DNA from: a virus
Direction: 5' to 3' (one strand)
Length of the DNA stretch: 60,139 nucleotides
IMG/VR virus record: IMGVR_UViG_3300010885_037196
Coordinates: 1 to 60,139 of that record
How positions within the stretch are numbered: the stretch's first letter is position 1; every line of letters begins with the position of its first letter. The translations under genes were made by a program, and so were the position numbers. Under the pieces are notes generated by a model that made no database searches, was not told the origin of the DNA, and saw only the letters and a list, made by a program, of their open reading frames with translations. Below, piece by piece: positions 1 to 60,139 of this stretch.

Positions 1-2
1 AT

Positions 3-62
3 CCGAAGGCACAGAAGTATCTCAAAGAGGAACTCCTGCAATGGATCAACAACTTAAAGTAA
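3..62 (+). CDS. 3' end of an unidentified gene (partial)
   Basis: Nineteen codons and a TAA read into the window in the frame starting at base 3 (ending QWINNLK). In T4 the gene in front of the scaffold gene 22 is the prohead protease gene 21, so this may be its C-terminus, but the fragment is too short to identify. A second frame (2-76) is also open and ends at the TAA at 74-76; I prefer the first because its composition looks more protein-like and its stop leaves room for the Shine-Dalgarno of the next gene. Confidence 0.4.
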   Translation, partial: PKAQKYLKEELLQWINNLK

Positions 63-81
63 CCAAAGGAGAATAAATCCT

Positions 82-1320
82 ATGGATAAAACTCTTGCCG
101 AACTTCTTGGACAAACAGGTCTCTCAACAGAGATCATGGAATCTCTTCAAGAAGCATTTTCTAAAAAAGTGGAAGAAGCCCGCGCTGAATCTGAATTGAA
201 TTTACGCGAAGAATTTGCACGTCGTTATGAACACGATAAAGCACACTTGGTTGAAGCCATGGATCGCATGTTAACTGATGTTATTACAACGCATGAAAGC
301 ACAAAAGCAGCCGAAGTAACGAAAGTTGTTGAAGCACGTAATGCATTCCGCACAGCAGTTAAAGAGCATCGTTCACAATATAAAGCGAAGCTTCGCGAAC
401 ATATGGGTTTAACTCGTAATTTCGCCATGGAACAACTTAATAAAGAAGTTTCTGCACTACGTTCTGAAAAGAAGTCTTTAGCAGAATCCAAGAAGATGAT
501 GGTTGCAGAACTTGCTTCACTAAAAGAAGCAGCATCTAAGCAACAAGCATCTCACTTGAAGAAAATTGACGAATTCGTTATTACGCAAGTTTCAAAAGAA
601 CTTCGCGAATTCAACGAAGATCATCGCGCACTAGTCGAAACACGCGCAAAACTGGTTGCTGAAGGCCGCAAGGCTCTAAAGGAAACACAGTCTAAGTTCA
701 TCAAATTCTCTGCTGCTAAAGTAGAACAAATGGTGAACGAAAACTTGAAGCGCGAGATGAAGCAGCTTCATGAAGACCTAGAATTGAATCGTCAGAACAT
801 GTTCGGACGCAGAATTTTCGAAGCCGTAGCCGCTGAATATATGACTAGCTATCTCTCAGAAGGAACAGAAGTTCGTAAGTTAAAGACAATGCTGGAAGGC
901 AAAAATCAAGAACTTGCAAACGTTTCTACTAAGCTCAACGAAGTTGAGAAGAGTACAGAAGTTGCTCGCCGCAAGGCAGTAATTGCTGAGGATCGCGCAA
1001 ATCGTAATGCAACAATGACAGAACTGCTCTCAAACCTTCGTGGTGAAAAGCGCGCAGTCATGGAAGGCATGTTGGAGACTGTGAAAACAGTAAACCTCCG
1101 CGATGCTTTCAACAAGCTACTCCCAGTTGTTCTCAGTGAGAGCAATCGTAAGCCATTAGCTTCAAAGAAGCTCATGGAAGGTAGCACCGAGAAGCGCACA
1201 TCCGCCGTCATTACGGGCGATCAGCGCAACAGCCGACTTTACGAAGCGCAAGCTGAAGTAGAAGTCGAAACAGATTCGGAACTAGCTCAAGTCGTAAGAC
1301 TAGCTGGTATCCAGAAGTAA
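82..1320 (+). CDS. 22: Prohead core scaffolding protein, T4 gp22-like
   Basis: A 412-residue protein, almost wholly charged and helical, with long coiled-coil stretches (about residues 20-290) rich in E, K, A and R and no recognisable enzyme domain. It lies 18 bases in front of the major capsid gene, the position of gene 22 in T4, where the scaffold forms the prohead core and is degraded by the prohead protease. It is longer than T4 gp22 (about 270 residues). The start has a strong AAAGGAG at 65-71, 10 bases upstream. The call rests on position, length and composition rather than a conserved motif; another coiled-coil core protein is possible. Confidence 0.75.
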   Translation: MDKTLAELLGQTGLSTEIMESLQEAFSKKVEEARAESELNLREEFARRYEHDKAHLVEAMDRMLTDVITTHESTKAAEVTKVVEARNAFRTAVKEHRSQYKAKLREHMGLTRNFAMEQLNKEVSALRSEKKSLAESKKMMVAELASLKEAASKQQASHLKKIDEFVITQVSKELREFNEDHRALVETRAKLVAEGRKALKETQSKFIKFSAAKVEQMVNENLKREMKQLHEDLELNRQNMFGRRIFEAVAAEYMTSYLSEGTEVRKLKTMLEGKNQELANVSTKLNEVEKSTEVARRKAVIAEDRANRNATMTELLSNLRGEKRAVMEGMLETVKTVNLRDAFNKLLPVVLSESNRKPLASKKLMEGSTEKRTSAVITGDQRNSRLYEAQAEVEVETDSELAQVVRLAGIQK

Positions 1321-1338
1321 ACAAGGAGTCATACTCAA

Positions 1339-2553
1339 ATGAATAAGTTATTTGAATCACAGTGGCAAGCCACTAAGAAGGCCCTCTGTGAAGGTGCAGA
1401 CCTTAAGAAAAACGCAGACGGCTCGGCCAACACAACCAAGCAAAAGGTTATGGAAACCGTTCTAGAAAATACACGTCGCGAATTGAAGTTGTTGGAGTCT
1501 GCTACAGCAGGCGCAACAAACGCAGCATCTGTCGCTACACTAAACAAGGTTATCTTGCCGGTCATCCGTCGCGTTATGCCTACCGTTATCGCAAACGAAA
1601 TCATCGGCGTTCAGCCAATGACTGGTCCAGTTGCTCAAATCCATACCCTCCGTGTTCGTTACGCTGATACCGTACCAACCGCAGGTGGTGGTATTTCGGC
1701 TGGTTCAGAAGCTTTGTCACCATTTGACATTGCTCGTTTCTACTCAGGTAATGAAAATACATCGATGCCAAAGGGCGCATCTACTCCTTCACTAGAAGGT
1801 CGTGCCGGTAATCGTTTGTCGATCCAAATCTTGAAGGAAGTTGTTGAAGCAAAGACTCGTAAGCTCAGCGCACGCTGGACTTTTGAAGCTGCTCAAGACG
1901 CTCAAGCTCAACAAGGCATCGACATTGAAGCAGAAATCATGGCTGCTTTGGCTCAGGAAATCACAGCAGAAATCGACCAAGAAATCTTGGTTTCTCTCCG
2001 TGCTCTTCCAGGTGCTCCAACAGCAATGTTCGACCAATCAGACGTTTCTGGTACACCAACATTCGTTGGCGACGTACACGCTGCTCTCGCTATCTTGATC
2101 AATCGTCAAGCTAACTTGATCGCTAGCCGCACACGTCGTGGCGCTGGTAACTGGGTAGTTGTTTCACCAACCGCTCTTACCATCCTCCAGTCAGCTACTA
2201 CATCAGCATTCGCTCGCACAACTGAAGGCGTTTTCGAAGCTCCAACAAACACAAAGTATGTCGGAACTCTAAACAACTCAATGCGCGTTTATGTTGACCA
2301 GTACGCTTCAGACGCAACACCAGTTCTCGTTGGTTACAAGGGCAACGAAATGGACGCAGCAGCATTCTACTGCCCATACGTTCCTTTGACATCTTCAGGC
2401 GTTGTCATCGATCCACAAACCTTCGAACCAGTCGTTTCGTTCCTTACACGTTACGGCTACATCGAATTGTCAAACACTGCGTCATCACTCGGTAACGCAG
2501 CAGACTTCCTCGGTCTCGTTGGAATCGATACAAACACACTTTCATTCATCTAA
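1339..2553 (+). CDS. 23: Major capsid protein, T4 gp23-like
   Basis: A 404-residue HK97-fold capsid protein. Recognisable gp23-family stretches are VILPVIRRVMP followed by GVQPMTGPVAQI (residues about 71-104), and KLSARWTFEAAQDAQA with GIDIEAEIM (about 174-200). In T4 the N-terminus of gp23 is removed by the prohead protease at an (L/I)xE site; LLE at residues 51-53, just before the conserved core, is the likely site here, with VLE at 41-43 as alternative. The start is preceded by AAGGAG at 1322-1327. It is shorter than T4 gp23 (521 residues), consistent with lacking some surface insertions. A strong terminator follows, so it ends the head transcription unit. Confidence 0.95.
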   Translation: MNKLFESQWQATKKALCEGADLKKNADGSANTTKQKVMETVLENTRRELKLLESATAGATNAASVATLNKVILPVIRRVMPTVIANEIIGVQPMTGPVAQIHTLRVRYADTVPTAGGGISAGSEALSPFDIARFYSGNENTSMPKGASTPSLEGRAGNRLSIQILKEVVEAKTRKLSARWTFEAAQDAQAQQGIDIEAEIMAALAQEITAEIDQEILVSLRALPGAPTAMFDQSDVSGTPTFVGDVHAALAILINRQANLIASRTRRGAGNWVVVSPTALTILQSATTSAFARTTEGVFEAPTNTKYVGTLNNSMRVYVDQYASDATPVLVGYKGNEMDAAAFYCPYVPLTSSGVVIDPQTFEPVVSFLTRYGYIELSNTASSLGNAADFLGLVGIDTNTLSFI

Positions 2554-2583
2554 TATTATTAGATTTAGGAAAATAAATAGAAA

Positions 2584-2613
2584 AAGGTCGAGAGAAATCT
2601 CGGCCTTTTTTTT
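2584..2613 (+). terminator. Rho-independent terminator after the capsid gene
   Basis: Stem AAGGTCGAGA / TCTCGGCCTT (10 pairs, one G-U) closed by a GAAA tetraloop at 2594-2597 and followed by a run of eight T (2606-2613). It lies 31 bases past the capsid stop and separates that very highly expressed gene from the homing endonuclease behind it. Confidence 0.92.
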
Positions 2614-2652
2614 GATTTGTATTTTTTAAATATAAATGATAAAATATAAATC

Positions 2653-4191
2653 ATGCTATATCGTTTAGAAAAGTTTATTTCAGAAAATGGTGCAAAACAT
2701 TGGAGTTTTGCTGCTAGAAAAGATAAAGAATTTTTAGCATGGGTTTATGAAAATACCAAAGATTTGCCAGAGACAACTGAATTTGCAACCCGCGTCTATT
2801 GCGCAGTTAACAATACTAGACCAATCTGTGAATTAGGCGGAGTTCGTAAACTAAAAAGTATAATGGACGGTTGGAAGTTTTGTGGAAAAACTGGAAATTG
2901 TCAATGTGCAGCAGAATCTGTTTCTAAAAATCTTAAAAAAACCCTTGACGAAAAAGGAGAGGATTGGAGAAAAGAAAGATTCGCCAAGGCCAAAGAAACC
3001 CTTTTAGAAAAAACTGGCGTCAATAATCCAGGACAAACATTAAATGCTAAACAAAAGCATTCTGATTTTTATGCAAATAGTGCATTAGTAGAACAGGCTG
3101 TAAAAAAATCAAAAAATACTATGATGGTATTATATGGTGTGGATAATGCTCTAAAATTACCAAATATAAACAGAAAAGAAATTTCTCGTATTAGATCAAA
3201 CATCAGTTCAGAAACAGCAATTGTCCTAGATGATCCAAAAAAATTATCAGAATTATTACAAACTAATTCTACCCTAAGTATTTCTAAATTGTTAAATGTA
3301 GATGTATCTACTATAAACAACTATGTTCTAAAATATGATATAAGAACTGAATATGGATCATCGTTTGAAGGAGAAATAGCACATTTCTTAAAATCAAATG
3401 ATTTGGAGTTTGTATCAAGAAGTCGAAGTATTATTGCGCCGTATGAAATTGATTTTTTTATTCCCAAATTCAATCTAGGTATAGAGTTCAATGGTCTTTA
3501 CTATCACTCATCCGCAGTAATTATAGACGATAAGCATCATAAAAAGTTTGTGTTATCACAGAACAATGGCATAAGACTGCTAATGGTTAATGAAGATGAA
3601 TGGGTAGAACGAGCGGACATTATAAAATCTAAAATACTAAACTTATGCAATAAATCAATCAGAGGAGTTGGTGCTAGAGAATTAAAAGTTTCTAGAATTA
3701 ATACGAAAGATGCCGCAGCTTTCATAGATAAACATCATATTCAAGGAAGACCTGGACCATGTAGTGATGCGTTTGGCGCAACTTTAAACGGAGAACTAGT
3801 TGCCGCTATAACCTTATCGCCACAAAGAGGGACTAATTCAATCGAAATGAATAGGTTCTGCACAGATGGTAGAGTGTTCGCGGGCGTGTTTTCAAAACTA
3901 GTAGCCGAAATGAGAAAAAGCATTTCCAAACCAATAATAACGTTTGCTGATCTTCGCTATAGCGATGGTGGGCTTTATAAAAAATGTGGTTTTGTAGAAG
4001 AATATACTATTAAGCCAGATTACAAATATGTAAAAAGAAATAAAACTTATCACAAATCTTTATTCACAAAATCTAAAATACAAAAAAAGTTCAACGTCGA
4101 TATGTCTAAAAAGACAGAACGAGAGGCAATGGAAGAACTTGGATATTCTAGAATTTATGATTGTGGAAAAATTAAATTTGTCTTGAAATAA
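2653..4191 (+). CDS. Free-standing homing endonuclease, EDxHD (Vsr-like / I-Bth0305I type)
   Basis: A 512-residue protein. Residues 50-85 hold a Cys cluster (C50, C59, C77, C83, C85), perhaps a zinc site. Two short repeats of the T-x-x-x-x-x-GVxN type (about 114-126 and 155-168) resemble DNA-contact repeats of phage mobile endonucleases. A helix-turn-helix-like segment (SISKLLNVDVSTINNYV) lies near 209-225. The nuclease core is at about 236-332: YEIDFFI (265-270), GIEFNGLYYHS (276-286) and a downstream HHKKF. A GNAT-like region follows (345-450), and the C-terminus has the GYSRIYDCG..KFVL ending seen in phage mobile endonucleases. It abuts the convergent gene behind it and has no visible own strong promoter. 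The insertion next to the capsid gene suggests homing into a conserved site. Confidence 0.85.
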   Translation: MLYRLEKFISENGAKHWSFAARKDKEFLAWVYENTKDLPETTEFATRVYCAVNNTRPICELGGVRKLKSIMDGWKFCGKTGNCQCAAESVSKNLKKTLDEKGEDWRKERFAKAKETLLEKTGVNNPGQTLNAKQKHSDFYANSALVEQAVKKSKNTMMVLYGVDNALKLPNINRKEISRIRSNISSETAIVLDDPKKLSELLQTNSTLSISKLLNVDVSTINNYVLKYDIRTEYGSSFEGEIAHFLKSNDLEFVSRSRSIIAPYEIDFFIPKFNLGIEFNGLYYHSSAVIIDDKHHKKFVLSQNNGIRLLMVNEDEWVERADIIKSKILNLCNKSIRGVGARELKVSRINTKDAAAFIDKHHIQGRPGPCSDAFGATLNGELVAAITLSPQRGTNSIEMNRFCTDGRVFAGVFSKLVAEMRKSISKPIITFADLRYSDGGLYKKCGFVEEYTIKPDYKYVKRNKTYHKSLFTKSKIQKKFNVDMSKKTEREAMEELGYSRIYDCGKIKFVLK

Positions 4192-4617
4192 CTATATTTT
4201 CAATCGCAAAAGAACCAGTTTTCTTTTATAATTTAACAAGTTCTTAACAACTATTTCTTGTCTGTATCCAGAGAATTCGTCAGTAGAATCTTTTTTCCAA
4301 TAACATTCTACATAAATTTTATTTTCGGCGCACCAATCCGCAAAATCAGATTTAAATATACAAGAATTATCCGCAATTTCTTCATTAGAAGGAATGCTAT
4401 CATATTCCTTTCTCCACAAAAAAATTAGCATTGTTCCATTGATATATAAATTAGTAGTATTCAAAAAAGCAAGTAGCGCATCAAAGTGCAAATACCAAAA
4501 AGAAAACTTGTGTGTAATATGGTTTAAAAAAGAATAGAAAACAAGAATATTACCAAGAATAGCAATAGATACTGCCGCAAACATTGGAAAGTTTTTCTTT
4601 AAAAAACTAATAGTCAT
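4192..4617 (-). CDS. Small membrane protein, unknown function
   Basis: A 141-residue protein I do not recognise. The N-terminal half is hydrophobic: one membrane segment at about residues 10-32 and one or two more at about 38-67. The C-terminal half is soluble, charged and contains DWCAEN and two Cys. Its ATG overlaps the stop of the Pth2-like gene by four bases (ATGA), so the two are translationally coupled. Its stop touches that of the convergent homing endonuclease with no gap. It could be an inner-membrane accessory protein; nothing here shows a role. Confidence 0.7.
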   Translation of the reverse strand: MTISFLKKNFPMFAAVSIAILGNILVFYSFLNHITHKFSFWYLHFDALLAFLNTTNLYINGTMLIFLWRKEYDSIPSNEEIADNSCIFKSDFADWCAENKIYVECYWKKDSTDEFSGYRQEIVVKNLLNYKRKLVLLRLKI

Positions 4618-5000
4618 AGGAAGCTCCGCAAAGCCCTCAGATCATCCCCTACAAGGCTTTCTTCGATTGGGCCTAGACCAAGGCATGTTATGCCCTTAAC
4701 GGCCTCATTGACGCTCCCATCGGCCTTGGTGCCCCGTTCTAGAACCAATCTAGTCCCGCAAATGCTTTCATACTTATTTTTAAGGGTTTCTAGTGCTTCT
4801 TCGGTATCGACCACTAGACAAATCTTGAATGCGCTGCCTTGGTTTTGATATGCAAGCGCATCTTCTGGAAAACGATTTACTGAATCCCAATAAGAATGAA
4901 GAAAACCGTGCGCAGCTTGCACAGCCATACGGCCACGGTTTCCATTCATATTTTTAACTGCTGGTAACAGCATAATGGCATATAGTTTGTGAACCATCAT
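4614..5000 (-). CDS. Peptidyl-tRNA hydrolase, Pth2 family
   Basis: A 128-residue protein with the Pth2 layout: an N-terminal beta strand (HKLYAIMLLP), then NRGRMAVQAAHGFLHSYW (residues 21-38), where the family has GKxxAQxxHA; a central strand KICLVVDTEEALETL; and the C-terminal GLGPIEESLVGDDLRAL. Pth2 enzymes release tRNA from stalled peptidyl-tRNA, recycling tRNA during translation. The usual Lys of the GK motif is Arg here, and the usual Asp-x-Gly-x-Thr turn reads ERGTKADGS, so catalysis should be tested rather than assumed. It lies downstream of the portal operon and is coupled to the membrane protein gene. Confidence 0.75.
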   Translation of the reverse strand: MMVHKLYAIMLLPAVKNMNGNRGRMAVQAAHGFLHSYWDSVNRFPEDALAYQNQGSAFKICLVVDTEEALETLKNKYESICGTRLVLERGTKADGSVNEAVKGITCLGLGPIEESLVGDDLRALRSFL

Positions 5001-5078
5001 ATTTTTCCTATAAAAAACTATGAGGGTATATTATTTTATTTTATGAATTTGTCAATGTATAAATCCAAAAATATTGGA

Positions 5079-5318
5079 TTATATGCCGAATCCACCACCA
5101 CCTTCTGCTTCAGGAGGAGAATACATTATTCCGATTAAATCTTCGTGTTTTAATTTCTCAAGCTTTTTAAGGGCACGCATTCTTTTAAGCCTATTTAAGG
5201 TAGATAACGTCAAGACAGGTTTTCTAGTATCGTCTAAATGACGCGCATTATATTGATCTTGTGATGGATCATAATATCCGGTTGATACACTATTTTTATC
5301 AAATTCGACTAATTTCAT
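5079..5318 (-). CDS. Small portal-linked protein, unknown
   Basis: A 79-residue protein starting 9 bases after the portal stop, clearly co-transcribed. Residues 1-30 are polar (KLVEFDKNSVSTGYYDPSQD); residues 35-65 form a basic helix (LNRLKRMRALKKLEKLK); the tail ends EGGGGFGI. In T4, small prohead-core genes 67 and 68 follow portal gene 20, so a head-assembly role is plausible from position, but I see no sequence match to them that I trust. Confidence 0.7.
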   Translation of the reverse strand: MKLVEFDKNSVSTGYYDPSQDQYNARHLDDTRKPVLTLSTLNRLKRMRALKKLEKLKHEDLIGIMYSPPEAEGGGGFGI

Positions 5319-5327
5319 TTTTATACC

Positions 5328-8300
5328 TTAAATCGGAGGCGCTTCTGCTGGAGAAGGAGGAGCAGCGCCTCCTGCTTCTCCACCTTCGGGTGGTTCTTCT
5401 GCGCCAGCTTCACCCAAATCTGGCTCTGGTTCAATGCCCAATCCTTGATCAGGTATACGAATACCAACGGACGATAAATCGCCATCTGGCTCACTTTCAG
5501 CAGGAGTTGTTCCTATTGTTTTCTTGAGCTTTCCCGCATTTTCTTCTGCCCACATTCGTTCATTTTCAATCAATTCTTCTTCAGATAGGTTCAAGAATCT
5601 TTTAAACTTAAATCGTTCAGAAAGTTTCTTGTTATCCGATAGTTGCTGATAAACTTGAACTTGCGCAGCATCGATTTCAATCTGTCTATATTTAGTGAAA
5701 TTCTGTGGTGGATTAAATCGTAATTCAAATAAGCTACTATCAATTTCAATACCGTTTTGTTTTAAGAACTTTTTAAAGTCTTTATCAAACATAGGAGCAA
5801 GCAATGATTGTAGTCTCATACAATACTTATTGAAACGAAATTCTTGAATTACGGCTGCGCCTAACTTGCCATCATTATAACTTGCGCCACCGCCTTGATC
5901 GGTATCTCCGCCCAATGCAAGATATGATGTCGGAATGCGAAGGGCACGAGCCATCTTCTTACTGAAAAATGTTAAGTCGCCAATTTCGCCAAGATTATCA
6001 CCACCAGGCAATGTTTCAACTTTTGATCCACGACCTTCTGCTGATTGTGCAAAGAAATAATCATCCATGATTGAATTTTTTACGAATATTCCACTCTCAA
6101 TTGCAAAAGTATGATAATTGTGCCAACGTTCTTTGCCATCAACCGTGATAGTTCCGACTTCAATTTCGTCATCCAACCATTCGATATTTGATACACGATG
6201 ATTATAGTTTGCAATTTTTCTTGTAAAATCTCTCCAACCAGAATAACCAGCCTTTTCGATGATTGAATCCAACTTCATTGGACTAATTTTATTAAAATCA
6301 ATTCTACAATTCATGTTTTCTTGAATTGGATTAACTTCCCTCATTTCATTGATAAAATTACTATCAATTGATAACATGCTCGCAGTTTCAATTCTACCCG
6401 TATTTTGAGCCTTAACTATATCAACAATAGTTTGAACCATTTTTTGTGATACGATGAGAGTTTGATTTTTATGACTTACTTTTCTATTAGCAATCGCTTT
6501 GTGAATTCTATCTTTTCCAGCCTGTGGATTTGCTTTGAAATATGCAGAGTTTGCTTTGCCAATTTTATTTCTCCATTCAGAAAAACTTTCTGGATTATTG
6601 ATTTTTTTATCAGCCATCCATTTTAAATTTATAATAGAAGAAAGTTCAGAAAACTTCTTTTTATCTTCTTCTGAAAAATTAGCATAGTACTTTTTCAAAC
6701 TATTACTAATTTTTGTTTTAACTCTAACCGACTCTTCTTCAGAAAGGTTATCCCAATAATCTTTTTTATTAAAAATGTGATAATCGCGATGATCAGTAAA
6801 ACCCATAAATGCAAGGTTTCTAGGATCATTATTATAGCGATTATAATCTTTATGATGAATCACGGTCTTTGTTTCAGAAATGTTTTCTGGTAAGAACGTA
6901 AATTGCTGATGTTTGTTTATGTTGCGGAAGAATTCTCCCACCATTCTATGAACGTATACCCATTTCTTTGAATCATGATCATATACTTGCGTATAAGTTC
7001 TTTCATTAGAAAGTTTGCGGTCAATATTCTTTTCACGAGTGTAGAAAGCAACAAGGCTATCCTCTATAGTAAGATTTTGTGCTTCAACAAATCCTTTTCC
7101 AAGAACTGGGATTTTATGATCTGGAGTACAAGTAAGTGTTTCTCCATTATCAAGCGTGATTTTTATAACTTTTGCCGACTTCTTTGTAACGCCCGCCCAA
7201 GTAATATTTCCTGGAACTATTTTTCCAGTAATGGGGTCACAACTATAAACCCAATTTTCTTTGCCGGATTTATATTCTTCAGTGAGTTCATATAATGATA
7301 ATGTTCTACCATCTAGCAAAGGAATCCTAGTATCCATTTTTAAACACAAAGGATTATATGCCGCATCTAGAATGGAATTTCCTCCACCCGTTCTATTTGG
7401 TATTCTTCTTTGGTGAATTTCGTTTTTAATTTGTTCGATATGAGATTTCGCTCTAATTGGCGGCATGTTACCAACATCAATATAAAAAATACGACGTTCG
7501 GGCGCACGTGATACTCGATAGATGATGATTGAATCTTCTAGTAATTCTTTTTGTTTATATGTTTTAAACACTGGTTCTAGAACAGATTGACCAAATGGCC
7601 AGTTAATGTCCATACCAACTGAAAGAGACAAATGGATTACATTCGTCGCATCAACTACTGATAATTCATTTGCAACCATACCCTGTTGTGCTCTAGGATC
7701 GCGATTACCACCTGCAAGTTGGAATACATTATTTGCCGATGCTTGTCCACCAGGAGACATTTGCGGACGGCTTCCTGGGACAAGACTAGTGCCAAATGGG
7801 GTTCTATATTGAGAAGGGTCTGCCGATTTCGTAGCAAACTTTGCCTGACGATTTAAATCTAATCCTCTTATAATATATTCATCTGGTTCTTTGCCAGCAG
7901 TATCATCTACTTTAACCATTTCAACAGAAAAATGGTCTATCCATAACCATTCAGCCGTTTCTGGATCACGTAAAAAGAATTGATCGCCATTCTTCATAGT
8001 CTGGCGGAAAACGTGCCATAATCGTTGTTTAAACTCGTTTAACTTTGTCCAAAGTTTTAAATTAGTTTTTATAAGCGTTACTTCAGTTTCAGTCGCTTCT
8101 TCGTTATAAACAACTTCAAATGGCTCATCATTTTGTTCTTCAGATTGAGTACAAAAATCGGCAATAGTGTCAAGAGCAGCATTAATATCACTGTCTCTAT
8201 CCATATCTTCATATTGATAATATCGTTGAATACGATTTGGGTGCCCCGCGTATACTTCTGGTAAGTAGCTAGCGTATTTTGAGCTACTTCCTGCCATTGT

Positions 8301-8390
8301 TCCGCCTTCTGTATTATTTACAGAAAACCCTTGATTATTAGATGACGAACTTCCGGTTTTTACAACCGAAAAATGTTTTTTCCAACTCAT
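5328..8390 (-). CDS. 20: Portal vertex protein, T4 gp20-like, interrupted by an intein
   Basis: A 1020-residue precursor. The N-extein (1-348) and C-extein (773-1020) join into a 596-residue portal. gp20-type stretches include YYQYEDMDRDSDINAALD (57-74), MKNGDQFFLRDPETAEWLWID (132-152), RVSRAPERRIFYIDVGNMPP (292-311), and, after the intein, MDDYFFAQSAEGRGSKVETLPGG (the T4 motif is nearly identical). The portal is the unique capsid-vertex dodecamer for DNA packaging and tail joining. The intein lies between NPL and SIMDDYFF, at the conserved site directly in front of the DYFFAQ motif. The C-terminus is Pro/Gly/Glu-rich. Upstream on the same strand a TATAAATA late promoter lies at 8419-8426. 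Unlike T4, the gene is far from the capsid gene and on the other strand. Confidence 0.95.
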   Translation of the reverse strand: MSWKKHFSVVKTGSSSSNNQGFSVNNTEGGTMAGSSSKYASYLPEVYAGHPNRIQRYYQYEDMDRDSDINAALDTIADFCTQSEEQNDEPFEVVYNEEATETEVTLIKTNLKLWTKLNEFKQRLWHVFRQTMKNGDQFFLRDPETAEWLWIDHFSVEMVKVDDTAGKEPDEYIIRGLDLNRQAKFATKSADPSQYRTPFGTSLVPGSRPQMSPGGQASANNVFQLAGGNRDPRAQQGMVANELSVVDATNVIHLSLSVGMDINWPFGQSVLEPVFKTYKQKELLEDSIIIYRVSRAPERRIFYIDVGNMPPIRAKSHIEQIKNEIHQRRIPNRTGGGNSILDAAYNPLCLKMDTRIPLLDGRTLSLYELTEEYKSGKENWVYSCDPITGKIVPGNITWAGVTKKSAKVIKITLDNGETLTCTPDHKIPVLGKGFVEAQNLTIEDSLVAFYTREKNIDRKLSNERTYTQVYDHDSKKWVYVHRMVGEFFRNINKHQQFTFLPENISETKTVIHHKDYNRYNNDPRNLAFMGFTDHRDYHIFNKKDYWDNLSEEESVRVKTKISNSLKKYYANFSEEDKKKFSELSSIINLKWMADKKINNPESFSEWRNKIGKANSAYFKANPQAGKDRIHKAIANRKVSHKNQTLIVSQKMVQTIVDIVKAQNTGRIETASMLSIDSNFINEMREVNPIQENMNCRIDFNKISPMKLDSIIEKAGYSGWRDFTRKIANYNHRVSNIEWLDDEIEVGTITVDGKERWHNYHTFAIESGIFVKNSIMDDYFFAQSAEGRGSKVETLPGGDNLGEIGDLTFFSKKMARALRIPTSYLALGGDTDQGGGASYNDGKLGAAVIQEFRFNKYCMRLQSLLAPMFDKDFKKFLKQNGIEIDSSLFELRFNPPQNFTKYRQIEIDAAQVQVYQQLSDNKKLSERFKFKRFLNLSEEELIENERMWAEENAGKLKKTIGTTPAESEPDGDLSSVGIRIPDQGLGIEPEPDLGEAGAEEPPEGGEAGGAAPPSPAEAPPI
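6075..7346 (-). mobile_element. Intein with HNH endonuclease inside the portal gene
   Basis: Codons 349-772 of the portal precursor (424 residues). It begins with Cys349 (CLKMDTRIPLLDGRTL), has a block-B TPDH motif (422-425), and ends GIFVKN with Ser773 as the first C-extein residue. The central region carries an HNH nuclease: IHHKDYNRYNNDPRNLAF (511-528) and a later H..YH (about 533-537). The penultimate residue is Lys rather than the usual His. Splicing should restore an unbroken gp20 sequence. Confidence 0.93.
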
Positions 8391-8418
8391 GATATTCCAA
8401 ACTAATTATGTATAGTTA

Positions 8419-8426
8419 TATTTATA
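8419..8426 (-). promoter_or_regulatory. T4-type late promoter (TATAAATA) for the portal gene
   Basis: The minus strand reads TATAAATA, the exact T4 late -10 octamer recognised by gp55, 28 bases in front of the portal ATG (8390). It lies between the stop of the tape-measure-like gene and the portal start. Confidence 0.75.
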
Positions 8427-8433
8427 CCATATT

Positions 8434-11061
<2,628 letters not shown>

Positions 11062-11088
11062 TTTTCAAATTTATATTGTACTATAAAG

Positions 11089-11096
11089 TATTTAGG
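11089..11096 (-). promoter_or_regulatory. Late promoter variant (CCTAAATA) for the tape-measure-like gene
   Basis: The minus strand reads CCTAAATA 27 bases in front of the ATG at 11061. The same octamer recurs in front of other structural genes here, so I read it as a phage-specific form of the T4 TATAAATA late promoter. Confidence 0.6.
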
Positions 11097-11125
11097 ACTA
11101 CAATTAAGGTATAATATAATACGCA

Positions 11126-11133
11126 TATAAATA
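11126..11133 (+). promoter_or_regulatory. T4-type late promoter (TATAAATA) for the gp26-like operon
   Basis: TATAAATA lies 28 bases in front of the ATG at 11162 and AGGAA at 11151-11155 is the ribosome site. Together with the CCTAAATA at 11089-11096 on the other strand it forms a divergent late promoter region. Confidence 0.75.
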
Positions 11134-11161
11134 ACTTAGGATTTAATTACAGGAACTTATA

Positions 11162-12094
11162 ATGAAACATACGCATGATGACTTTGATGAAACTCAACTT
11201 TTTTCAGAACCAACGGATTCTATAAAACTAGAAAAGCCTGTTATGGCTAATACGAAGCCAAGTTCTAATAACCCGCTATCTGCGTATTTCAGAATTCCAG
11301 GTCTTCATATTACCTTACCAACTCGCGGTAGATTTTTTTCAGAAGAAAATTACAGCGAAAGCCTTGGTGGTGATATTCCGATATTTCCAATGAGAGCCGC
11401 AGACGAGCTTCTTTTAAAGGCTCCTGATGCATTAATGAATGGGTATGCTCTTGAAAAATTAATTGAATCATGTGTTCCATCTATTAAGGAACCAAGAGAA
11501 GTTAGTACTCCAGACTTAGACGTAATATTATTAGCGATACGTGCGGCAACATATGGCAACAATATGGAATTAGAGATTGTCTGCCCAGAGTGCGATGAAG
11601 AAAATTCATTTGATTGCAATCTATCTGAAATTTTAGGAACCATAACTTACGTTGATCCAGAAAATGAAATTAGAATAAACGATGAAGTCATTATGTATGT
11701 AAAACCATATACGTTGGCATCTGCTGTAAAAATAACTATGGCCACGTTTAATGAAGCACAAAAAATACGGGCGGTTGAAGATTTAGATGCTAAGATTAAA
11801 ACTGATACGTTGAATGGTAGCTATTCACATTTAAGTTCAATTAATATTTCGGCTATAGCAGATAGTATAATTTCAATTATTGTTCCCAATAATGTTGTAA
11901 CAGATAAAAAGCATATTTTTGAATATATCAGCAATACGGATAAAGTATCGTTTAAGAAAATCGAAGACAAGCTAGCAGAAATAAACTCTAAGGGAATCGA
12001 TAAAAAGATTGATGCCGTTTGCGCTCACTGTGCGCACTCTTGGGTTGGCACAATTGAATTCGATCCATCAAGTTTTTTCGGCATAGGCTCTTGA
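11162..12094 (+). CDS. 26: Baseplate hub protein, T4 gp26-like (T4 baseplate protein family)
   Basis: A 310-residue protein. The family core runs from ITLPTRGRFF (residues 50-59) through PMRAADELLLKAPDALMNG (76-94), IESCVPSI (101-108) and ILLAIRAATYGNNMELE (122-138). Two CxxC pairs, C141-P-E-C144 and C287-A-H-C290, probably form a zinc ribbon. In T4 gp26 (208 residues) belongs to the baseplate hub; this version is longer, with a disordered N-terminal ~40 residues and a mostly helical insertion between the Cys pairs. It heads a plus-strand operon, its stop overlapping the next start by four bases. Confidence 0.85.
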   Translation: MKHTHDDFDETQLFSEPTDSIKLEKPVMANTKPSSNNPLSAYFRIPGLHITLPTRGRFFSEENYSESLGGDIPIFPMRAADELLLKAPDALMNGYALEKLIESCVPSIKEPREVSTPDLDVILLAIRAATYGNNMELEIVCPECDEENSFDCNLSEILGTITYVDPENEIRINDEVIMYVKPYTLASAVKITMATFNEAQKIRAVEDLDAKIKTDTLNGSYSHLSSINISAIADSIISIIVPNNVVTDKKHIFEYISNTDKVSFKKIEDKLAEINSKGIDKKIDAVCAHCAHSWVGTIEFDPSSFFGIGS

Positions 12095-12312
12095 CAATTA
12101 GTGACCATCAAGAGCTTAGAAATCTTATAAAAAGGATGGATTCAGAACGTCACGATTTAATTGAACATATAACTGCTATAATGTGGCACATGCGTGGAAG
12201 TTTGTCTCGCGGAGAGGCTTGGTCATTAAGCGATAAAGAACGCCGAATTATTCTTAAGCAAATTGAAGAAAGAGTTAAAGCGGTTGAAAAAACCAACTTA
12301 CCTATGCTATGA
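12091..12312 (+). CDS. Small hub-linked protein (TTG start), unknown
   Basis: A 73-residue helical protein with HITAIMWHMRGSLSRGEAW and LSDKERRIILKQIEERV. The TTG start overlaps the preceding stop (TTGA at 12091-12094), and no ATG fits, so translation should be coupled to the gp26-like gene. From memory, similar small ORFs with the MRGSxSxxEAW stretch sit beside gp26-like genes in other T4-like phages. A tail or baseplate assembly role is inferred from position only. Confidence 0.75.
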   Translation: MTISDHQELRNLIKRMDSERHDLIEHITAIMWHMRGSLSRGEAWSLSDKERRIILKQIEERVKAVEKTNLPML

Positions 12313-12641
12313 ATTATGATATTTTACACAAATCAAATGACGTGATATTGTTTTTTAACAAGCCACTGCATAAAGTTAATAAGATATTACTTAGCTATGC
12401 TGTAAATTCAGAAGAATTACCTGAATGGTTGAGAGGAATTACTACATTAAATGAACTACCTCGTTTTAAAAAAAATGGGTGTTCAATAAACATAAAAGTT
12501 AATACGTATACTCCAGAAAAACTTGGCCAATGCTGTGTTTGGATAGTTGAACAATTGATCGGAGAATGGCGTATAGACGAGCATGGATTTCATTTTGAAA
12601 ATGAAATGGATGCAATAATGTTTAAGTTGAATTGGTCTTAA
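12309..12641 (+). CDS. FKLxW-family small protein (copy A), unknown
   Basis: A 110-residue protein with an ATGA overlap to the previous gene. The C-terminal third reads VWIVEQLIGEWRIDEHGF, then FHFENEMDAIMFKLNWS at the very end. This ending (W-I-x-x-x-L-x-G-x-W ... F-x-F-x-x-x-x-D-A-x-x-F-K-L-x-W) recurs in four genes at 57.4-58.8 kb. The N-terminus is variable between copies. Function unknown; its size and cytosolic character suggest an accessory protein. It overlaps the convergent gene by four bases. Confidence 0.75.
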   Translation: MNYDILHKSNDVILFFNKPLHKVNKILLSYAVNSEELPEWLRGITTLNELPRFKKNGCSINIKVNTYTPEKLGQCCVWIVEQLIGEWRIDEHGFHFENEMDAIMFKLNWS

Positions 12642-13348
12642 AATACTCTGATTTCTTTAAGAACCATCATCGTTCGAATAATTTCTAATTCTAATGCCTT
12701 TTTTCCTTTTTTAGAAGATAGGAAAGCATCGAGATTATTTTCATTTGAAAAAGATTTTTCAAATGATTTTATAGCTACATGTTGCGCTCTCTCATATTGA
12801 GAAGGCAAAACTTCCAATATTTCATTAAAAGTAGGGCACCGAGGCAATTGTGGTGAACAATCTACTTCCATTCTTAATGAGTTTTTTATTGATATAGCCA
12901 CTTGCTCTTTTTGTATAATAGTTTCAGACCGAATAATACTTTCTATAATAAAATCCGATGATATATAATCGTTTAAAGAATAAATGCGAATTTGAGAACG
13001 GTATCTGTTTAGAAAAATGTTAAACCATTTTTCATTATCATATAATACCGTAGCATATATTTCTTTAGTATTTTTTGGTATATGAATTAATTCGGAAACA
13101 GAACCATGTAAATGCAAATTAAGTTTGAAATTTATTTTTGCATTATCTATATTATTGCGGTGAATATCCTTTAACATTGTTATATCACCAACATTCTGGT
13201 CAAGTGTATCTATATAGTATGCAAAATCTTTTGCACAATTAATATTGTGTTCGGTTTTACATATATGCGTTATATCCTCTTTCCATTTTTTCAATATTTT
13301 TGATATTACAAAAATGTCATTAGAATTAAACTTGATAGTATTCAACAT
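12638..13348 (-). CDS. Unknown protein at the end of the RNase H-Nudix operon
   Basis: A 236-residue soluble protein I do not recognise. It has no signal peptide, no membrane segment and no motif I trust. It overlaps the Nudix stop by seven bases and is the last gene of a four-gene minus-strand operon, so it probably acts in the same nucleic-acid or nucleotide-related setting. Its stop overlaps that of the convergent FKLxW gene by four bases. Confidence 0.65.
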   Translation of the reverse strand: MLNTIKFNSNDIFVISKILKKWKEDITHICKTEHNINCAKDFAYYIDTLDQNVGDITMLKDIHRNNIDNAKINFKLNLHLHGSVSELIHIPKNTKEIYATVLYDNEKWFNIFLNRYRSQIRIYSLNDYISSDFIIESIIRSETIIQKEQVAISIKNSLRMEVDCSPQLPRCPTFNEILEVLPSQYERAQHVAIKSFEKSFSNENNLDAFLSSKKGKKALELEIIRTMMVLKEIRVF

Positions 13349-13842
13349 CTATCATTGAACCATGTTTTTAATGCATCAGTGTGTGAGCCAAAACATAATT
13401 CTTCTGGTTCCCATACTACCTTTAATTCAGAACATTCATCGTTGGGTCTAAAATGCCTGAGATCAGAAATAGGTAGGTTCTCAAGATTTTCACAAAAAAT
13501 TAATAGATGGATTCCATCAGAAAATGACCAGAACAATCTTATAGATGCTCTACTTGCTATGATACCAGTTTCCTCCTCCAGTTCGCGCACAGCGGCATGA
13601 ATGACATCGGCGTCCGATGTATCAATATATCCGCCAATGAGGTTCCAGCCCTCTACAAACGGCTCGTTGAGGCGTTTCCCAATCAATACGCCAACTTTTC
13701 CAGAAGCATCGATTACGGGTTGAATCATTACAGCTACAGGGGTCGGGTTAATCCAAGTAATATGCTCACACGATAGGCATGTTTTTGGATAAGAAGAATC
13801 CTGATGCTTAACTCCACATACTTTACAAAAGAAGTCCATCAT
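13342..13842 (-). CDS. Nudix hydrolase with N-terminal zinc ribbon
   Basis: A 166-residue protein. Residues 5-26 hold CxxC and CLSC pairs, a zinc ribbon as in NADH-pyrophosphatase-type Nudix proteins. The Nudix box is at about residues 71-96, GGYIDTSDAD followed by RELEEETGI; the first conserved Glu position is Asp and the spacing before RE is one residue longer than the standard box. The REL-EE-TG core with its metal-binding glutamates is intact. Such enzymes hydrolyse nucleoside-diphosphate derivatives (dNTPs, NADH, capped RNA); the substrate cannot be told here. Start and stop overlap its neighbours by four and seven bases. Confidence 0.85.
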   Translation of the reverse strand: MMDFFCKVCGVKHQDSSYPKTCLSCEHITWINPTPVAVMIQPVIDASGKVGVLIGKRLNEPFVEGWNLIGGYIDTSDADVIHAAVRELEEETGIIASRASIRLFWSFSDGIHLLIFCENLENLPISDLRHFRPNDECSELKVVWEPEELCFGSHTDALKTWFNDRC

Positions 13843-14210
13843 TTTTGTTTCATTTCTATAAATTGGCCAGCCAAGTTGCTATCACGAGGAATATACTTAA
13901 GATCGAACTTGGGTAATTGAACTTTCAAAGAACAAAATTCTTCAAAAAACGGAAGAAAAGATTCTTGCTTTATTTTCCACAAACCATTTGCCTGATTGAT
14001 AACTAAGCTTGAATCCCCAAAAATGGTGAGATCGTCAAACTTCTTTTCAATAGCAACGCTCATGGCCCAAATTAGCGCAATCCATTCGGCTTCATTATTA
14101 GTACCATATCCGATATAATCGTGCAATTGAACGGAGCCATCTTCAGAAAAAACTGCTATTTCTCTTTTTCCAGGATTGGGTCTGCATCCACCGTCAAAAT
14201 AAAGTTTCAT
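13839..14210 (-). CDS. Ribonuclease HI-like protein
   Basis: A 123-residue RNase H fold protein. YFDGGCRPNPG gives the first acid (D6), TNNEAE the second (E42), FGDSSLV the third (D66). At the C-terminus RDSNLAGQ stands where RNase HI has N-x-x-A-D, so the fourth acid appears to be Gly unless D110 substitutes. RNase HI degrades RNA in RNA-DNA hybrids, for example replication primers; T4 uses an unrelated FEN-type RNase H. It overlaps its neighbours by four bases on both sides, inside a tight operon. Confidence 0.82.
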   Translation of the reverse strand: MKLYFDGGCRPNPGKREIAVFSEDGSVQLHDYIGYGTNNEAEWIALIWAMSVAIEKKFDDLTIFGDSSLVINQANGLWKIKQESFLPFFEEFCSLKVQLPKFDLKYIPRDSNLAGQFIEMKQK

Positions 14211-14728
14211 TTTTTGTTTTCTTCTTGTTTACGGAACTTATAAAGTTCGTATTTTTGTTTTCGTTCTAGTCTTTGTTGGTCTAACATTCGTTCTTTTCTC
14301 AATGATCGAGCATTAGAATGCATTTGTTCTTGTTGTTGCCGTATATGGCTATTAGACTTAACAATTATTATTCTATCGTTTTTTCTTTTTATTTCTTCTT
14401 CAGTCAATGGCGTATTATGATTTATTGGTGGTGAACCTTTATAAGATTGCGTAACCCGTGATTTGATTTTATCATATTTTTCAGCAAATTCTTCTTTAGA
14501 ATATAGACGACTTGGTTTCATTTGCTTAATGATCAAAGTTTTTATAGCTTTTTCGGAAAGCGGTAGATTTTCTTTGGCATTCTGTCGCATCATACCAGTA
14601 ACCGCCCTTTTCATATTAGGGTCAACTGCCATAGTATGACGAGATGGCAATGGCTTTCTTTTCTTAGAAGCTTTTTTCTTCTGTTTTGGGCCTTTAACGC
14701 CCATTGGAATAATTTTTACTTCAACCAT
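14207..14728 (-). CDS. Highly basic unknown protein, first gene of operon
   Basis: A 173-residue, strongly Lys/Arg/Gln-rich protein (KQKKKASKKRK near residues 16-26; a charged helical C-terminus after 120). It looks partly disordered and nucleic-acid-binding. The start has GAGGAAATT in front of ATG. It heads the operon with RNase H, Nudix and an unknown protein. No family recognised. Confidence 0.65.
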   Translation of the reverse strand: MVEVKIIPMGVKGPKQKKKASKKRKPLPSRHTMAVDPNMKRAVTGMMRQNAKENLPLSEKAIKTLIIKQMKPSRLYSKEEFAEKYDKIKSRVTQSYKGSPPINHNTPLTEEEIKRKNDRIIIVKSNSHIRQQQEQMHSNARSLRKERMLDQQRLERKQKYELYKFRKQEENKK

Positions 14729-14794
14729 AATTTCCTCACGTATATAATCCTAATATGCCCTATTCCGATATGAAAAATCAATAATTTTACCAAG

Positions 14795-14802
14795 GATAAA
14801 TA
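14795..14802 (+). promoter_or_regulatory. Late promoter variant (GATAAATA)
   Basis: GATAAATACT lies 34 bases in front of the GTG start of the PD-(D/E)xK nuclease gene. It differs from the T4 late octamer only in the first base. The same variant occurs at 39388-39395 on the other strand. Confidence 0.55.
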
Positions 14803-14836
14803 CTAGTTAAGTACGGTTTTTATCTAGGAGATTTTT

Positions 14837-15343
14837 GTGGCGGTTAAGCGGGTGAATTCGAAAAGTAAAGGAAATTCCTACGAAAGAAAGATTTCTAATC
14901 TTTTGTCTGAAAGATTTAAGGAAAAAACTGGTTTAGAAAAAAGCTTTTCCAGGAACGCGGACTCAGGCAGCTTCTTCGGGGGTAAAAACAAAACGAGAGT
15001 TGAAACTCATTCTACAGATAAGGCCACGTTTGGGGATATAATTACGCCAGCTAAGTTTAATTTTACAGTTGAATGCAAGCATTATAAAGATGCGCCTACT
15101 ATGAATTCAATTATTACACAAAATGTAAAATTGTTTGATGAATGGATCATTCAAGCAAAACAAGATAGTGAAAGTGCAAATAAAGATTTCATTATTATTT
15201 GTAAGTTTAACAATGTTGCAGATATGGTAATCGTAGACAAGCTATATGGTGGTTTAACAAGCATTATAAATTATAAAGAATATTTCATTGTTAGTTTGGA
15301 TAGTTTATTAAAGCTAGACGACAGTTATTTCTTTGAGGATTGA
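14837..15343 (+). CDS. PD-(D/E)xK nuclease, Holliday-junction-resolvase-like
   Basis: A 168-residue protein. SKGNSYERKI (residues 10-19) supplies the N-terminal Glu; FGDI (D67) and VECKHYKD (E79-C-K81) supply the D...ExK active site. The SGxxxGxK loop at 43-50 is Gly-rich. The arrangement (GNxYER, GD, ExK) is typical of small phage resolvases and single-domain endonucleases. A role in resolving or trimming replicative DNA is plausible, as no endonuclease VII gene is seen in the window. The GTG start is preceded by AGGAG at 14826-14830. Confidence 0.75.
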   Translation: MAVKRVNSKSKGNSYERKISNLLSERFKEKTGLEKSFSRNADSGSFFGGKNKTRVETHSTDKATFGDIITPAKFNFTVECKHYKDAPTMNSIITQNVKLFDEWIIQAKQDSESANKDFIIICKFNNVADMVIVDKLYGGLTSIINYKEYFIVSLDSLLKLDDSYFFED

Positions 15344-15344
15344 T

Positions 15345-15680
15345 TTGAAAAATATTCGCATTAGAAAAAAATATAAACCATCTATGAATGAGTTTTGCTA
15401 TGAAGTAAACTTATTAGAAATGTATGACGTTCCGATGATGGTGAAATACAGTTGGTTTAATATTTCAGAAAATGAAAATAAGCGTTATATTGATATTATG
15501 CATTTAGTTTCTATTGTTAAAAATATTTCATCTTATAAAATAATTAAGACTTTAAATCGCAATAAGATAAAAATTAAAATTTTGTTAAAAGAAGAATCCG
15601 ACATAATCTTTTTGACTTTGGCCGGAAGTGATATAATCGATAAAATATATCATTATTCTAAGAGTGTAGATATTAAGTAA
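15345..15680 (+). CDS. Unknown small protein (TTG start)
   Basis: A 111-residue basic, Ile/Lys-rich protein without recognised domain. I place the start at the TTG at 15345, one base after the nuclease stop, because GAGG (15335-15338) lies at ribosome-site distance; an in-frame TTG at 15333 has none. It is co-transcribed with the nuclease. Function unknown. Confidence 0.6.
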   Translation: MKNIRIRKKYKPSMNEFCYEVNLLEMYDVPMMVKYSWFNISENENKRYIDIMHLVSIVKNISSYKIIKTLNRNKIKIKILLKEESDIIFLTLAGSDIIDKIYHYSKSVDIK

Positions 15681-15805
15681 TATTATGTCCCTAATAGAAT
15701 ATTTTTTATGATAATAAAAATAAAATATATATAGTTATGCACCCGAATTAGCCATTAACACGTATTATAACCCAAAAGAATGGTGTTTTACATTCTTTTT
15801 TGTAC

Positions 15806-15813
15806 CCTAAATA
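15806..15813 (+). promoter_or_regulatory. Late promoter variant (CCTAAATA) for the fibre gene
   Basis: CCTAAATA lies 28 bases in front of the fibre ATG at 15842, in a 161-base gap. No other promoter-like element stands out there. Confidence 0.6.
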
Positions 15814-15841
15814 TTTTTTCAGGCATATAAGGGGAAAATAT

Positions 15842-17428
<1,587 letters not shown>

Positions 17429-17443
17429 TACTTTACTAGAGAT

Positions 17444-17472
17444 GTTGGCCATGGGGAATCCCCATGGCCAAC
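17444..17472. terminator. Perfect hairpin between convergent fibre and tyrS genes
   Basis: GTTGGCCATGGGGA, one unpaired A, then TCCCCATGGCCAAC: a 14-pair perfect stem in the 52 bases between two convergent genes. No long T-run follows on either side, so it may be a bidirectional terminator or an RNA-end stabiliser. Confidence 0.6.
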
Positions 17473-17480
17473 TGATCATA

Positions 17481-18707
17481 TTATTGATTTTCTATTTTAA
17501 TTAAAATCATACGAGATTTTCCAATAGTTAAAACAAACGTATCGCCGTTGAATGCGCTTCTAGATACAGGAAGTCGTGCATCCAACATAGGTTCTCCATT
17601 CATCTTTACACCACCACCTTCAGCCAATTTTGCAGCCTCCGTTTTAGATTTCACCAATCCAGCATCAAACATAATTTGCGCTAATGTAATTCCCTTATCA
17701 AAGATTCGCGATTCAATCACGAATGTTGACGTAGAACTTGATGCGCTCGTTTTGTTTTGAGCTAAATTTGCGACTTCTTCCGCTGTGGCTCTACCATGGA
17801 CAAGAGCGGTAACTTCGGTAGCCAATTTTATTTTAGCTTTATTGATTTCTTTCCCATCTAGGATTTCTAGATCAAGGATATCATCCATAGAAAGTTCGGT
17901 AAAAAGTCGTAGAAACTCTCCAACTTTTTTGTCTTCCACATTTCGCCAGAATTGCCAGAATTCAAATGCTGCAGTTTTATCGGGATCGAGCCAAATAGCG
18001 TTTCCAGCAGACTTTCCCATTTTTTCACCAGCAGAATTAGTCAATAATGGTGTGGTCAGCCCAAATGCTTCTTGCTCATTAATTCTCCTAATGAGTTCGA
18101 CGCCATTGATTATATTTCCCCACTGGTCTGATCCACCGATTTGAAGAACACAATCTTCCTTTTCATTCAATTTCAAGAAATCAATGGCCTGCATCAACAT
18201 GTAATTGAATTCAAGAAACGTCAGAGGAGCATTTCGGCTTAGCCTCGTTTTCACCGAATCAAACGTAAGCATTCTATTGATAGTAAAATGACGACCATAT
18301 TTTTCCAAAAAATTGATGTATGATGGAGTGTCTTCCGAAAACCATGTCGCATTTGTTTCATGCCGACAATGACCCACTAAACGATCAATAATACGCACAA
18401 TACCTTCGCGATTACGTTCGATTTGTTCTGAGGTCAACATAGGACGTTGCGATGATTTTCCAGAAGGATCACCAATACGAGTGGTAGCCTCGCCAAAAAG
18501 AACTATAGGAGTATGTCCCAATTTCTTTAACCAGCGAAGAACCATGATTTGGATCAATGAGCCAATATGAAGACTATCTGCGGTTAAATCGAACCCGATA
18601 TAGGCAATAATAGAACCCTTACTCGCAAGCACATCAAGACCTTCAAGATTGGTCGCTTGGTGAATAAATCCTCGCTCTTTAAGAGTAATAAGAATTTTAG
18701 ATTCCAT
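17481..18707 (-). CDS. tyrS: Tyrosyl-tRNA synthetase (class Ic), full length
   Basis: A 408-residue TyrRS that charges tRNA-Tyr with tyrosine. All expected parts are present: YIGFDLTADSLHIGS (36-50) with the HIGH-type HIGS; the TyrRS stretch RMLTFDSVKTRL and FLEFNYMLMQA (145-173); QIGGSDQWGNI (189-199) for tyrosine and ATP binding; the KMSKS-type KMGKS at 229-233; and a C-terminal S4 RNA-binding domain (about 343-405; ITLAQIMFDAGLVKSKTEA). Length matches bacterial enzymes (about 400-430). The AT-rich codon use looks like its neighbours. No tRNA-Tyr is visible in the window. Phage TyrRS genes are rare outside very large genomes. Confidence 0.97.
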   Translation of the reverse strand: MESKILITLKERGFIHQATNLEGLDVLASKGSIIAYIGFDLTADSLHIGSLIQIMVLRWLKKLGHTPIVLFGEATTRIGDPSGKSSQRPMLTSEQIERNREGIVRIIDRLVGHCRHETNATWFSEDTPSYINFLEKYGRHFTINRMLTFDSVKTRLSRNAPLTFLEFNYMLMQAIDFLKLNEKEDCVLQIGGSDQWGNIINGVELIRRINEQEAFGLTTPLLTNSAGEKMGKSAGNAIWLDPDKTAAFEFWQFWRNVEDKKVGEFLRLFTELSMDDILDLEILDGKEINKAKIKLATEVTALVHGRATAEEVANLAQNKTSASSSTSTFVIESRIFDKGITLAQIMFDAGLVKSKTEAAKLAEGGGVKMNGEPMLDARLPVSRSAFNGDTFVLTIGKSRMILIKIENQ

Positions 18708-18784
18708 TTTTAAATATCCATATTTGTTGATTTTCTATATTACCAATAATATAACTATAATTAAAATAAATGCAACCAAATTAT

Positions 18785-19183
18785 CTAAGAATTTATATAT
18801 TGTTCTCCAAACTCTCCGGATTGGAACATAAATTCCATCAGTACAATATCATTTTCGAAAGTTTTTTTGTTGCCAAAAGCCTTATCTAAAAAAACAGGCT
18901 CGGTGGAATACATAACTCTTGGCGCATGTTCTGTTTTAAAAAAACAACACCATTCATCGGTCGATATGACCTGAGTAAAACAATTCTTTTCATGCATATT
19001 ATACGAGTATTCCCATGAAAATTGTTTTCCAATCATTTCCATAGTCATCTTCTTTGGGTATTTTTGATTATGCACCCAGCCAACATTTACTGAATACCAA
19101 CCAAGATTATGCTTCGATATGGTTCTAGAAATAAATTGAGATACTTTCAAAAGAACAACTAATTGTGCTTTTTTAACTTTCAT
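18785..19183 (-). CDS. Unknown protein
   Basis: A 132-residue soluble protein, Trp/Phe/Met-rich (GWYSVNVGWVHNQKY; FSWEYSYN), with no family I recognise. It lies between tyrS and another unknown small gene on the same strand, with gaps of 77 and 36 bases. An upstream late promoter at 19550 may drive both unknown genes. Confidence 0.6.
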   Translation of the reverse strand: MKVKKAQLVVLLKVSQFISRTISKHNLGWYSVNVGWVHNQKYPKKMTMEMIGKQFSWEYSYNMHEKNCFTQVISTDEWCCFFKTEHAPRVMYSTEPVFLDKAFGNKKTFENDIVLMEFMFQSGEFGEQYINS

Positions 19184-19219
19184 ATAATATTTTTCCGTGG
19201 CATCAGAATTAGGAATATA

Positions 19220-19525
19220 TCACATATTATCGGTGAATATCCAATTCATATTTTCTTGAATTGGAGACTTATGGCTTGCCATTTGAAACCATTTTATGGC
19301 GGTTTGCTCTACCGCCTTTTTAGCCAAAATTATGTTGTCGAACCCAGCTTTATCAATGTTGAAAACTAAACTTTCTATCCACCAAGTTTCACCAGTCCAT
19401 GGCGTTTGATAGATATGTGCGGTATTTTTGACTAACCCAACTGATAGCCAAAAATCACTTACTTCGCCATCTTCCCAATTAAATTCAACATCAATCATTT
19501 TTTTTCCAGTTATGTTCCCAAACAT
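19220..19525 (-). CDS. Unknown protein
   Basis: A 101-residue protein with several Trp (FNWEDGEVSDFWLSVG; TPWTGETWWIESLVF) and a C-terminal helical part. No family recognised. A TATAAATA octamer lies 24 bases upstream. An ATG at 19498 in the same frame (MIDVEFNW) is an alternative start. Confidence 0.6.
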   Translation of the reverse strand: MFGNITGKKMIDVEFNWEDGEVSDFWLSVGLVKNTAHIYQTPWTGETWWIESLVFNIDKAGFDNIILAKKAVEQTAIKWFQMASHKSPIQENMNWIFTDNM

Positions 19526-19549
19526 CTATCAATAGATACTCAGAATTTT

Positions 19550-19557
19550 TATTTATA
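19550..19557 (-). promoter_or_regulatory. T4-type late promoter (TATAAATA)
   Basis: The minus strand reads TATAAATAAA 24 bases in front of the ATG at 19525, in the 33-base gap behind the gp46 stop. It would start a late transcript through the two small unknown genes and perhaps tyrS. Confidence 0.6.
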
Positions 19558-19558
19558 A

Positions 19559-21706
19559 TTATGTGGCGGATAAATCTTCTTCAAATCGAGTAAATCCACT
19601 TTCTTTTCTTACTAGCAATACTTGATCTATTCTACCAACTAATTCTTCGCGGTGACTAATTAAGAATACATTTTTGGAACGATCTCTAACCATACTCTTA
19701 AGAACTGCCAGTGCGGCTTCAACTCCTTGGCCATCAAGACCGTTGTCCATTAATTCGTCTATGAACATAAGATTAAAGCTTTCATTCAAACTTTCCCAAA
19801 CATCGCGGAAACTCCAAGAGGTTGCCATGATTACGCGGTTCATTTCACCACGAGATAATTGCTCAAAATCGAAATCTCGGCCTAGAAGAATAATCTCAAC
19901 ACTAAGGTCTGATATGAATTTAACTTCATGTGGAAGACCAAGCTTATCTAGATAATAATTCATTCTAGAATTCAAATATGCTAAATTTTGATCAATAATC
20001 TTCTTACGAATGAAACTATCTTTAGAAGTCAATAGCTTCAATAACACTTCCTGATGCTTCAAGAGAGTATCTAGATTATTTAATGCATCATAATCAACGT
20101 CTGCTATAGTTGCTCTATAGCTTGCAATTTGTTCTTCATATGGATTTTTCTTTTCAAGTTCTATTTCAAGTTCTCGAACTAGTGCATCAAATGATTGTTT
20201 AGCTTTATACACTTCATCTCTTGTTGAAAATATTGAGGTTGGACATTTCCCTAATTTAACGTATTGCCCATTAAGATCATTTTCATGCAATTTCTTTTCA
20301 GAAATTGATGCATCAAACTTAGAAATTTCTTTTAAGTTGTCATCATACTTCTTTTTGTATTCGGCCTGCTTAGTCTTTGTTTCTGAAATTACTTTATTAA
20401 TTTCGTTATTAATATGATCAATTTCTATAATCAAGTTAGAAAGTTCTTTTTCTTCTCTAGATATTTGATTTTTAAGAGAGTCCAATTTTTCTTCAAGATT
20501 TTTAATAACAGCATTAATGTGTGACGTACCAGCAAGTGCTTGTCCGCAAGAATTACAGGCATGCTCATTAGGATTATCTAGATCATGTTGAACACGATTT
20601 AATTCTGTTCTATCTTTTTCAATGGATGTTTTTTTACGATCAACATCGCGTTCTTTTCTTACAATTTCTTGTGAAAGACGGTCAATTTGTAATTGATTAT
20701 CATTTTGAGATTCTTTAAGAAATTGAGCAGAATTAACCTTTAAACTATTAGCCGATTGTTCAATCAATTTTATTTCTTTTGATAGACTGGATTTCTTAGA
20801 AGAAATATCTTTTTCTTGAATTGTCCAAACATCTATATCATCGAATTTGATGATTTCGCTATCATAATCAATATTAGATAGTTGTTCTATATCATCGGTA
20901 AATTGACCAACGACTTTATTATGTGATCTTATCCAATTATCAGATAAAGCATCTGCTTGTCGAATGGCTAATTCAATTCTGGAATTGGCTTCTTTAGTAG
21001 CACTAATATTAGCCTGTTCAATTTTTATATCATCTTTGGTTTGAGTAATTATCTTCTTAAGAACTTCTGCACGCGAACTCAATTGAGTAACACCAAGCAA
21101 TTCTTCAATAACATCTCTTTGATCAGAGACTCTCATTCTTAGAAAAGGATCGGTATGAGAATTTAAGGCAACAATATGCTTAAACATATTGTGGCTCATT
21201 CCAATTACTTTTTCGATTTCTTCTTGCGTATGGCGGTTTTCGCCTTGTTCGCTTCCGGTATCACTTTCTTCGTCATCTTTTATTTCTTGATTATTAACAA
21301 AGAACTTCATTACGTCGGGCTTTTTGCCGCGTTCTACTTTATACGAAACTCCGCCTCTATCAAACTCAATGGTTACGACCATTTGTTTATTGTTAACATT
21401 GTTAACTAAGTTTGGTAACTTAATCTTTGATAATGGCTTTCCATAAAGTGCAAAAGATATAGCTTGCAAAATGGTAGTTTTCCCGGCGCCATTACGAGTC
21501 ATGGCACCATTAGTATCGGTATTTGCGCCTAATACTAATGTAAGGCCGTGTTTATCTAAAGGTAGGGCAGAAGTAACTGCCCCTACGCTTAGAAAATTCT
21601 TCATTGTTACGTTCTTAATATGAATTCCGGCTTTTAGAGCAACAGTCTTCACTGCATCGGTTAATTCAATAGAAGCACTTTCGGGTTCAATAATTTCGGT
21701 TTCCAT
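19559..21706 (-). CDS. 46: Recombination endonuclease subunit gp46 (Rad50/SbcC-like ATPase)
   Basis: A 715-residue SMC-like ATPase. The Walker A region ends NGAGKTT (residues 72-78) after an unusual insertion between the leading Gly60 and the P-loop. Coiled coils flank a zinc hook with C-N-S-C (HACNSCGQAL, near residue 390). The C-terminus holds the ABC signature QLSRGEMNRV and the Walker B MFIDELMDNGLD, then a switch His (LISHREE). In T4 gp46 with gp47 resects DNA ends for recombination-dependent replication and degrades host DNA. It is longer than T4 gp46 (560 residues), mostly in the coiled coil. A GHKL ATPase gene separates it from gp47. Confidence 0.95.
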   Translation of the reverse strand: METEIIEPESASIELTDAVKTVALKAGIHIKNVTMKNFLSVGAVTSALPLDKHGLTLVLGANTDTNGAMTRNGAGKTTILQAISFALYGKPLSKIKLPNLVNNVNNKQMVVTIEFDRGGVSYKVERGKKPDVMKFFVNNQEIKDDEESDTGSEQGENRHTQEEIEKVIGMSHNMFKHIVALNSHTDPFLRMRVSDQRDVIEELLGVTQLSSRAEVLKKIITQTKDDIKIEQANISATKEANSRIELAIRQADALSDNWIRSHNKVVGQFTDDIEQLSNIDYDSEIIKFDDIDVWTIQEKDISSKKSSLSKEIKLIEQSANSLKVNSAQFLKESQNDNQLQIDRLSQEIVRKERDVDRKKTSIEKDRTELNRVQHDLDNPNEHACNSCGQALAGTSHINAVIKNLEEKLDSLKNQISREEKELSNLIIEIDHINNEINKVISETKTKQAEYKKKYDDNLKEISKFDASISEKKLHENDLNGQYVKLGKCPTSIFSTRDEVYKAKQSFDALVRELEIELEKKNPYEEQIASYRATIADVDYDALNNLDTLLKHQEVLLKLLTSKDSFIRKKIIDQNLAYLNSRMNYYLDKLGLPHEVKFISDLSVEIILLGRDFDFEQLSRGEMNRVIMATSWSFRDVWESLNESFNLMFIDELMDNGLDGQGVEAALAVLKSMVRDRSKNVFLISHREELVGRIDQVLLVRKESGFTRFEEDLSAT

Positions 21707-21764
21707 ACTTCAACACTTTAAATTTACAAATCACTTATACCACAATTTTAAAAATTATACCATT

Positions 21765-21802
21765 TTAATGCGCTCTGTAAGATATCTTACAGAGCGCATT
21801 AA
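21765..21802. terminator. Perfect 38-base palindrome after the GHKL ATPase gene
   Basis: TTAATGCGCTCTGTAAGAT followed directly by its exact reverse complement, 4 bases past the GHKL stop (21807) and 58 bases in front of the gp46 ATG (21706). On the minus strand an AT-rich stretch with five T follows, so it can act as terminator or attenuator, controlling how much transcription reaches gp46. A binding site for a dimeric protein is the alternative. Confidence 0.65.
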
Positions 21803-21806
21803 TCTA

Positions 21807-24017
21807 TTAGATTGAGAATCCAGCTTTATTCATCGCATCATATAGCATTCCTCGTTCGCCCTTGGGGCGATTGGAATCAATTACATTTTGATTAAGCACA
21901 TCTACTACCGAAGTGTTTTCTACTATATCGGCCTCGCTCAACGGAAATTGTTCATTTGATGGGATCATATTATACATTTCTCTACTATTTCGCATTTTGT
22001 TAATTTGTGGATTTACAGAAGAAGAAACTCGTGATACAAATAATTCTTCAAAATTCTGAACCATGTGTGTGACTAATTCTTTAGAAATTGAAGATTTATA
22101 GTGTGGTCTGAAACTAATATCAATATTTTCAGCATCGCGCATTCTAGCAAAATATTCGCACAAATATTTGGTAATTTCTTTACGAATTACCGGTTGAACT
22201 AAATTTACGACGCTGGTATAGTTTTTACTTCTAACGGTGTTGCTACTGTTAATAACTTGATTTAATACCAATATGAAAAAAGAATGCAACAAATTAACTC
22301 TCAATGTCTTATCTTCGAAGGATGCAATGTGATCTTCTAATCCAGCCAATCGAATTTCATCAATGTTATCCATAAAGTGAAATTTTGGTAAATCCGTGGA
22401 TTGCGACCTTTTTTGAGATGCTTTCATAGTTCCAGGTGGCAATGCGGGTAATTGCGGCAAACTACTAATCGGAGCAAGAGTTTGTACAGTTTTGGTTGAT
22501 GTTACACCAGCATGCGCGGGTGGTGTAGATGAACGAACTTTAGAGCCAGATGGCGGAGAAGTAATTTGGATGGTGGCACTATTTGCAGTATTCGTACCCC
22601 ATTTCGAGCCATTTTTTGATGGATATAGATGAAGGATTTTTGTTTTAGAAAAAGCCTCAATGCCTATATTATTTAACTCTTTTAGTAATTCGTCATTATC
22701 AACGATTGCGCTTTTGTTATTCAAATCTTGTAGCCATTTAGGCTGGTTATCTTCAACAATATCTGCAAAGTCTTTTGCGTCAACAATTTTATCTTTATCA
22801 GAATAGCTAAACAAATGAACTCTATATTCATTTGGAAAATATTTTTTATTTTCTGATAATAGTTTGATGATGATAGTCACATGCTTGGCGCAGCTATTTT
22901 CAATACCAAAATTCCTACAATAGCTATACCAACGATGACCTTCTTTATTTAATTGGCCATACTTCTCTGAAAAATAAATTTCATTCTCGTAATTTAATGC
23001 CAAAAATCCTTTAGTTTCAGTTGAATCGTATATATAACGAATTTCAAGATCATTAACTATTACAGTTTCATCATTGTCATATTTTTTAGATGATTCCGTA
23101 ATTAAACCAATTTCACTGAAAATTTCTTTATTTTTATTATTTTTCTTATTTGAAGAAATAGAATTTTCTACAAAAACTTTGCAATTTTCATTAAATCCTT
23201 TAAAAGAAACAAATCTATCCAATATTGCGTTATCTACCCAACCATAACCATTTTGTAATGTGGTGTCTTCTAGAAAATCTTTTCCAAAAAGGATTACACT
23301 CGTATAATCGCCGTTTTTATTGCTTAGTAGTTCCATTTTTTCATAATTTTTTTCTATAGACAGAATAGCAGAAATCATCTGAGATACGGTTTTTTCAGAA
23401 TCCCAAACATACCTGTTATCATCCATTAAAACTCGGTCATAACTATACTCATTGATAGTTCTATCATGATACCGATTTAGCATTACAGAACTATATGTTT
23501 CTTCACAAAGAGAAGTAAAAAATACACCACTGGGGCTATGCGACAACGTTGCCGTTTTGGAACCACTACCAAATCTTTCATGGATGGGGGAATCATCACC
23601 AGAATCTCCAATGGCGGTAAATTTTTCCATGTTTTCTTTTTTAATACCAGTTCCATTATTTCTTATCATTAATTTAGGAACTAAAATAGTTACTTCGGTA
23701 GAATTAATATCTGAAGATCGCATAATAGTATAATTTTTAAGCTTCGCTTCATTTATGTCGTCATTGTCATCTGTTTCAAGAGGATAATAAACTTTCATAA
23801 AATGGATTTCGGTACAATCTTTAACTTGCAATGCATTACGAAATAATTCAATAATTGCCATTCTAGGCGGGCATCGTTCAATTTCTCTTGCTATTTTTCT
23901 TTTCAATCTTATGGGATCGTCAGTAAATTTGATTGCTTCTCTATTTTTATTTGATCCGTCGATATCTTGTTTTTTCATTTTTTTGCCTTTTAATTTGCCA
24001 ATAAAGTTTTTGTTCAC
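21807..24017 (-). CDS. GHKL-fold ATPase (Hsp90/MORC/MutL-type) of unknown role
   Basis: A 736-residue protein with a complete GHKL nucleotide-binding site: the N box ELFRNAL (E57...N61), the G1 box IRNNGTGI (118-125) in which the usual Asp is Asn, and the lid/G2 box ERFGSGSKTATLS (147-159). The set with a GSGxK lid is closest to MORC- or Hsp90-like ATPases rather than histidine kinases. The middle region (160-470) is unassigned; a Pro/Ser-rich linker (about 495-555) precedes a helical C-terminal domain. It lies between gp47 and gp46 and so probably works with this DNA-end-processing pair. An internal ATG at codon 14 could be the true start. Confidence 0.75.
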   Translation of the reverse strand: MNKNFIGKLKGKKMKKQDIDGSNKNREAIKFTDDPIRLKRKIAREIERCPPRMAIIELFRNALQVKDCTEIHFMKVYYPLETDDNDDINEAKLKNYTIMRSSDINSTEVTILVPKLMIRNNGTGIKKENMEKFTAIGDSGDDSPIHERFGSGSKTATLSHSPSGVFFTSLCEETYSSVMLNRYHDRTINEYSYDRVLMDDNRYVWDSEKTVSQMISAILSIEKNYEKMELLSNKNGDYTSVILFGKDFLEDTTLQNGYGWVDNAILDRFVSFKGFNENCKVFVENSISSNKKNNKNKEIFSEIGLITESSKKYDNDETVIVNDLEIRYIYDSTETKGFLALNYENEIYFSEKYGQLNKEGHRWYSYCRNFGIENSCAKHVTIIIKLLSENKKYFPNEYRVHLFSYSDKDKIVDAKDFADIVEDNQPKWLQDLNNKSAIVDNDELLKELNNIGIEAFSKTKILHLYPSKNGSKWGTNTANSATIQITSPPSGSKVRSSTPPAHAGVTSTKTVQTLAPISSLPQLPALPPGTMKASQKRSQSTDLPKFHFMDNIDEIRLAGLEDHIASFEDKTLRVNLLHSFFILVLNQVINSSNTVRSKNYTSVVNLVQPVIRKEITKYLCEYFARMRDAENIDISFRPHYKSSISKELVTHMVQNFEELFVSRVSSSVNPQINKMRNSREMYNMIPSNEQFPLSEADIVENTSVVDVLNQNVIDSNRPKGERGMLYDAMNKAGFSI

Positions 24018-24054
24018 TATGTAAAAATAACAAAATTATATAAAAATGTCATTA

Positions 24055-25092
24055 TTACAAATTCGGTAAACTCTTATAAATTTCAACCAATGTTTCGGGC
24101 TTCAATCCGGTGCTTTGAACCGATAGTAGCCCATCAACTACAATTTGATCTACTGATTGAAAAACGACATTTCCATCAAATTCTTGTTCTTCTGTTTGTT
24201 TAGCTTGATGGGTAAGTTCAATTTTTCGTAAACCATATGATTGAACGAACGTATCTTTGATGACTTGTGCTTCTTCATAGCTAATATCAATGTCAATACC
24301 AATACGAACAGTCATCTTTGGCGCTAATAGCTTGTCAGGGGCGTTCAGAAGCTCACTGAGCCGCATAGTTCTGAACAATGGCTGATCAGGCCATGCTTTA
24401 AACATAGGCTCCTTGCCCCATTCTAAGAGCATCATGCCGCGATCTTCATCCCAAGTATCTGAGAAATTGAATGGCATAATATTTCCAGTATATACCACTT
24501 TGCCTTTTTGTTGCCGAATGTGGAAGTGTCCGGAAAATACATAATCCTGATTTACGAAGTCTCTCGTTTTGATACCTTTTTCATGTTCTGGCATTTCTAC
24601 TTTGGCGTTCATCATGAAACCGCCAAGTTCAAGATGACCAAAAATATATCGAGATTTAAGCGACTTCATATTTTTTCCTTCATCTTGGATAAGCCAAGGA
24701 AGGAGTGTCACGTTGCCTGTGGTGATTGGTTCTTTAATGATATTGATATTTGGCAAATGCTTAGCAAATTCTATGCTACTAATATCGCGCTTATCGCGAT
24801 AGAACAGATCATGGTTTCCTGGTATCCAGTGAACATGTTTAAACGCATCATTGAGCATTTGCATCGCAGTCAAACTATAATTCATAGTTGATACATGAAG
24901 GGAATGACGGGAATCATGCCAATCTCCCATCATGATACATGTTTCTGCGCCCCATGTTTTGGCTTCTTCTATAAACCACGCTATGAAGTCTAAATTATCT
25001 TGATTGGCTTGCGTGCTATTTCCTTGACGGCCAAAATGAACGTCGGTCAATGTAACAGCTTTTTTAAATAAGGGGTCTGACATATTCATCAC
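24055..25092 (-). CDS. 47: Recombination endonuclease subunit gp47 (Mre11/SbcD-like)
   Basis: A 345-residue calcineurin-like phosphoesterase, nearly the T4 gp47 length (339). Metal-binding motifs in order: DVH (17-19), GDWHD (56-60), GNHD (92-95), GHLE (152-155) and GHFH (188-191). It forms the nuclease half of the gp46/gp47 complex. The start may be the second or third in-frame ATG (MSDPLF at 25083). It is followed on the same strand by the GHKL ATPase (37-base gap) and preceded by a restriction-type nuclease (46-base gap). Confidence 0.95.
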   Translation of the reverse strand: MMNMSDPLFKKAVTLTDVHFGRQGNSTQANQDNLDFIAWFIEEAKTWGAETCIMMGDWHDSRHSLHVSTMNYSLTAMQMLNDAFKHVHWIPGNHDLFYRDKRDISSIEFAKHLPNINIIKEPITTGNVTLLPWLIQDEGKNMKSLKSRYIFGHLELGGFMMNAKVEMPEHEKGIKTRDFVNQDYVFSGHFHIRQQKGKVVYTGNIMPFNFSDTWDEDRGMMLLEWGKEPMFKAWPDQPLFRTMRLSELLNAPDKLLAPKMTVRIGIDIDISYEEAQVIKDTFVQSYGLRKIELTHQAKQTEEQEFDGNVVFQSVDQIVVDGLLSVQSTGLKPETLVEIYKSLPNL

Positions 25093-25138
25093 TCGATTTT
25101 AACTGAATATAAACTATCGCCTATCGGAAAGTCTATTT

Positions 25139-25846
25139 TTAATGCGGGGTTTGAGTTTCGTAGAGGTCTTTAAAATGCTTTTGATCAATTCTAAATTTAC
25201 ATCCTCGATCCCGCGAGGGATAGCGGCCCGTTCTAATATTTAAGGTATTTGATTTAAAATATCTACTAGGACTAATTACTATTGTGCCATCATTGATAAA
25301 ATCAATAAATTTGTTTAATTTAAATGTTCCAAAAGAATCTACGGAAAGAACGGAGTGTTCTTCATTTCCATTTTTTAGTTTTTTACGTTGAACAAAAACT
25401 TTTAAAATGTTTTTAATTTTAGAAAAACCAACTGCCAAGTATTCATATCCCCAATAGCATATTTCTTCTTTAGTTATAGAATCATATATAACAACACCGC
25501 CACTATTAGCGTAACAAAATAATTTAGAACTATTATAGCTTATATCCGCCGCAAAAGCTTGTCTATTTTTTTTGTCAAGATATCCATATTCTAATACTAT
25601 TCTATATGTATCGCCTCGTTCGGGCCTTTTTGAAAACAAGGTAATATCACATATTCCTTGGCTGGATTTTATTTCAAATTCAGGAGTATCAGAATGTGGA
25701 TTGTTGTTGGCATCTATTCCCAAAGCATCTTCTACGACCATTCCGCTCTTTCCAGAATTTTTTGTTGTTTCGGTCGTTACGTTTAAATCTTTTAGTTTTC
25801 CAACTAGTAGATCAAATTTTGTTTTATCGTAGTTTAAAAAATCCAT
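25139..25846 (-). CDS. MvaI/BcnI-family restriction-type endonuclease, no methyltransferase
   Basis: A 235-residue protein. GKSGMVVEDALGIDANNNP (32-50) and then D53, E58-I-K60 (TPEFEIKSS) match the MvaI/BcnI layout of a Gly-rich loop with LG[IV]..NN and a D-x4-E-x-K active site, followed by ITLFSKRPERGD (68-79). MvaI and BcnI are monomeric PD-(D/E)xK enzymes that nick and cut short CC(W/S)GG-type sites. No methyltransferase lies in the window, so it may degrade host DNA, exclude rival phages or act as a mobile nuclease. A 17-pair hairpin ends at its start codon and no Shine-Dalgarno is visible. Confidence 0.78.
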   Translation of the reverse strand: MDFLNYDKTKFDLLVGKLKDLNVTTETTKNSGKSGMVVEDALGIDANNNPHSDTPEFEIKSSQGICDITLFSKRPERGDTYRIVLEYGYLDKKNRQAFAADISYNSSKLFCYANSGGVVIYDSITKEEICYWGYEYLAVGFSKIKNILKVFVQRKKLKNGNEEHSVLSVDSFGTFKLNKFIDFINDGTIVISPSRYFKSNTLNIRTGRYPSRDRGCKFRIDQKHFKDLYETQTPH

Positions 25847-25883
25847 TAATATTAACCATAAAAAAGTTTATGGTTAATATTAA
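25846..25883 (-). promoter_or_regulatory. 17-pair hairpin ending on the start codon of the MvaI-like gene
   Basis: Perfect arms TTAATATTAACCATAAA and its complement around a 4-base loop. On the coding strand the 3' arm ends on the A of the ATG (25846), and GGATTTTTT follows a few bases later. It could end or attenuate the gp55 transcript, or hide the start codon so that little nuclease is made. Confidence 0.65.
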
Positions 25884-25949
25884 CTTAGGACGGATTAATT
25901 TCGCAATATTATTCTAAAATATCTTTATGTGTAAGTTAACTGTTCTAAT

Positions 25950-28736
25950 TTATTCAGTTTTTTTAGCTTCTTTTGCCGCAGCTTGTGCCGCATAATCAGC
26001 AAATCGATGATCTAATTCATTATCAATTTGTCTAGTATAGCTTGGTTGTGCTCCAGCAATAATCAACAGGTCATCCCGAATATTCTGTGACTTCTTTTCG
26101 AGATTCAATACGCGAGTGAAACAGTTTGAAGAATGTATGCCGCTACTTAAAGCAAAGCTTTGAGTGGTTTCAACTACTGGGCAATACACTCTTTGATACT
26201 TATTTTCAATATCACCCTGACGGCTACCATAAACAAACCATTGCTTTTTGGTTTCTTTTCTTGTATCCCATCTTTCTCTATGCTTACTCAAAATAAAATC
26301 TTCTGAATGCATAGATGCCTTTTTTAGGTGAATATTAAGACTTTGCTTTTTTCTTTCACCGAAATTAGTTACTTTTGCCAAAGTCGTGAAATTATTGATA
26401 TGCCATCCAACAATTGGTCCCCATGTTTTCAACCAATTATATTCGGCTTCATCTCCGCAAAGTGTTGGCGTTGGAACCTTACTTACGCAGCCATCGGCTG
26501 CAAACCATCCTCGCAAAAATCCGAGAAGATAATCTGTGTCTTCTCCTGGATTTTCTGGAAACTTCTTCAAGTTTGCCCATGCTTGTGAAATACTAAATGT
26601 GGGATCACCATTATATGATGGAGCATAAAATACTGGATATTTTTCAAAAATTGGCATAAAATCTGATATATTAGAACATATTCTTATGTAGTAAAAATCC
26701 TTGCAGTTTTTATTAGCACTACCATCCCCATAAATTACACCATGAGTTAGTCCTTTTTGGTAACTTTCTGCATTTTTAACTACTTTGGATGGGCGCAAAT
26801 CATTTATTTTTGTGTTATGTCCATTAAAATCTTTAGTTTCAACTCTTGTATTTTCACTAATCCATCCGTGATTAAGGGTTGACCAAATTTCAATTTTCTT
26901 TCCGCCTTGTCCTTGGAAATAGGTAAGTTGTGTTTCTTGGACTCCATGGTCAAATATGTGGCATTTTACCCAGTCACCATTTCCATCAAGCAAAGTAACA
27001 TCTTTTTCAGAAATTTCTTCTATAGGAACTGATCCGAATTCTTTGGTTAATACTAATGTATCTCCACCAAGACAATTTCTTATGGCAGTTGTATAGAACG
27101 CGAATGGATTATCAGACTTAGATTCATCAAATTGTAAACCAATTTGAGATAATTGAACTAAAGCTTGGCTGCGCATTTCATCGACATATGTGTTGCCAGA
27201 AATATGAATGTAATCGCCACGACGGGCAACAAAGCAGCCATATTCAGTTTCAGGACACCAAACCATTCCGGTATATGGTACAGTGGGTTTATTAGGATGA
27301 GTAACTTTTCCTAAGCCTTTAGTTGCGCCATTTTGCTTCGCACCGTGCATGTTTATATTTTCAACACGCTTTATGTTCCTACGCTTTGAAAGGAAGTGTG
27401 CTTCGTATATATGTGATGATAAATTATTTACGGTGGTTGTAATTTCACGCTTTCGGAAAGAAACTTGATGACCACATAAAGTTGCAAGCATCAAGAAAGA
27501 ATCCAAATGTTCTTTATCTTTTTGACAATAACCAATATGCAAATATTTCCCTTGACGAGTACGCCAACCATCACCATCTATCATGGTCTGAAGAAGCAAT
27601 TCCCGCTGCGATGTGGTCAATTTAAGAATAAATTCTGGTGGAATAATTCTATTTGTTCCAATTTCGCTTACAATGGTGTTGATTAAATCTTTATTAATAG
27701 TAAAAGCGACATTCTCCAAATTTCCATTACGAGAGCGTTTGTATTCTGAGAATTTTTCACCAAGAGTATTTAGACATTTGCGAATACGGTCAGAATAACG
27801 TCCTTCGTTTTGATAAATCTTTAGGCGATTTGCGTTGTTTCTTTTATAAAAAGAACCTTCAGTAGCTACCCATCCGATCAATTCTACAAAACTATCAGAA
27901 TATGTTTGTTCAATTGGTGCTTCAACCGAAGAACCCATTAGGCGCAAACGATCTGTTTCTCTGAGTAACTCGACTGGAACTAATTCATTATTAGTTGTCA
28001 GAAATTTGTGCCCTGGAGTAACAAGAGCATCAATACCAATACCAGACAATTGAAACATATTACCATTGAAGTTATCGCGGAATATCGACTTTATTTTTGA
28101 CCAAGCTAACTTTTTTCCATCATAGGAAAGAATGATATCTTGTTCATTGATTTGCTCGTAATTTAACCAGCCACGTTGTGTTAACGCTTGAGTTTGTTCA
28201 TCAACACAATATCCGCGCCAGTTGCCACGTCTAGAATATCTCTCAACTAACATCATAAACATTCTGGCTAAACGATCATTAATTCTGCCGCTATCAGGAT
28301 CGAAGCTTCCGTTATCAAATCCATCTTTCCAATGAGAGCGCAAAACTTCTTTTGGTCCAGTATCTAATAAGATATAATGTTTAAATGGTGGGAAAGTTGT
28401 ACGAGCATATGATTGATCGGTTACTCGGCTCTTACGAACGCGATCCGGATCAAGTGGAATATGTTCATATGTCATTACGCGAACAACGATACTTTCTGGT
28501 AGAATAGTATCAATAGCAATTGCGGGCTTGCCACGAGGCTTTGCCTTTTTTTCTCGCACGGCTTGAATAAGTTCCGGAGTAATTTCGGATACAGACCGAA
28601 CAATAGTATCATGGTCGGCATATTGTGGTTCAACATAATAACAAAAAGTTTTTTTACTTCTATGAATCTCACCTAGAAGTTCTTTGTTGTTAATATACTT
28701 AATCTTATTTGAGGGGGATGAAGGAACTGTTGTCAT
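25950..28736 (-). CDS. 55: Late sigma factor, T4 gp55-like, with two inteins
   Basis: A 928-residue precursor; the three exteins (1-176, 516-554, 872-928) join to a 272-residue gp55. The N-terminus KIKYINNKELLGEI matches the YNYVNNKELLQAI start of T4 gp55; RLARMFMMLVERYSRRGNWRGY (155-176) is the family's helical core; NPFAFYTTAIRN + CFTRVLNLEKKSQ matches [21 protein letters not shown] of T4. gp55 directs RNA polymerase to late promoters such as those marked in this window. It is longer than T4 gp55 (185) by an N-terminal insertion (about 25-150). Both inteins sit in the most conserved parts, so no late transcription is expected until both are spliced. Confidence 0.92.
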   Translation of the reverse strand: MTTVPSSPSNKIKYINNKELLGEIHRSKKTFCYYVEPQYADHDTIVRSVSEITPELIQAVREKKAKPRGKPAIAIDTILPESIVVRVMTYEHIPLDPDRVRKSRVTDQSYARTTFPPFKHYILLDTGPKEVLRSHWKDGFDNGSFDPDSGRINDRLARMFMMLVERYSRRGNWRGYCVDEQTQALTQRGWLNYEQINEQDIILSYDGKKLAWSKIKSIFRDNFNGNMFQLSGIGIDALVTPGHKFLTTNNELVPVELLRETDRLRLMGSSVEAPIEQTYSDSFVELIGWVATEGSFYKRNNANRLKIYQNEGRYSDRIRKCLNTLGEKFSEYKRSRNGNLENVAFTINKDLINTIVSEIGTNRIIPPEFILKLTTSQRELLLQTMIDGDGWRTRQGKYLHIGYCQKDKEHLDSFLMLATLCGHQVSFRKREITTTVNNLSSHIYEAHFLSKRRNIKRVENINMHGAKQNGATKGLGKVTHPNKPTVPYTGMVWCPETEYGCFVARRGDYIHISGNTYVDEMRSQALVQLSQIGLQFDESKSDNPFAFYTTAIRNCLGGDTLVLTKEFGSVPIEEISEKDVTLLDGNGDWVKCHIFDHGVQETQLTYFQGQGGKKIEIWSTLNHGWISENTRVETKDFNGHNTKINDLRPSKVVKNAESYQKGLTHGVIYGDGSANKNCKDFYYIRICSNISDFMPIFEKYPVFYAPSYNGDPTFSISQAWANLKKFPENPGEDTDYLLGFLRGWFAADGCVSKVPTPTLCGDEAEYNWLKTWGPIVGWHINNFTTLAKVTNFGERKKQSLNIHLKKASMHSEDFILSKHRERWDTRKETKKQWFVYGSRQGDIENKYQRVYCPVVETTQSFALSSGIHSSNCFTRVLNLEKKSQNIRDDLLIIAGAQPSYTRQIDNELDHRFADYAAQAAAKEAKKTE
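26124..27074 (-). mobile_element. Second intein in gp55, LAGLIDADG type
   Basis: Codons 555-871 (317 residues). It begins CLGGDTLVLTKEFGSVPIEE, has LNHGW in the block-B region, two LAGLIDADG-like helices (LTHGVIYGDGS near 663-673, LLGFLRGWFAADGC at 737-750), and ends GIHSSN with Cys872 next. The penultimate residue is Ser rather than His. It lies between RN and CFTRVL, at the Cys that T4 gp55 also has. Confidence 0.9.
27192..28208 (-). mobile_element. First intein in gp55, LAGLIDADG type
   Basis: Codons 177-515 (339 residues). It begins CVDEQTQALTQRGWLNYEQI, has TPGHKF (240-245) as block B, LAGLIDADG-like helices ELIGWVATEGSF (285-296) and LLLQTMIDGDGW (380-391), and ends GDYIHISGN with Thr516 next. 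The penultimate residue is Gly. It interrupts the helix after RRGNWRGY. Confidence 0.92.
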
Positions 28737-28788
28737 AATTTAAATTTACTATTATTTTGTTAAAAAAACAATATTATAATTAATAAAC

Positions 28789-28817
28789 TTGATTATTTTA
28801 CAAAAAAATACTATAAT
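28789..28817 (+). promoter_or_regulatory. Sigma70-like promoter for the nucleotidyltransferase operon
   Basis: TTGATT at 28789-28794, a 17-base spacer, and a perfect TATAAT at 28812-28817. A CCTAAATA late octamer follows at 28840-28847, so the operon may be read both early and late. Confidence 0.6.
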
Positions 28818-28839
28818 AAAAATAGGACTTAATAACCGC

Positions 28840-28847
28840 CCTAAATA
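28840..28847 (+). promoter_or_regulatory. Late promoter variant (CCTAAATA)
   Basis: CCTAAATA overlaps the first in-frame ATG (28847) and lies 14 bases in front of the preferred start at 28862. It heads the run of baseplate genes, which should be late. Confidence 0.5.
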
Positions 28848-28861
28848 TGAGTATGGATATA

Positions 28862-29380
28862 ATGAAGATAGTCTTTAGTTTTGGTAGAATTAATCCTCCA
28901 ACTTCTGGTCACCAGAAATTGGTTGATCAATTATGCTTGGAAGCATTTGAAAAAAATGCAATTCCACGGCTTTATTTATCAAAAACTCAAGATTCTAAAA
29001 GAAATCCTTTAGCACCAGAATATAAACTTTCTATTGTTAAAGAGGTTTTTCCGAAAATAGAAGTTCGTTTGGCTCAAACCATTTTTTCAGCATTTGATGA
29101 AATGGCGGATGAGGGCTTTGACGAAGCTATTTTTTATTGTGGAGCGGATCGTTATGATAGTTTTTCCAATTCATTAATCCCATATGTTGGAACAGAAATT
29201 AGACTCAAATCTTTGCAAATTAAAAAAATTGAAAGATTGGATGAAGATGTAAGTGCATCAAAAGCAAGAGAGGCTGCAATGAAAAATGATTGGAAGTCTT
29301 TTTGCGAATTTTCTGCGACCATTGATGAAAAAATTAATAATGATATTTTTGTAGAAATACGAAATATGATGGGAGCTTAA
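28862..29380 (+). CDS. Nucleotidyltransferase (cytidylyltransferase-like / NMNAT fold)
   Basis: A 172-residue protein from ATG 28862; in-frame ATGs at 28847 and 28853 would add up to five residues, but MKIVFSFGRINPPTSGHQKL is the usual family start. FGRINPPTSGH is the HxGH-type nucleotide-binding loop, with the first His replaced by Asn/Pro context as in phage members; SKTQDSKRNPL and GADRYDSF are further family stretches; VSASKAREA is the C-terminal ISxTxxR-type motif. The fold transfers a nucleotidyl group from an NTP (CTP or ATP) to a phosphate substrate such as NMN or a lipid/sugar phosphate; the substrate is unknown. Its stop overlaps the next ATG (TAATG). Confidence 0.8.
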   Translation: MKIVFSFGRINPPTSGHQKLVDQLCLEAFEKNAIPRLYLSKTQDSKRNPLAPEYKLSIVKEVFPKIEVRLAQTIFSAFDEMADEGFDEAIFYCGADRYDSFSNSLIPYVGTEIRLKSLQIKKIERLDEDVSASKAREAAMKNDWKSFCEFSATIDEKINNDIFVEIRNMMGA

Positions 29381-30462
29381 TGGCGGATTATAATAGTGGT
29401 GCGGCACCAGTTACTGCTGCAAATTTGGAAGATCAAGTTTTAGTATTAACGCAACAAATTTCGGATTTAACTAATAAGTATAATACTGCGGCGGCTGAGT
29501 ATTCAAAGCGAGGAGAAACGCCACCAACTTCGCTAACTACCGAGTTCAATAAACAACGAGCTACGTTGCAAACTGAACTGACCAATTTAAGTAATAAGCT
29601 TTATAGACAAAATATAGTAGATGCTCAAATTGAATCAGCCAAAGCAAAGTTATTAACAAACACACCAAATCAATTATCGGCGGAATATACAAAAAATGTT
29701 TTGAATCAAGCTTCAGAACAATATTCTGCTTTAGAAAAAATGAATACAGATGCAATTAATGCAGCGGATAGATTAAAATATGTTGATTCTTATGAATTAA
29801 AAAAAATTACATTAGATTCAATGTCTTCACCAAAAAACACCATATCGCCTACTACTAAAAGAGATGTAGTAGATAATAGAGTTAGATTGCGGGCGATGTC
29901 AGGCCAAGAAGATGCAATTTATGGTAATGGAATTTTAAGTATAATAAATCCAAATGGTCTTATTTTTCCATATACTCCGCAAATAAGTGTTAATCATAGT
30001 ACAGATTATGGCACTACCGCGTTAGTGCATACCAATGAAGATATTGATCACTATATTAGAACGCCTAGCGTGACTATTAGTTTGACTGCAAAATTTACTA
30101 TTCAAAACCAACGGGAAGGTCGGTATGCGCTAGCAGCTTTGCATTTTCTTAGAACAGTAAGCAAAATGCATTTTGGTCAAAACGATGAGAATAGTGGGCT
30201 TCCCCCACCTATTTTGCGTTTTTCTGGTTATGGTGAATATATGTTCAATGATTTACCCGTAATTGTAAAATCTCATACATATTCGTTTGATGACCATACG
30301 GATACCGTTCTGGTATCCGCGATTAATGGTAATGCAACCTTACCAGTAATATTCTCAATTCAAATAGAACTCAAAGTTCAACAAACACCATATAGGATGA
30401 GAACCGTATTCGATCTAGACAAGTTTAGAAATGGATCATTAATGAAACAGGGGTGGATTTAA
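29380..30462 (+). CDS. Baseplate tail-tube cap/initiator, T4 gp48/gp54-like
   Basis: A 360-residue protein. Residues 1-130 are Gln/Asn/Ala-rich coiled coil. From about 165 the conserved part follows: GLIFPYTPQISVNHSTDYG, then RTPSVTISLTAKFTIQN, RYALAALHFLRTVSKMHFGQ and PPPILRFSGYGEYMFNDLPV. This pattern belongs to the gp48/gp54 group that caps the baseplate hub and starts the tail tube. I cannot decide between gp48 and gp54; only one such gene is seen here. The gp53-like gene follows directly. Confidence 0.75.
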   Translation: MADYNSGAAPVTAANLEDQVLVLTQQISDLTNKYNTAAAEYSKRGETPPTSLTTEFNKQRATLQTELTNLSNKLYRQNIVDAQIESAKAKLLTNTPNQLSAEYTKNVLNQASEQYSALEKMNTDAINAADRLKYVDSYELKKITLDSMSSPKNTISPTTKRDVVDNRVRLRAMSGQEDAIYGNGILSIINPNGLIFPYTPQISVNHSTDYGTTALVHTNEDIDHYIRTPSVTISLTAKFTIQNQREGRYALAALHFLRTVSKMHFGQNDENSGLPPPILRFSGYGEYMFNDLPVIVKSHTYSFDDHTDTVLVSAINGNATLPVIFSIQIELKVQQTPYRMRTVFDLDKFRNGSLMKQGWI

Positions 30463-30768
30463 ATGTCTAAAATATCATATCCATCGTCTTCGCCTTATGC
30501 GTCAACATTGCAGTCAAGTTGGTATATTGGGAACTATGTACATAGAGATATACCATCCGCAAATGATGATATGTCAATTAAAATTACAAAAAAATATGAA
30601 AATAGGCCAGATATTCTAAGTTATGATCTTTATGGTACACCCGTATATTGGTGGATATTTGCTATTAGAAATAGAGATTTATTAACTGACCCCGTATGGG
30701 ATATGATAACAGGAATAGATATATTTGCCCCATCATTGAATACATTAAAGAAAGTATTAGGAGAATAA
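30463..30768 (+). CDS. 53: Baseplate wedge protein, T4 gp53-like
   Basis: A 101-residue protein. SYPSSSPYASTLQSSWYIG at the start, then NRPDILSYDLYGTPVYWWIFAIRNRDLLTDPVWD is the gp53 core with the LysM-like YDLYG..WWxxAxRN stretch. T4 gp53 joins wedges to the hub. It is about half the length of T4 gp53 (196), lacking the C-terminal part. It abuts the gene in front, and the next starts two bases behind it. Confidence 0.88.
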   Translation: MSKISYPSSSPYASTLQSSWYIGNYVHRDIPSANDDMSIKITKKYENRPDILSYDLYGTPVYWWIFAIRNRDLLTDPVWDMITGIDIFAPSLNTLKKVLGE

Positions 30769-30770
30769 TT

Positions 30771-33281
30771 ATGGTTAATAGAGGTTCTGAGAATTTTGAA
30801 AATGGACCATTTTCAAATATTTCGCCATCCCCTATACAAACTGATACGGAATATGGTGATGGTTTTATTCCAAATATTCAGACCGCTGGAAATAATACTT
30901 CTCCTGTATTACAAAAACAGTTACCAAACATTCAAACTAACACATTATTAGGTGGAAATGATGCTAGCCAAACTGCGACTGGGCGTAATCCAACAATAGA
31001 AACAGCCAAAGCTAGGCCGACCAATTCAGGCGAACCTATATCACAAAGTGATTTGGCTGGTTTACTTGAAACCGATGATGAAAATGTATATAAGCCAAAT
31101 GTCTTAAGTAGTTTATATAATTATACTTATCATTTTAAATTTTACGTTACTTCGGAAGAAGACTTGGTGATTACCGCAGGAAAACAACCAAGCTTGGATC
31201 AATTGCATACTCTTTTAGAAAATATACCAAAGATAGTAATAGCCGAAAGTGGTGTTACTGCGGGATTCAATATTAAAGATGTTGAAATTGAAAATATTAT
31301 GGGACCAAGCTTTGATAGTAGAAACGCTGGTGAGATAAAAAATATAAGAATGACAATAGTTGAACCTTTAGGTTCAAGCTTACTAGAAAGTATGGTGACT
31401 GCTGCTTCATCCCTAGTCGTACAAAACTTTTCAAAAATGTGGTACTTTTTAGAACTAACATTTACTGGATATGGTGAGGGTGGGGAAATTGTTCCTAATG
31501 TCTTAGATACCCTCCAAAATAATGGAAAATGGATTTATAAAGTTTCGATCACAAACATGGAAGTTCATATGGATGAAGGTGGCGCAACCTATAATTTAAG
31601 CATGATTCCATATAACATGACTGCATTCGATGAAGGCCAGTGCGGATGTGTTCCAGATAATATAAATGTTAGCGGAGAGACTATTAAAGAGTTTTGCGAT
31701 GATTTGGCTGAAAAAATAACTAAGGCATGGAAGGACCGTTATCTTGATGAAATATATAAATTTAATTTTAAAATACATCCTATAGATTTAAAAGGAGTGG
31801 TTGCTAATCCAAATAATTTTAAGGTTGTTCCGTCAAAAGATGATCCTATTGATGGTCTTGGATTATCACAAAATTCGGAGGGGCAGGGTACCGGAAAAAA
31901 CTCCGGAACTATTAATAAAGGAGTGCATATAGCAGATATTATTTCATATTTGTATGCTCACTGCGAGGAAGCACAAAAATTAATTCTAGATGTAAATTCT
32001 CCAGGCGTATTAGACGATGCTACCGATGCCAATGGTAATGCCATAAATACAGCAAGTAGCGATGTTGCAACATATAATGGAAAAAAGTATAGAGTTCCAG
32101 TTGTTCCTATAATTGAACCAGAAATTATTGTGACTGGATATGATGAATTTACTGGAAATTATTATAAAGAAATAACATACCATATCTACGGATATAGGAA
32201 TTTTACAACAAATATATCGACCGGACAAGATCAGAATGTTATTAATGATCCAAAAGTATCATTTGATATGGTAAGTGATATGATAGAAAGCAAATTACTT
32301 AAAAAGAAATATGAACATAGATTTACTGGAAAAAATACCGAAGTTATTAGATTCGATATGGATTATAATTTTTCATATACAGCCATTTTGCCAAAGTTTG
32401 TAGGATATAACGCCAATATTCGATCAGTATCACTTGGTGAAAAGTTTAATCCAAAAAAAGATGACCCAAAAGAGTTATTAGAACGGGCTTATAACGATTT
32501 AAAAAGCAAAAAAAAGGATCTTACTTTAAGGCAACTGCAAGCATTATTAAATAATGCACAGCAAACTTTAGATACATATGAAGCAATCGCAAATTCACCT
32601 AAAAATGATACAAGATATACAGATGCGGAGAGACGTGATGCTAAAAAACAGGTAGAATTGGCAAAAAACATTAAATTATTGGCAACTCCACAATTACAAA
32701 AAATTAGAATAAACAACGCAGCCAGACAAAAACGAACTCAAGATCAATTAAATTCTCAAGCACGAACATTGGTTTTTGCCGAGGATTTAATGCCCGATAG
32801 TAATCCATTTAGAATTACATATACTCAACAAAATAATGAATCAATGCAGGCAATCGGTACTGGATTAATTGGTCCGTGGCACCGAGGAGCGAGTCTTGTT
32901 GGTGCATTATTAAATCAAATACATTCTCCAACGATTAGTGCTTTAAATAAAATAAACTTGGATATTCGCGGTGATCCATATTGGATTGGGCGATCTAATT
33001 TAGAAAAAACAGCATTTCATTATCAGGATGAAAAGGTTTCAATAGTTCCAGATTTTTCTTTAGCAGATTCTACTTATGGCGATAGCGCCATGACCTTAAT
33101 TTTCAGATTTCCATCAAAAATTGATCCGGATACAGGTGTTCCTGTAATTAGACGGGATGATATGTTTACCGGCGTATATAGAGTTATTAATGTAAAAAAT
33201 ACTTTTGCTGATGGGCAATTTAAGCAATCATTGGAAGCAATAAAAATTAATTTGGCTAGACTACCAACAAAGAAAAAATAA
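30771..33281 (+). CDS. Large baseplate structural protein, hub region
   Basis: An 836-residue protein from ATG 30771 (GGAGAATAATT upstream; the frame is open further back but overlaps gp53). The N-terminal ~100 residues are disordered (Asn/Thr/Ser/Gly). Then a beta-rich domain (about 115-300; YNYTYHFKFYVTSEEDL, WYFLELTFTGYG, YNLSMIPYNMTAF), a central domain, a Lys-rich helical stretch (565-665), and a C-terminal beta domain with FRFPS and GVYRVINVKNTF. Placement between gp53 and gp5, and the repeated beta domain, suggest a hub component taking the place of T4 gp27; that is inference. Confidence 0.7.
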   Translation: MVNRGSENFENGPFSNISPSPIQTDTEYGDGFIPNIQTAGNNTSPVLQKQLPNIQTNTLLGGNDASQTATGRNPTIETAKARPTNSGEPISQSDLAGLLETDDENVYKPNVLSSLYNYTYHFKFYVTSEEDLVITAGKQPSLDQLHTLLENIPKIVIAESGVTAGFNIKDVEIENIMGPSFDSRNAGEIKNIRMTIVEPLGSSLLESMVTAASSLVVQNFSKMWYFLELTFTGYGEGGEIVPNVLDTLQNNGKWIYKVSITNMEVHMDEGGATYNLSMIPYNMTAFDEGQCGCVPDNINVSGETIKEFCDDLAEKITKAWKDRYLDEIYKFNFKIHPIDLKGVVANPNNFKVVPSKDDPIDGLGLSQNSEGQGTGKNSGTINKGVHIADIISYLYAHCEEAQKLILDVNSPGVLDDATDANGNAINTASSDVATYNGKKYRVPVVPIIEPEIIVTGYDEFTGNYYKEITYHIYGYRNFTTNISTGQDQNVINDPKVSFDMVSDMIESKLLKKKYEHRFTGKNTEVIRFDMDYNFSYTAILPKFVGYNANIRSVSLGEKFNPKKDDPKELLERAYNDLKSKKKDLTLRQLQALLNNAQQTLDTYEAIANSPKNDTRYTDAERRDAKKQVELAKNIKLLATPQLQKIRINNAARQKRTQDQLNSQARTLVFAEDLMPDSNPFRITYTQQNNESMQAIGTGLIGPWHRGASLVGALLNQIHSPTISALNKINLDIRGDPYWIGRSNLEKTAFHYQDEKVSIVPDFSLADSTYGDSAMTLIFRFPSKIDPDTGVPVIRRDDMFTGVYRVINVKNTFADGQFKQSLEAIKINLARLPTKKK

Positions 33282-33330
33282 ACTACTATAATTATTTAAA
33301 AAATAAAGCACGGCGTATAAAGGATAAATT

Positions 33331-35277
33331 ATGGTAAAAATGAATTCGACTTCTCGGCAATACAGAACCGACAGTACATTGGGGCATGTCAGAGACAGCA
33401 ATATTTATATCGGCATCGTAAAGAAGCATGATGATTCTCAAAAAATGGGAAGACTTAGTGTTTGGATTCCAGAAATTTCTGGTCCAGATCAAAGGGTTCC
33501 GCAGAATTGGGTAACGGTTAGATATGCCAGTCCGTTTGCTGGAGTAACACCACCAAAACTTCTTAAAGAAGATGGCACGACCATGGCCGATAGTCAGAAA
33601 TCGTATGGCTTATGGATGCAGCCGCCTGACCTTGAAAATCATGTTCTAGTTTGTTTTGTTAACGGGGATATAGGTAACGGGTATTGGTTTGCGTGTGTTT
33701 GGCAACAAAACATGAACCACATGATCCCAGGAATTGCGATAGGAACGCCTACCGACAATAAAAAAAGAGACGGTAGCGATCCGCCGGTTGTAGAATACAA
33801 TAAATGGAGTAAAGAAGACCCAAATAAGCCCAAAAGACCGGTATTCACCCCATTAGATGATGGATTAACAAGCCAAGGTCTTTATCCAGATTCAGAAAGA
33901 GGACCATCTACCGCATCAGCAAGAAGAGGCTCTGTATCAAAAGTTTATGGTTTATTGACACCAAGTGGTCAACAAATTTATGCGGACGATGATGATAAAA
34001 ATGAATATATTCGACTTAGAACCAAAGGCGGAGCACAAGTTCTTATCCATGAAACGACTGGTTTTGTTTATATAAACTCAAAAAAAGGGAATTCTTGGTT
34101 AGAAATATCAGATACTGGTATTGACGTATATAGCGCAGGCAGCATCAGTTTTAGATCAGAAGGTTCGGTTAATATACATGCCGGAGCATCATTAAACATA
34201 GAATCGGAAGGACATTTAAACTTTCGTTCTGCGGGAAATATAACATTTCAATCGCAGGGAAAAATTAGCATCGCTGGAAATGACGATTTCGCCCTTGAAC
34301 TCGGTGGAGGGTTTAGCCTATCAACTGGAGATAATATATCAATTAGTGCAGATGGTAATTTGCAACTTGGCGCTAGTGGCGATATAACATCAGCATCTGG
34401 CGGTAATAATGTTAGATCAGCCAAGACTATTCATGATAATTCAACAGTTGTTGCCCCCTCTCCAAAAGCCATTGATTTAGAAATACCTGAGCCATTGACC
34501 TTACCAGATGTTAAAGGTACAGCGGATGGATATACCAAAACTACTAAAAAAACTATTCTTCGTAGATTGCCTACTCATGAACCATTTGAGGCGCACCCAT
34601 CTAAAGGAAATTCTCCTATAAATCGACCAAGCCAAGATGAATACTTGTCATCAAAAAATATTCAGAAAGGGCTAGCTCGTTCTAAAAATCCGGCGCAAGA
34701 TTATACTAGCGCAGGGACGCCAATCGGTATTGATACTATGCCTAAAGGAAATGCAAAAAAAGTAATAGCCGATAGAGGGGCGATGATTGCAAAAGTTTTA
34801 ATGAAAAAATATGGATTAACTGATTATCAAGCAGCCGGATTAGTTGGGAATTTATGGGCTGAATCTACGTTGCAAGCTATCACCGAGGGGACAAGATCAT
34901 CAACCCCGCCTCCTGCAAATACTCAAAAGGTAGGATATGGGTTCGCTCAGTGGACAGGTGACAGATTAAACAAATTCTTAAATTATTCTTCATCTAAAGG
35001 ATTATCACCACAAAGCGATGAAGCCAATATTAATTTCTTATTATATGAATTAGATACTTATAAAAAACAAACAATAGATGGTTTGAAGAAAAATGGGAAC
35101 GTTTCCATAACAAAGGGAGAATGGGCTGGAAATTATGATACTTCAACTTTATCCGGAGCAACTCTGTACGGTGTAGCCGAATTTGAAAGGCCAAAAGCTG
35201 CAACCGCTCATCTACAAGAAAGAATACAATACGCAAACTACGTTTTTGCCGCGCTGGGTGGAAAAAATCCTGGATGA
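33331..35277 (+). CDS. 5: Baseplate needle/lysozyme, gp5-like with C-terminal lysozyme
   Basis: A 648-residue protein. Residues 26-130 are the gp5 OB-fold (YIGIVKKHDDSQKMGRLSVWI ... VCFVNGDIGNGYWFACVW). Residues about 210-370 form a triple beta-helix needle with repeated short GxxxxxS/A units (GSISFRSEGSVNIHAGASL). A disordered linker follows, then a lysozyme domain (about 484-640; LTDYQAAGLVGNLWAEST, with the probable catalytic Glu, and YGFAQWTGDRL) of the Phage_lysozyme2 kind. T4 gp5 has OB, lysozyme, then helix, so the order is changed here. AAGGATAAATT precedes the ATG. Confidence 0.88.
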   Translation: MVKMNSTSRQYRTDSTLGHVRDSNIYIGIVKKHDDSQKMGRLSVWIPEISGPDQRVPQNWVTVRYASPFAGVTPPKLLKEDGTTMADSQKSYGLWMQPPDLENHVLVCFVNGDIGNGYWFACVWQQNMNHMIPGIAIGTPTDNKKRDGSDPPVVEYNKWSKEDPNKPKRPVFTPLDDGLTSQGLYPDSERGPSTASARRGSVSKVYGLLTPSGQQIYADDDDKNEYIRLRTKGGAQVLIHETTGFVYINSKKGNSWLEISDTGIDVYSAGSISFRSEGSVNIHAGASLNIESEGHLNFRSAGNITFQSQGKISIAGNDDFALELGGGFSLSTGDNISISADGNLQLGASGDITSASGGNNVRSAKTIHDNSTVVAPSPKAIDLEIPEPLTLPDVKGTADGYTKTTKKTILRRLPTHEPFEAHPSKGNSPINRPSQDEYLSSKNIQKGLARSKNPAQDYTSAGTPIGIDTMPKGNAKKVIADRGAMIAKVLMKKYGLTDYQAAGLVGNLWAESTLQAITEGTRSSTPPPANTQKVGYGFAQWTGDRLNKFLNYSSSKGLSPQSDEANINFLLYELDTYKKQTIDGLKKNGNVSITKGEWAGNYDTSTLSGATLYGVAEFERPKAATAHLQERIQYANYVFAALGGKNPG

Positions 35278-35283
35278 TTATAA

Positions 35284-36555
35284 TTATGTTTTCATAATAT
35301 ATGCCAATGCATAATATGGTGGGCGATTATCAAAAGTAACAGAAGGATTTGTCGCAAAACTTGGATTATTTGTAGTTCCAGCATGCGTATGTGATAGATT
35401 CAAACTAGAAATAGAATGGCTGTGTCCTTGATTTCCGCCAGTAGAACCTGTAATTGCTTGTCCATCTGAAAACAATACCATCGGATAGTGGTTCCCAGCA
35501 TTATCTGACCAGAGATTTGTAGGAGAAAAAGCTGTACCGTTTATTGGATCGTGAACCGGATAATTGCTGCTTATGCCCCAAGCATGACTGTGTGATGGTA
35601 TATCCCCAGTACTCAAAGTGTACGCATCGGTTGACCCTGTAACAGAATTTAATGAAGATGCGGAAGTAAAACTATGAGTATGGTTTAGATTATTAACATT
35701 GGCCGTATTGTTAGCACTTCCACCAGAATCCTTGAAAGCATATGCGCTACCGGCACCAACGACAAATCTATCTCTTAAATCAGGTGTGCCATTTGTTCCA
35801 TCGCAGAGAACCCAACCACTCGGAATAGCGGCAATAGCGCCATACCACATCATAACCATACCGGTAGGGAGTAAATCGGCTCCTTTTTCTTTAATTTTTC
35901 CACTAGTATTGATGTCGCCATTTTGAACATCTAGCGAACCCTGCATAACATCGCCGGTTTTTTTGACGGGAGTATATCTGAGTGCGTTAATTATATCAGA
36001 ATCAGTTAAGGCAACGGTTGCTCCATTACTTGCAAAGATAACTCGACCTTTTGAATCAACTTGTATATTAGAATTAGTATATGTTCCGGCTCTTACGGTA
36101 GATATTGTTGCCAGTTGAGTAGAAATTGTATACGGAGAATTAGCAGTTGAACCGTCAAATGAAACGCTTCCTATGACATCGCCAGATACGCCAATGGTAA
36201 CGGGTGATTGGAACCCAGTTGATTTGGCTCCAACTGGCGTCCAAGTCCCAGATGTATTATAAAGATTTAAAGTATTATTTGCTTTATTAAACCATAATTG
36301 GCCGACCAATGGATAAGCAGGAGGAGATGATTTAGAAAAATTTTCAAGAAGATGAACTAAATCAGTTGCTATGATATCTGAATAGTTTCTAGCACCTCGT
36401 CTAACTAGACTCAAAGAAGTTTTAGAAGAATCTGATAAATCAATTGGATTAGCCGCATTAAAATCTGCAATAACGGAAGTTGCAGTATCTCCTGACACTC
36501 TTAGAATAGTGTCATCACTTAATTTAATTGTATAACCTGAAGATGTATAACTCAT
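35284..36555 (-). CDS. Short tail fibre-like protein with collar domain, gp12-like
   Basis: A 423-residue protein. The N-terminal domain (1-110) with HLLENFSKSSPPAYPLVGQLWFNKANNTL is shared with the fibre gene at 37683. The middle is thin beta structure; the phage tail collar domain is at about 228-268 (GMVMMWYGAIAAIPSGWVLCDG, then TPDLRDRFVVGAG). The His-rich C-terminal part (NHTHSFTS, SHSHAWG, GHSHSIS, LSHTHAG) fits the metal-binding tip of T4 gp12. T4 gp12 anchors the baseplate to LPS. A TATAAATA octamer ends five bases before the ATG. Confidence 0.85.
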   Translation of the reverse strand: MSYTSSGYTIKLSDDTILRVSGDTATSVIADFNAANPIDLSDSSKTSLSLVRRGARNYSDIIATDLVHLLENFSKSSPPAYPLVGQLWFNKANNTLNLYNTSGTWTPVGAKSTGFQSPVTIGVSGDVIGSVSFDGSTANSPYTISTQLATISTVRAGTYTNSNIQVDSKGRVIFASNGATVALTDSDIINALRYTPVKKTGDVMQGSLDVQNGDINTSGKIKEKGADLLPTGMVMMWYGAIAAIPSGWVLCDGTNGTPDLRDRFVVGAGSAYAFKDSGGSANNTANVNNLNHTHSFTSASSLNSVTGSTDAYTLSTGDIPSHSHAWGISSNYPVHDPINGTAFSPTNLWSDNAGNHYPMVLFSDGQAITGSTGGNQGHSHSISSLNLSHTHAGTTNNPSFATNPSVTFDNRPPYYALAYIMKT

Positions 36556-36560
36556 ATGTC

Positions 36561-36568
36561 TATTTATA
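36561..36568 (-). promoter_or_regulatory. T4-type late promoter (TATAAATA) directly at the gp12-like start
   Basis: The minus strand reads TATAAATA-GACAT-ATG. With the usual start of T4 late transcripts a few bases behind the octamer, the message would begin at or just before the ATG, i.e. leaderless. No Shine-Dalgarno is visible. Confidence 0.55.
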
Positions 36569-36627
36569 ATGATTTCAATTTTAAAATTATTTTAATTTAT
36601 AGAAACAATATTTTAATAAAAATATAA

Positions 36628-37680
36628 TTAATATGTATCTCCTAATACATTACCTTTTACCTGAAAAGTAACATTCGATATTCCTTCTATCGCTACGCCC
36701 GCAGCGCCTCCAGGGAATCCTGCACCATGCGTACTTGCGAAAGAAGAGTCTCCAGCTAACCCAAGATCGCCTCCTCGGCCACCGGCAGATGCTCCGGCCC
36801 ATTCTTTTGATCCTTGGTAGCTAAGAGTTCCACCGGCCCCGCCCATAGTAGAAGTACCATCGTACCCATCATAAGATGTTCCAGTTCTAAATAGAACGCC
36901 TCCCTTAACTCCAGCTATACTACCAGCACCGCCGCCGCCCGCGCCACCAGGATCATCATATCCTTGATTTCCACCGGCTCCAGCACCACCGCCGCCTCCT
37001 CCACCGCCTCCTGCAATGGTGCCATTATTGATTATTGTCATTGGCACAGTGGCCTTTATAGCTAGACCGCCCGCAGAGCCGCCTGTAGAGGGCATGAAGG
37101 TCGTTGTTCCGCTATGATCGACATATGATCCACCAAACCCTCCGATGCCGCCAGCGCCTTCTATAGAGGCATTTTCTGGGATTGTAAGGGTAACTATCGA
37201 TCCAGCAGGAAGTGGACCGGTAGTAAACGCAGGCGGACTAGCAACATAAGGTAATGTTCTATTTTCACCAATGCCATATGTAACATAATGATATTGTGCA
37301 TACGAGATAATCGTATGGGATGGCCTATTATTAGACCAAATTATAGCACGTTGATATACATCTGGATATAAATCTAAATATCCTTGCCAATCCCAATATG
37401 TACTAGTAGATGATCCTAAAATTCCAGATACTGTGATATTTGCTATCATGGGAGAAATACCATCCCATTCATTAGTAGACATTGCAGAATTATATATATT
37501 ATAATTAAATCCGGTAGCAACATCATCCAATTGAAACATTTTCTGATAAACTTTGCGCCAAGTTCCGGCCTGTTTTACCCACGTCTCTGCAACTTCGGTC
37601 CAATTGCCAGATCGGTTAATATAAACATTTTTTGCTTTACGCCATGATCCGTTAGAATGTAACCAAGTTTGCACAGACAT
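36628..37680 (-). CDS. Tail fibre adhesin with glycine-rich C-terminal domain
   Basis: A 350-residue protein. Residues 1-48 have three Trp-centred repeats (GSWRKAKNVYINRSGNW, TEVAETWVKQAGTWRKVY), a motif seen at the base of fibre proteins. The middle (50-165) is of unknown fold. From about 165 it becomes very Gly-rich (GGGGGGGAGAGGNQG, GGAGGGGAGS, GGAGG), resembling the polyglycine receptor-binding tips of T4-like gp38 adhesins. Its stop lies next to the gp12-like promoter; its ATG follows the fibre gene at 37683 by two bases. Confidence 0.72.
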   Translation of the reverse strand: MSVQTWLHSNGSWRKAKNVYINRSGNWTEVAETWVKQAGTWRKVYQKMFQLDDVATGFNYNIYNSAMSTNEWDGISPMIANITVSGILGSSTSTYWDWQGYLDLYPDVYQRAIIWSNNRPSHTIISYAQYHYVTYGIGENRTLPYVASPPAFTTGPLPAGSIVTLTIPENASIEGAGGIGGFGGSYVDHSGTTTFMPSTGGSAGGLAIKATVPMTIINNGTIAGGGGGGGGGAGAGGNQGYDDPGGAGGGGAGSIAGVKGGVLFRTGTSYDGYDGTSTMGGAGGTLSYQGSKEWAGASAGGRGGDLGLAGDSSFASTHGAGFPGGAAGVAIEGISNVTFQVKGNVLGDTY

Positions 37681-37682
37681 AA

Positions 37683-38630
37683 TTAATACCTATACCAAAC
37701 ATCTCCATCATTTCCACCAGACGGTGGGCTTGATGATACAGTTACATTATAAGTTGTTTCACCAGAACCATTAAATACACGCTGTGTTTTAGTTGTTAAT
37801 GCGTTATATACATCAACAACTCTCGCTGCTTCGGTTGAAACCGTAGAAAGCGGAGAAGGTAAGTTCAATATGCGGCGAGTGTTGCCCATACTTATGTCGC
37901 CAGCCATAGTGCCGCCAGATAAAAGAAGAACAGCCGTATTAGAAACAGGAGTAAAACCAAGAGCTATTCTAATATCGTTAGAATTTATAGAGGTTAAGCC
38001 GTTATTAGTTGGAGTATAACCCAATGCTGATATTATATCTCCACCACGTAAGAATATATTACCAGAGTGTTCAACATTTGGTAGGCCAGACGTATCGTCT
38101 TTAGAATTTGCCAATACAGTATAAGATTCTACATATTTTGCTGGGCCAACCCCATCTCCACCGGAATTAGATATACTTGTAATTCGGCCTTTAGAATCAA
38201 CCCTAATAGCAGGAGAGGTATAGAACCTACTTAGATCGTAGCTTCCTGCGGGTAAGATATCTGGCAAAGAAACTGTTATACTTGTATTTGATGTTCCATT
38301 ATATGTGCCACTACCACTAACATCCCCAGTAATGTTTATATTAATAGACGTTGCTAATTTGCTTGTTGCAGACCAAGAATTGTCAGCCTTATTCCATACT
38401 TTTAATGTTTTAGAAGAAACATCATACCAAAGTTGACCGGTACGTTTTATAGTTGGAGCCGAAGTACTTGCAAAATTTTCTAAAAGATGTGTGAAATTGT
38501 TGGAATATGGTTCTCCCCATCCACTCCAATCTCTACCAGGCAAATATAAGGCAGTATTTGATGTATCCAAGGTATCGGAATCTATAGTAAAATTTCCATC
38601 ATATGAAGTAATGGTGTAGTGAGTAGGCAT
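37683..38630 (-). CDS. Tail fibre protein, paralogue of the gp12-like N-terminus
   Basis: A 315-residue protein. Residues 1-115 match the start of the gp12-like protein (HLLENFASTSAPTIKRTGQLWYDVSSKTLKVWN), and IRVDSKGRITSIS and DIISALGYTP recur in both. The C-terminus (STEAARVVDVYNAL ... GGNDGDVWYRY) is a short fibre end. It has GGGAGTAATAG before the ATG. It probably builds a fibre segment together with the Gly-rich adhesin behind it. Confidence 0.75.
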   Translation of the reverse strand: MPTHYTITSYDGNFTIDSDTLDTSNTALYLPGRDWSGWGEPYSNNFTHLLENFASTSAPTIKRTGQLWYDVSSKTLKVWNKADNSWSATSKLATSININITGDVSGSGTYNGTSNTSITVSLPDILPAGSYDLSRFYTSPAIRVDSKGRITSISNSGGDGVGPAKYVESYTVLANSKDDTSGLPNVEHSGNIFLRGGDIISALGYTPTNNGLTSINSNDIRIALGFTPVSNTAVLLLSGGTMAGDISMGNTRRILNLPSPLSTVSTEAARVVDVYNALTTKTQRVFNGSGETTYNVTVSSSPPSGGNDGDVWYRY

Positions 38631-38641
38631 CTATTACTCCC

Positions 38642-39229
38642 TTATGACATAAAGATACGAATTGTATAAACAATTTCGATAACACGATTTAATGATTTTT
38701 GTACTGGATGAAAGATAACATGAGAAATCAATTTACCATTACCTTCGATAGCACTAAAGCCTTTCAATCCTAGCTCATCAAATACAAACGTTCCATTTGT
38801 ATTTGTTGTATAGTCGAATGCATCTTGCCCAGAAGGTTCTGAATTTTCAAGGGTACACGTAATTACCATATCGGTATAAGTCATGCCTTGTGTATGCTGA
38901 ACTAAGATATTATTATTAGTAGTATTAATATTTGCCGATGATAGGCTATTAACAACTTTTCTATATGTTTGATTATATAGTTGCGCAGTTTCTCCTGTTA
39001 CATTAGGTGGAAAATATGTTACCGCCCCAATTCCAGATACAGTAGAAGCTCCATTTCCAAAAACCATTTCGAAAATATTTCCATTCGTGCGACCGGAAAG
39101 ACTAAGTGCAATCGATTCACTCATATTTTCAAAATGTATGGCATTAAACTTATCTATTAATACTTCTCCAGTAGTTTTATCTCGAATGAGAACATGTCCT
39201 TGAAACTTACTGCTCAGTTTTTCGTTCAT
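38642..39229 (-). CDS. Fibre-cluster structural protein
   Basis: A 195-residue protein starting with GHVLIRDKTTGEVLIDKFNAIHFENMS, a stretch I associate with small virion proteins beside fibre genes in T4-like phages. The rest is beta-rich without a catalytic motif. The same GHxxIRDKxTxExL stretch occurs in the 52-codon gene just upstream, with which it overlaps by 23 bases in another frame. Confidence 0.65.
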   Translation of the reverse strand: MNEKLSSKFQGHVLIRDKTTGEVLIDKFNAIHFENMSESIALSLSGRTNGNIFEMVFGNGASTVSGIGAVTYFPPNVTGETAQLYNQTYRKVVNSLSSANINTTNNNILVQHTQGMTYTDMVITCTLENSEPSGQDAFDYTTNTNGTFVFDELGLKGFSAIEGNGKLISHVIFHPVQKSLNRVIEIVYTIRIFMS

Positions 39230-39365
39230 CGTTAATCCCTAATTTCTGTATCTGTTTTAAATTGTCCTGCGTACTTACCAATAATTCGTTTGTGTCCTTA
39301 TCTCTTATCACGAGATGTCCTACAACTTTAACACTAGTATTTTCGTCTGGATTTTTATCTGACAT
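39207..39365 (-). CDS. 52-codon gene, short relative of the following fibre-cluster protein
   Basis: ATG at 39365, stop at 39207-39209. GHLVIRDKDTNELL matches GHVLIRDKTTGEVL of the 195-residue protein behind it, after which the two diverge and this one ends. A GATAAATA late octamer lies 22 bases upstream. It is either a functional short protein, the remnant of a tandem duplication, or a coupling leader peptide. Confidence 0.6.
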   Translation of the reverse strand: MSDKNPDENTSVKVVGHLVIRDKDTNELLVSTQDNLKQIQKLGINDERKTEQ

Positions 39366-39387
39366 AATATCTCTCTATTTACTGTAA

Positions 39388-39395
39388 TATTTATC
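39388..39395 (-). promoter_or_regulatory. Late promoter variant (GATAAATA)
   Basis: The minus strand reads GATAAATA 22 bases in front of the 52-codon gene and would drive the fibre genes 39365 down to 36628. Confidence 0.55.
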
Positions 39396-39415
39396 ATAGG
39401 TTTTTATTCTTTAAT

Positions 39416-42400
39416 TTATATGCCATAATAAGGAATAACCACATTATGATATGAGGATAAATCTGAATTTGATAACGGGTTATCCCAATATATTATTTCA
39501 GATATATTTGCATCTAAGAAATAAGAACTTTGCTGTTGACCACCAATTTTTGGGAAACCTCCTATATATGAATTATTTGTAGTAGGATATGGATATCTCG
39601 TATCTCCGCTAATATCAAAATTACTATCAAATGACATAACTAACGTGTCGGACAGAATATTATTATTATATGTTTTTGCTGAAATAATACCACCAAGAGC
39701 TTCTACTCCGGTATTTGACATAAAGGTTAGGGCATGAGCGGTTGTTCCAACCGAGAATGTTGCGGAAACTTTTGGAGAATTGCCGACCAGTGAAGGATTG
39801 CCCGATGTATTAAAGAATATACCAATTGGTGGATTATTTCCCTTAGACGACGGTTCTCCAATCGCAATAGAACCAAATGCCATATCAGCACTATTAGAAT
39901 TAAGTTTTATTACTGAACTCATAGTAAATGGTCCAGTAAACATAGCATAATCAAATGTTAACATATCTGAATTATTCGCCGCAAATCTAATAGATGGCTG
40001 GCCTTTTAACTTAATTATGGAATTATCTGTATATATGATCGGGCGATTATATCCGGTTTTAACATATGCATGATATCCGTTTCCAGATTGATCATACCAT
40101 TTGTTTACTAGACCAATACTTGTACCACAGAATTTTTGAATAGATTCAACGTCTAACACGCCAGATATGAAATATATATTTAATACGGAGTTGTCAGAAG
40201 TTCTTAACACTTGCAAGCATGGGCCTGTATAATTGTCTATAACTTTTCTAGTGGAGAATACAATTTTTGGTTTTGAAAGTACGGCTTTTTTTGGTATTAT
40301 CACATCTTCATATAATTTTATAACGGCAAAACTGTTTCCGCCGCATGATCCAGGAATACTTAAATCACCATTGCTACTATTTCCGCCAAGAGAAACACCA
40401 TTTTCTGGATAATTTGCATCTTGAGTAAATGGTCCTGCCAATGTTATTCCAGAAATAGAAGTATTGCTTACATAACCAGAGCCGCCTCCGCCTGCGCGGG
40501 AGATTCCGCCTGCTCCGCCATAATATCCACCACCACCACCTGCTCCGGACGATGCGTTACCGACAGGTTCAAAGCCGTTGCCGCCATGCAGGTAACCACC
40601 TTGATGATTAGGATATGTTGTATTTAACGGAATATTTACAGAAGAACTTGAGTTGTTATCTAATATTACATATCCACCGCTACTTTGTGATCCAGATGAT
40701 CCTATACCTATCAATGGTATTGTCGTCATCGCAGCCCCAGTTTTCCCGCCTCCATGTGTATTTCCGTCAGTTCTAACCGCATCGGTAATTCCACCAGCGC
40801 CACCGGCCACTGCCACAATTGCGTTATTGATCCATAGACGAGATGATCCTCCGCCTCCGCCAAATCCCAAACCACCATCGCCCCCATCCGGCCAACCACC
40901 ACTACCGGCAGTTTGTGGATAAAGATCGCTATTAGTTGGAGAGAATCCCTGTGAACCCGTTTTACCAATTTCTATTTTTATATCATCTCCTGGATTGACT
41001 GAGAAAATAGCGTTTGTAAAACCACCACTACCACCAGCGTGATACCAATATCCAGAAGATGCTCCTCCCCAAAGCTTCACTTGTAATGTATTAACTCCTT
41101 CAGGGACTGTACCAGTATAAGTTCTTGGTAGGCTCATAGTGGTCGTGCCATTAGAGAAATTTACTGGAATAGTTTCGCCATCAATGTCTAGAGGTGAACA
41201 AACCTGAAGTGGATTCTTTGCCGCGAATGTTACAGAAAACGTTTGAGATTGTTTTACCATAAAATTAGAACCCGTTGATGTTGCATCAACTATAAAGCTA
41301 TATGTATCAGCAATTGGGTATTTTAATGGGGGTAACGAGGCAGAAAATACACCATCGCTCGATACTGCAAAGCTTGATGGCAAATTGCTATTTTTTGAAC
41401 TCAAGGAATAAGTTATCACATGATCATGATTTTGTTGAGCAACCAAAGAATTAGAATAATTTATAGAACCAGAAAATTCTATTACTCCCAAGTTTGAATT
41501 TGAAATCCATGTTATTTTTTCTGGAGATAGAACTGATATAGCAAATTGACGAGAAATTGAATTTCCATTTGTAGTCGCATTTGCCACAAAAGAATAAGTA
41601 GTATCCGCAGAAACTGCATTAGCAATTCCAGTTATCGTTCCATTTCTATTCAATTGAAGACCATTTGGTAAATTGCCGCTATACTTTCTATATGATATTT
41701 TTTTACCTAATGAATCACTAGCTAGTATTCGAGAATTAACTGTGGTTCCTGATGAGACGGTAAATAACGATCCTTCGGACGTGATCCATTGAAACTGCTC
41801 CGTAGCTATTGGATTTTGTCCGTATGATCCAACTAAGGCATCTCTCAACGGGCTACCAATTGGATGATATACACCACGAGATTGGCACAAGAATATATCA
41901 ACACCGGTTAATGGAGGAGTAACAAACTCAACTATTACCCCATTCGTAGTAAGAGTAGTAGTGTAATCAATATCTTTAAATTTAGGAACTAGTTTATTAT
42001 ATCCAGTATATTGATCTATATAGGACGTAGTGCCATTTGAATCAATATATTGATATCCATTATCTTTAATTGGAACTTTATTTGAATCTAATGGAACGGT
42101 AAATAGATATACTTCTATGTTATCAGTAGAAGTCAATTCTGGCATAAGGAATGACTTATTTCCTGTTCCATTATTTTGTCCTTGTCCTACCAATTTAACC
42201 ACGGTTCTCTGTTCTTGTCCAATTCTTGTCCCACGAGTACCTCTTCTAAGTTGAGAAAGATTTACTGTTCCGTTAGCATTCATTGTATAATTAAAATATT
42301 CAATTCTTTCATTATTAACCCAAACTGCTCCAGGATGGGTTACGGTAGATACTATTTCTGAGTTTATTGAATCTTTATATGTATATTCTTCCCGTGGAGG

Positions 42401-44737
42401 AGTAAATGGAAATACACCATCTGTATATGGCTGTATTAATAATGAATCTGAGTTAGAATAAACGTCTGATAACAGAGTTGCCCCGACATCTACGAGTAGA
42501 GTATTCTCCCATGCATCATTTCTGATAACAAAGATAGGTCGTTCAATTATAGAATTGGCATTTTGTATTCTTTGTACAGTAGTTGTAATCTCTTGAACAT
42601 GCCCGATGTCTAATCTAACATCATCTAATGGACGAGTATCGTAATCTCCAACATTATATGGAGCCATTAGATCAGGGGAGGGCAGTGCTTGAGACATTGT
42701 ATATGAATTAGAAAAAACATCATCCATTACGAAAAAATTAACAGATTCGTTGGGGTGCGTTACTATCAATTCCTCTGGTCTATTTTTATCTATTTTAGGG
42801 TCCATCAATCCATAATGGCGTGTGTTTGGATTTAATGTTTCATCAGAAACTATTCCGGTATAGTTTCCATCAATATCATAATCTCGAACAGAATTATTTG
42901 AAAGATTTCCACCATCCACCATATTAGCTTTAAAATCCAAACCAAGAAGCTGCCTTAGATTTTTTTCGGCGGTGATCGGGCCTTGTTTGGTTGGATCATA
43001 AAATTGTTGAATACGGTCGGCAGCAAGATTTTTCGTTAAATTTTGTTTAACTGAAACATAAATCAAATCTCCATTTTTGAGATTTAAATTTGTCTTAATC
43101 GAAATCGTTTTTCCAGAGATAACATATTTTGTATTATCAATTTTATTACCATTTGCGAAAACTTCTACAATATAATTCTCAAGTGGCTTATTGAAATTTA
43201 AAACAAAATCCCGCTTATTAGCCAAAGAGCCACTAGTAGTATAATTAAATTGTTCTTCATAAATCTTAGGCATATGGTCTATTCGATCATATATCTGCTT
43301 TATTTTAATATTAAAGTTTAGAACAGAAACAGTAGTTACCGCATTATCAATCGGTGGAGCTAAAACCTGATCAAAATTTCTTATAACAACTCTATAGGGT
43401 TTTATCTCTGTAATATAATTTTTTAAATTTGTAATATTATCTATTGGCTGGATAGGAGTTTGGGACAGTGCTTGGTTATATCCGCCAATATTCATAAAAG
43501 ATGTTTTGAATGCCCAATCAACTTGATCTTGCTGAGTATGGATGAAATTTAATACACTAAAAAATAATTCGTTTAATTCTATATTTTTTAATACAGGAAT
43601 ATCTCGCAACATTTCAAAAATAACGCGAAATTCCCAACTACCGTCTCTATTAGGAAAATTTTCAATATCCGAAAGTTTTATAGGATCAAATCCAATTCTA
43701 GGTCTTTTGATTTTGTCATAAAATTTAGAAGATACTTGAATTGTTCCATCTTTTCTGGCGACCACTCTCCAATACGGATTTAAAGGATCGGTCGTAATAT
43801 ATTGTGTCCAATTCCATTTAATACTTCTATTTGGATTAAGTTTATCACTACCATCATCATCTATTTTTACAAATGGCGTTTTTGGTTGAGATGTATTTGT
43901 AGGAGTTTCATTAGTGTCTCGATCTTTCGCCGTTTTATATGTCACAACTGGTGGAGAACTCTCCGAATATCCGGCTGCATACCAATCAGTTTTAGTCAAG
44001 AAATCCGAAGTATCATAGGTTTGGTATCGAACCAATTTAAATTTCTTATTATCTAAGTCTGGATCAGATGAGTCGGGTCCATAATATTGCCAAACAGTCC
44101 AAAAATTATGAGTTAGTGGTTCCCCGTCCACCAAAACGTATTCTCCTACATTAATTGGAATGGGAGAATTAATTAAAAGATTTCTTGCATCTAGAGTAGG
44201 AACCCGAAAATCATATGATTTTGCTAATTTAAAAATAGTATTAGGATTAGATGCGACATTAATAGCATTTGCAGTAATAGATAAATTTTCTACGGATGCT
44301 TCATAAATGCTCCATTGTGGCGCTTGCTGGTTACCAATGCCATTGATTAATACTCTAATTTTTTCATTATTCAATATTCTTGAATTAATTACTGGATCAA
44401 TTAAAAGACTATTTCTTTCTTCGATAGAAAAAACTTCAAATTCCCATAAGGTTTTTGGCGGTATAGGTTCAATATATCTAGTAAGTTCTGCTCTACGCCA
44501 AATCAAATATTCATCAATCGGTGTAACCGCATACATCGCCGCGACTTCATCTGGTCGGTCGTATGTTATCGAATTTGAATTGAAAATATAGTTTAACATT
44601 CCACAGAAAGAAATGCGAGCGTTCCATAATCCGTCCGAAGAATATGCAAACATGTTTTGTTCTGATAATATACCTACATTTCCACCATTAAAATATTCTG
44701 GAAAATTTGAAGGCATTGTCGCTGTGTTCTGAACCAT
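39416..44737 (-). CDS. Giant baseplate/fibre protein with Ig-like, glycine-rich and lectin-like domains
   Basis: A 1773-residue protein. Residues 1-900 resemble the middle of giant structural proteins of T4-like marine phages (WNARISFCGMLNYIF, TKTDWYAAGYS, QDQVDWAFKTSFMN, YITEIKPYRVVI). Two Ig-like repeats (about 1012-1172; GNLPNGLQLNRNGTITG) follow. Then a glycine-rich domain (about 1219-1469; VKLWGGASSGYWYHAGGSGG) and a C-terminal ConA/arabinofuranosidase-like domain (1489-1773; NYTGPCLQVLRTSDNSV, WYDQSGNGYHAY). The C-terminal half looks like a receptor-binding tip on a structural base. A CCTAAATA octamer lies 28 bases in front of the ATG. Confidence 0.75.
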   Translation of the reverse strand: MVQNTATMPSNFPEYFNGGNVGILSEQNMFAYSSDGLWNARISFCGMLNYIFNSNSITYDRPDEVAAMYAVTPIDEYLIWRRAELTRYIEPIPPKTLWEFEVFSIEERNSLLIDPVINSRILNNEKIRVLINGIGNQQAPQWSIYEASVENLSITANAINVASNPNTIFKLAKSYDFRVPTLDARNLLINSPIPINVGEYVLVDGEPLTHNFWTVWQYYGPDSSDPDLDNKKFKLVRYQTYDTSDFLTKTDWYAAGYSESSPPVVTYKTAKDRDTNETPTNTSQPKTPFVKIDDDGSDKLNPNRSIKWNWTQYITTDPLNPYWRVVARKDGTIQVSSKFYDKIKRPRIGFDPIKLSDIENFPNRDGSWEFRVIFEMLRDIPVLKNIELNELFFSVLNFIHTQQDQVDWAFKTSFMNIGGYNQALSQTPIQPIDNITNLKNYITEIKPYRVVIRNFDQVLAPPIDNAVTTVSVLNFNIKIKQIYDRIDHMPKIYEEQFNYTTSGSLANKRDFVLNFNKPLENYIVEVFANGNKIDNTKYVISGKTISIKTNLNLKNGDLIYVSVKQNLTKNLAADRIQQFYDPTKQGPITAEKNLRQLLGLDFKANMVDGGNLSNNSVRDYDIDGNYTGIVSDETLNPNTRHYGLMDPKIDKNRPEELIVTHPNESVNFFVMDDVFSNSYTMSQALPSPDLMAPYNVGDYDTRPLDDVRLDIGHVQEITTTVQRIQNANSIIERPIFVIRNDAWENTLLVDVGATLLSDVYSNSDSLLIQPYTDGVFPFTPPREEYTYKDSINSEIVSTVTHPGAVWVNNERIEYFNYTMNANGTVNLSQLRRGTRGTRIGQEQRTVVKLVGQGQNNGTGNKSFLMPELTSTDNIEVYLFTVPLDSNKVPIKDNGYQYIDSNGTTSYIDQYTGYNKLVPKFKDIDYTTTLTTNGVIVEFVTPPLTGVDIFLCQSRGVYHPIGSPLRDALVGSYGQNPIATEQFQWITSEGSLFTVSSGTTVNSRILASDSLGKKISYRKYSGNLPNGLQLNRNGTITGIANAVSADTTYSFVANATTNGNSISRQFAISVLSPEKITWISNSNLGVIEFSGSINYSNSLVAQQNHDHVITYSLSSKNSNLPSSFAVSSDGVFSASLPPLKYPIADTYSFIVDATSTGSNFMVKQSQTFSVTFAAKNPLQVCSPLDIDGETIPVNFSNGTTTMSLPRTYTGTVPEGVNTLQVKLWGGASSGYWYHAGGSGGFTNAIFSVNPGDDIKIEIGKTGSQGFSPTNSDLYPQTAGSGGWPDGGDGGLGFGGGGGSSRLWINNAIVAVAGGAGGITDAVRTDGNTHGGGKTGAAMTTIPLIGIGSSGSQSSGGYVILDNNSSSSVNIPLNTTYPNHQGGYLHGGNGFEPVGNASSGAGGGGGYYGGAGGISRAGGGGSGYVSNTSISGITLAGPFTQDANYPENGVSLGGNSSNGDLSIPGSCGGNSFAVIKLYEDVIIPKKAVLSKPKIVFSTRKVIDNYTGPCLQVLRTSDNSVLNIYFISGVLDVESIQKFCGTSIGLVNKWYDQSGNGYHAYVKTGYNRPIIYTDNSIIKLKGQPSIRFAANNSDMLTFDYAMFTGPFTMSSVIKLNSNSADMAFGSIAIGEPSSKGNNPPIGIFFNTSGNPSLVGNSPKVSATFSVGTTAHALTFMSNTGVEALGGIISAKTYNNNILSDTLVMSFDSNFDISGDTRYPYPTTNNSYIGGFPKIGGQQQSSYFLDANISEIIYWDNPLSNSDLSSYHNVVIPYYGI

Positions 44738-44765
44738 TATTCTTTCACGGAATTAAACTATCATA

Positions 44766-44773
44766 TATTTAGG
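44766..44773 (-). promoter_or_regulatory. Late promoter variant (CCTAAATA) for the 1773-codon gene
   Basis: The minus strand reads CCTAAATA 28 bases in front of the ATG at 44737. It lies back to back with the sigma70-like promoter at 44812 on the plus strand. Confidence 0.6.
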
Positions 44774-44811
44774 CACATATTAAGGACATATATTACCTTT
44801 ATTCGTTTTAC

Positions 44812-44839
44812 TTGACAATTTAAAATTTAATAGTATACT
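44812..44839 (+). promoter_or_regulatory. Strong sigma70-like promoter
   Basis: Perfect TTGACA (44812-44817), 16-base spacer, TATACT (44834-44839). AGGAG at about 44863 and ATG 44875 follow. It serves a single small plus-strand gene inside a minus-strand late region. Confidence 0.8.
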
Positions 44840-44874
44840 TACAAGATATGAAACTAAAAAAGTAGGAGAATATC

Positions 44875-45141
44875 ATGTTCTTATATGATGAAAATAATGA
44901 AGTTACTAAAAATGTTACCCCCGTTAATGTTGATACACTTGCGCTAGTTCGTGCAATAGAAGACCTTCGTTCAACGAAAAAGGCTCTTGAAAAAGAGGAG
45001 GCAAATATTCCAATGTACACAGGCCAATATGATTCAATGGATTATATTGCGAATGAACAAAATGATTATAATATTGCAGTAAATGCATTTGGAGAAGCGT
45101 TACGAGATTTTATTTGGAAGACTTCTCCAAAAGGTCGGTAA
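44875..45141 (+). CDS. Small early-type protein of unknown function
   Basis: An 88-residue acidic, helical protein (VDTLALVRAIEDLRSTKKALEKEE; NDYNIAVNAFGEALRDFIW) without signal or membrane segment. It has its own TTGACA promoter, a good ribosome site and a palindrome behind it, and points against the flanking giant late genes. The layout suggests an early host-interaction gene. No family recognised. Confidence 0.75.
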   Translation: MFLYDENNEVTKNVTPVNVDTLALVRAIEDLRSTKKALEKEEANIPMYTGQYDSMDYIANEQNDYNIAVNAFGEALRDFIWKTSPKGR

Positions 45142-45156
45142 TACTATAAAAAGTTG

Positions 45157-45192
45157 TAATACCACGAAATATTTAAATATTTCGTGGTATTA
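45157..45192. terminator. Perfect 36-base palindrome between convergent genes
   Basis: TAATACCACGAAATATTT followed directly by its reverse complement. It lies 15 bases past the stop of the 88-codon gene and 6 bases past the stop of the 1416-codon gene on the other strand, fitting a bidirectional terminator. There is no strong T-run, so RNA-end protection is also possible. Confidence 0.65.
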
Positions 45193-45198
45193 TGCGAA

Positions 45199-48100
45199 TT
45201 AATATATAGTGATCGAGAATAATCGAGGAACTGGCGGCAAAATTCCGTCAGATACGTTTATATAAAAATTATAATCTATTCGCGGATTAACGTAAACAAT
45301 ATCTTGGCACGTTATGTCAAAAACTGCATTTGAATATGCATTAGTACCCAGTCTACTATCAGGCTCGCTGCGATTTACTCGAATTCTTCCTCTAGCAGAA
45401 GAATATTGAATATCCTGATTATTAAATCCAGTTCTAGGCGGAACGTACCATGTTGCAACAACATCATATGATTGTCCAACTATCCAAGAAGAAGTATCAA
45501 CCGAGTCGGTAGCATTACTGTATCCAAAACCACTTCTAGTTCCTAATGCTGGATTAAGTGTTTCATTAGCGACGGTTGTTCCATCAGCTAATACTGTGCC
45601 ATTAGCATAAATCGCATCGAACGCTGGTTTTAAATAGGACTTAATTCCGTTAGTTTCTGCCTTTATTTTTTTAACCGAATAAACTATTTTATACGTTGAT
45701 CCTACTTTTGGAACAAACGTATTATCCGAAGTAATAAATGGAGCGTCCCCGCTTCGGACGGCATTATAAATGGGGCCGTAATCATACATCTCCTTTGATC
45801 TAAAAACGACTTTATTGGTCAAAGTGTCTCTATAAACGGTATAATTAGGAGCAACATACCCCGCTGGGGCACCCATAGGAATAGGAAATGGGGACAAATT
45901 GGTAACAGAGGTGATTACATTAGCAAGAGCACCATCCCAATGCCCGTATGGATATGGTGGGCCGATAAGATACCATCCAGTTAATGCGCTCTGATCGACT
46001 GCATTTACTGGAGTTCCGGATATAAGACCACTAGACGATAGGGTCAATCCACTAGGCAAGGTAGACCCTAGGGCCAAGGAATACGTCAAAGGATCATTAT
46101 TTCGGTCACTGGCGGAACATTGTATTCCATTTCCATTATTAATTGGTTGATTTGCTATAAATTCTCCAATTTTTCCAGCGGCTGGGCTTATCCATTCTGG
46201 TGCATACTGTATAGAAACTGTTCCACTAAACGGTCTTTCTGCTGAAACTCCATTATTAGTTGCACGCATAGTAAAAGAATAGGATGATGTCGCATTAGTA
46301 AGAGTGCCAGAAATTACACCAGTAGCAGAATTTAAGTTAGTTCCTGCCGGTATACTACCCAAAACTATTGAATATATAGTCGATCCAACCGGATTGGCAA
46401 CCGATACGATTGGTATAAAACTATAAGCCGTTCCGCCCTTAGATGCCGGAAGAGCGCCTGCGGTTGGGCTATTCCAAGTTACTACTGTCGCTGCGCCAAT
46501 TACTCCAGAAAAGGATCGATCTGCTGAAATTCCATTATTGATAGCACGGATTTTGAAATTATAGCTCGATGATACATTTGGCACAGTTCCGGTAATAACG
46601 CCTGTATTTGGATTTAAAGCAGTTCCTGCGGGCAAAGTACCACTTTGTAAAGAATACACGGTTGTTCCAACTGGATTTTTAACAGATACATTCGAAATTA
46701 ACAGATATGTTGAGTTGCCTAAAATGGGACTTTGGGCACCTTCTGGGGGACTGACCCAAGTAACAGTAGTAGCTCCTTTTATTTTAATAGAAAATGATCT
46801 AGGAACTAATGGAAAAATATTATCTGTAACATTTAATGTGAACTTATAAGTAACATCAGTTTCAAAATATTTAACATCTTGATTAAGTATTTTGAAAACA
46901 GCATTCGAATACGGATATGTGCCAAAATTATCATCAGGATAACTTCGATTAATTCTTATTCTACCCCTAGCATATACATATTGTATACTAGGAGTCCATG
47001 TTACCGAAATATCATATGGTTGCCCTATTACCCAATTAGTTGTATCTATCATATCTATAGTTGAATTATACCCATATCCGGTTTTTGTTCCTTGAGCCGA
47101 TGCTAAAAGACCATTGGGGTCTTCGGCATCAAATGCTGGGCGGATGTAGGAAGTAATTCCGTTAGTTTCTTTAACTGTTTTTATAATTTTATATGTAACC
47201 GTGTATGGTATACCGATGGTTGGCATGAACGTACTATTTGTGGCGATAAACGGAGAATCGTATGGCTTTGTTTGAACAATCTCATAACCATTTTCCTGTA
47301 TAGTATAACCATTATCCTTGGCCGAGGCAGTTACTCGTATATCTCTTCCATCATAATGCCCATTACCTAAAGGTATTCCCACGATAATCCAAGATAAATT
47401 ACTTTGATTCGTCTGATTTACTATATTGATCGGAGTTCCACTTAATATACCGGTATTAGAATTTAATGTTAATCCATTTGGCAACGGCAAACTGTCTGGA
47501 GCGAGCGAATAAGTTAAGTTATCATTATTTCTATCAGTTGCAACAAACCTAAATGTTAATGGTTGGCCTTCTGGATAATCACCGATACTACTATTCGCAA
47601 CAGTTTGCCATACCGGAGGATATTGCGCAACAACTGTTCCATTAAATATTCGGTCAGCGGCTAGTTCATTATTGGTTGCGCGAATGGTGAACAATACATT
47701 TGTAGTTTCTGGTGGAGTAGTAAGGGATGGACTAGTTGTTGCTGGATTATTTAAAGTTCCTCCAATAATACCAGTATTTGTATTTAAACTAATTCCTGTT
47801 CCATTTGGCAATGCACCATTTGCTAGTGAAAATATAGTAGGACCGGATGGATTACTAACATATACATTTGATATTAATGAAAATGATGATCCACCTTTTA
47901 ACTGCCCAAGATCACTTGCGGGACTTATCCAAGAAATTGCTGTACTACGAGTAACTGTTCCAGAAAATGTGCAATCGGCACTTATGCCATTATTAGTAGC
48001 ACGCATTGTAAAGTTATAACTATATACAGAATTATTCAACGTTCCAATAATTTGTCCAGTGTATTCATTAAATGATGTTCCTAGCGGAACAGCACCAGAT

Positions 48101-49449
48101 ATAATAGAATATCTGGTTGGTCCGACTGCGTTTTCAATTAACAAATCCGGATTATCCATTGGATTATATCTATAAAGAGTTCCACCAACCCATGGCGCAA
48201 TCTGGATGGTCGGGCTGATCCATTTAACAGTCGTAATTCCTAAAACCGATCCAGTAAATGTTCGATCCGCCGATATTCCGGAATTTGTGGCACGTATTGT
48301 AAAAGTATAGTTTGATGATGCATTAGTTAATTTTCCCGTAATAGTTCCTGCGGTAGAATTCAGACTTGTTCCAGCGGGCAATGATCCATCAATTAATGAA
48401 TAAGTAGTTTGCCCAGAAAGTCTGGAAGTTCGGACTATAGCAGTAAAATCATAATCCGTTCCACCGATCTGTTGACCACGATTTTCATCTGGACTAAACC
48501 AATATATACGATACAAAGTAATACTGAATAAATGGTCAGCATGAGATACGCCATCATCTGCTCGAATAGTAAATATATATTTTGTATTAATTGGAACAAC
48601 ATCAGAAGTTCCATAAATTAAACCAGCATTTAACCCAGAAGGCGATAAAGTTATTCCATTTGGAAGTGTTCCATTAGCTATTGAATATGTTAATGGGTAT
48701 CCCTCCAATTGAATTGCATTGGCCGTATAATTTATTGGTTCTCCCGCAGGATATACTAAATCGAATGTGTTTGTTCCCCATATTGGAGCAATATTTAATG
48801 AAGTTGTCGTAAAATTAAAAGCTTGTGTGCTCATTATAATACCATCATCGGCATTTAGCGTAAAATAATAATGTTGGCTCGTACCTCTTGGAATTTTTGC
48901 CAATTTTCCTGATATAATTCCGTCATCAGATAAAGAAAGTCCGAGAGGAATATCCCCAGTAACAAGAGAAAACGTTAACGGAGCACATTGATAATATATT
49001 GCATTTAATTTTATAGTTATATCAGTATTTGAAGCATATTCACCAAGTATGTTGATATTTTCATCAACTAATTCTATAACTTCCGATGAATTTACAACCG
49101 CATTTACCCAAAGAGGTGGAACGTTTACATGCTTTACTACAATAGTAAAATCTTGATCTGAATAATCTAAGTTATTTGTTGCTCGAATAGTAAATGTCCA
49201 AGAATAATCATGGCAATATGTTGTTGTATTAGCAACATCTCGCAGTTTTAAAATTCCAGAGATATTGCCGGATAGTGGATCAAGTATAGCCCCATATGGC
49301 AAAGTTCCAGAAATTAAAGAATATTCAATACATTCGCCTTGCGGATCATTGGCCGATATATTTGCAAAAAAGTTATCACCGTCATACGTGACCCCTGCTG
49401 GAACATTAGGGAAGCGACTAGGTAATTCATTTAATATAGTGTATATCAT
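45199..49449 (-). CDS. Giant fibre-like protein: ten Ig-like repeats with two nested modules
   Basis: A 1416-residue protein made almost wholly of putative-Ig (He_PIG/cadherin-like) repeats with the pattern YSLxxGxLPxGxxLNxxTGxIxG, then YxFTIRATNxGxSADRxFxGxV. I count ten. In the seventh and tenth an extra module (about residues 686-863 and 1157-1393) is inserted between the two halves of the repeat; see the repeat entries. No enzyme motif is seen. Such proteins form long surface fibres or decorate baseplates and tails, binding polysaccharide. Its ATG lies 9 bases past the stop of the 2608-codon gene, so the two share a transcript. Confidence 0.75.
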   Translation of the reverse strand: MIYTILNELPSRFPNVPAGVTYDGDNFFANISANDPQGECIEYSLISGTLPYGAILDPLSGNISGILKLRDVANTTTYCHDYSWTFTIRATNNLDYSDQDFTIVVKHVNVPPLWVNAVVNSSEVIELVDENINILGEYASNTDITIKLNAIYYQCAPLTFSLVTGDIPLGLSLSDDGIISGKLAKIPRGTSQHYYFTLNADDGIIMSTQAFNFTTTSLNIAPIWGTNTFDLVYPAGEPINYTANAIQLEGYPLTYSIANGTLPNGITLSPSGLNAGLIYGTSDVVPINTKYIFTIRADDGVSHADHLFSITLYRIYWFSPDENRGQQIGGTDYDFTAIVRTSRLSGQTTYSLIDGSLPAGTSLNSTAGTITGKLTNASSNYTFTIRATNSGISADRTFTGSVLGITTVKWISPTIQIAPWVGGTLYRYNPMDNPDLLIENAVGPTRYSIISGAVPLGTSFNEYTGQIIGTLNNSVYSYNFTMRATNNGISADCTFSGTVTRSTAISWISPASDLGQLKGGSSFSLISNVYVSNPSGPTIFSLANGALPNGTGISLNTNTGIIGGTLNNPATTSPSLTTPPETTNVLFTIRATNNELAADRIFNGTVVAQYPPVWQTVANSSIGDYPEGQPLTFRFVATDRNNDNLTYSLAPDSLPLPNGLTLNSNTGILSGTPINIVNQTNQSNLSWIIVGIPLGNGHYDGRDIRVTASAKDNGYTIQENGYEIVQTKPYDSPFIATNSTFMPTIGIPYTVTYKIIKTVKETNGITSYIRPAFDAEDPNGLLASAQGTKTGYGYNSTIDMIDTTNWVIGQPYDISVTWTPSIQYVYARGRIRINRSYPDDNFGTYPYSNAVFKILNQDVKYFETDVTYKFTLNVTDNIFPLVPRSFSIKIKGATTVTWVSPPEGAQSPILGNSTYLLISNVSVKNPVGTTVYSLQSGTLPAGTALNPNTGVITGTVPNVSSSYNFKIRAINNGISADRSFSGVIGAATVVTWNSPTAGALPASKGGTAYSFIPIVSVANPVGSTIYSIVLGSIPAGTNLNSATGVISGTLTNATSSYSFTMRATNNGVSAERPFSGTVSIQYAPEWISPAAGKIGEFIANQPINNGNGIQCSASDRNNDPLTYSLALGSTLPSGLTLSSSGLISGTPVNAVDQSALTGWYLIGPPYPYGHWDGALANVITSVTNLSPFPIPMGAPAGYVAPNYTVYRDTLTNKVVFRSKEMYDYGPIYNAVRSGDAPFITSDNTFVPKVGSTYKIVYSVKKIKAETNGIKSYLKPAFDAIYANGTVLADGTTVANETLNPALGTRSGFGYSNATDSVDTSSWIVGQSYDVVATWYVPPRTGFNNQDIQYSSARGRIRVNRSEPDSRLGTNAYSNAVFDITCQDIVYVNPRIDYNFYINVSDGILPPVPRLFSITIY
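45265..45980 (-). repeat. Nested module, copy 2 (in the tenth Ig-like repeat)
   Basis: Protein-level repeat. It begins WYLIGPPYPYGHWDG, has APFITSDNTFVPKVG, then AETNGIKSYLKPAFDA, a GFGYSNATDSVDTSSW stretch, and ends near RGRIRVNRSEPDSR and YSNAVFDITCQD. Boundaries are approximate. Confidence 0.8.
46860..47392 (-). repeat. Nested module, copy 1 (in the seventh Ig-like repeat)
   Basis: Protein-level repeat with WIIVGIPLGNGHYDG, SPFIATNSTFMPTIG, KETNGITSYIRPAFDA, GYGYNSTIDMIDTTNW, RGRIRINRSYPDDN and YSNAVFKILNQD. It sits at the same point of the Ig repeat as copy 2 and is shorter because copy 2 has an extra segment after the GHWDG motif. Confidence 0.8.
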
Positions 49450-49458
49450 TGGTAATCC

Positions 49459-52400
49459 TTATCGAGGTCTTGTATATATATCATCATCTAAATACCCATC
49501 ATCTAATCCTGGAGCGACAGGAGGTTGATTAACGTATGTAGGAGGATTCCAAATTGGAGGTAGATTCATATTCGGTAGCGGTCTGGGCAAAGTAATAGGT
49601 TTTGGTTTTGGGCGAAGTCTATCATCAAAGCCAACTAAACTATCTTTCAAATTATCCCACATCCAGTTTGGCGGTAGTGACCTTGGATCATGTGGACGTA
49701 AAAGCATCCAGTCTTGATGTTTGGCTCCGGCATAATCATTTTTTTCTAAGATTATTTGAATTGCTGTTCCAGATAATGTTCCAGCATTAGATTGATTGAA
49801 TGTGTCTTGTAAGAATGCATTCGCTCCTCCGATTAATAAACCATTCGGCATTATTGGAGCAAACCATGGCACATCTTCGATTGCCGGATTAAGCAAGTAT
49901 TGTGAAATAGCTTTTGCGGACATCGTTTTGTTTGAATTAAGAAGAACCGTATTCATTCCGGATAACCAGTAATAATAATATGTAATTATTTGGCCAGAAA
50001 TAGGGTCATGTTCTTCGAATGAAGCATATGATGGATTAGATGCGTTATAAACTTTGCCAGTATAAGTACCGGTGGTATCATTTTCTGAATATATTTGATA
50101 TGTAATAGGGTCGATTGTACTTCGTACCCATTGATATATATCTATAGAACATGAGGGGGCAATACTTCCCCAATTTTTTGTTCTATATTTAACTTCAGCA
50201 TTATATTTTTCAGTTGATACCATATCAATGGCAACATTGTCGGTTTCAGTTTCTAAGAAACGGACTTTTGATAAATCCCACCAAAGCTTACCAACCGATT
50301 CTGAACCCCATCCATTTACATCCCCATATCCACCAGTTGCATTTGCAATATTGGCGTTCATATATATCTCTTGAAGAGAGCTATCTAATTTATATAATAC
50401 GTCGGAAGGCGGAGAATACGGATACTGCGCTGGATCATAGTCAGTTATATAGTCTAATTGATTGATAGCGATCCCAGGAAGAATTCCGCATAATGGAGAA
50501 ATCACAGTCATATGATCTAACGAAAATGGCTGTGCTTGTAAATCGGTGGTTGTAATTTTAGATTCCAAAGAATACAGTAAAATAGATGATACTTTGGTAG
50601 CATCTATTCTTTTTGGTTGATCTCTATAGCAATCCCAAGCAATGTAGGTTACCTCTACAGAAGTATCTTCAAAGTCTGATTGATTCTCTGTATATTCAAA
50701 TGCCTTGTATACAGTCCACGGTTCATTCTTTGCGCCATCTACGTAGGCCAAATCGCCAGCTTTTATGCCGCGTCTGGAATTTCGCATGACATTGAACTCA
50801 GTATCATTATTGAAATGAATTGAACGCAATATTCTTACGGCGGGCATAGAAACACTTTGGTTTGCGCTGAAATCAAATCCTAGCATAGATGATGCTTTTA
50901 CTTCAAAAAAAGTTGGGCCGACAGCACTAATGATATGAACGCCTTTTATATCTTCATTACTATAAGTTGCGCCATCAATTACTACAAAATTATTAATATC
51001 CGTAGCCGATAATCCATGTGGATTCATCGTATAGACACGAATAGAATTGACGGACAAGTTAACATCTTCTTTATTAGTAACGATGTTAGATACATAATTT
51101 TCAGAGCCATCTTCGCTCATATTATATATTTTAAGCGCATCCCAATCAATCAATTTTTGTTGAGATATTATGTTTTGCCCTAATACATCGAATATAGCAT
51201 CCGAATAACTCGACATAATAGAATCGGTTACTCCATTCCAATTTAAACGCAATCTACTATGAACTGCATTAAATGTTGGTGTATCTGGGCAAGTCCATGT
51301 AACCGTTATATTATAATAGGTATCTATAGCCCAATTAGTCGTATCAATGGCATCCAAAACCGGATCATATCCATTTCCAGTAGTAGTTGCGGAAAGCTGG
51401 ATGAATGTATTATAATTATTAAACCCATCAAATGCTGGAATCAAATATGCAGGAATCCCATTAGTTTCCTTAACTGATTTTTTAACAGTAAATGTCATAG
51501 TATATGTTTGACCCGCTACTGGAATAAAATCCAAGGAATTCGTTATATATGGCGAATCATTGCTTTTAGATTTAAATACGGTGTTTCCAGAAGAGTCGGT
51601 AAACAAGTAACTAGATTTAATTACGGCTGTATCAACCGTTCCATCCCAATACCCAAGAGTGTTTTTATTTATAATTGAATCTGGATTTTGTATAAAATTG
51701 CCGATTACATACCAAGTGTTGCTAGGATTGCCAATATTTACAGTTTTAATATTTTCATGAATCCACACAACTTCACCGGCATACATGCGATGATTAATTG
51801 CTGCATTATATATTGTTGGTAAATCTGATCCGTAAAAAACAGAATAATCAATTTCATCTAATCTAACATAACCAGAAATTGGAAAATTATGTTCTTGTTT
51901 TTTCAAATCCATACGTTGTGGAAAAGTGTTTAATGGATTTTGAGGACGTTCTATCCAATTTCCATCTATCCCGTCTGATACGGAATCATTTATTTGCATC
52001 CAATCCATATTATCATAATTAGTGGTTATTGCATTTTGCGTAACATTAAATTGTACATACTGCGGGTCGCGCAAAATATTAGAACGCTTTATTTGAAAAG
52101 AAACTCGTTCTTTAGATGATAATGCACCATATTCATCAAGCCTAAGCGCCCATTCTTCAAAGAAGTTTAATTGGCGATTTTGATCGATATAATCAGAACG
52201 AAGCAATTTATCGAATGCTCCAGGGGCACCTTTTTGGTGAATCAATCCTTGATAATACTCGAATTGTTGTGTTGGCGAAATAACTAAACTTTCTAAATAA
52301 TCTCTATTATCATATCCAATAATAGAACGGGCATGATCTCTCAATATAGCATTGTCGGATTTTTCAATATCCCACATGGTGAGCAAGTCATTTGCAGATT

Positions 52401-55400
52401 TATCAAAGTTTGATTTTATTTGACCGTTGATAAGTATATATCCAGGTGCATCAAGAATACCAGTCCAATTTATTGACTTATTTCCAATAACTAACAAACG
52501 AGGCTGGCGAAGATTGAATAAAGGATCATATATTAAATCACCAAATATAGTCGTATTATCAAAAATCAAAATATGTTCTATTTGTCCAACATTTACACGA
52601 ACACCGTAGAGATCATTATTTTTAGAATATATTTCTGCTGTATTATCGATTCTATTCACTATGACATCGTTTCGGTCAATAGGAGCACCGGTTCTATTAA
52701 TTACACCGTAAGCTCCGGTAATTGACTGCAATATATCAAATATATATCCTTGTTTTGCATCAAATGATATCCCACTGGCTGCGGGAGAAAGAGTAATAAA
52801 ATTACCAACAGTCCAGTTAACTTGAGACCATGCTAAAAATTCTTCAACTGAGGATGACCAATCAATAGTATTTTGCGACATGGTATCGGTATTGATGAAT
52901 GACCATCCCTTAGAAACCAAATACCGCTCATGTCCTAATACGAAATCCGCGATGTCTTGATAACTGTTGAAAACTGTACCATATGGAACAGTCACTTCTT
53001 CGTCTGTGCCATATAAATATGTCACAACTCTGGGAGATGGCGGGGCTGCAATTCCACTATTTTTCCAATAAGTATTGTCGAAAACATTTCCGCCCATATG
53101 TGCCTTGGTAGCCGCGTACACGGTATTTTGGTATTGAACGAAGGTGTTTATAGAATAATACGTATTAGTCTTCCATTGCGCTACAACAGGTTCTTGAGAG
53201 GTAGATAGACTTATAATCCCAGTAGGACCATTTTTCATAGGTGGAATGATCGTAAATCTTGGATTTCGTATGTCATATCCAACGACTTTCCATCCATTGC
53301 TTACTTTTTCTATTAGCACGCCGCTATAAAATGATTCTCTAATAGAAGGCGAGGTGTATAAATTTATACTTATGTTTTCGGCAGGTATTTTTCCAAAATT
53401 ATCAGCAATAATATTTAAATTATCAGTTGTGGTAAAACCAGCCAACTTATGAACTAGTCTCGTGTCCAATCCTCTAATATGATTTCCAAATATTTCTGGA
53501 CTTTGGCCTGTAGATTTTATGTAATCGCTTATCCATTGTTGGACGCCAATGTTTTTTACATACGAATTATTGACTATCTCGCCATGAATATATAATTGGT
53601 GATTTTCTGGACGGTTTCCAGTTGAGTTATAAATCCATTGCCCTGTACTATCCTGAACATTATTTATAGTATCCCAACCTTGTTCTATAAATCGAGATGG
53701 TTTTGCCAAGAAGGTCACGATTGCTAATGAGAATTGAAAAGATGGCGATCTTCTCCATATACTTTCAATCGGTGATCCATCACCAAACTTCCATGGTGCG
53801 GATGCATCATTATATGTTGGGATATTATCTACTATATTTGCTGAACGAGGATTTAGTAGATTTCCTTCATCATCAACTGGTAAAAACTTATATAATGTTT
53901 TGCGAGAATATCTTAAATCTATACCAGATCGAACTCCACTACGAATACGACCATCTCTTAAGTCATCCCATAGCTTTTTATTGCCTCTCGTATACGGGGC
54001 TGGGCCATATTCTGTGTCCCACCATGTTGGCTTATCAACAAACCCTAGCATTTCCCAAGGAGACAAATGCGGGCGATCTGTATCATAATAATAGTAATAT
54101 ATTCCTTTCCAAAACCCTGGTAAAGAATTTCCATTAACATCGCGTGTTCCAGAATAATTCCAAGAAAATGGATCATCTTCAATGTACATTTCATTTGTAT
54201 GATAATCTAGTTTATTTAATTGCACCCATTTTTCAAAATATGGGGAGAGCATTTCATTTATTTCGGACTGTGTATAATATAATTCTCCCCCATTATAAAA
54301 AGCAGAATTGGTTCGAGCTTGCAAATCAACAAGCGGTCTAGCTTCGGTTTTGAATCGAGGAGATATGCTGTCATATATTTTTTGTTCAAATGCTACTATT
54401 TTTGAATCTCTCCAATCGCCAAATGCGGGAGATAAACTTCCATCATGTCCTTTAAGCATGAGGACGGGAGAAGAAAATGAAAAATCATAAACTAATCCTG
54501 GTTTTGCTACCCTTGCTAATCCCATATATGCGGGAGTTGGTGGAATAAAATATTTGGAACCACATACGTCGCTTCCGTAAAAAGCAAAATCGGAGGTTTT
54601 GTTAAGTTTTAATTGATCAAGGGCAGTTTTTACCCAAAGAGAATCTGGATCGCTATCAAGAAGAGTCCCATTTCGTCTTATAGTAATAAGGGCTTGGATG
54701 AACTTATTTTTATAACGAGTATATTCTTGGTCTGCGTATCGTATGGCAGCAGGAACATCATATGTTGATATAGCAGAAACTAGCATCGTTTTTAATAAAG
54801 GAGAACGATGTTGTAGAATTTTTGTACCAACACTTAAGTTTTTATGAGTGTCTCGCCAATTATTACTCGTATAAGGTTGACCAGTAAAGTTTTTTTGCAG
54901 GGTCATTATTTCACTAAAATGATCAAACCATTGACTTTTTGAAATTGTTTTAACTTGCAAGTTATTAGGGTTAGCTTGTAAGTTTAGTGGAATTGTATAT
55001 ACACCATTTTCTAATGATTGTGAACTTGGTGTGGAATGCGCGAACCAATTATTAGAATATTTTTCAACAAACGTAGATACTCCATTGGTAATTTCAGTTG
55101 AAATTATTTTATGATAATAATATCCTTCGATATTACCCCCATTATATTTGGCAATTTCTATATCAGAATCTACATTAAAGATGGGATTGGCATAAGAATC
55201 ATAATTTAATGGAAAGCCCAAAACGGCATCGTTTTCGCCTGTTCCGACTTGATAACTGAAAAGTTTATTTCCAAGAAAGCTTGACCCAGGATATGTGAGT
55301 TGATCATCCAATCGGTTTTTCATAGAATCGTATAGCGCAAATAATGGCGTAGAAGATGCGCTTTGTGCTATTACCCATTCGACCCCATTGTACCAATACT

Positions 55401-57285
55401 CGGTATAAGAAGAAAAAGCATTTCGAGTAGAAACAGTTTTAGCACCATTTCCAGGAATATGTCTAAAAATATCACCACGTTTTGGTGTCCTCGTCAATGT
55501 AAGCTCAATTACATCGGCAGTAACTCCATATGCCAGTGGAGTATCTGCTTGAGAAATGACTTTATAAATCATATTATTTAACTGCGGTTCTAATGAATCG
55601 TGTTGATGAACGAACAAATAATCATTTGGTTGCAAAACATATCCATCATCAACTGATATTCCGCTATTCAATTGATTGGATTGTCTACCAAATAATTGCC
55701 CATTAATTCTAGATAATACAATTTGTTCATTATCCCATACATTGCTATCATATGGCTGAGAATCCCACGCATCATATATAACCACTGATGCATTGCTCAT
55801 TATAGCTTGAACATCGGGTAAACGGTTCCAGCCATAATTAAATAATTGAATATTCGGCAAAAACTCAATTATTGGTCTATGTGCTTTTCTATCAGATTGA
55901 GAATAATCTATTCCATTCCACATCAAAGAGTCAACATGCACCCACATATTTCTGATAGACCATGGGCTTTTTTCATTCGAGCGGCGATCTATGATAGTAT
56001 ATAATGGAGAGCGACCGTTATGGTCAGAGGTATGATCTTCGTTAAGAACTATAGATGTTCCCACCCCATCAACAAAAAAATGTCTAATTCCTATTCCATC
56101 AATGAGTTTAAGTCTTGTTCCAGTGGTAACGGTGCTTGCATTTGTAGAAATTGCCCATTTAGAACTATCACGAGAAAATGCAGTATCCGCTACGTGAGCG
56201 ACTATACATCTATATGACGCCGCATAATCAGGAGTATAAATTAGCTCACCCACTCTGTATTTTTTAGAAACTGATATAATAGGAGATGCAGAATTTAGAG
56301 TAATTTTTATATCACCCGATGATACGACCATTACTGATTCGGTAGCAACATTTATAGAAAATTTATTTGAGGACACAGAAGATAGAATGTATAAACTGTT
56401 TGTATTAGAGTTTACATCCGCAATTACATCATTCATTGTTTGGGTAATAGTATTATTAAAGTTAATTTTCCTAGATAATGCTTCGCCATTTACAAAAAAT
56501 TGAACATTTCCAGTCGTTCCGGTCATAGTATATTCATTTTTAAATCCAGAAGTAGTAGACTGCCATGATATAAAATTTGTGTAGTCAAATGCAGATTTTT
56601 CGGAAATAATTTTTGAGAGATCGCCGTATCTTATAGTAGTAATAATATCCCTAACATTTATATATCCAGTGCCAATAATCGCATTACCATTATTATCAAA
56701 TTGCGCATCAATCCGCTTACCATTAATTAAAACAACGGGATATTCATCATTTTTAGAAATTGAACTTATTACTGGCGGCAATGGATATATCGTTTGAACA
56801 CCATCATATGCATAGTTTATTTCTGGTGGCCGTAAAACAATTTGTGTTTTAGAATGCTCGGATTCTGTTAACGACCCTAGCCATAAATAATGATTATAAT
56901 TATTCAGCTTATCTATATCTACTGGCGGAACCCAAGAATAATAATCGCCTTCAAATAATCTACTGTGATTATTTGTTAATCCACCTTGTGATTTAATATA
57001 ATGCAATAAGTCATCATATGATAAACTAGCAGAAACAGTATTAGTATTATCAATTGAAACCATTCCTGGTTCTAATTGATACTCTTGCCTCTCATCTGTA
57101 GGTTCAGAGATATAAAAATCCTTTATAGGATTATAATATACAGGCTTCTGGCCTATATACCCACTAATCTTTTCGGACGAACCCGGTTGAACTAATTGAT
57201 CTAGGGTTGCTGCAAAAAAGTTTTTTAAAGTATCTGTCTGGAATACAGCAGGTAACTGATTAATAAGTCTACGTTTATCTTTCAT
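49459..57285 (-). CDS. Giant baseplate/tail structural protein (2608 residues)
   Basis: The largest gene here. The N-terminus KRRLINQLPAVFQTDTLKNFF and the following DQLVQPGSSEKISGYIG match giant structural proteins known from T4-like cyanophages and relatives. Further conserved-looking parts are WVPPVDIDKLNNYNHYLWLG, and WMLLRPHDPRSLPPNWMWD near the C-terminus, which then becomes Pro-rich. A copy of the nested module lies at about residues 1857-2040. No enzyme motif found. It heads a transcript with the Ig-repeat gene; a CCTAAATA octamer ends five bases before the ATG. Its exact place in the virion is unknown; a baseplate or whisker role is inferred from relatives. Confidence 0.75.
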   Translation of the reverse strand: MKDKRRLINQLPAVFQTDTLKNFFAATLDQLVQPGSSEKISGYIGQKPVYYNPIKDFYISEPTDERQEYQLEPGMVSIDNTNTVSASLSYDDLLHYIKSQGGLTNNHSRLFEGDYYSWVPPVDIDKLNNYNHYLWLGSLTESEHSKTQIVLRPPEINYAYDGVQTIYPLPPVISSISKNDEYPVVLINGKRIDAQFDNNGNAIIGTGYINVRDIITTIRYGDLSKIISEKSAFDYTNFISWQSTTSGFKNEYTMTGTTGNVQFFVNGEALSRKINFNNTITQTMNDVIADVNSNTNSLYILSSVSSNKFSINVATESVMVVSSGDIKITLNSASPIISVSKKYRVGELIYTPDYAASYRCIVAHVADTAFSRDSSKWAISTNASTVTTGTRLKLIDGIGIRHFFVDGVGTSIVLNEDHTSDHNGRSPLYTIIDRRSNEKSPWSIRNMWVHVDSLMWNGIDYSQSDRKAHRPIIEFLPNIQLFNYGWNRLPDVQAIMSNASVVIYDAWDSQPYDSNVWDNEQIVLSRINGQLFGRQSNQLNSGISVDDGYVLQPNDYLFVHQHDSLEPQLNNMIYKVISQADTPLAYGVTADVIELTLTRTPKRGDIFRHIPGNGAKTVSTRNAFSSYTEYWYNGVEWVIAQSASSTPLFALYDSMKNRLDDQLTYPGSSFLGNKLFSYQVGTGENDAVLGFPLNYDSYANPIFNVDSDIEIAKYNGGNIEGYYYHKIISTEITNGVSTFVEKYSNNWFAHSTPSSQSLENGVYTIPLNLQANPNNLQVKTISKSQWFDHFSEIMTLQKNFTGQPYTSNNWRDTHKNLSVGTKILQHRSPLLKTMLVSAISTYDVPAAIRYADQEYTRYKNKFIQALITIRRNGTLLDSDPDSLWVKTALDQLKLNKTSDFAFYGSDVCGSKYFIPPTPAYMGLARVAKPGLVYDFSFSSPVLMLKGHDGSLSPAFGDWRDSKIVAFEQKIYDSISPRFKTEARPLVDLQARTNSAFYNGGELYYTQSEINEMLSPYFEKWVQLNKLDYHTNEMYIEDDPFSWNYSGTRDVNGNSLPGFWKGIYYYYYDTDRPHLSPWEMLGFVDKPTWWDTEYGPAPYTRGNKKLWDDLRDGRIRSGVRSGIDLRYSRKTLYKFLPVDDEGNLLNPRSANIVDNIPTYNDASAPWKFGDGSPIESIWRRSPSFQFSLAIVTFLAKPSRFIEQGWDTINNVQDSTGQWIYNSTGNRPENHQLYIHGEIVNNSYVKNIGVQQWISDYIKSTGQSPEIFGNHIRGLDTRLVHKLAGFTTTDNLNIIADNFGKIPAENISINLYTSPSIRESFYSGVLIEKVSNGWKVVGYDIRNPRFTIIPPMKNGPTGIISLSTSQEPVVAQWKTNTYYSINTFVQYQNTVYAATKAHMGGNVFDNTYWKNSGIAAPPSPRVVTYLYGTDEEVTVPYGTVFNSYQDIADFVLGHERYLVSKGWSFINTDTMSQNTIDWSSSVEEFLAWSQVNWTVGNFITLSPAASGISFDAKQGYIFDILQSITGAYGVINRTGAPIDRNDVIVNRIDNTAEIYSKNNDLYGVRVNVGQIEHILIFDNTTIFGDLIYDPLFNLRQPRLLVIGNKSINWTGILDAPGYILINGQIKSNFDKSANDLLTMWDIEKSDNAILRDHARSIIGYDNRDYLESLVISPTQQFEYYQGLIHQKGAPGAFDKLLRSDYIDQNRQLNFFEEWALRLDEYGALSSKERVSFQIKRSNILRDPQYVQFNVTQNAITTNYDNMDWMQINDSVSDGIDGNWIERPQNPLNTFPQRMDLKKQEHNFPISGYVRLDEIDYSVFYGSDLPTIYNAAINHRMYAGEVVWIHENIKTVNIGNPSNTWYVIGNFIQNPDSIINKNTLGYWDGTVDTAVIKSSYLFTDSSGNTVFKSKSNDSPYITNSLDFIPVAGQTYTMTFTVKKSVKETNGIPAYLIPAFDGFNNYNTFIQLSATTTGNGYDPVLDAIDTTNWAIDTYYNITVTWTCPDTPTFNAVHSRLRLNWNGVTDSIMSSYSDAIFDVLGQNIISQQKLIDWDALKIYNMSEDGSENYVSNIVTNKEDVNLSVNSIRVYTMNPHGLSATDINNFVVIDGATYSNEDIKGVHIISAVGPTFFEVKASSMLGFDFSANQSVSMPAVRILRSIHFNNDTEFNVMRNSRRGIKAGDLAYVDGAKNEPWTVYKAFEYTENQSDFEDTSVEVTYIAWDCYRDQPKRIDATKVSSILLYSLESKITTTDLQAQPFSLDHMTVISPLCGILPGIAINQLDYITDYDPAQYPYSPPSDVLYKLDSSLQEIYMNANIANATGGYGDVNGWGSESVGKLWWDLSKVRFLETETDNVAIDMVSTEKYNAEVKYRTKNWGSIAPSCSIDIYQWVRSTIDPITYQIYSENDTTGTYTGKVYNASNPSYASFEEHDPISGQIITYYYYWLSGMNTVLLNSNKTMSAKAISQYLLNPAIEDVPWFAPIMPNGLLIGGANAFLQDTFNQSNAGTLSGTAIQIILEKNDYAGAKHQDWMLLRPHDPRSLPPNWMWDNLKDSLVGFDDRLRPKPKPITLPRPLPNMNLPPIWNPPTYVNQPPVAPGLDDGYLDDDIYTRPR
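51165..51715 (-). repeat. Module copy 3, outside any Ig-like repeat
   Basis: Protein-level repeat in the 2608-residue protein: WYVIGNF ... LGYWDG, SPYITNSLDFIPVAG, KETNGIPAYLIPAFDG, GNGYDPVLDAIDTTNW, HSRLRLNW and YSDAIFDVLGQN. It has no flanking Ig-like halves, which shows that the module is an independent unit. Confidence 0.75.
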
Positions 57286-57290
57286 AAGTT

Positions 57291-57298
57291 TATTTAGG
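57291..57298 (-). promoter_or_regulatory. Late promoter variant (CCTAAATA) directly at the 2608-codon gene start
   Basis: The minus strand reads CCTAAATA-AACTT-ATG, the same five-base spacing as at the gp12-like gene. The start codon is supported by the conserved N-terminus, so a leaderless message is predicted. Confidence 0.55.
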
Positions 57299-57336
57299 CA
57301 TCATTAAACACAGTATTTAATAACAGTGGTGTTCTC

Positions 57337-57364
57337 TTGACAAAAAAAAATTATGAGCAATAAT
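57337..57364 (+). promoter_or_regulatory. Sigma70-like promoter for the right-end early genes
   Basis: Perfect TTGACA (57337-57342), 16-base spacer, AATAAT (57359-57364). It lies 50 bases in front of the first gene of the plus-strand run that reaches to 59581, and back to back with the late promoter at 57291. Confidence 0.7.
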
Positions 57365-57414
57365 AGCAATATGGCTTGAAAAAATACGGTGGTCAAAAAA
57401 TGTTGGGATAAAAA

Positions 57415-57729
57415 ATGGTATATCATATAGTTTGCCAAAATACGCGAAAAGTTACCATGAAATTACCTCCTGTAATAGATAATGATGATGCGCGGCCAGC
57501 CTTCTTGGCGCGGCTGAAGATGATTGGAACTTTTAATAAATGGAGGGATTCCGATCTTCCGCATATCATTGATTTTGGGTTGGTTAGTCCGGATTTTCCA
57601 GATGAAGAAATAGAAGATTGGATTATCGAAAATCTTACTGGGAGGTGGAGTGCCGATCATTTACCTAGTGGAAAATACTTTTTTGAAAACTCATTTGATG
57701 CTATAGCATTCAAGATGCATTGGGGATAG
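57415..57729 (+). CDS. FKLxW-family small protein (copy B)
   Basis: A 104-residue protein. The C-terminal third is IEDWIIENLTGRWSADHL, YFFENSFDAIAFKMHWG, the family ending. The start is ATG 57415 with GGGAT in front; MKLPP at 57457 is an alternative. It is the first gene behind the TTGACA promoter. Unknown function; probably an early accessory protein. Confidence 0.75.
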   Translation: MVYHIVCQNTRKVTMKLPPVIDNDDARPAFLARLKMIGTFNKWRDSDLPHIIDFGLVSPDFPDEEIEDWIIENLTGRWSADHLPSGKYFFENSFDAIAFKMHWG

Positions 57730-57733
57730 TTGA

Positions 57734-58038
57734 ATGCGGCGGTTTGATTTTGGGTCAGGACAAATTACATTAGAACAATTAATATCGATAAAGATACAAG
57801 AAAGGTTATTTCTTTCTTAGCGGCTGATATAGAATTATTTCTTCCTTATAAAATATCAGTTTGCTTTGGAGACTTTATTGGTATTGGAAATTTTAATGAA
57901 AAATTACAAGAACGGATTAATTACATTGTTGCCGAACTTCGCGGTAGATGGCATGGGTATCATTCTGTTACCGTAAATGGGTATATTATTCATTTTGAAT
58001 TGGAAGAAGATGCAATCATGTTTAAATTGAGGTGGTAG
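57734..58038 (+). pseudogene. FKLxW-family member (copy C), frame disrupted
   Basis: ATG 57734 has GGGGA at ribosome-site distance but its frame stops at 57818-57820 after 28 codons. The -1 frame is open from 57748 to the TAG at 58036-58038 and encodes the family ending (INYIVAELRGRWHGY, HFELEEDAIMFKLRW), but it has no ATG, GTG or TTG. Joining the two frames gives a normal-length member of about 100 residues. Explanations: a real frameshift mutation, a sequencing error (TTTTGGG at 57748-57754), programmed -1 shifting, or an ATT start at 57769 behind AGGA. Confidence 0.6.
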
Positions 58039-58041
58039 AAT

Positions 58042-58521
58042 ATGAACTATAACCTATTTGATATTATTGCTATAATACGATCATGGTTTCATAATCCAGA
58101 TAAAGACGAACGCTATGAAATATTGAGCCTTTGTATGCGAGCTTTAGATCGTTTGCACTATGACGAGCATATAGATAGGCTTATTAAAAGACGGCGGCTT
58201 CCAACAGATTTTTCAGGAGAGTTGGAATGGAAATATCGGTCGGCGCAGTCATTCTTGCGAACATTTTCTAGTTATGTCACGAGAATGAATATAGCCGAAG
58301 AAAAAGTAGAGAAACTTGAAAAAGAAAATATTGAACATGCAAATGTTATAAAGAAAATAGTTTCTTTTTCGCCTAATATAATTGAGATAGCGCATACTCC
58401 AGAAATAGAAGAGTGGTGTGAAATCAATATCCCAGGAAAGTGGAAATACTTTAGTAAATCGGATATTTTTGTATTTAATGATACAAATGCCGCAACATTG
58501 TTTAAGCTTTATTGGGGATGA
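58042..58521 (+). CDS. FKLxW-family protein (copy D) with longer N-terminal part
   Basis: A 159-residue protein. The N-terminal 85 residues are a helical region specific to this copy (LMRALDRLHYDEHIDRLIKR-like), followed by a coiled coil (NIAEEKVEKLEKENIEHANV), and then the family ending IEEWCEINIPGKWKYF, IFVFNDTNAATLFKLYWG. The final TGG GGA TGA also gives the GGGGA ribosome site of the next gene. Function unknown. Confidence 0.72.
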   Translation: MNYNLFDIIAIIRSWFHNPDKDERYEILSLCMRALDRLHYDEHIDRLIKRRRLPTDFSGELEWKYRSAQSFLRTFSSYVTRMNIAEEKVEKLEKENIEHANVIKKIVSFSPNIIEIAHTPEIEEWCEINIPGKWKYFSKSDIFVFNDTNAATLFKLYWG

Positions 58522-58532
58522 TGGAGAATAAT

Positions 58533-58844
58533 ATGAGAAAGTTGCAGGTTGATTCTAATCGTAGGGCAAAAAATATCACGGTTTGGGATAATTATTTGCC
58601 ATATGCATTCGAAATGTTTACAGATAATCCTGCTGGTATGAATGAATGGATTATTGCTAATTTGCAAGATAGTTGGTATTCTTGGTCTTTAAAAACGGTT
58701 GAAAGAGATTATACTATTTTAAAATATAAGTTCTTTCCATCATTTTCATCTAAAGATGATGCAGCGTTGTTTACTTTGTTTTGGAACCCAAGTGTACGAA
58801 AGGACGAATATGCGCAATTTGACACAATATCCAATCACGGATGA
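58533..58844 (+). CDS. FKLxW-family small protein (copy E), divergent
   Basis: A 103-residue protein from ATG 58533, chosen for GGAG at 58523-58526; ATGs at 58518 (overlapping the previous stop) and 58521 are in frame too. The family part reads MNEWIIANLQDSWYSW, then FSSKDDAALFTLFWN, after which it has about 17 more residues, unlike the other copies. Function unknown. Confidence 0.7.
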   Translation: MRKLQVDSNRRAKNITVWDNYLPYAFEMFTDNPAGMNEWIIANLQDSWYSWSLKTVERDYTILKYKFFPSFSSKDDAALFTLFWNPSVRKDEYAQFDTISNHG

Positions 58845-59013
58845 CGAAGTTTTGAATTTTCTTGATCATCTTTCGGATGAATATGGTTTTGAAAAAACTC
58901 GATTGATTGGTGATATTCGTCCCGCAATCATTGATCATATTATACAAATGGTTAAAATGCCTAGAATTATTAGATTAGTTGAAAGCGAAAATGAAAAAGT
59001 TTCTAAGTCTTGA
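58810..59013 (+). CDS. Small unknown protein
   Basis: A 67-residue protein from ATG 58810, preceded by AAGGA; the frame is open further back but overlaps the previous gene. It reads MRNLTQYPITDDEVLNFLDH and is mostly helical. It overlaps its neighbours at both ends, as expected in a compact early operon. No family recognised. Confidence 0.6.
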   Translation: MRNLTQYPITDDEVLNFLDHLSDEYGFEKTRLIGDIRPAIIDHIIQMVKMPRIIRLVESENEKVSKS

Positions 59014-59581
59014 TCTTGAATTAAACAATGGTGGAGCAGAAACGCCTCGGCCAAAAATTATTCAAGTTGGTATTTGCATTGCAGATATTACTACACCCTC
59101 ATCTGAATGGTTAACAAAGAAGTGGTACATTGACCCACAAGAGCCTATTTTTGATTTCATAGTCGGTTTGACTGGAATCACAGATCAGGATATTTCGGAT
59201 CATGCGGTAAGCCATGATCAAATGGCTGTTGAACTAAGCGCCTTGATTGTAGAACATGATACTTTCATGAACCCCATTGTTTGGGGCGGCGGAGATTCGT
59301 CTGAACTTCTGGAAGAAATCCGAGATCGAAATATACCTTTCCCGCATTTTGGGAGGAGATGGATTGATGTGAAAACCATCCATACATTTTTGAATATCGC
59401 TAAGGGAAAAAATCCAAGCGGTGGTCTTAGTTCTGTAATGGGTCAAAATAAAATTAGCTTTGATGGCAAAGCACATCGAGCCGATGTTGATGCCTTTAAT
59501 ACTATGAAACTATTTGCTCATTTTGTTAAGAGACAAAATAACATCAATAGTATGATCGATGTAGCTAGAAGTTTGGTTTGA
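58991..59581 (+). CDS. DnaQ-like 3'-5' exonuclease (DEDDh)
   Basis: A 196-residue exonuclease from ATG 58991; a TTG at 58979 is in frame but less likely. Exo I is FLSLDLELN (D8, E10), followed by IIQVGICIAD; LTGITDQDIS and VWGGGDSSELLEE (Exo II acid) come next; HRADVDAFNTM is Exo III with the DEDDh His and Asp. It resembles RNase T/oligoribonuclease or proofreading-type exonucleases. T4 polymerase has its own exonuclease, so this is probably a separate trimming nuclease such as a DexA functional analogue. It ends the early plus-strand run. Confidence 0.85.
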   Translation: MKKFLSLDLELNNGGAETPRPKIIQVGICIADITTPSSEWLTKKWYIDPQEPIFDFIVGLTGITDQDISDHAVSHDQMAVELSALIVEHDTFMNPIVWGGGDSSELLEEIRDRNIPFPHFGRRWIDVKTIHTFLNIAKGKNPSGGLSSVMGQNKISFDGKAHRADVDAFNTMKLFAHFVKRQNNINSMIDVARSLV

Positions 59582-59588
59582 TCAGATT

Positions 59589-59906
59589 CTAGCGAATTTT
59601 TCGATTATTCTTTTTTGAAGACATTTCTTTGTTTGTTTCATAAAATTCTGGGTCTTTTTTAGAAACCCATGTTGCGAACTTTTGAATTTCTTCATGTTCT
59701 AAAAGTTTTTCAATTGTATTATATTTTTTTGCCAATTCAGATTCCGTGAATACTGAATGTATCTTTGTATGACATACGGTATGTAAAACCACCGTTGGTC
59801 CTTTTCGGCCACCTTTTAGCTTTGGGATAAGATGATGCACATCTATGCTGGGGCCTTCCACTAGCGTTCTCTGGCAGATTTTACAAGTATCAGTCATCAG
59901 GATCAT
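59589..59906 (-). CDS. HNH endonuclease-like protein
   Basis: A 105-residue protein with the HNH set: CKICQR (CxxC), VDVHHLIPKLKGG, then a CHTKIHSVF ending (HxxxH-type with a second Cys pair half). The C-terminus is helical and basic. The ATG may be 59897 (MTDTCKI). It overlaps the gene in front of it by 17 bases. It could be a free-standing homing nuclease or a small DNA-processing nuclease. Confidence 0.8.
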   Translation of the reverse strand: MILMTDTCKICQRTLVEGPSIDVHHLIPKLKGGRKGPTVVLHTVCHTKIHSVFTESELAKKYNTIEKLLEHEEIQKFATWVSKKDPEFYETNKEMSSKKNNRKIR

Positions 59907-60096
59907 CCCTGTCTTTTTCTTCTATTACAATTTCTTCGAAGTGAATACTAACACGCACGACGCCGCAGGATTCCCAGCATCTTTTGTGTTTTTGCAGATC
60001 GATCAAAGACGGGTAGATAACATTTCCACCAGAAGCATTACCAAGTTCATATTCGAAATCGGTTTTACACATATAACCTTCAGAATGATCAGTCAT
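59890..60096 (-). CDS. Small acidic protein in front of the HNH gene
   Basis: A 68-residue protein (FEYELGNASGGNVIYPSL; an acidic tail ending RDDPDD) preceded by GAGGAATAA. It contains two or three Cys and no recognised domain. Its 3' end overlaps the HNH gene by 17 bases, so the two are coupled. Transcription must start beyond the window end. Confidence 0.6.
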   Translation of the reverse strand: MTDHSEGYMCKTDFEYELGNASGGNVIYPSLIDLQKHKRCWESCGVVRVSIHFEEIVIEEKDRDDPDD

Positions 60097-60139
60097 TTAT
60101 TCCTCACACATATAATGTTAACAGAGTTATATCGATCAT

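Follow-up and report, generated by a model that had tools for sequence, protein, structure and literature searches.

The window analysed here, a 60,139-nucleotide jumbo-phage fragment (IMG/VR record IMGVR_UViG_3300010885_037196), encodes one module three times in two neighbouring proteins, which raises the question of what this domain is and what it does in two such different carriers. An earlier note made from the letters alone had described three copies of 180-235 residues and had guessed that they represent a domain able to be transferred, perhaps a jelly roll that binds carbohydrate.

Three copies in two neighbouring proteins

BLASTP and alignment recovered all three copies, each on the minus strand. 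Two lie in a protein of 1416 residues: c1 (46852..47397) covers residues 685-866 and, at 182 residues, is the copy that we modelled as one jelly roll, and c2 (45277..45984) covers residues 1156-1391 and reaches 236 residues with extra loop insertions. The third, c3 (51151..51723), spans 191 residues (1855-2045) of a 2608-residue protein. In a seven-copy alignment c1 and c2 are 42% identical, c1 and c3 33%, and c2 and c3 34%; aligned by themselves, the three copies have 43 invariant columns in common. Compared as whole sequences by BLASTP, the two proteins gave E-values of 7e-29 and 1e-22. The sequence landmarks WxxIG, G(H/Y)(Y/W)DG, PxI....F.P..G, GxGY...D.(I/V)DT(T/S)W, R.R(I/L)R.N and YS(N/D)A(I/V)F follow one another in the order first described; a further one, KETNGI..Y..PAFD, holds in general but not for c2, which reads KAETNGI. 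Ig-like and jelly-roll sequences are alike in composition, which might favour a likeness by chance or through low complexity among beta-rich proteins. However, local alignment scores between the copies were 230-347 against a shuffled maximum of 71 (300 shuffles per pair), and together with the BLAST E-values and the iterative HMM scores this leaves no room for such an explanation, whose probability we regard as negligible.

The 2608-residue protein (49459..57285, minus strand) matches PHROG 10938, annotated as 'head and packaging, virion structural protein', with 1188.5 bits. Its gene and that of the 1416-residue protein (45199..49449, minus strand) are arranged head to tail, and the gene context of the module proteins is that of tail and baseplate. 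From gene order the 2608-residue protein is probably a baseplate protein, mainly because its RaK2 homologue directly follows a gene annotated as baseplate wedge subunit. A search for T4-type wedge homology returned no match among PDB sequences, and the RaK2 adsorption-complex and RaK2 genome papers give no virion location for the homologue.

One relative, L020, has the large protein fused with the Ig repeats in a single 3371-residue ORF. The PHROG 10938 profile covers the 2608-residue protein and, weakly, a 1773-residue protein of the window, and the 3620-residue ORF of another relative, L022, contains near its end a stretch that by eye resembles the 1773-residue protein. It is therefore probable that three neighbouring genes of the window form one polypeptide in relatives, and such a fusion suggests that the three gene products work within one structure. 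The same family of large proteins contains CBM_5_12 stretches, of which L022 has four and L020 has one. By eye, a similar segment can be seen in the window at 53053-53178 (minus strand; residues 1370-1411 of the 2608-residue protein), where it scores below threshold. In the 1773-residue protein, the region at 40064-41083 (minus strand) is perhaps another sugar-binding part: it combines a glycine-rich domain of the ALK/LTK type with, behind it, a partial match to the catalytic family of alpha-L-arabinofuranosidase B.

The rest of the window, read on the same strand, contains a T4-type portal protein split by an intein (5328-8390; Intein_splicing 357-759, with an HNH endonuclease match inside), a phage-encoded tyrosyl-tRNA synthetase (17481-18707) and a 235-residue protein that matches the MvaI/BcnI restriction endonuclease family (25139-25846; E 1.6e-19). 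The 928-residue late sigma factor at 25950-28736 probably holds a second intein: it has a LAGLIDADG-like match and, under the cut-off, a weak one to intein splicing. No tRNA genes were found in the window.

Insertion sites and distribution of the module

The 1416-residue protein consists of about ten Ig-like repeats of the He_PIG type (PF05345; 206.9 bits, E 4.8e-62, 10 stretches), two of which hold the module. Using an HMM built from its eight unsplit repeats, together with Pfam He_PIG, we located the repeat that hosts c1 in an amino-terminal part at 47398..47619 (residues 611-684) and a carboxy-terminal part at 46774..46851 (residues 867-892). The repeat that hosts c2 lies at 45985..46203 (residues 1083-1155) and 45202..45276 (residues 1392-1416, the end of the protein), all four parts being on the minus strand. 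When the module was removed, both host repeats matched the repeat HMM continuously, with the break at model position ~65/66, and the scores rose from 33.3 and 35.3 bits for the amino-terminal halves alone to 44.2 and 43.7 bits for the joined repeats of c1 and c2, respectively. The joined repeats also matched PF05345 with 49.2 and 38.3 bits, against a curated cut-off of 24, and the matches reached profile positions 95 and 94 of 96. In both cases the insertion point falls after the SGTPxN strand and before the Y.F..NV.D strand, which bears out the claim that the two copies were inserted at the same place, and the rejoined halves support the view that c1 and c2 are nested in the same loop of the Ig repeat. 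A composite model of an intact Ig repeat with the module was weak (pLDDT 62.3, pTM 0.44). The third copy indeed lacks Ig flanks, as the earlier note had it: Pfam gave no Ig match on the 2608-residue protein.

To follow the module in other phages we used the conserved carboxy-terminal part of the 2608-residue protein as a query, which gave 508 relatives, and fetched 80 loci. An iterated module HMM, run on all the loci collected, the window included, identified ten copies, six of them at the c3 site (the window, L008, L009, L011, L017 and L020) and the other four inside Ig repeats (c1, c2 and one each in L008 and L017). Seven of the ten are thus additional to those of the window; they come from five IMG/VR contigs, and five of them occupy the c3 site, two the Ig site. 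In the L008 Ig protein the repeat HMM placed the insertion at the same site as in c1 and c2; the L017 copy is flanked by ...TGIPQ... and ...YDFTVNASDG..., which we read by eye as the same site. Columns invariant in all ten copies include the first W, the P..G..Y of the strand before K, PxF, GxG, T..W, Y, R and N. Scans with the module itself had found both L008 copies and those in L011 and in L009, a contig of 516 kb. L017 and L020 escaped the pattern scans of viral contigs and surfaced only through the flanking protein, and the distribution given here is therefore a lower bound.

Within a set of 85 host-protein loci that includes near-duplicates, the module was present in six. The same ORF extends at least 450 residues upstream of the matched part in 83 of the 85, and the c3 site should be covered in these 83. 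RaK2 and Atu_ph07 are among the phages without the module. The clearest comparison is offered by L022, which is 44% identical to the window in the main part of the host protein and has an empty c3 site: it reads GERVWVYDQPDYPWTVLRVCPLGQV... at the point where GEVVWIHENIKTVNIGNPSNT-[module]-IDWDALKIYNMSEDGSE... stands in the window. The host sequence just upstream of c3 (51718..51873, minus strand; residues 1805-1856) is conserved in L022, and downstream of the copy (50971..51144, minus strand; residues 2048-2105) the conserved part continues there. We considered whether the WxxIG landmark could itself be host sequence, given a W-containing strand nearby in RaK2 and L022, and think this less likely: the empty site of L022 fits better if that strand corresponds, in a short match, to WDALKIYN after the module. 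In Atu_ph07 (L013), L002 and L004 the anchors that flank the c3 site are separated by ~1000-1500 residues without the module, which may mark a general hot spot at which domains are added.

The six module-bearing sequences form one clade in the host-protein tree (support 92/91, slightly short of the level that the tool stars), with L022 and L023, both lacking the module, as neighbours. The simplest reading of this tree is a single gain at the c3 site in the ancestor of the six-member clade. A bolder and less probable reading, which we would hold only tentatively, is that the module serves this jumbo-phage clade as a dedicated shuttle domain: after a single gain in the giant baseplate-type protein, separate lineages would, on more than one occasion and independently of each other, have copied it into the same loop of the neighbouring Ig repeats, building a multivalent glycan-gripping arm. 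In the tree of the copies a single clade of Ig copies was not rejected (p-AU 0.186). The idea of a transferable domain agrees with a site that is filled or empty across related baseplate-type proteins and with two unrelated sites in one genome, and 'insertable' is a fair description of the module.

The position of c3, at one site in all six members of the clade, would suit a fixed, structural role, in which the jelly roll would serve as a baseplate spacer or as an assembly contact between proteins and would bind no sugar. However, the module also occurs in the very different surroundings of Ig-like repeats, and L009 and L020 have Ig proteins without it, so that it looks like an optional accessory.

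Sequence searches and the predicted fold

Searches of Pfam, PHROGs and PDB sequences with single copies and with alignments of three, six and seven copies gave sub-threshold and inconsistent matches only. No CBM family, PF02018 (CBM_4_9) included, appeared in Pfam scans of seven copies at E-values up to 10. A tblastn search of 50,697 phage records with c1, c3 and an L008 copy returned a single match at E 9 and otherwise nothing, and scans of 84,980 prokaryote genomes found no relatives. The module is a sequence family new to Pfam, PHROGs and PDB sequences, although the kind of part and its use are already known; what is unusual is that copies sit nested within one Ig loop and that one genome has the module in two very dissimilar proteins.

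The AlphaFold2 model of c1, built from a six-copy alignment, is an all-beta single jelly roll (pLDDT 88.5, pTM 0.85). In Foldseek searches of the PDB it matched PL7 lyases, CBM22, the PP2 lectin and CBM16 at E-values of ~1e-4 to 1e-3. The best VIA-align matches to module residues 1-181 were the PP2 phloem lectin (Z 9.8), CBM15 (9.7) and residues 170-324 of Douge gp20 (9.6), where Z 7-8 is common between unrelated models and the best value is moderately above this. These were followed by the CBM of xylanase Xyn10B (9.4), CBM4-2, the carboxy-terminal domain of the K2-2 tailspike (residues 430-579) and CBM16 (all 9.3) and CBM22 (9.0). Each top match aligned 120-143 residues, and TM-scores of the structural matches were ~0.4-0.55. 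The viral structures matched were mostly tail fibres and minor tail proteins; one is a RaK2 tail fibre and another a 'CBM-cenC' protein. The guess of a jelly roll is thus upheld by a confident all-beta model whose best matches, over its full length, are CBM jelly rolls and phage glycan-binding domains. The model supports the fold class well, as a CBM or galactose-binding-like jelly roll, and singles out no one family. An HMM match to a known CBM, the check set by the earlier note, is missing at the level of Pfam, PHROG and PDB sequence profiles, but a CBM resemblance is present at the level of the fold.

The same fold also has roles other than sugar binding, which counts against a function in adhesion. 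The lowest Foldseek E-values in the PDB belong to PL7 alginate lyases (1.3e-4) and might point to an enzyme, of this or another polysaccharide-cleaving jelly-roll type. The PL7 alignments, however, have an rmsd of ~8-11 Å, and PL7 is absent from the top VIA-align rows. PL7 alginate lyases carry the catalytic motifs R-x-E-[LV]-[RK], Q-[IV]-H and Y-F-K-x-G, which were found in none of the seven copies checked, and we consider an enzymatic role very unlikely. A structural role without a sugar ligand is the main rival and draws some support from the fold, which makes protein contacts elsewhere: the VIA-align list contains ephrin-receptor chains, whose ligand-binding domains are of this kind, as well as Stig-cyclase chains. 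The most conserved motifs of the module, YxxPAFD, RxRxN and DTxxW, are also partly core-like. Glycan binders nevertheless make up most of the close fold matches of known function, and we regard the structural role as unlikely, if the most serious of the alternatives.

A proposed role in adsorption and known systems

The repeats, the insertion sites, the pattern of presence and absence and the confident predicted fold are all supported by these data. We favour, as fairly probable, a CBM-like jelly-roll domain, displayed by a jumbo myovirus on its tail or baseplate, that gives a weak, multivalent grip on host glycans in adsorption. The module would be a galactose-binding-type beta-sandwich, added as a whole folding unit to a surface loop of a large virion or baseplate-type protein (c3) and to one inter-strand loop of an Ig-like repeat (c1 and c2). 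Each module would bind host surface glycans weakly and many copies would provide avidity, so that the baseplate and the Ig-like arms could hold the cell during adsorption. The module would then act as an accessory adhesin and not as the main receptor-binding protein. Its location on the virion, its exposure at the surface, its binding of glycans and its part in adsorption we infer from the observations above. In favour of an adhesin we also count that the PHROG 10938-type host protein family already holds other CBMs, in the form of CBM_5_12. The proposal would give a role to a domain outside the Pfam and PHROG models, in very large jumbo-phage proteins mostly annotated 'virion structural protein'. 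The clean filled and empty site, with a nested Ig copy next door, makes this a concrete case in which to study baseplate decoration with accessory adhesins.

The He_PIG repeats that host c1 and c2 are ordinary members of a family known from phage tail proteins, and differ from other such repeats in that two of them hold a whole second domain in one loop. CBM families 4, 15, 16 and 22, modules of cellulases and xylanases, are alike in fold (Z 8.8-9.7 over 122-139 residues) but only 6-12% identical and without a profile match, and the module is placed near them by its predicted fold.

That the module binds host surface glycans and adds avidity is the most likely reading by analogy with two phage systems, Douge and Vp4. 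The domain CFP-NTD of the Douge central fibre gp20 (residues 165-321; PDB 8ZDP/8ZDQ) binds mycobacterial cells and, on a glycan array, LAM/AM and alpha-glucan fragments (PMC13033339). This adhesion domain of a tailed-phage virion is a jelly roll that matches the whole module (Z 9.6, 142-143 residues aligned), but it is 11% identical and belongs to a siphophage fibre, outside any Ig repeat or giant baseplate protein. Evolved Dit proteins of lactococcal skunaviruses are reported to have inserted CBMs that facilitate adsorption (PMC10688798). There too a structural tail protein aids adsorption through an added carbohydrate-interacting part, although Dit is a siphophage protein and unrelated to the host proteins of the module. 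In Bacillus myophage Vp4 the baseplate wedge protein Gp119 has CBM folds that its Deep-Blue homologue Gp177 lacks, and cells were decorated by Gp119 only (PMC11406892). Vp4 Gp119 thus resembles our case in having CBM-fold domains added to a myophage baseplate wedge and absent from a relative's homologue; it differs in its host protein family (A511 gp105-like) and its Gram-positive host. If sugar binding by the module is true, CBM-decorated baseplates, mostly known for phages of Gram-positive hosts, would extend to the RaK2-related clade of jumbo phages.
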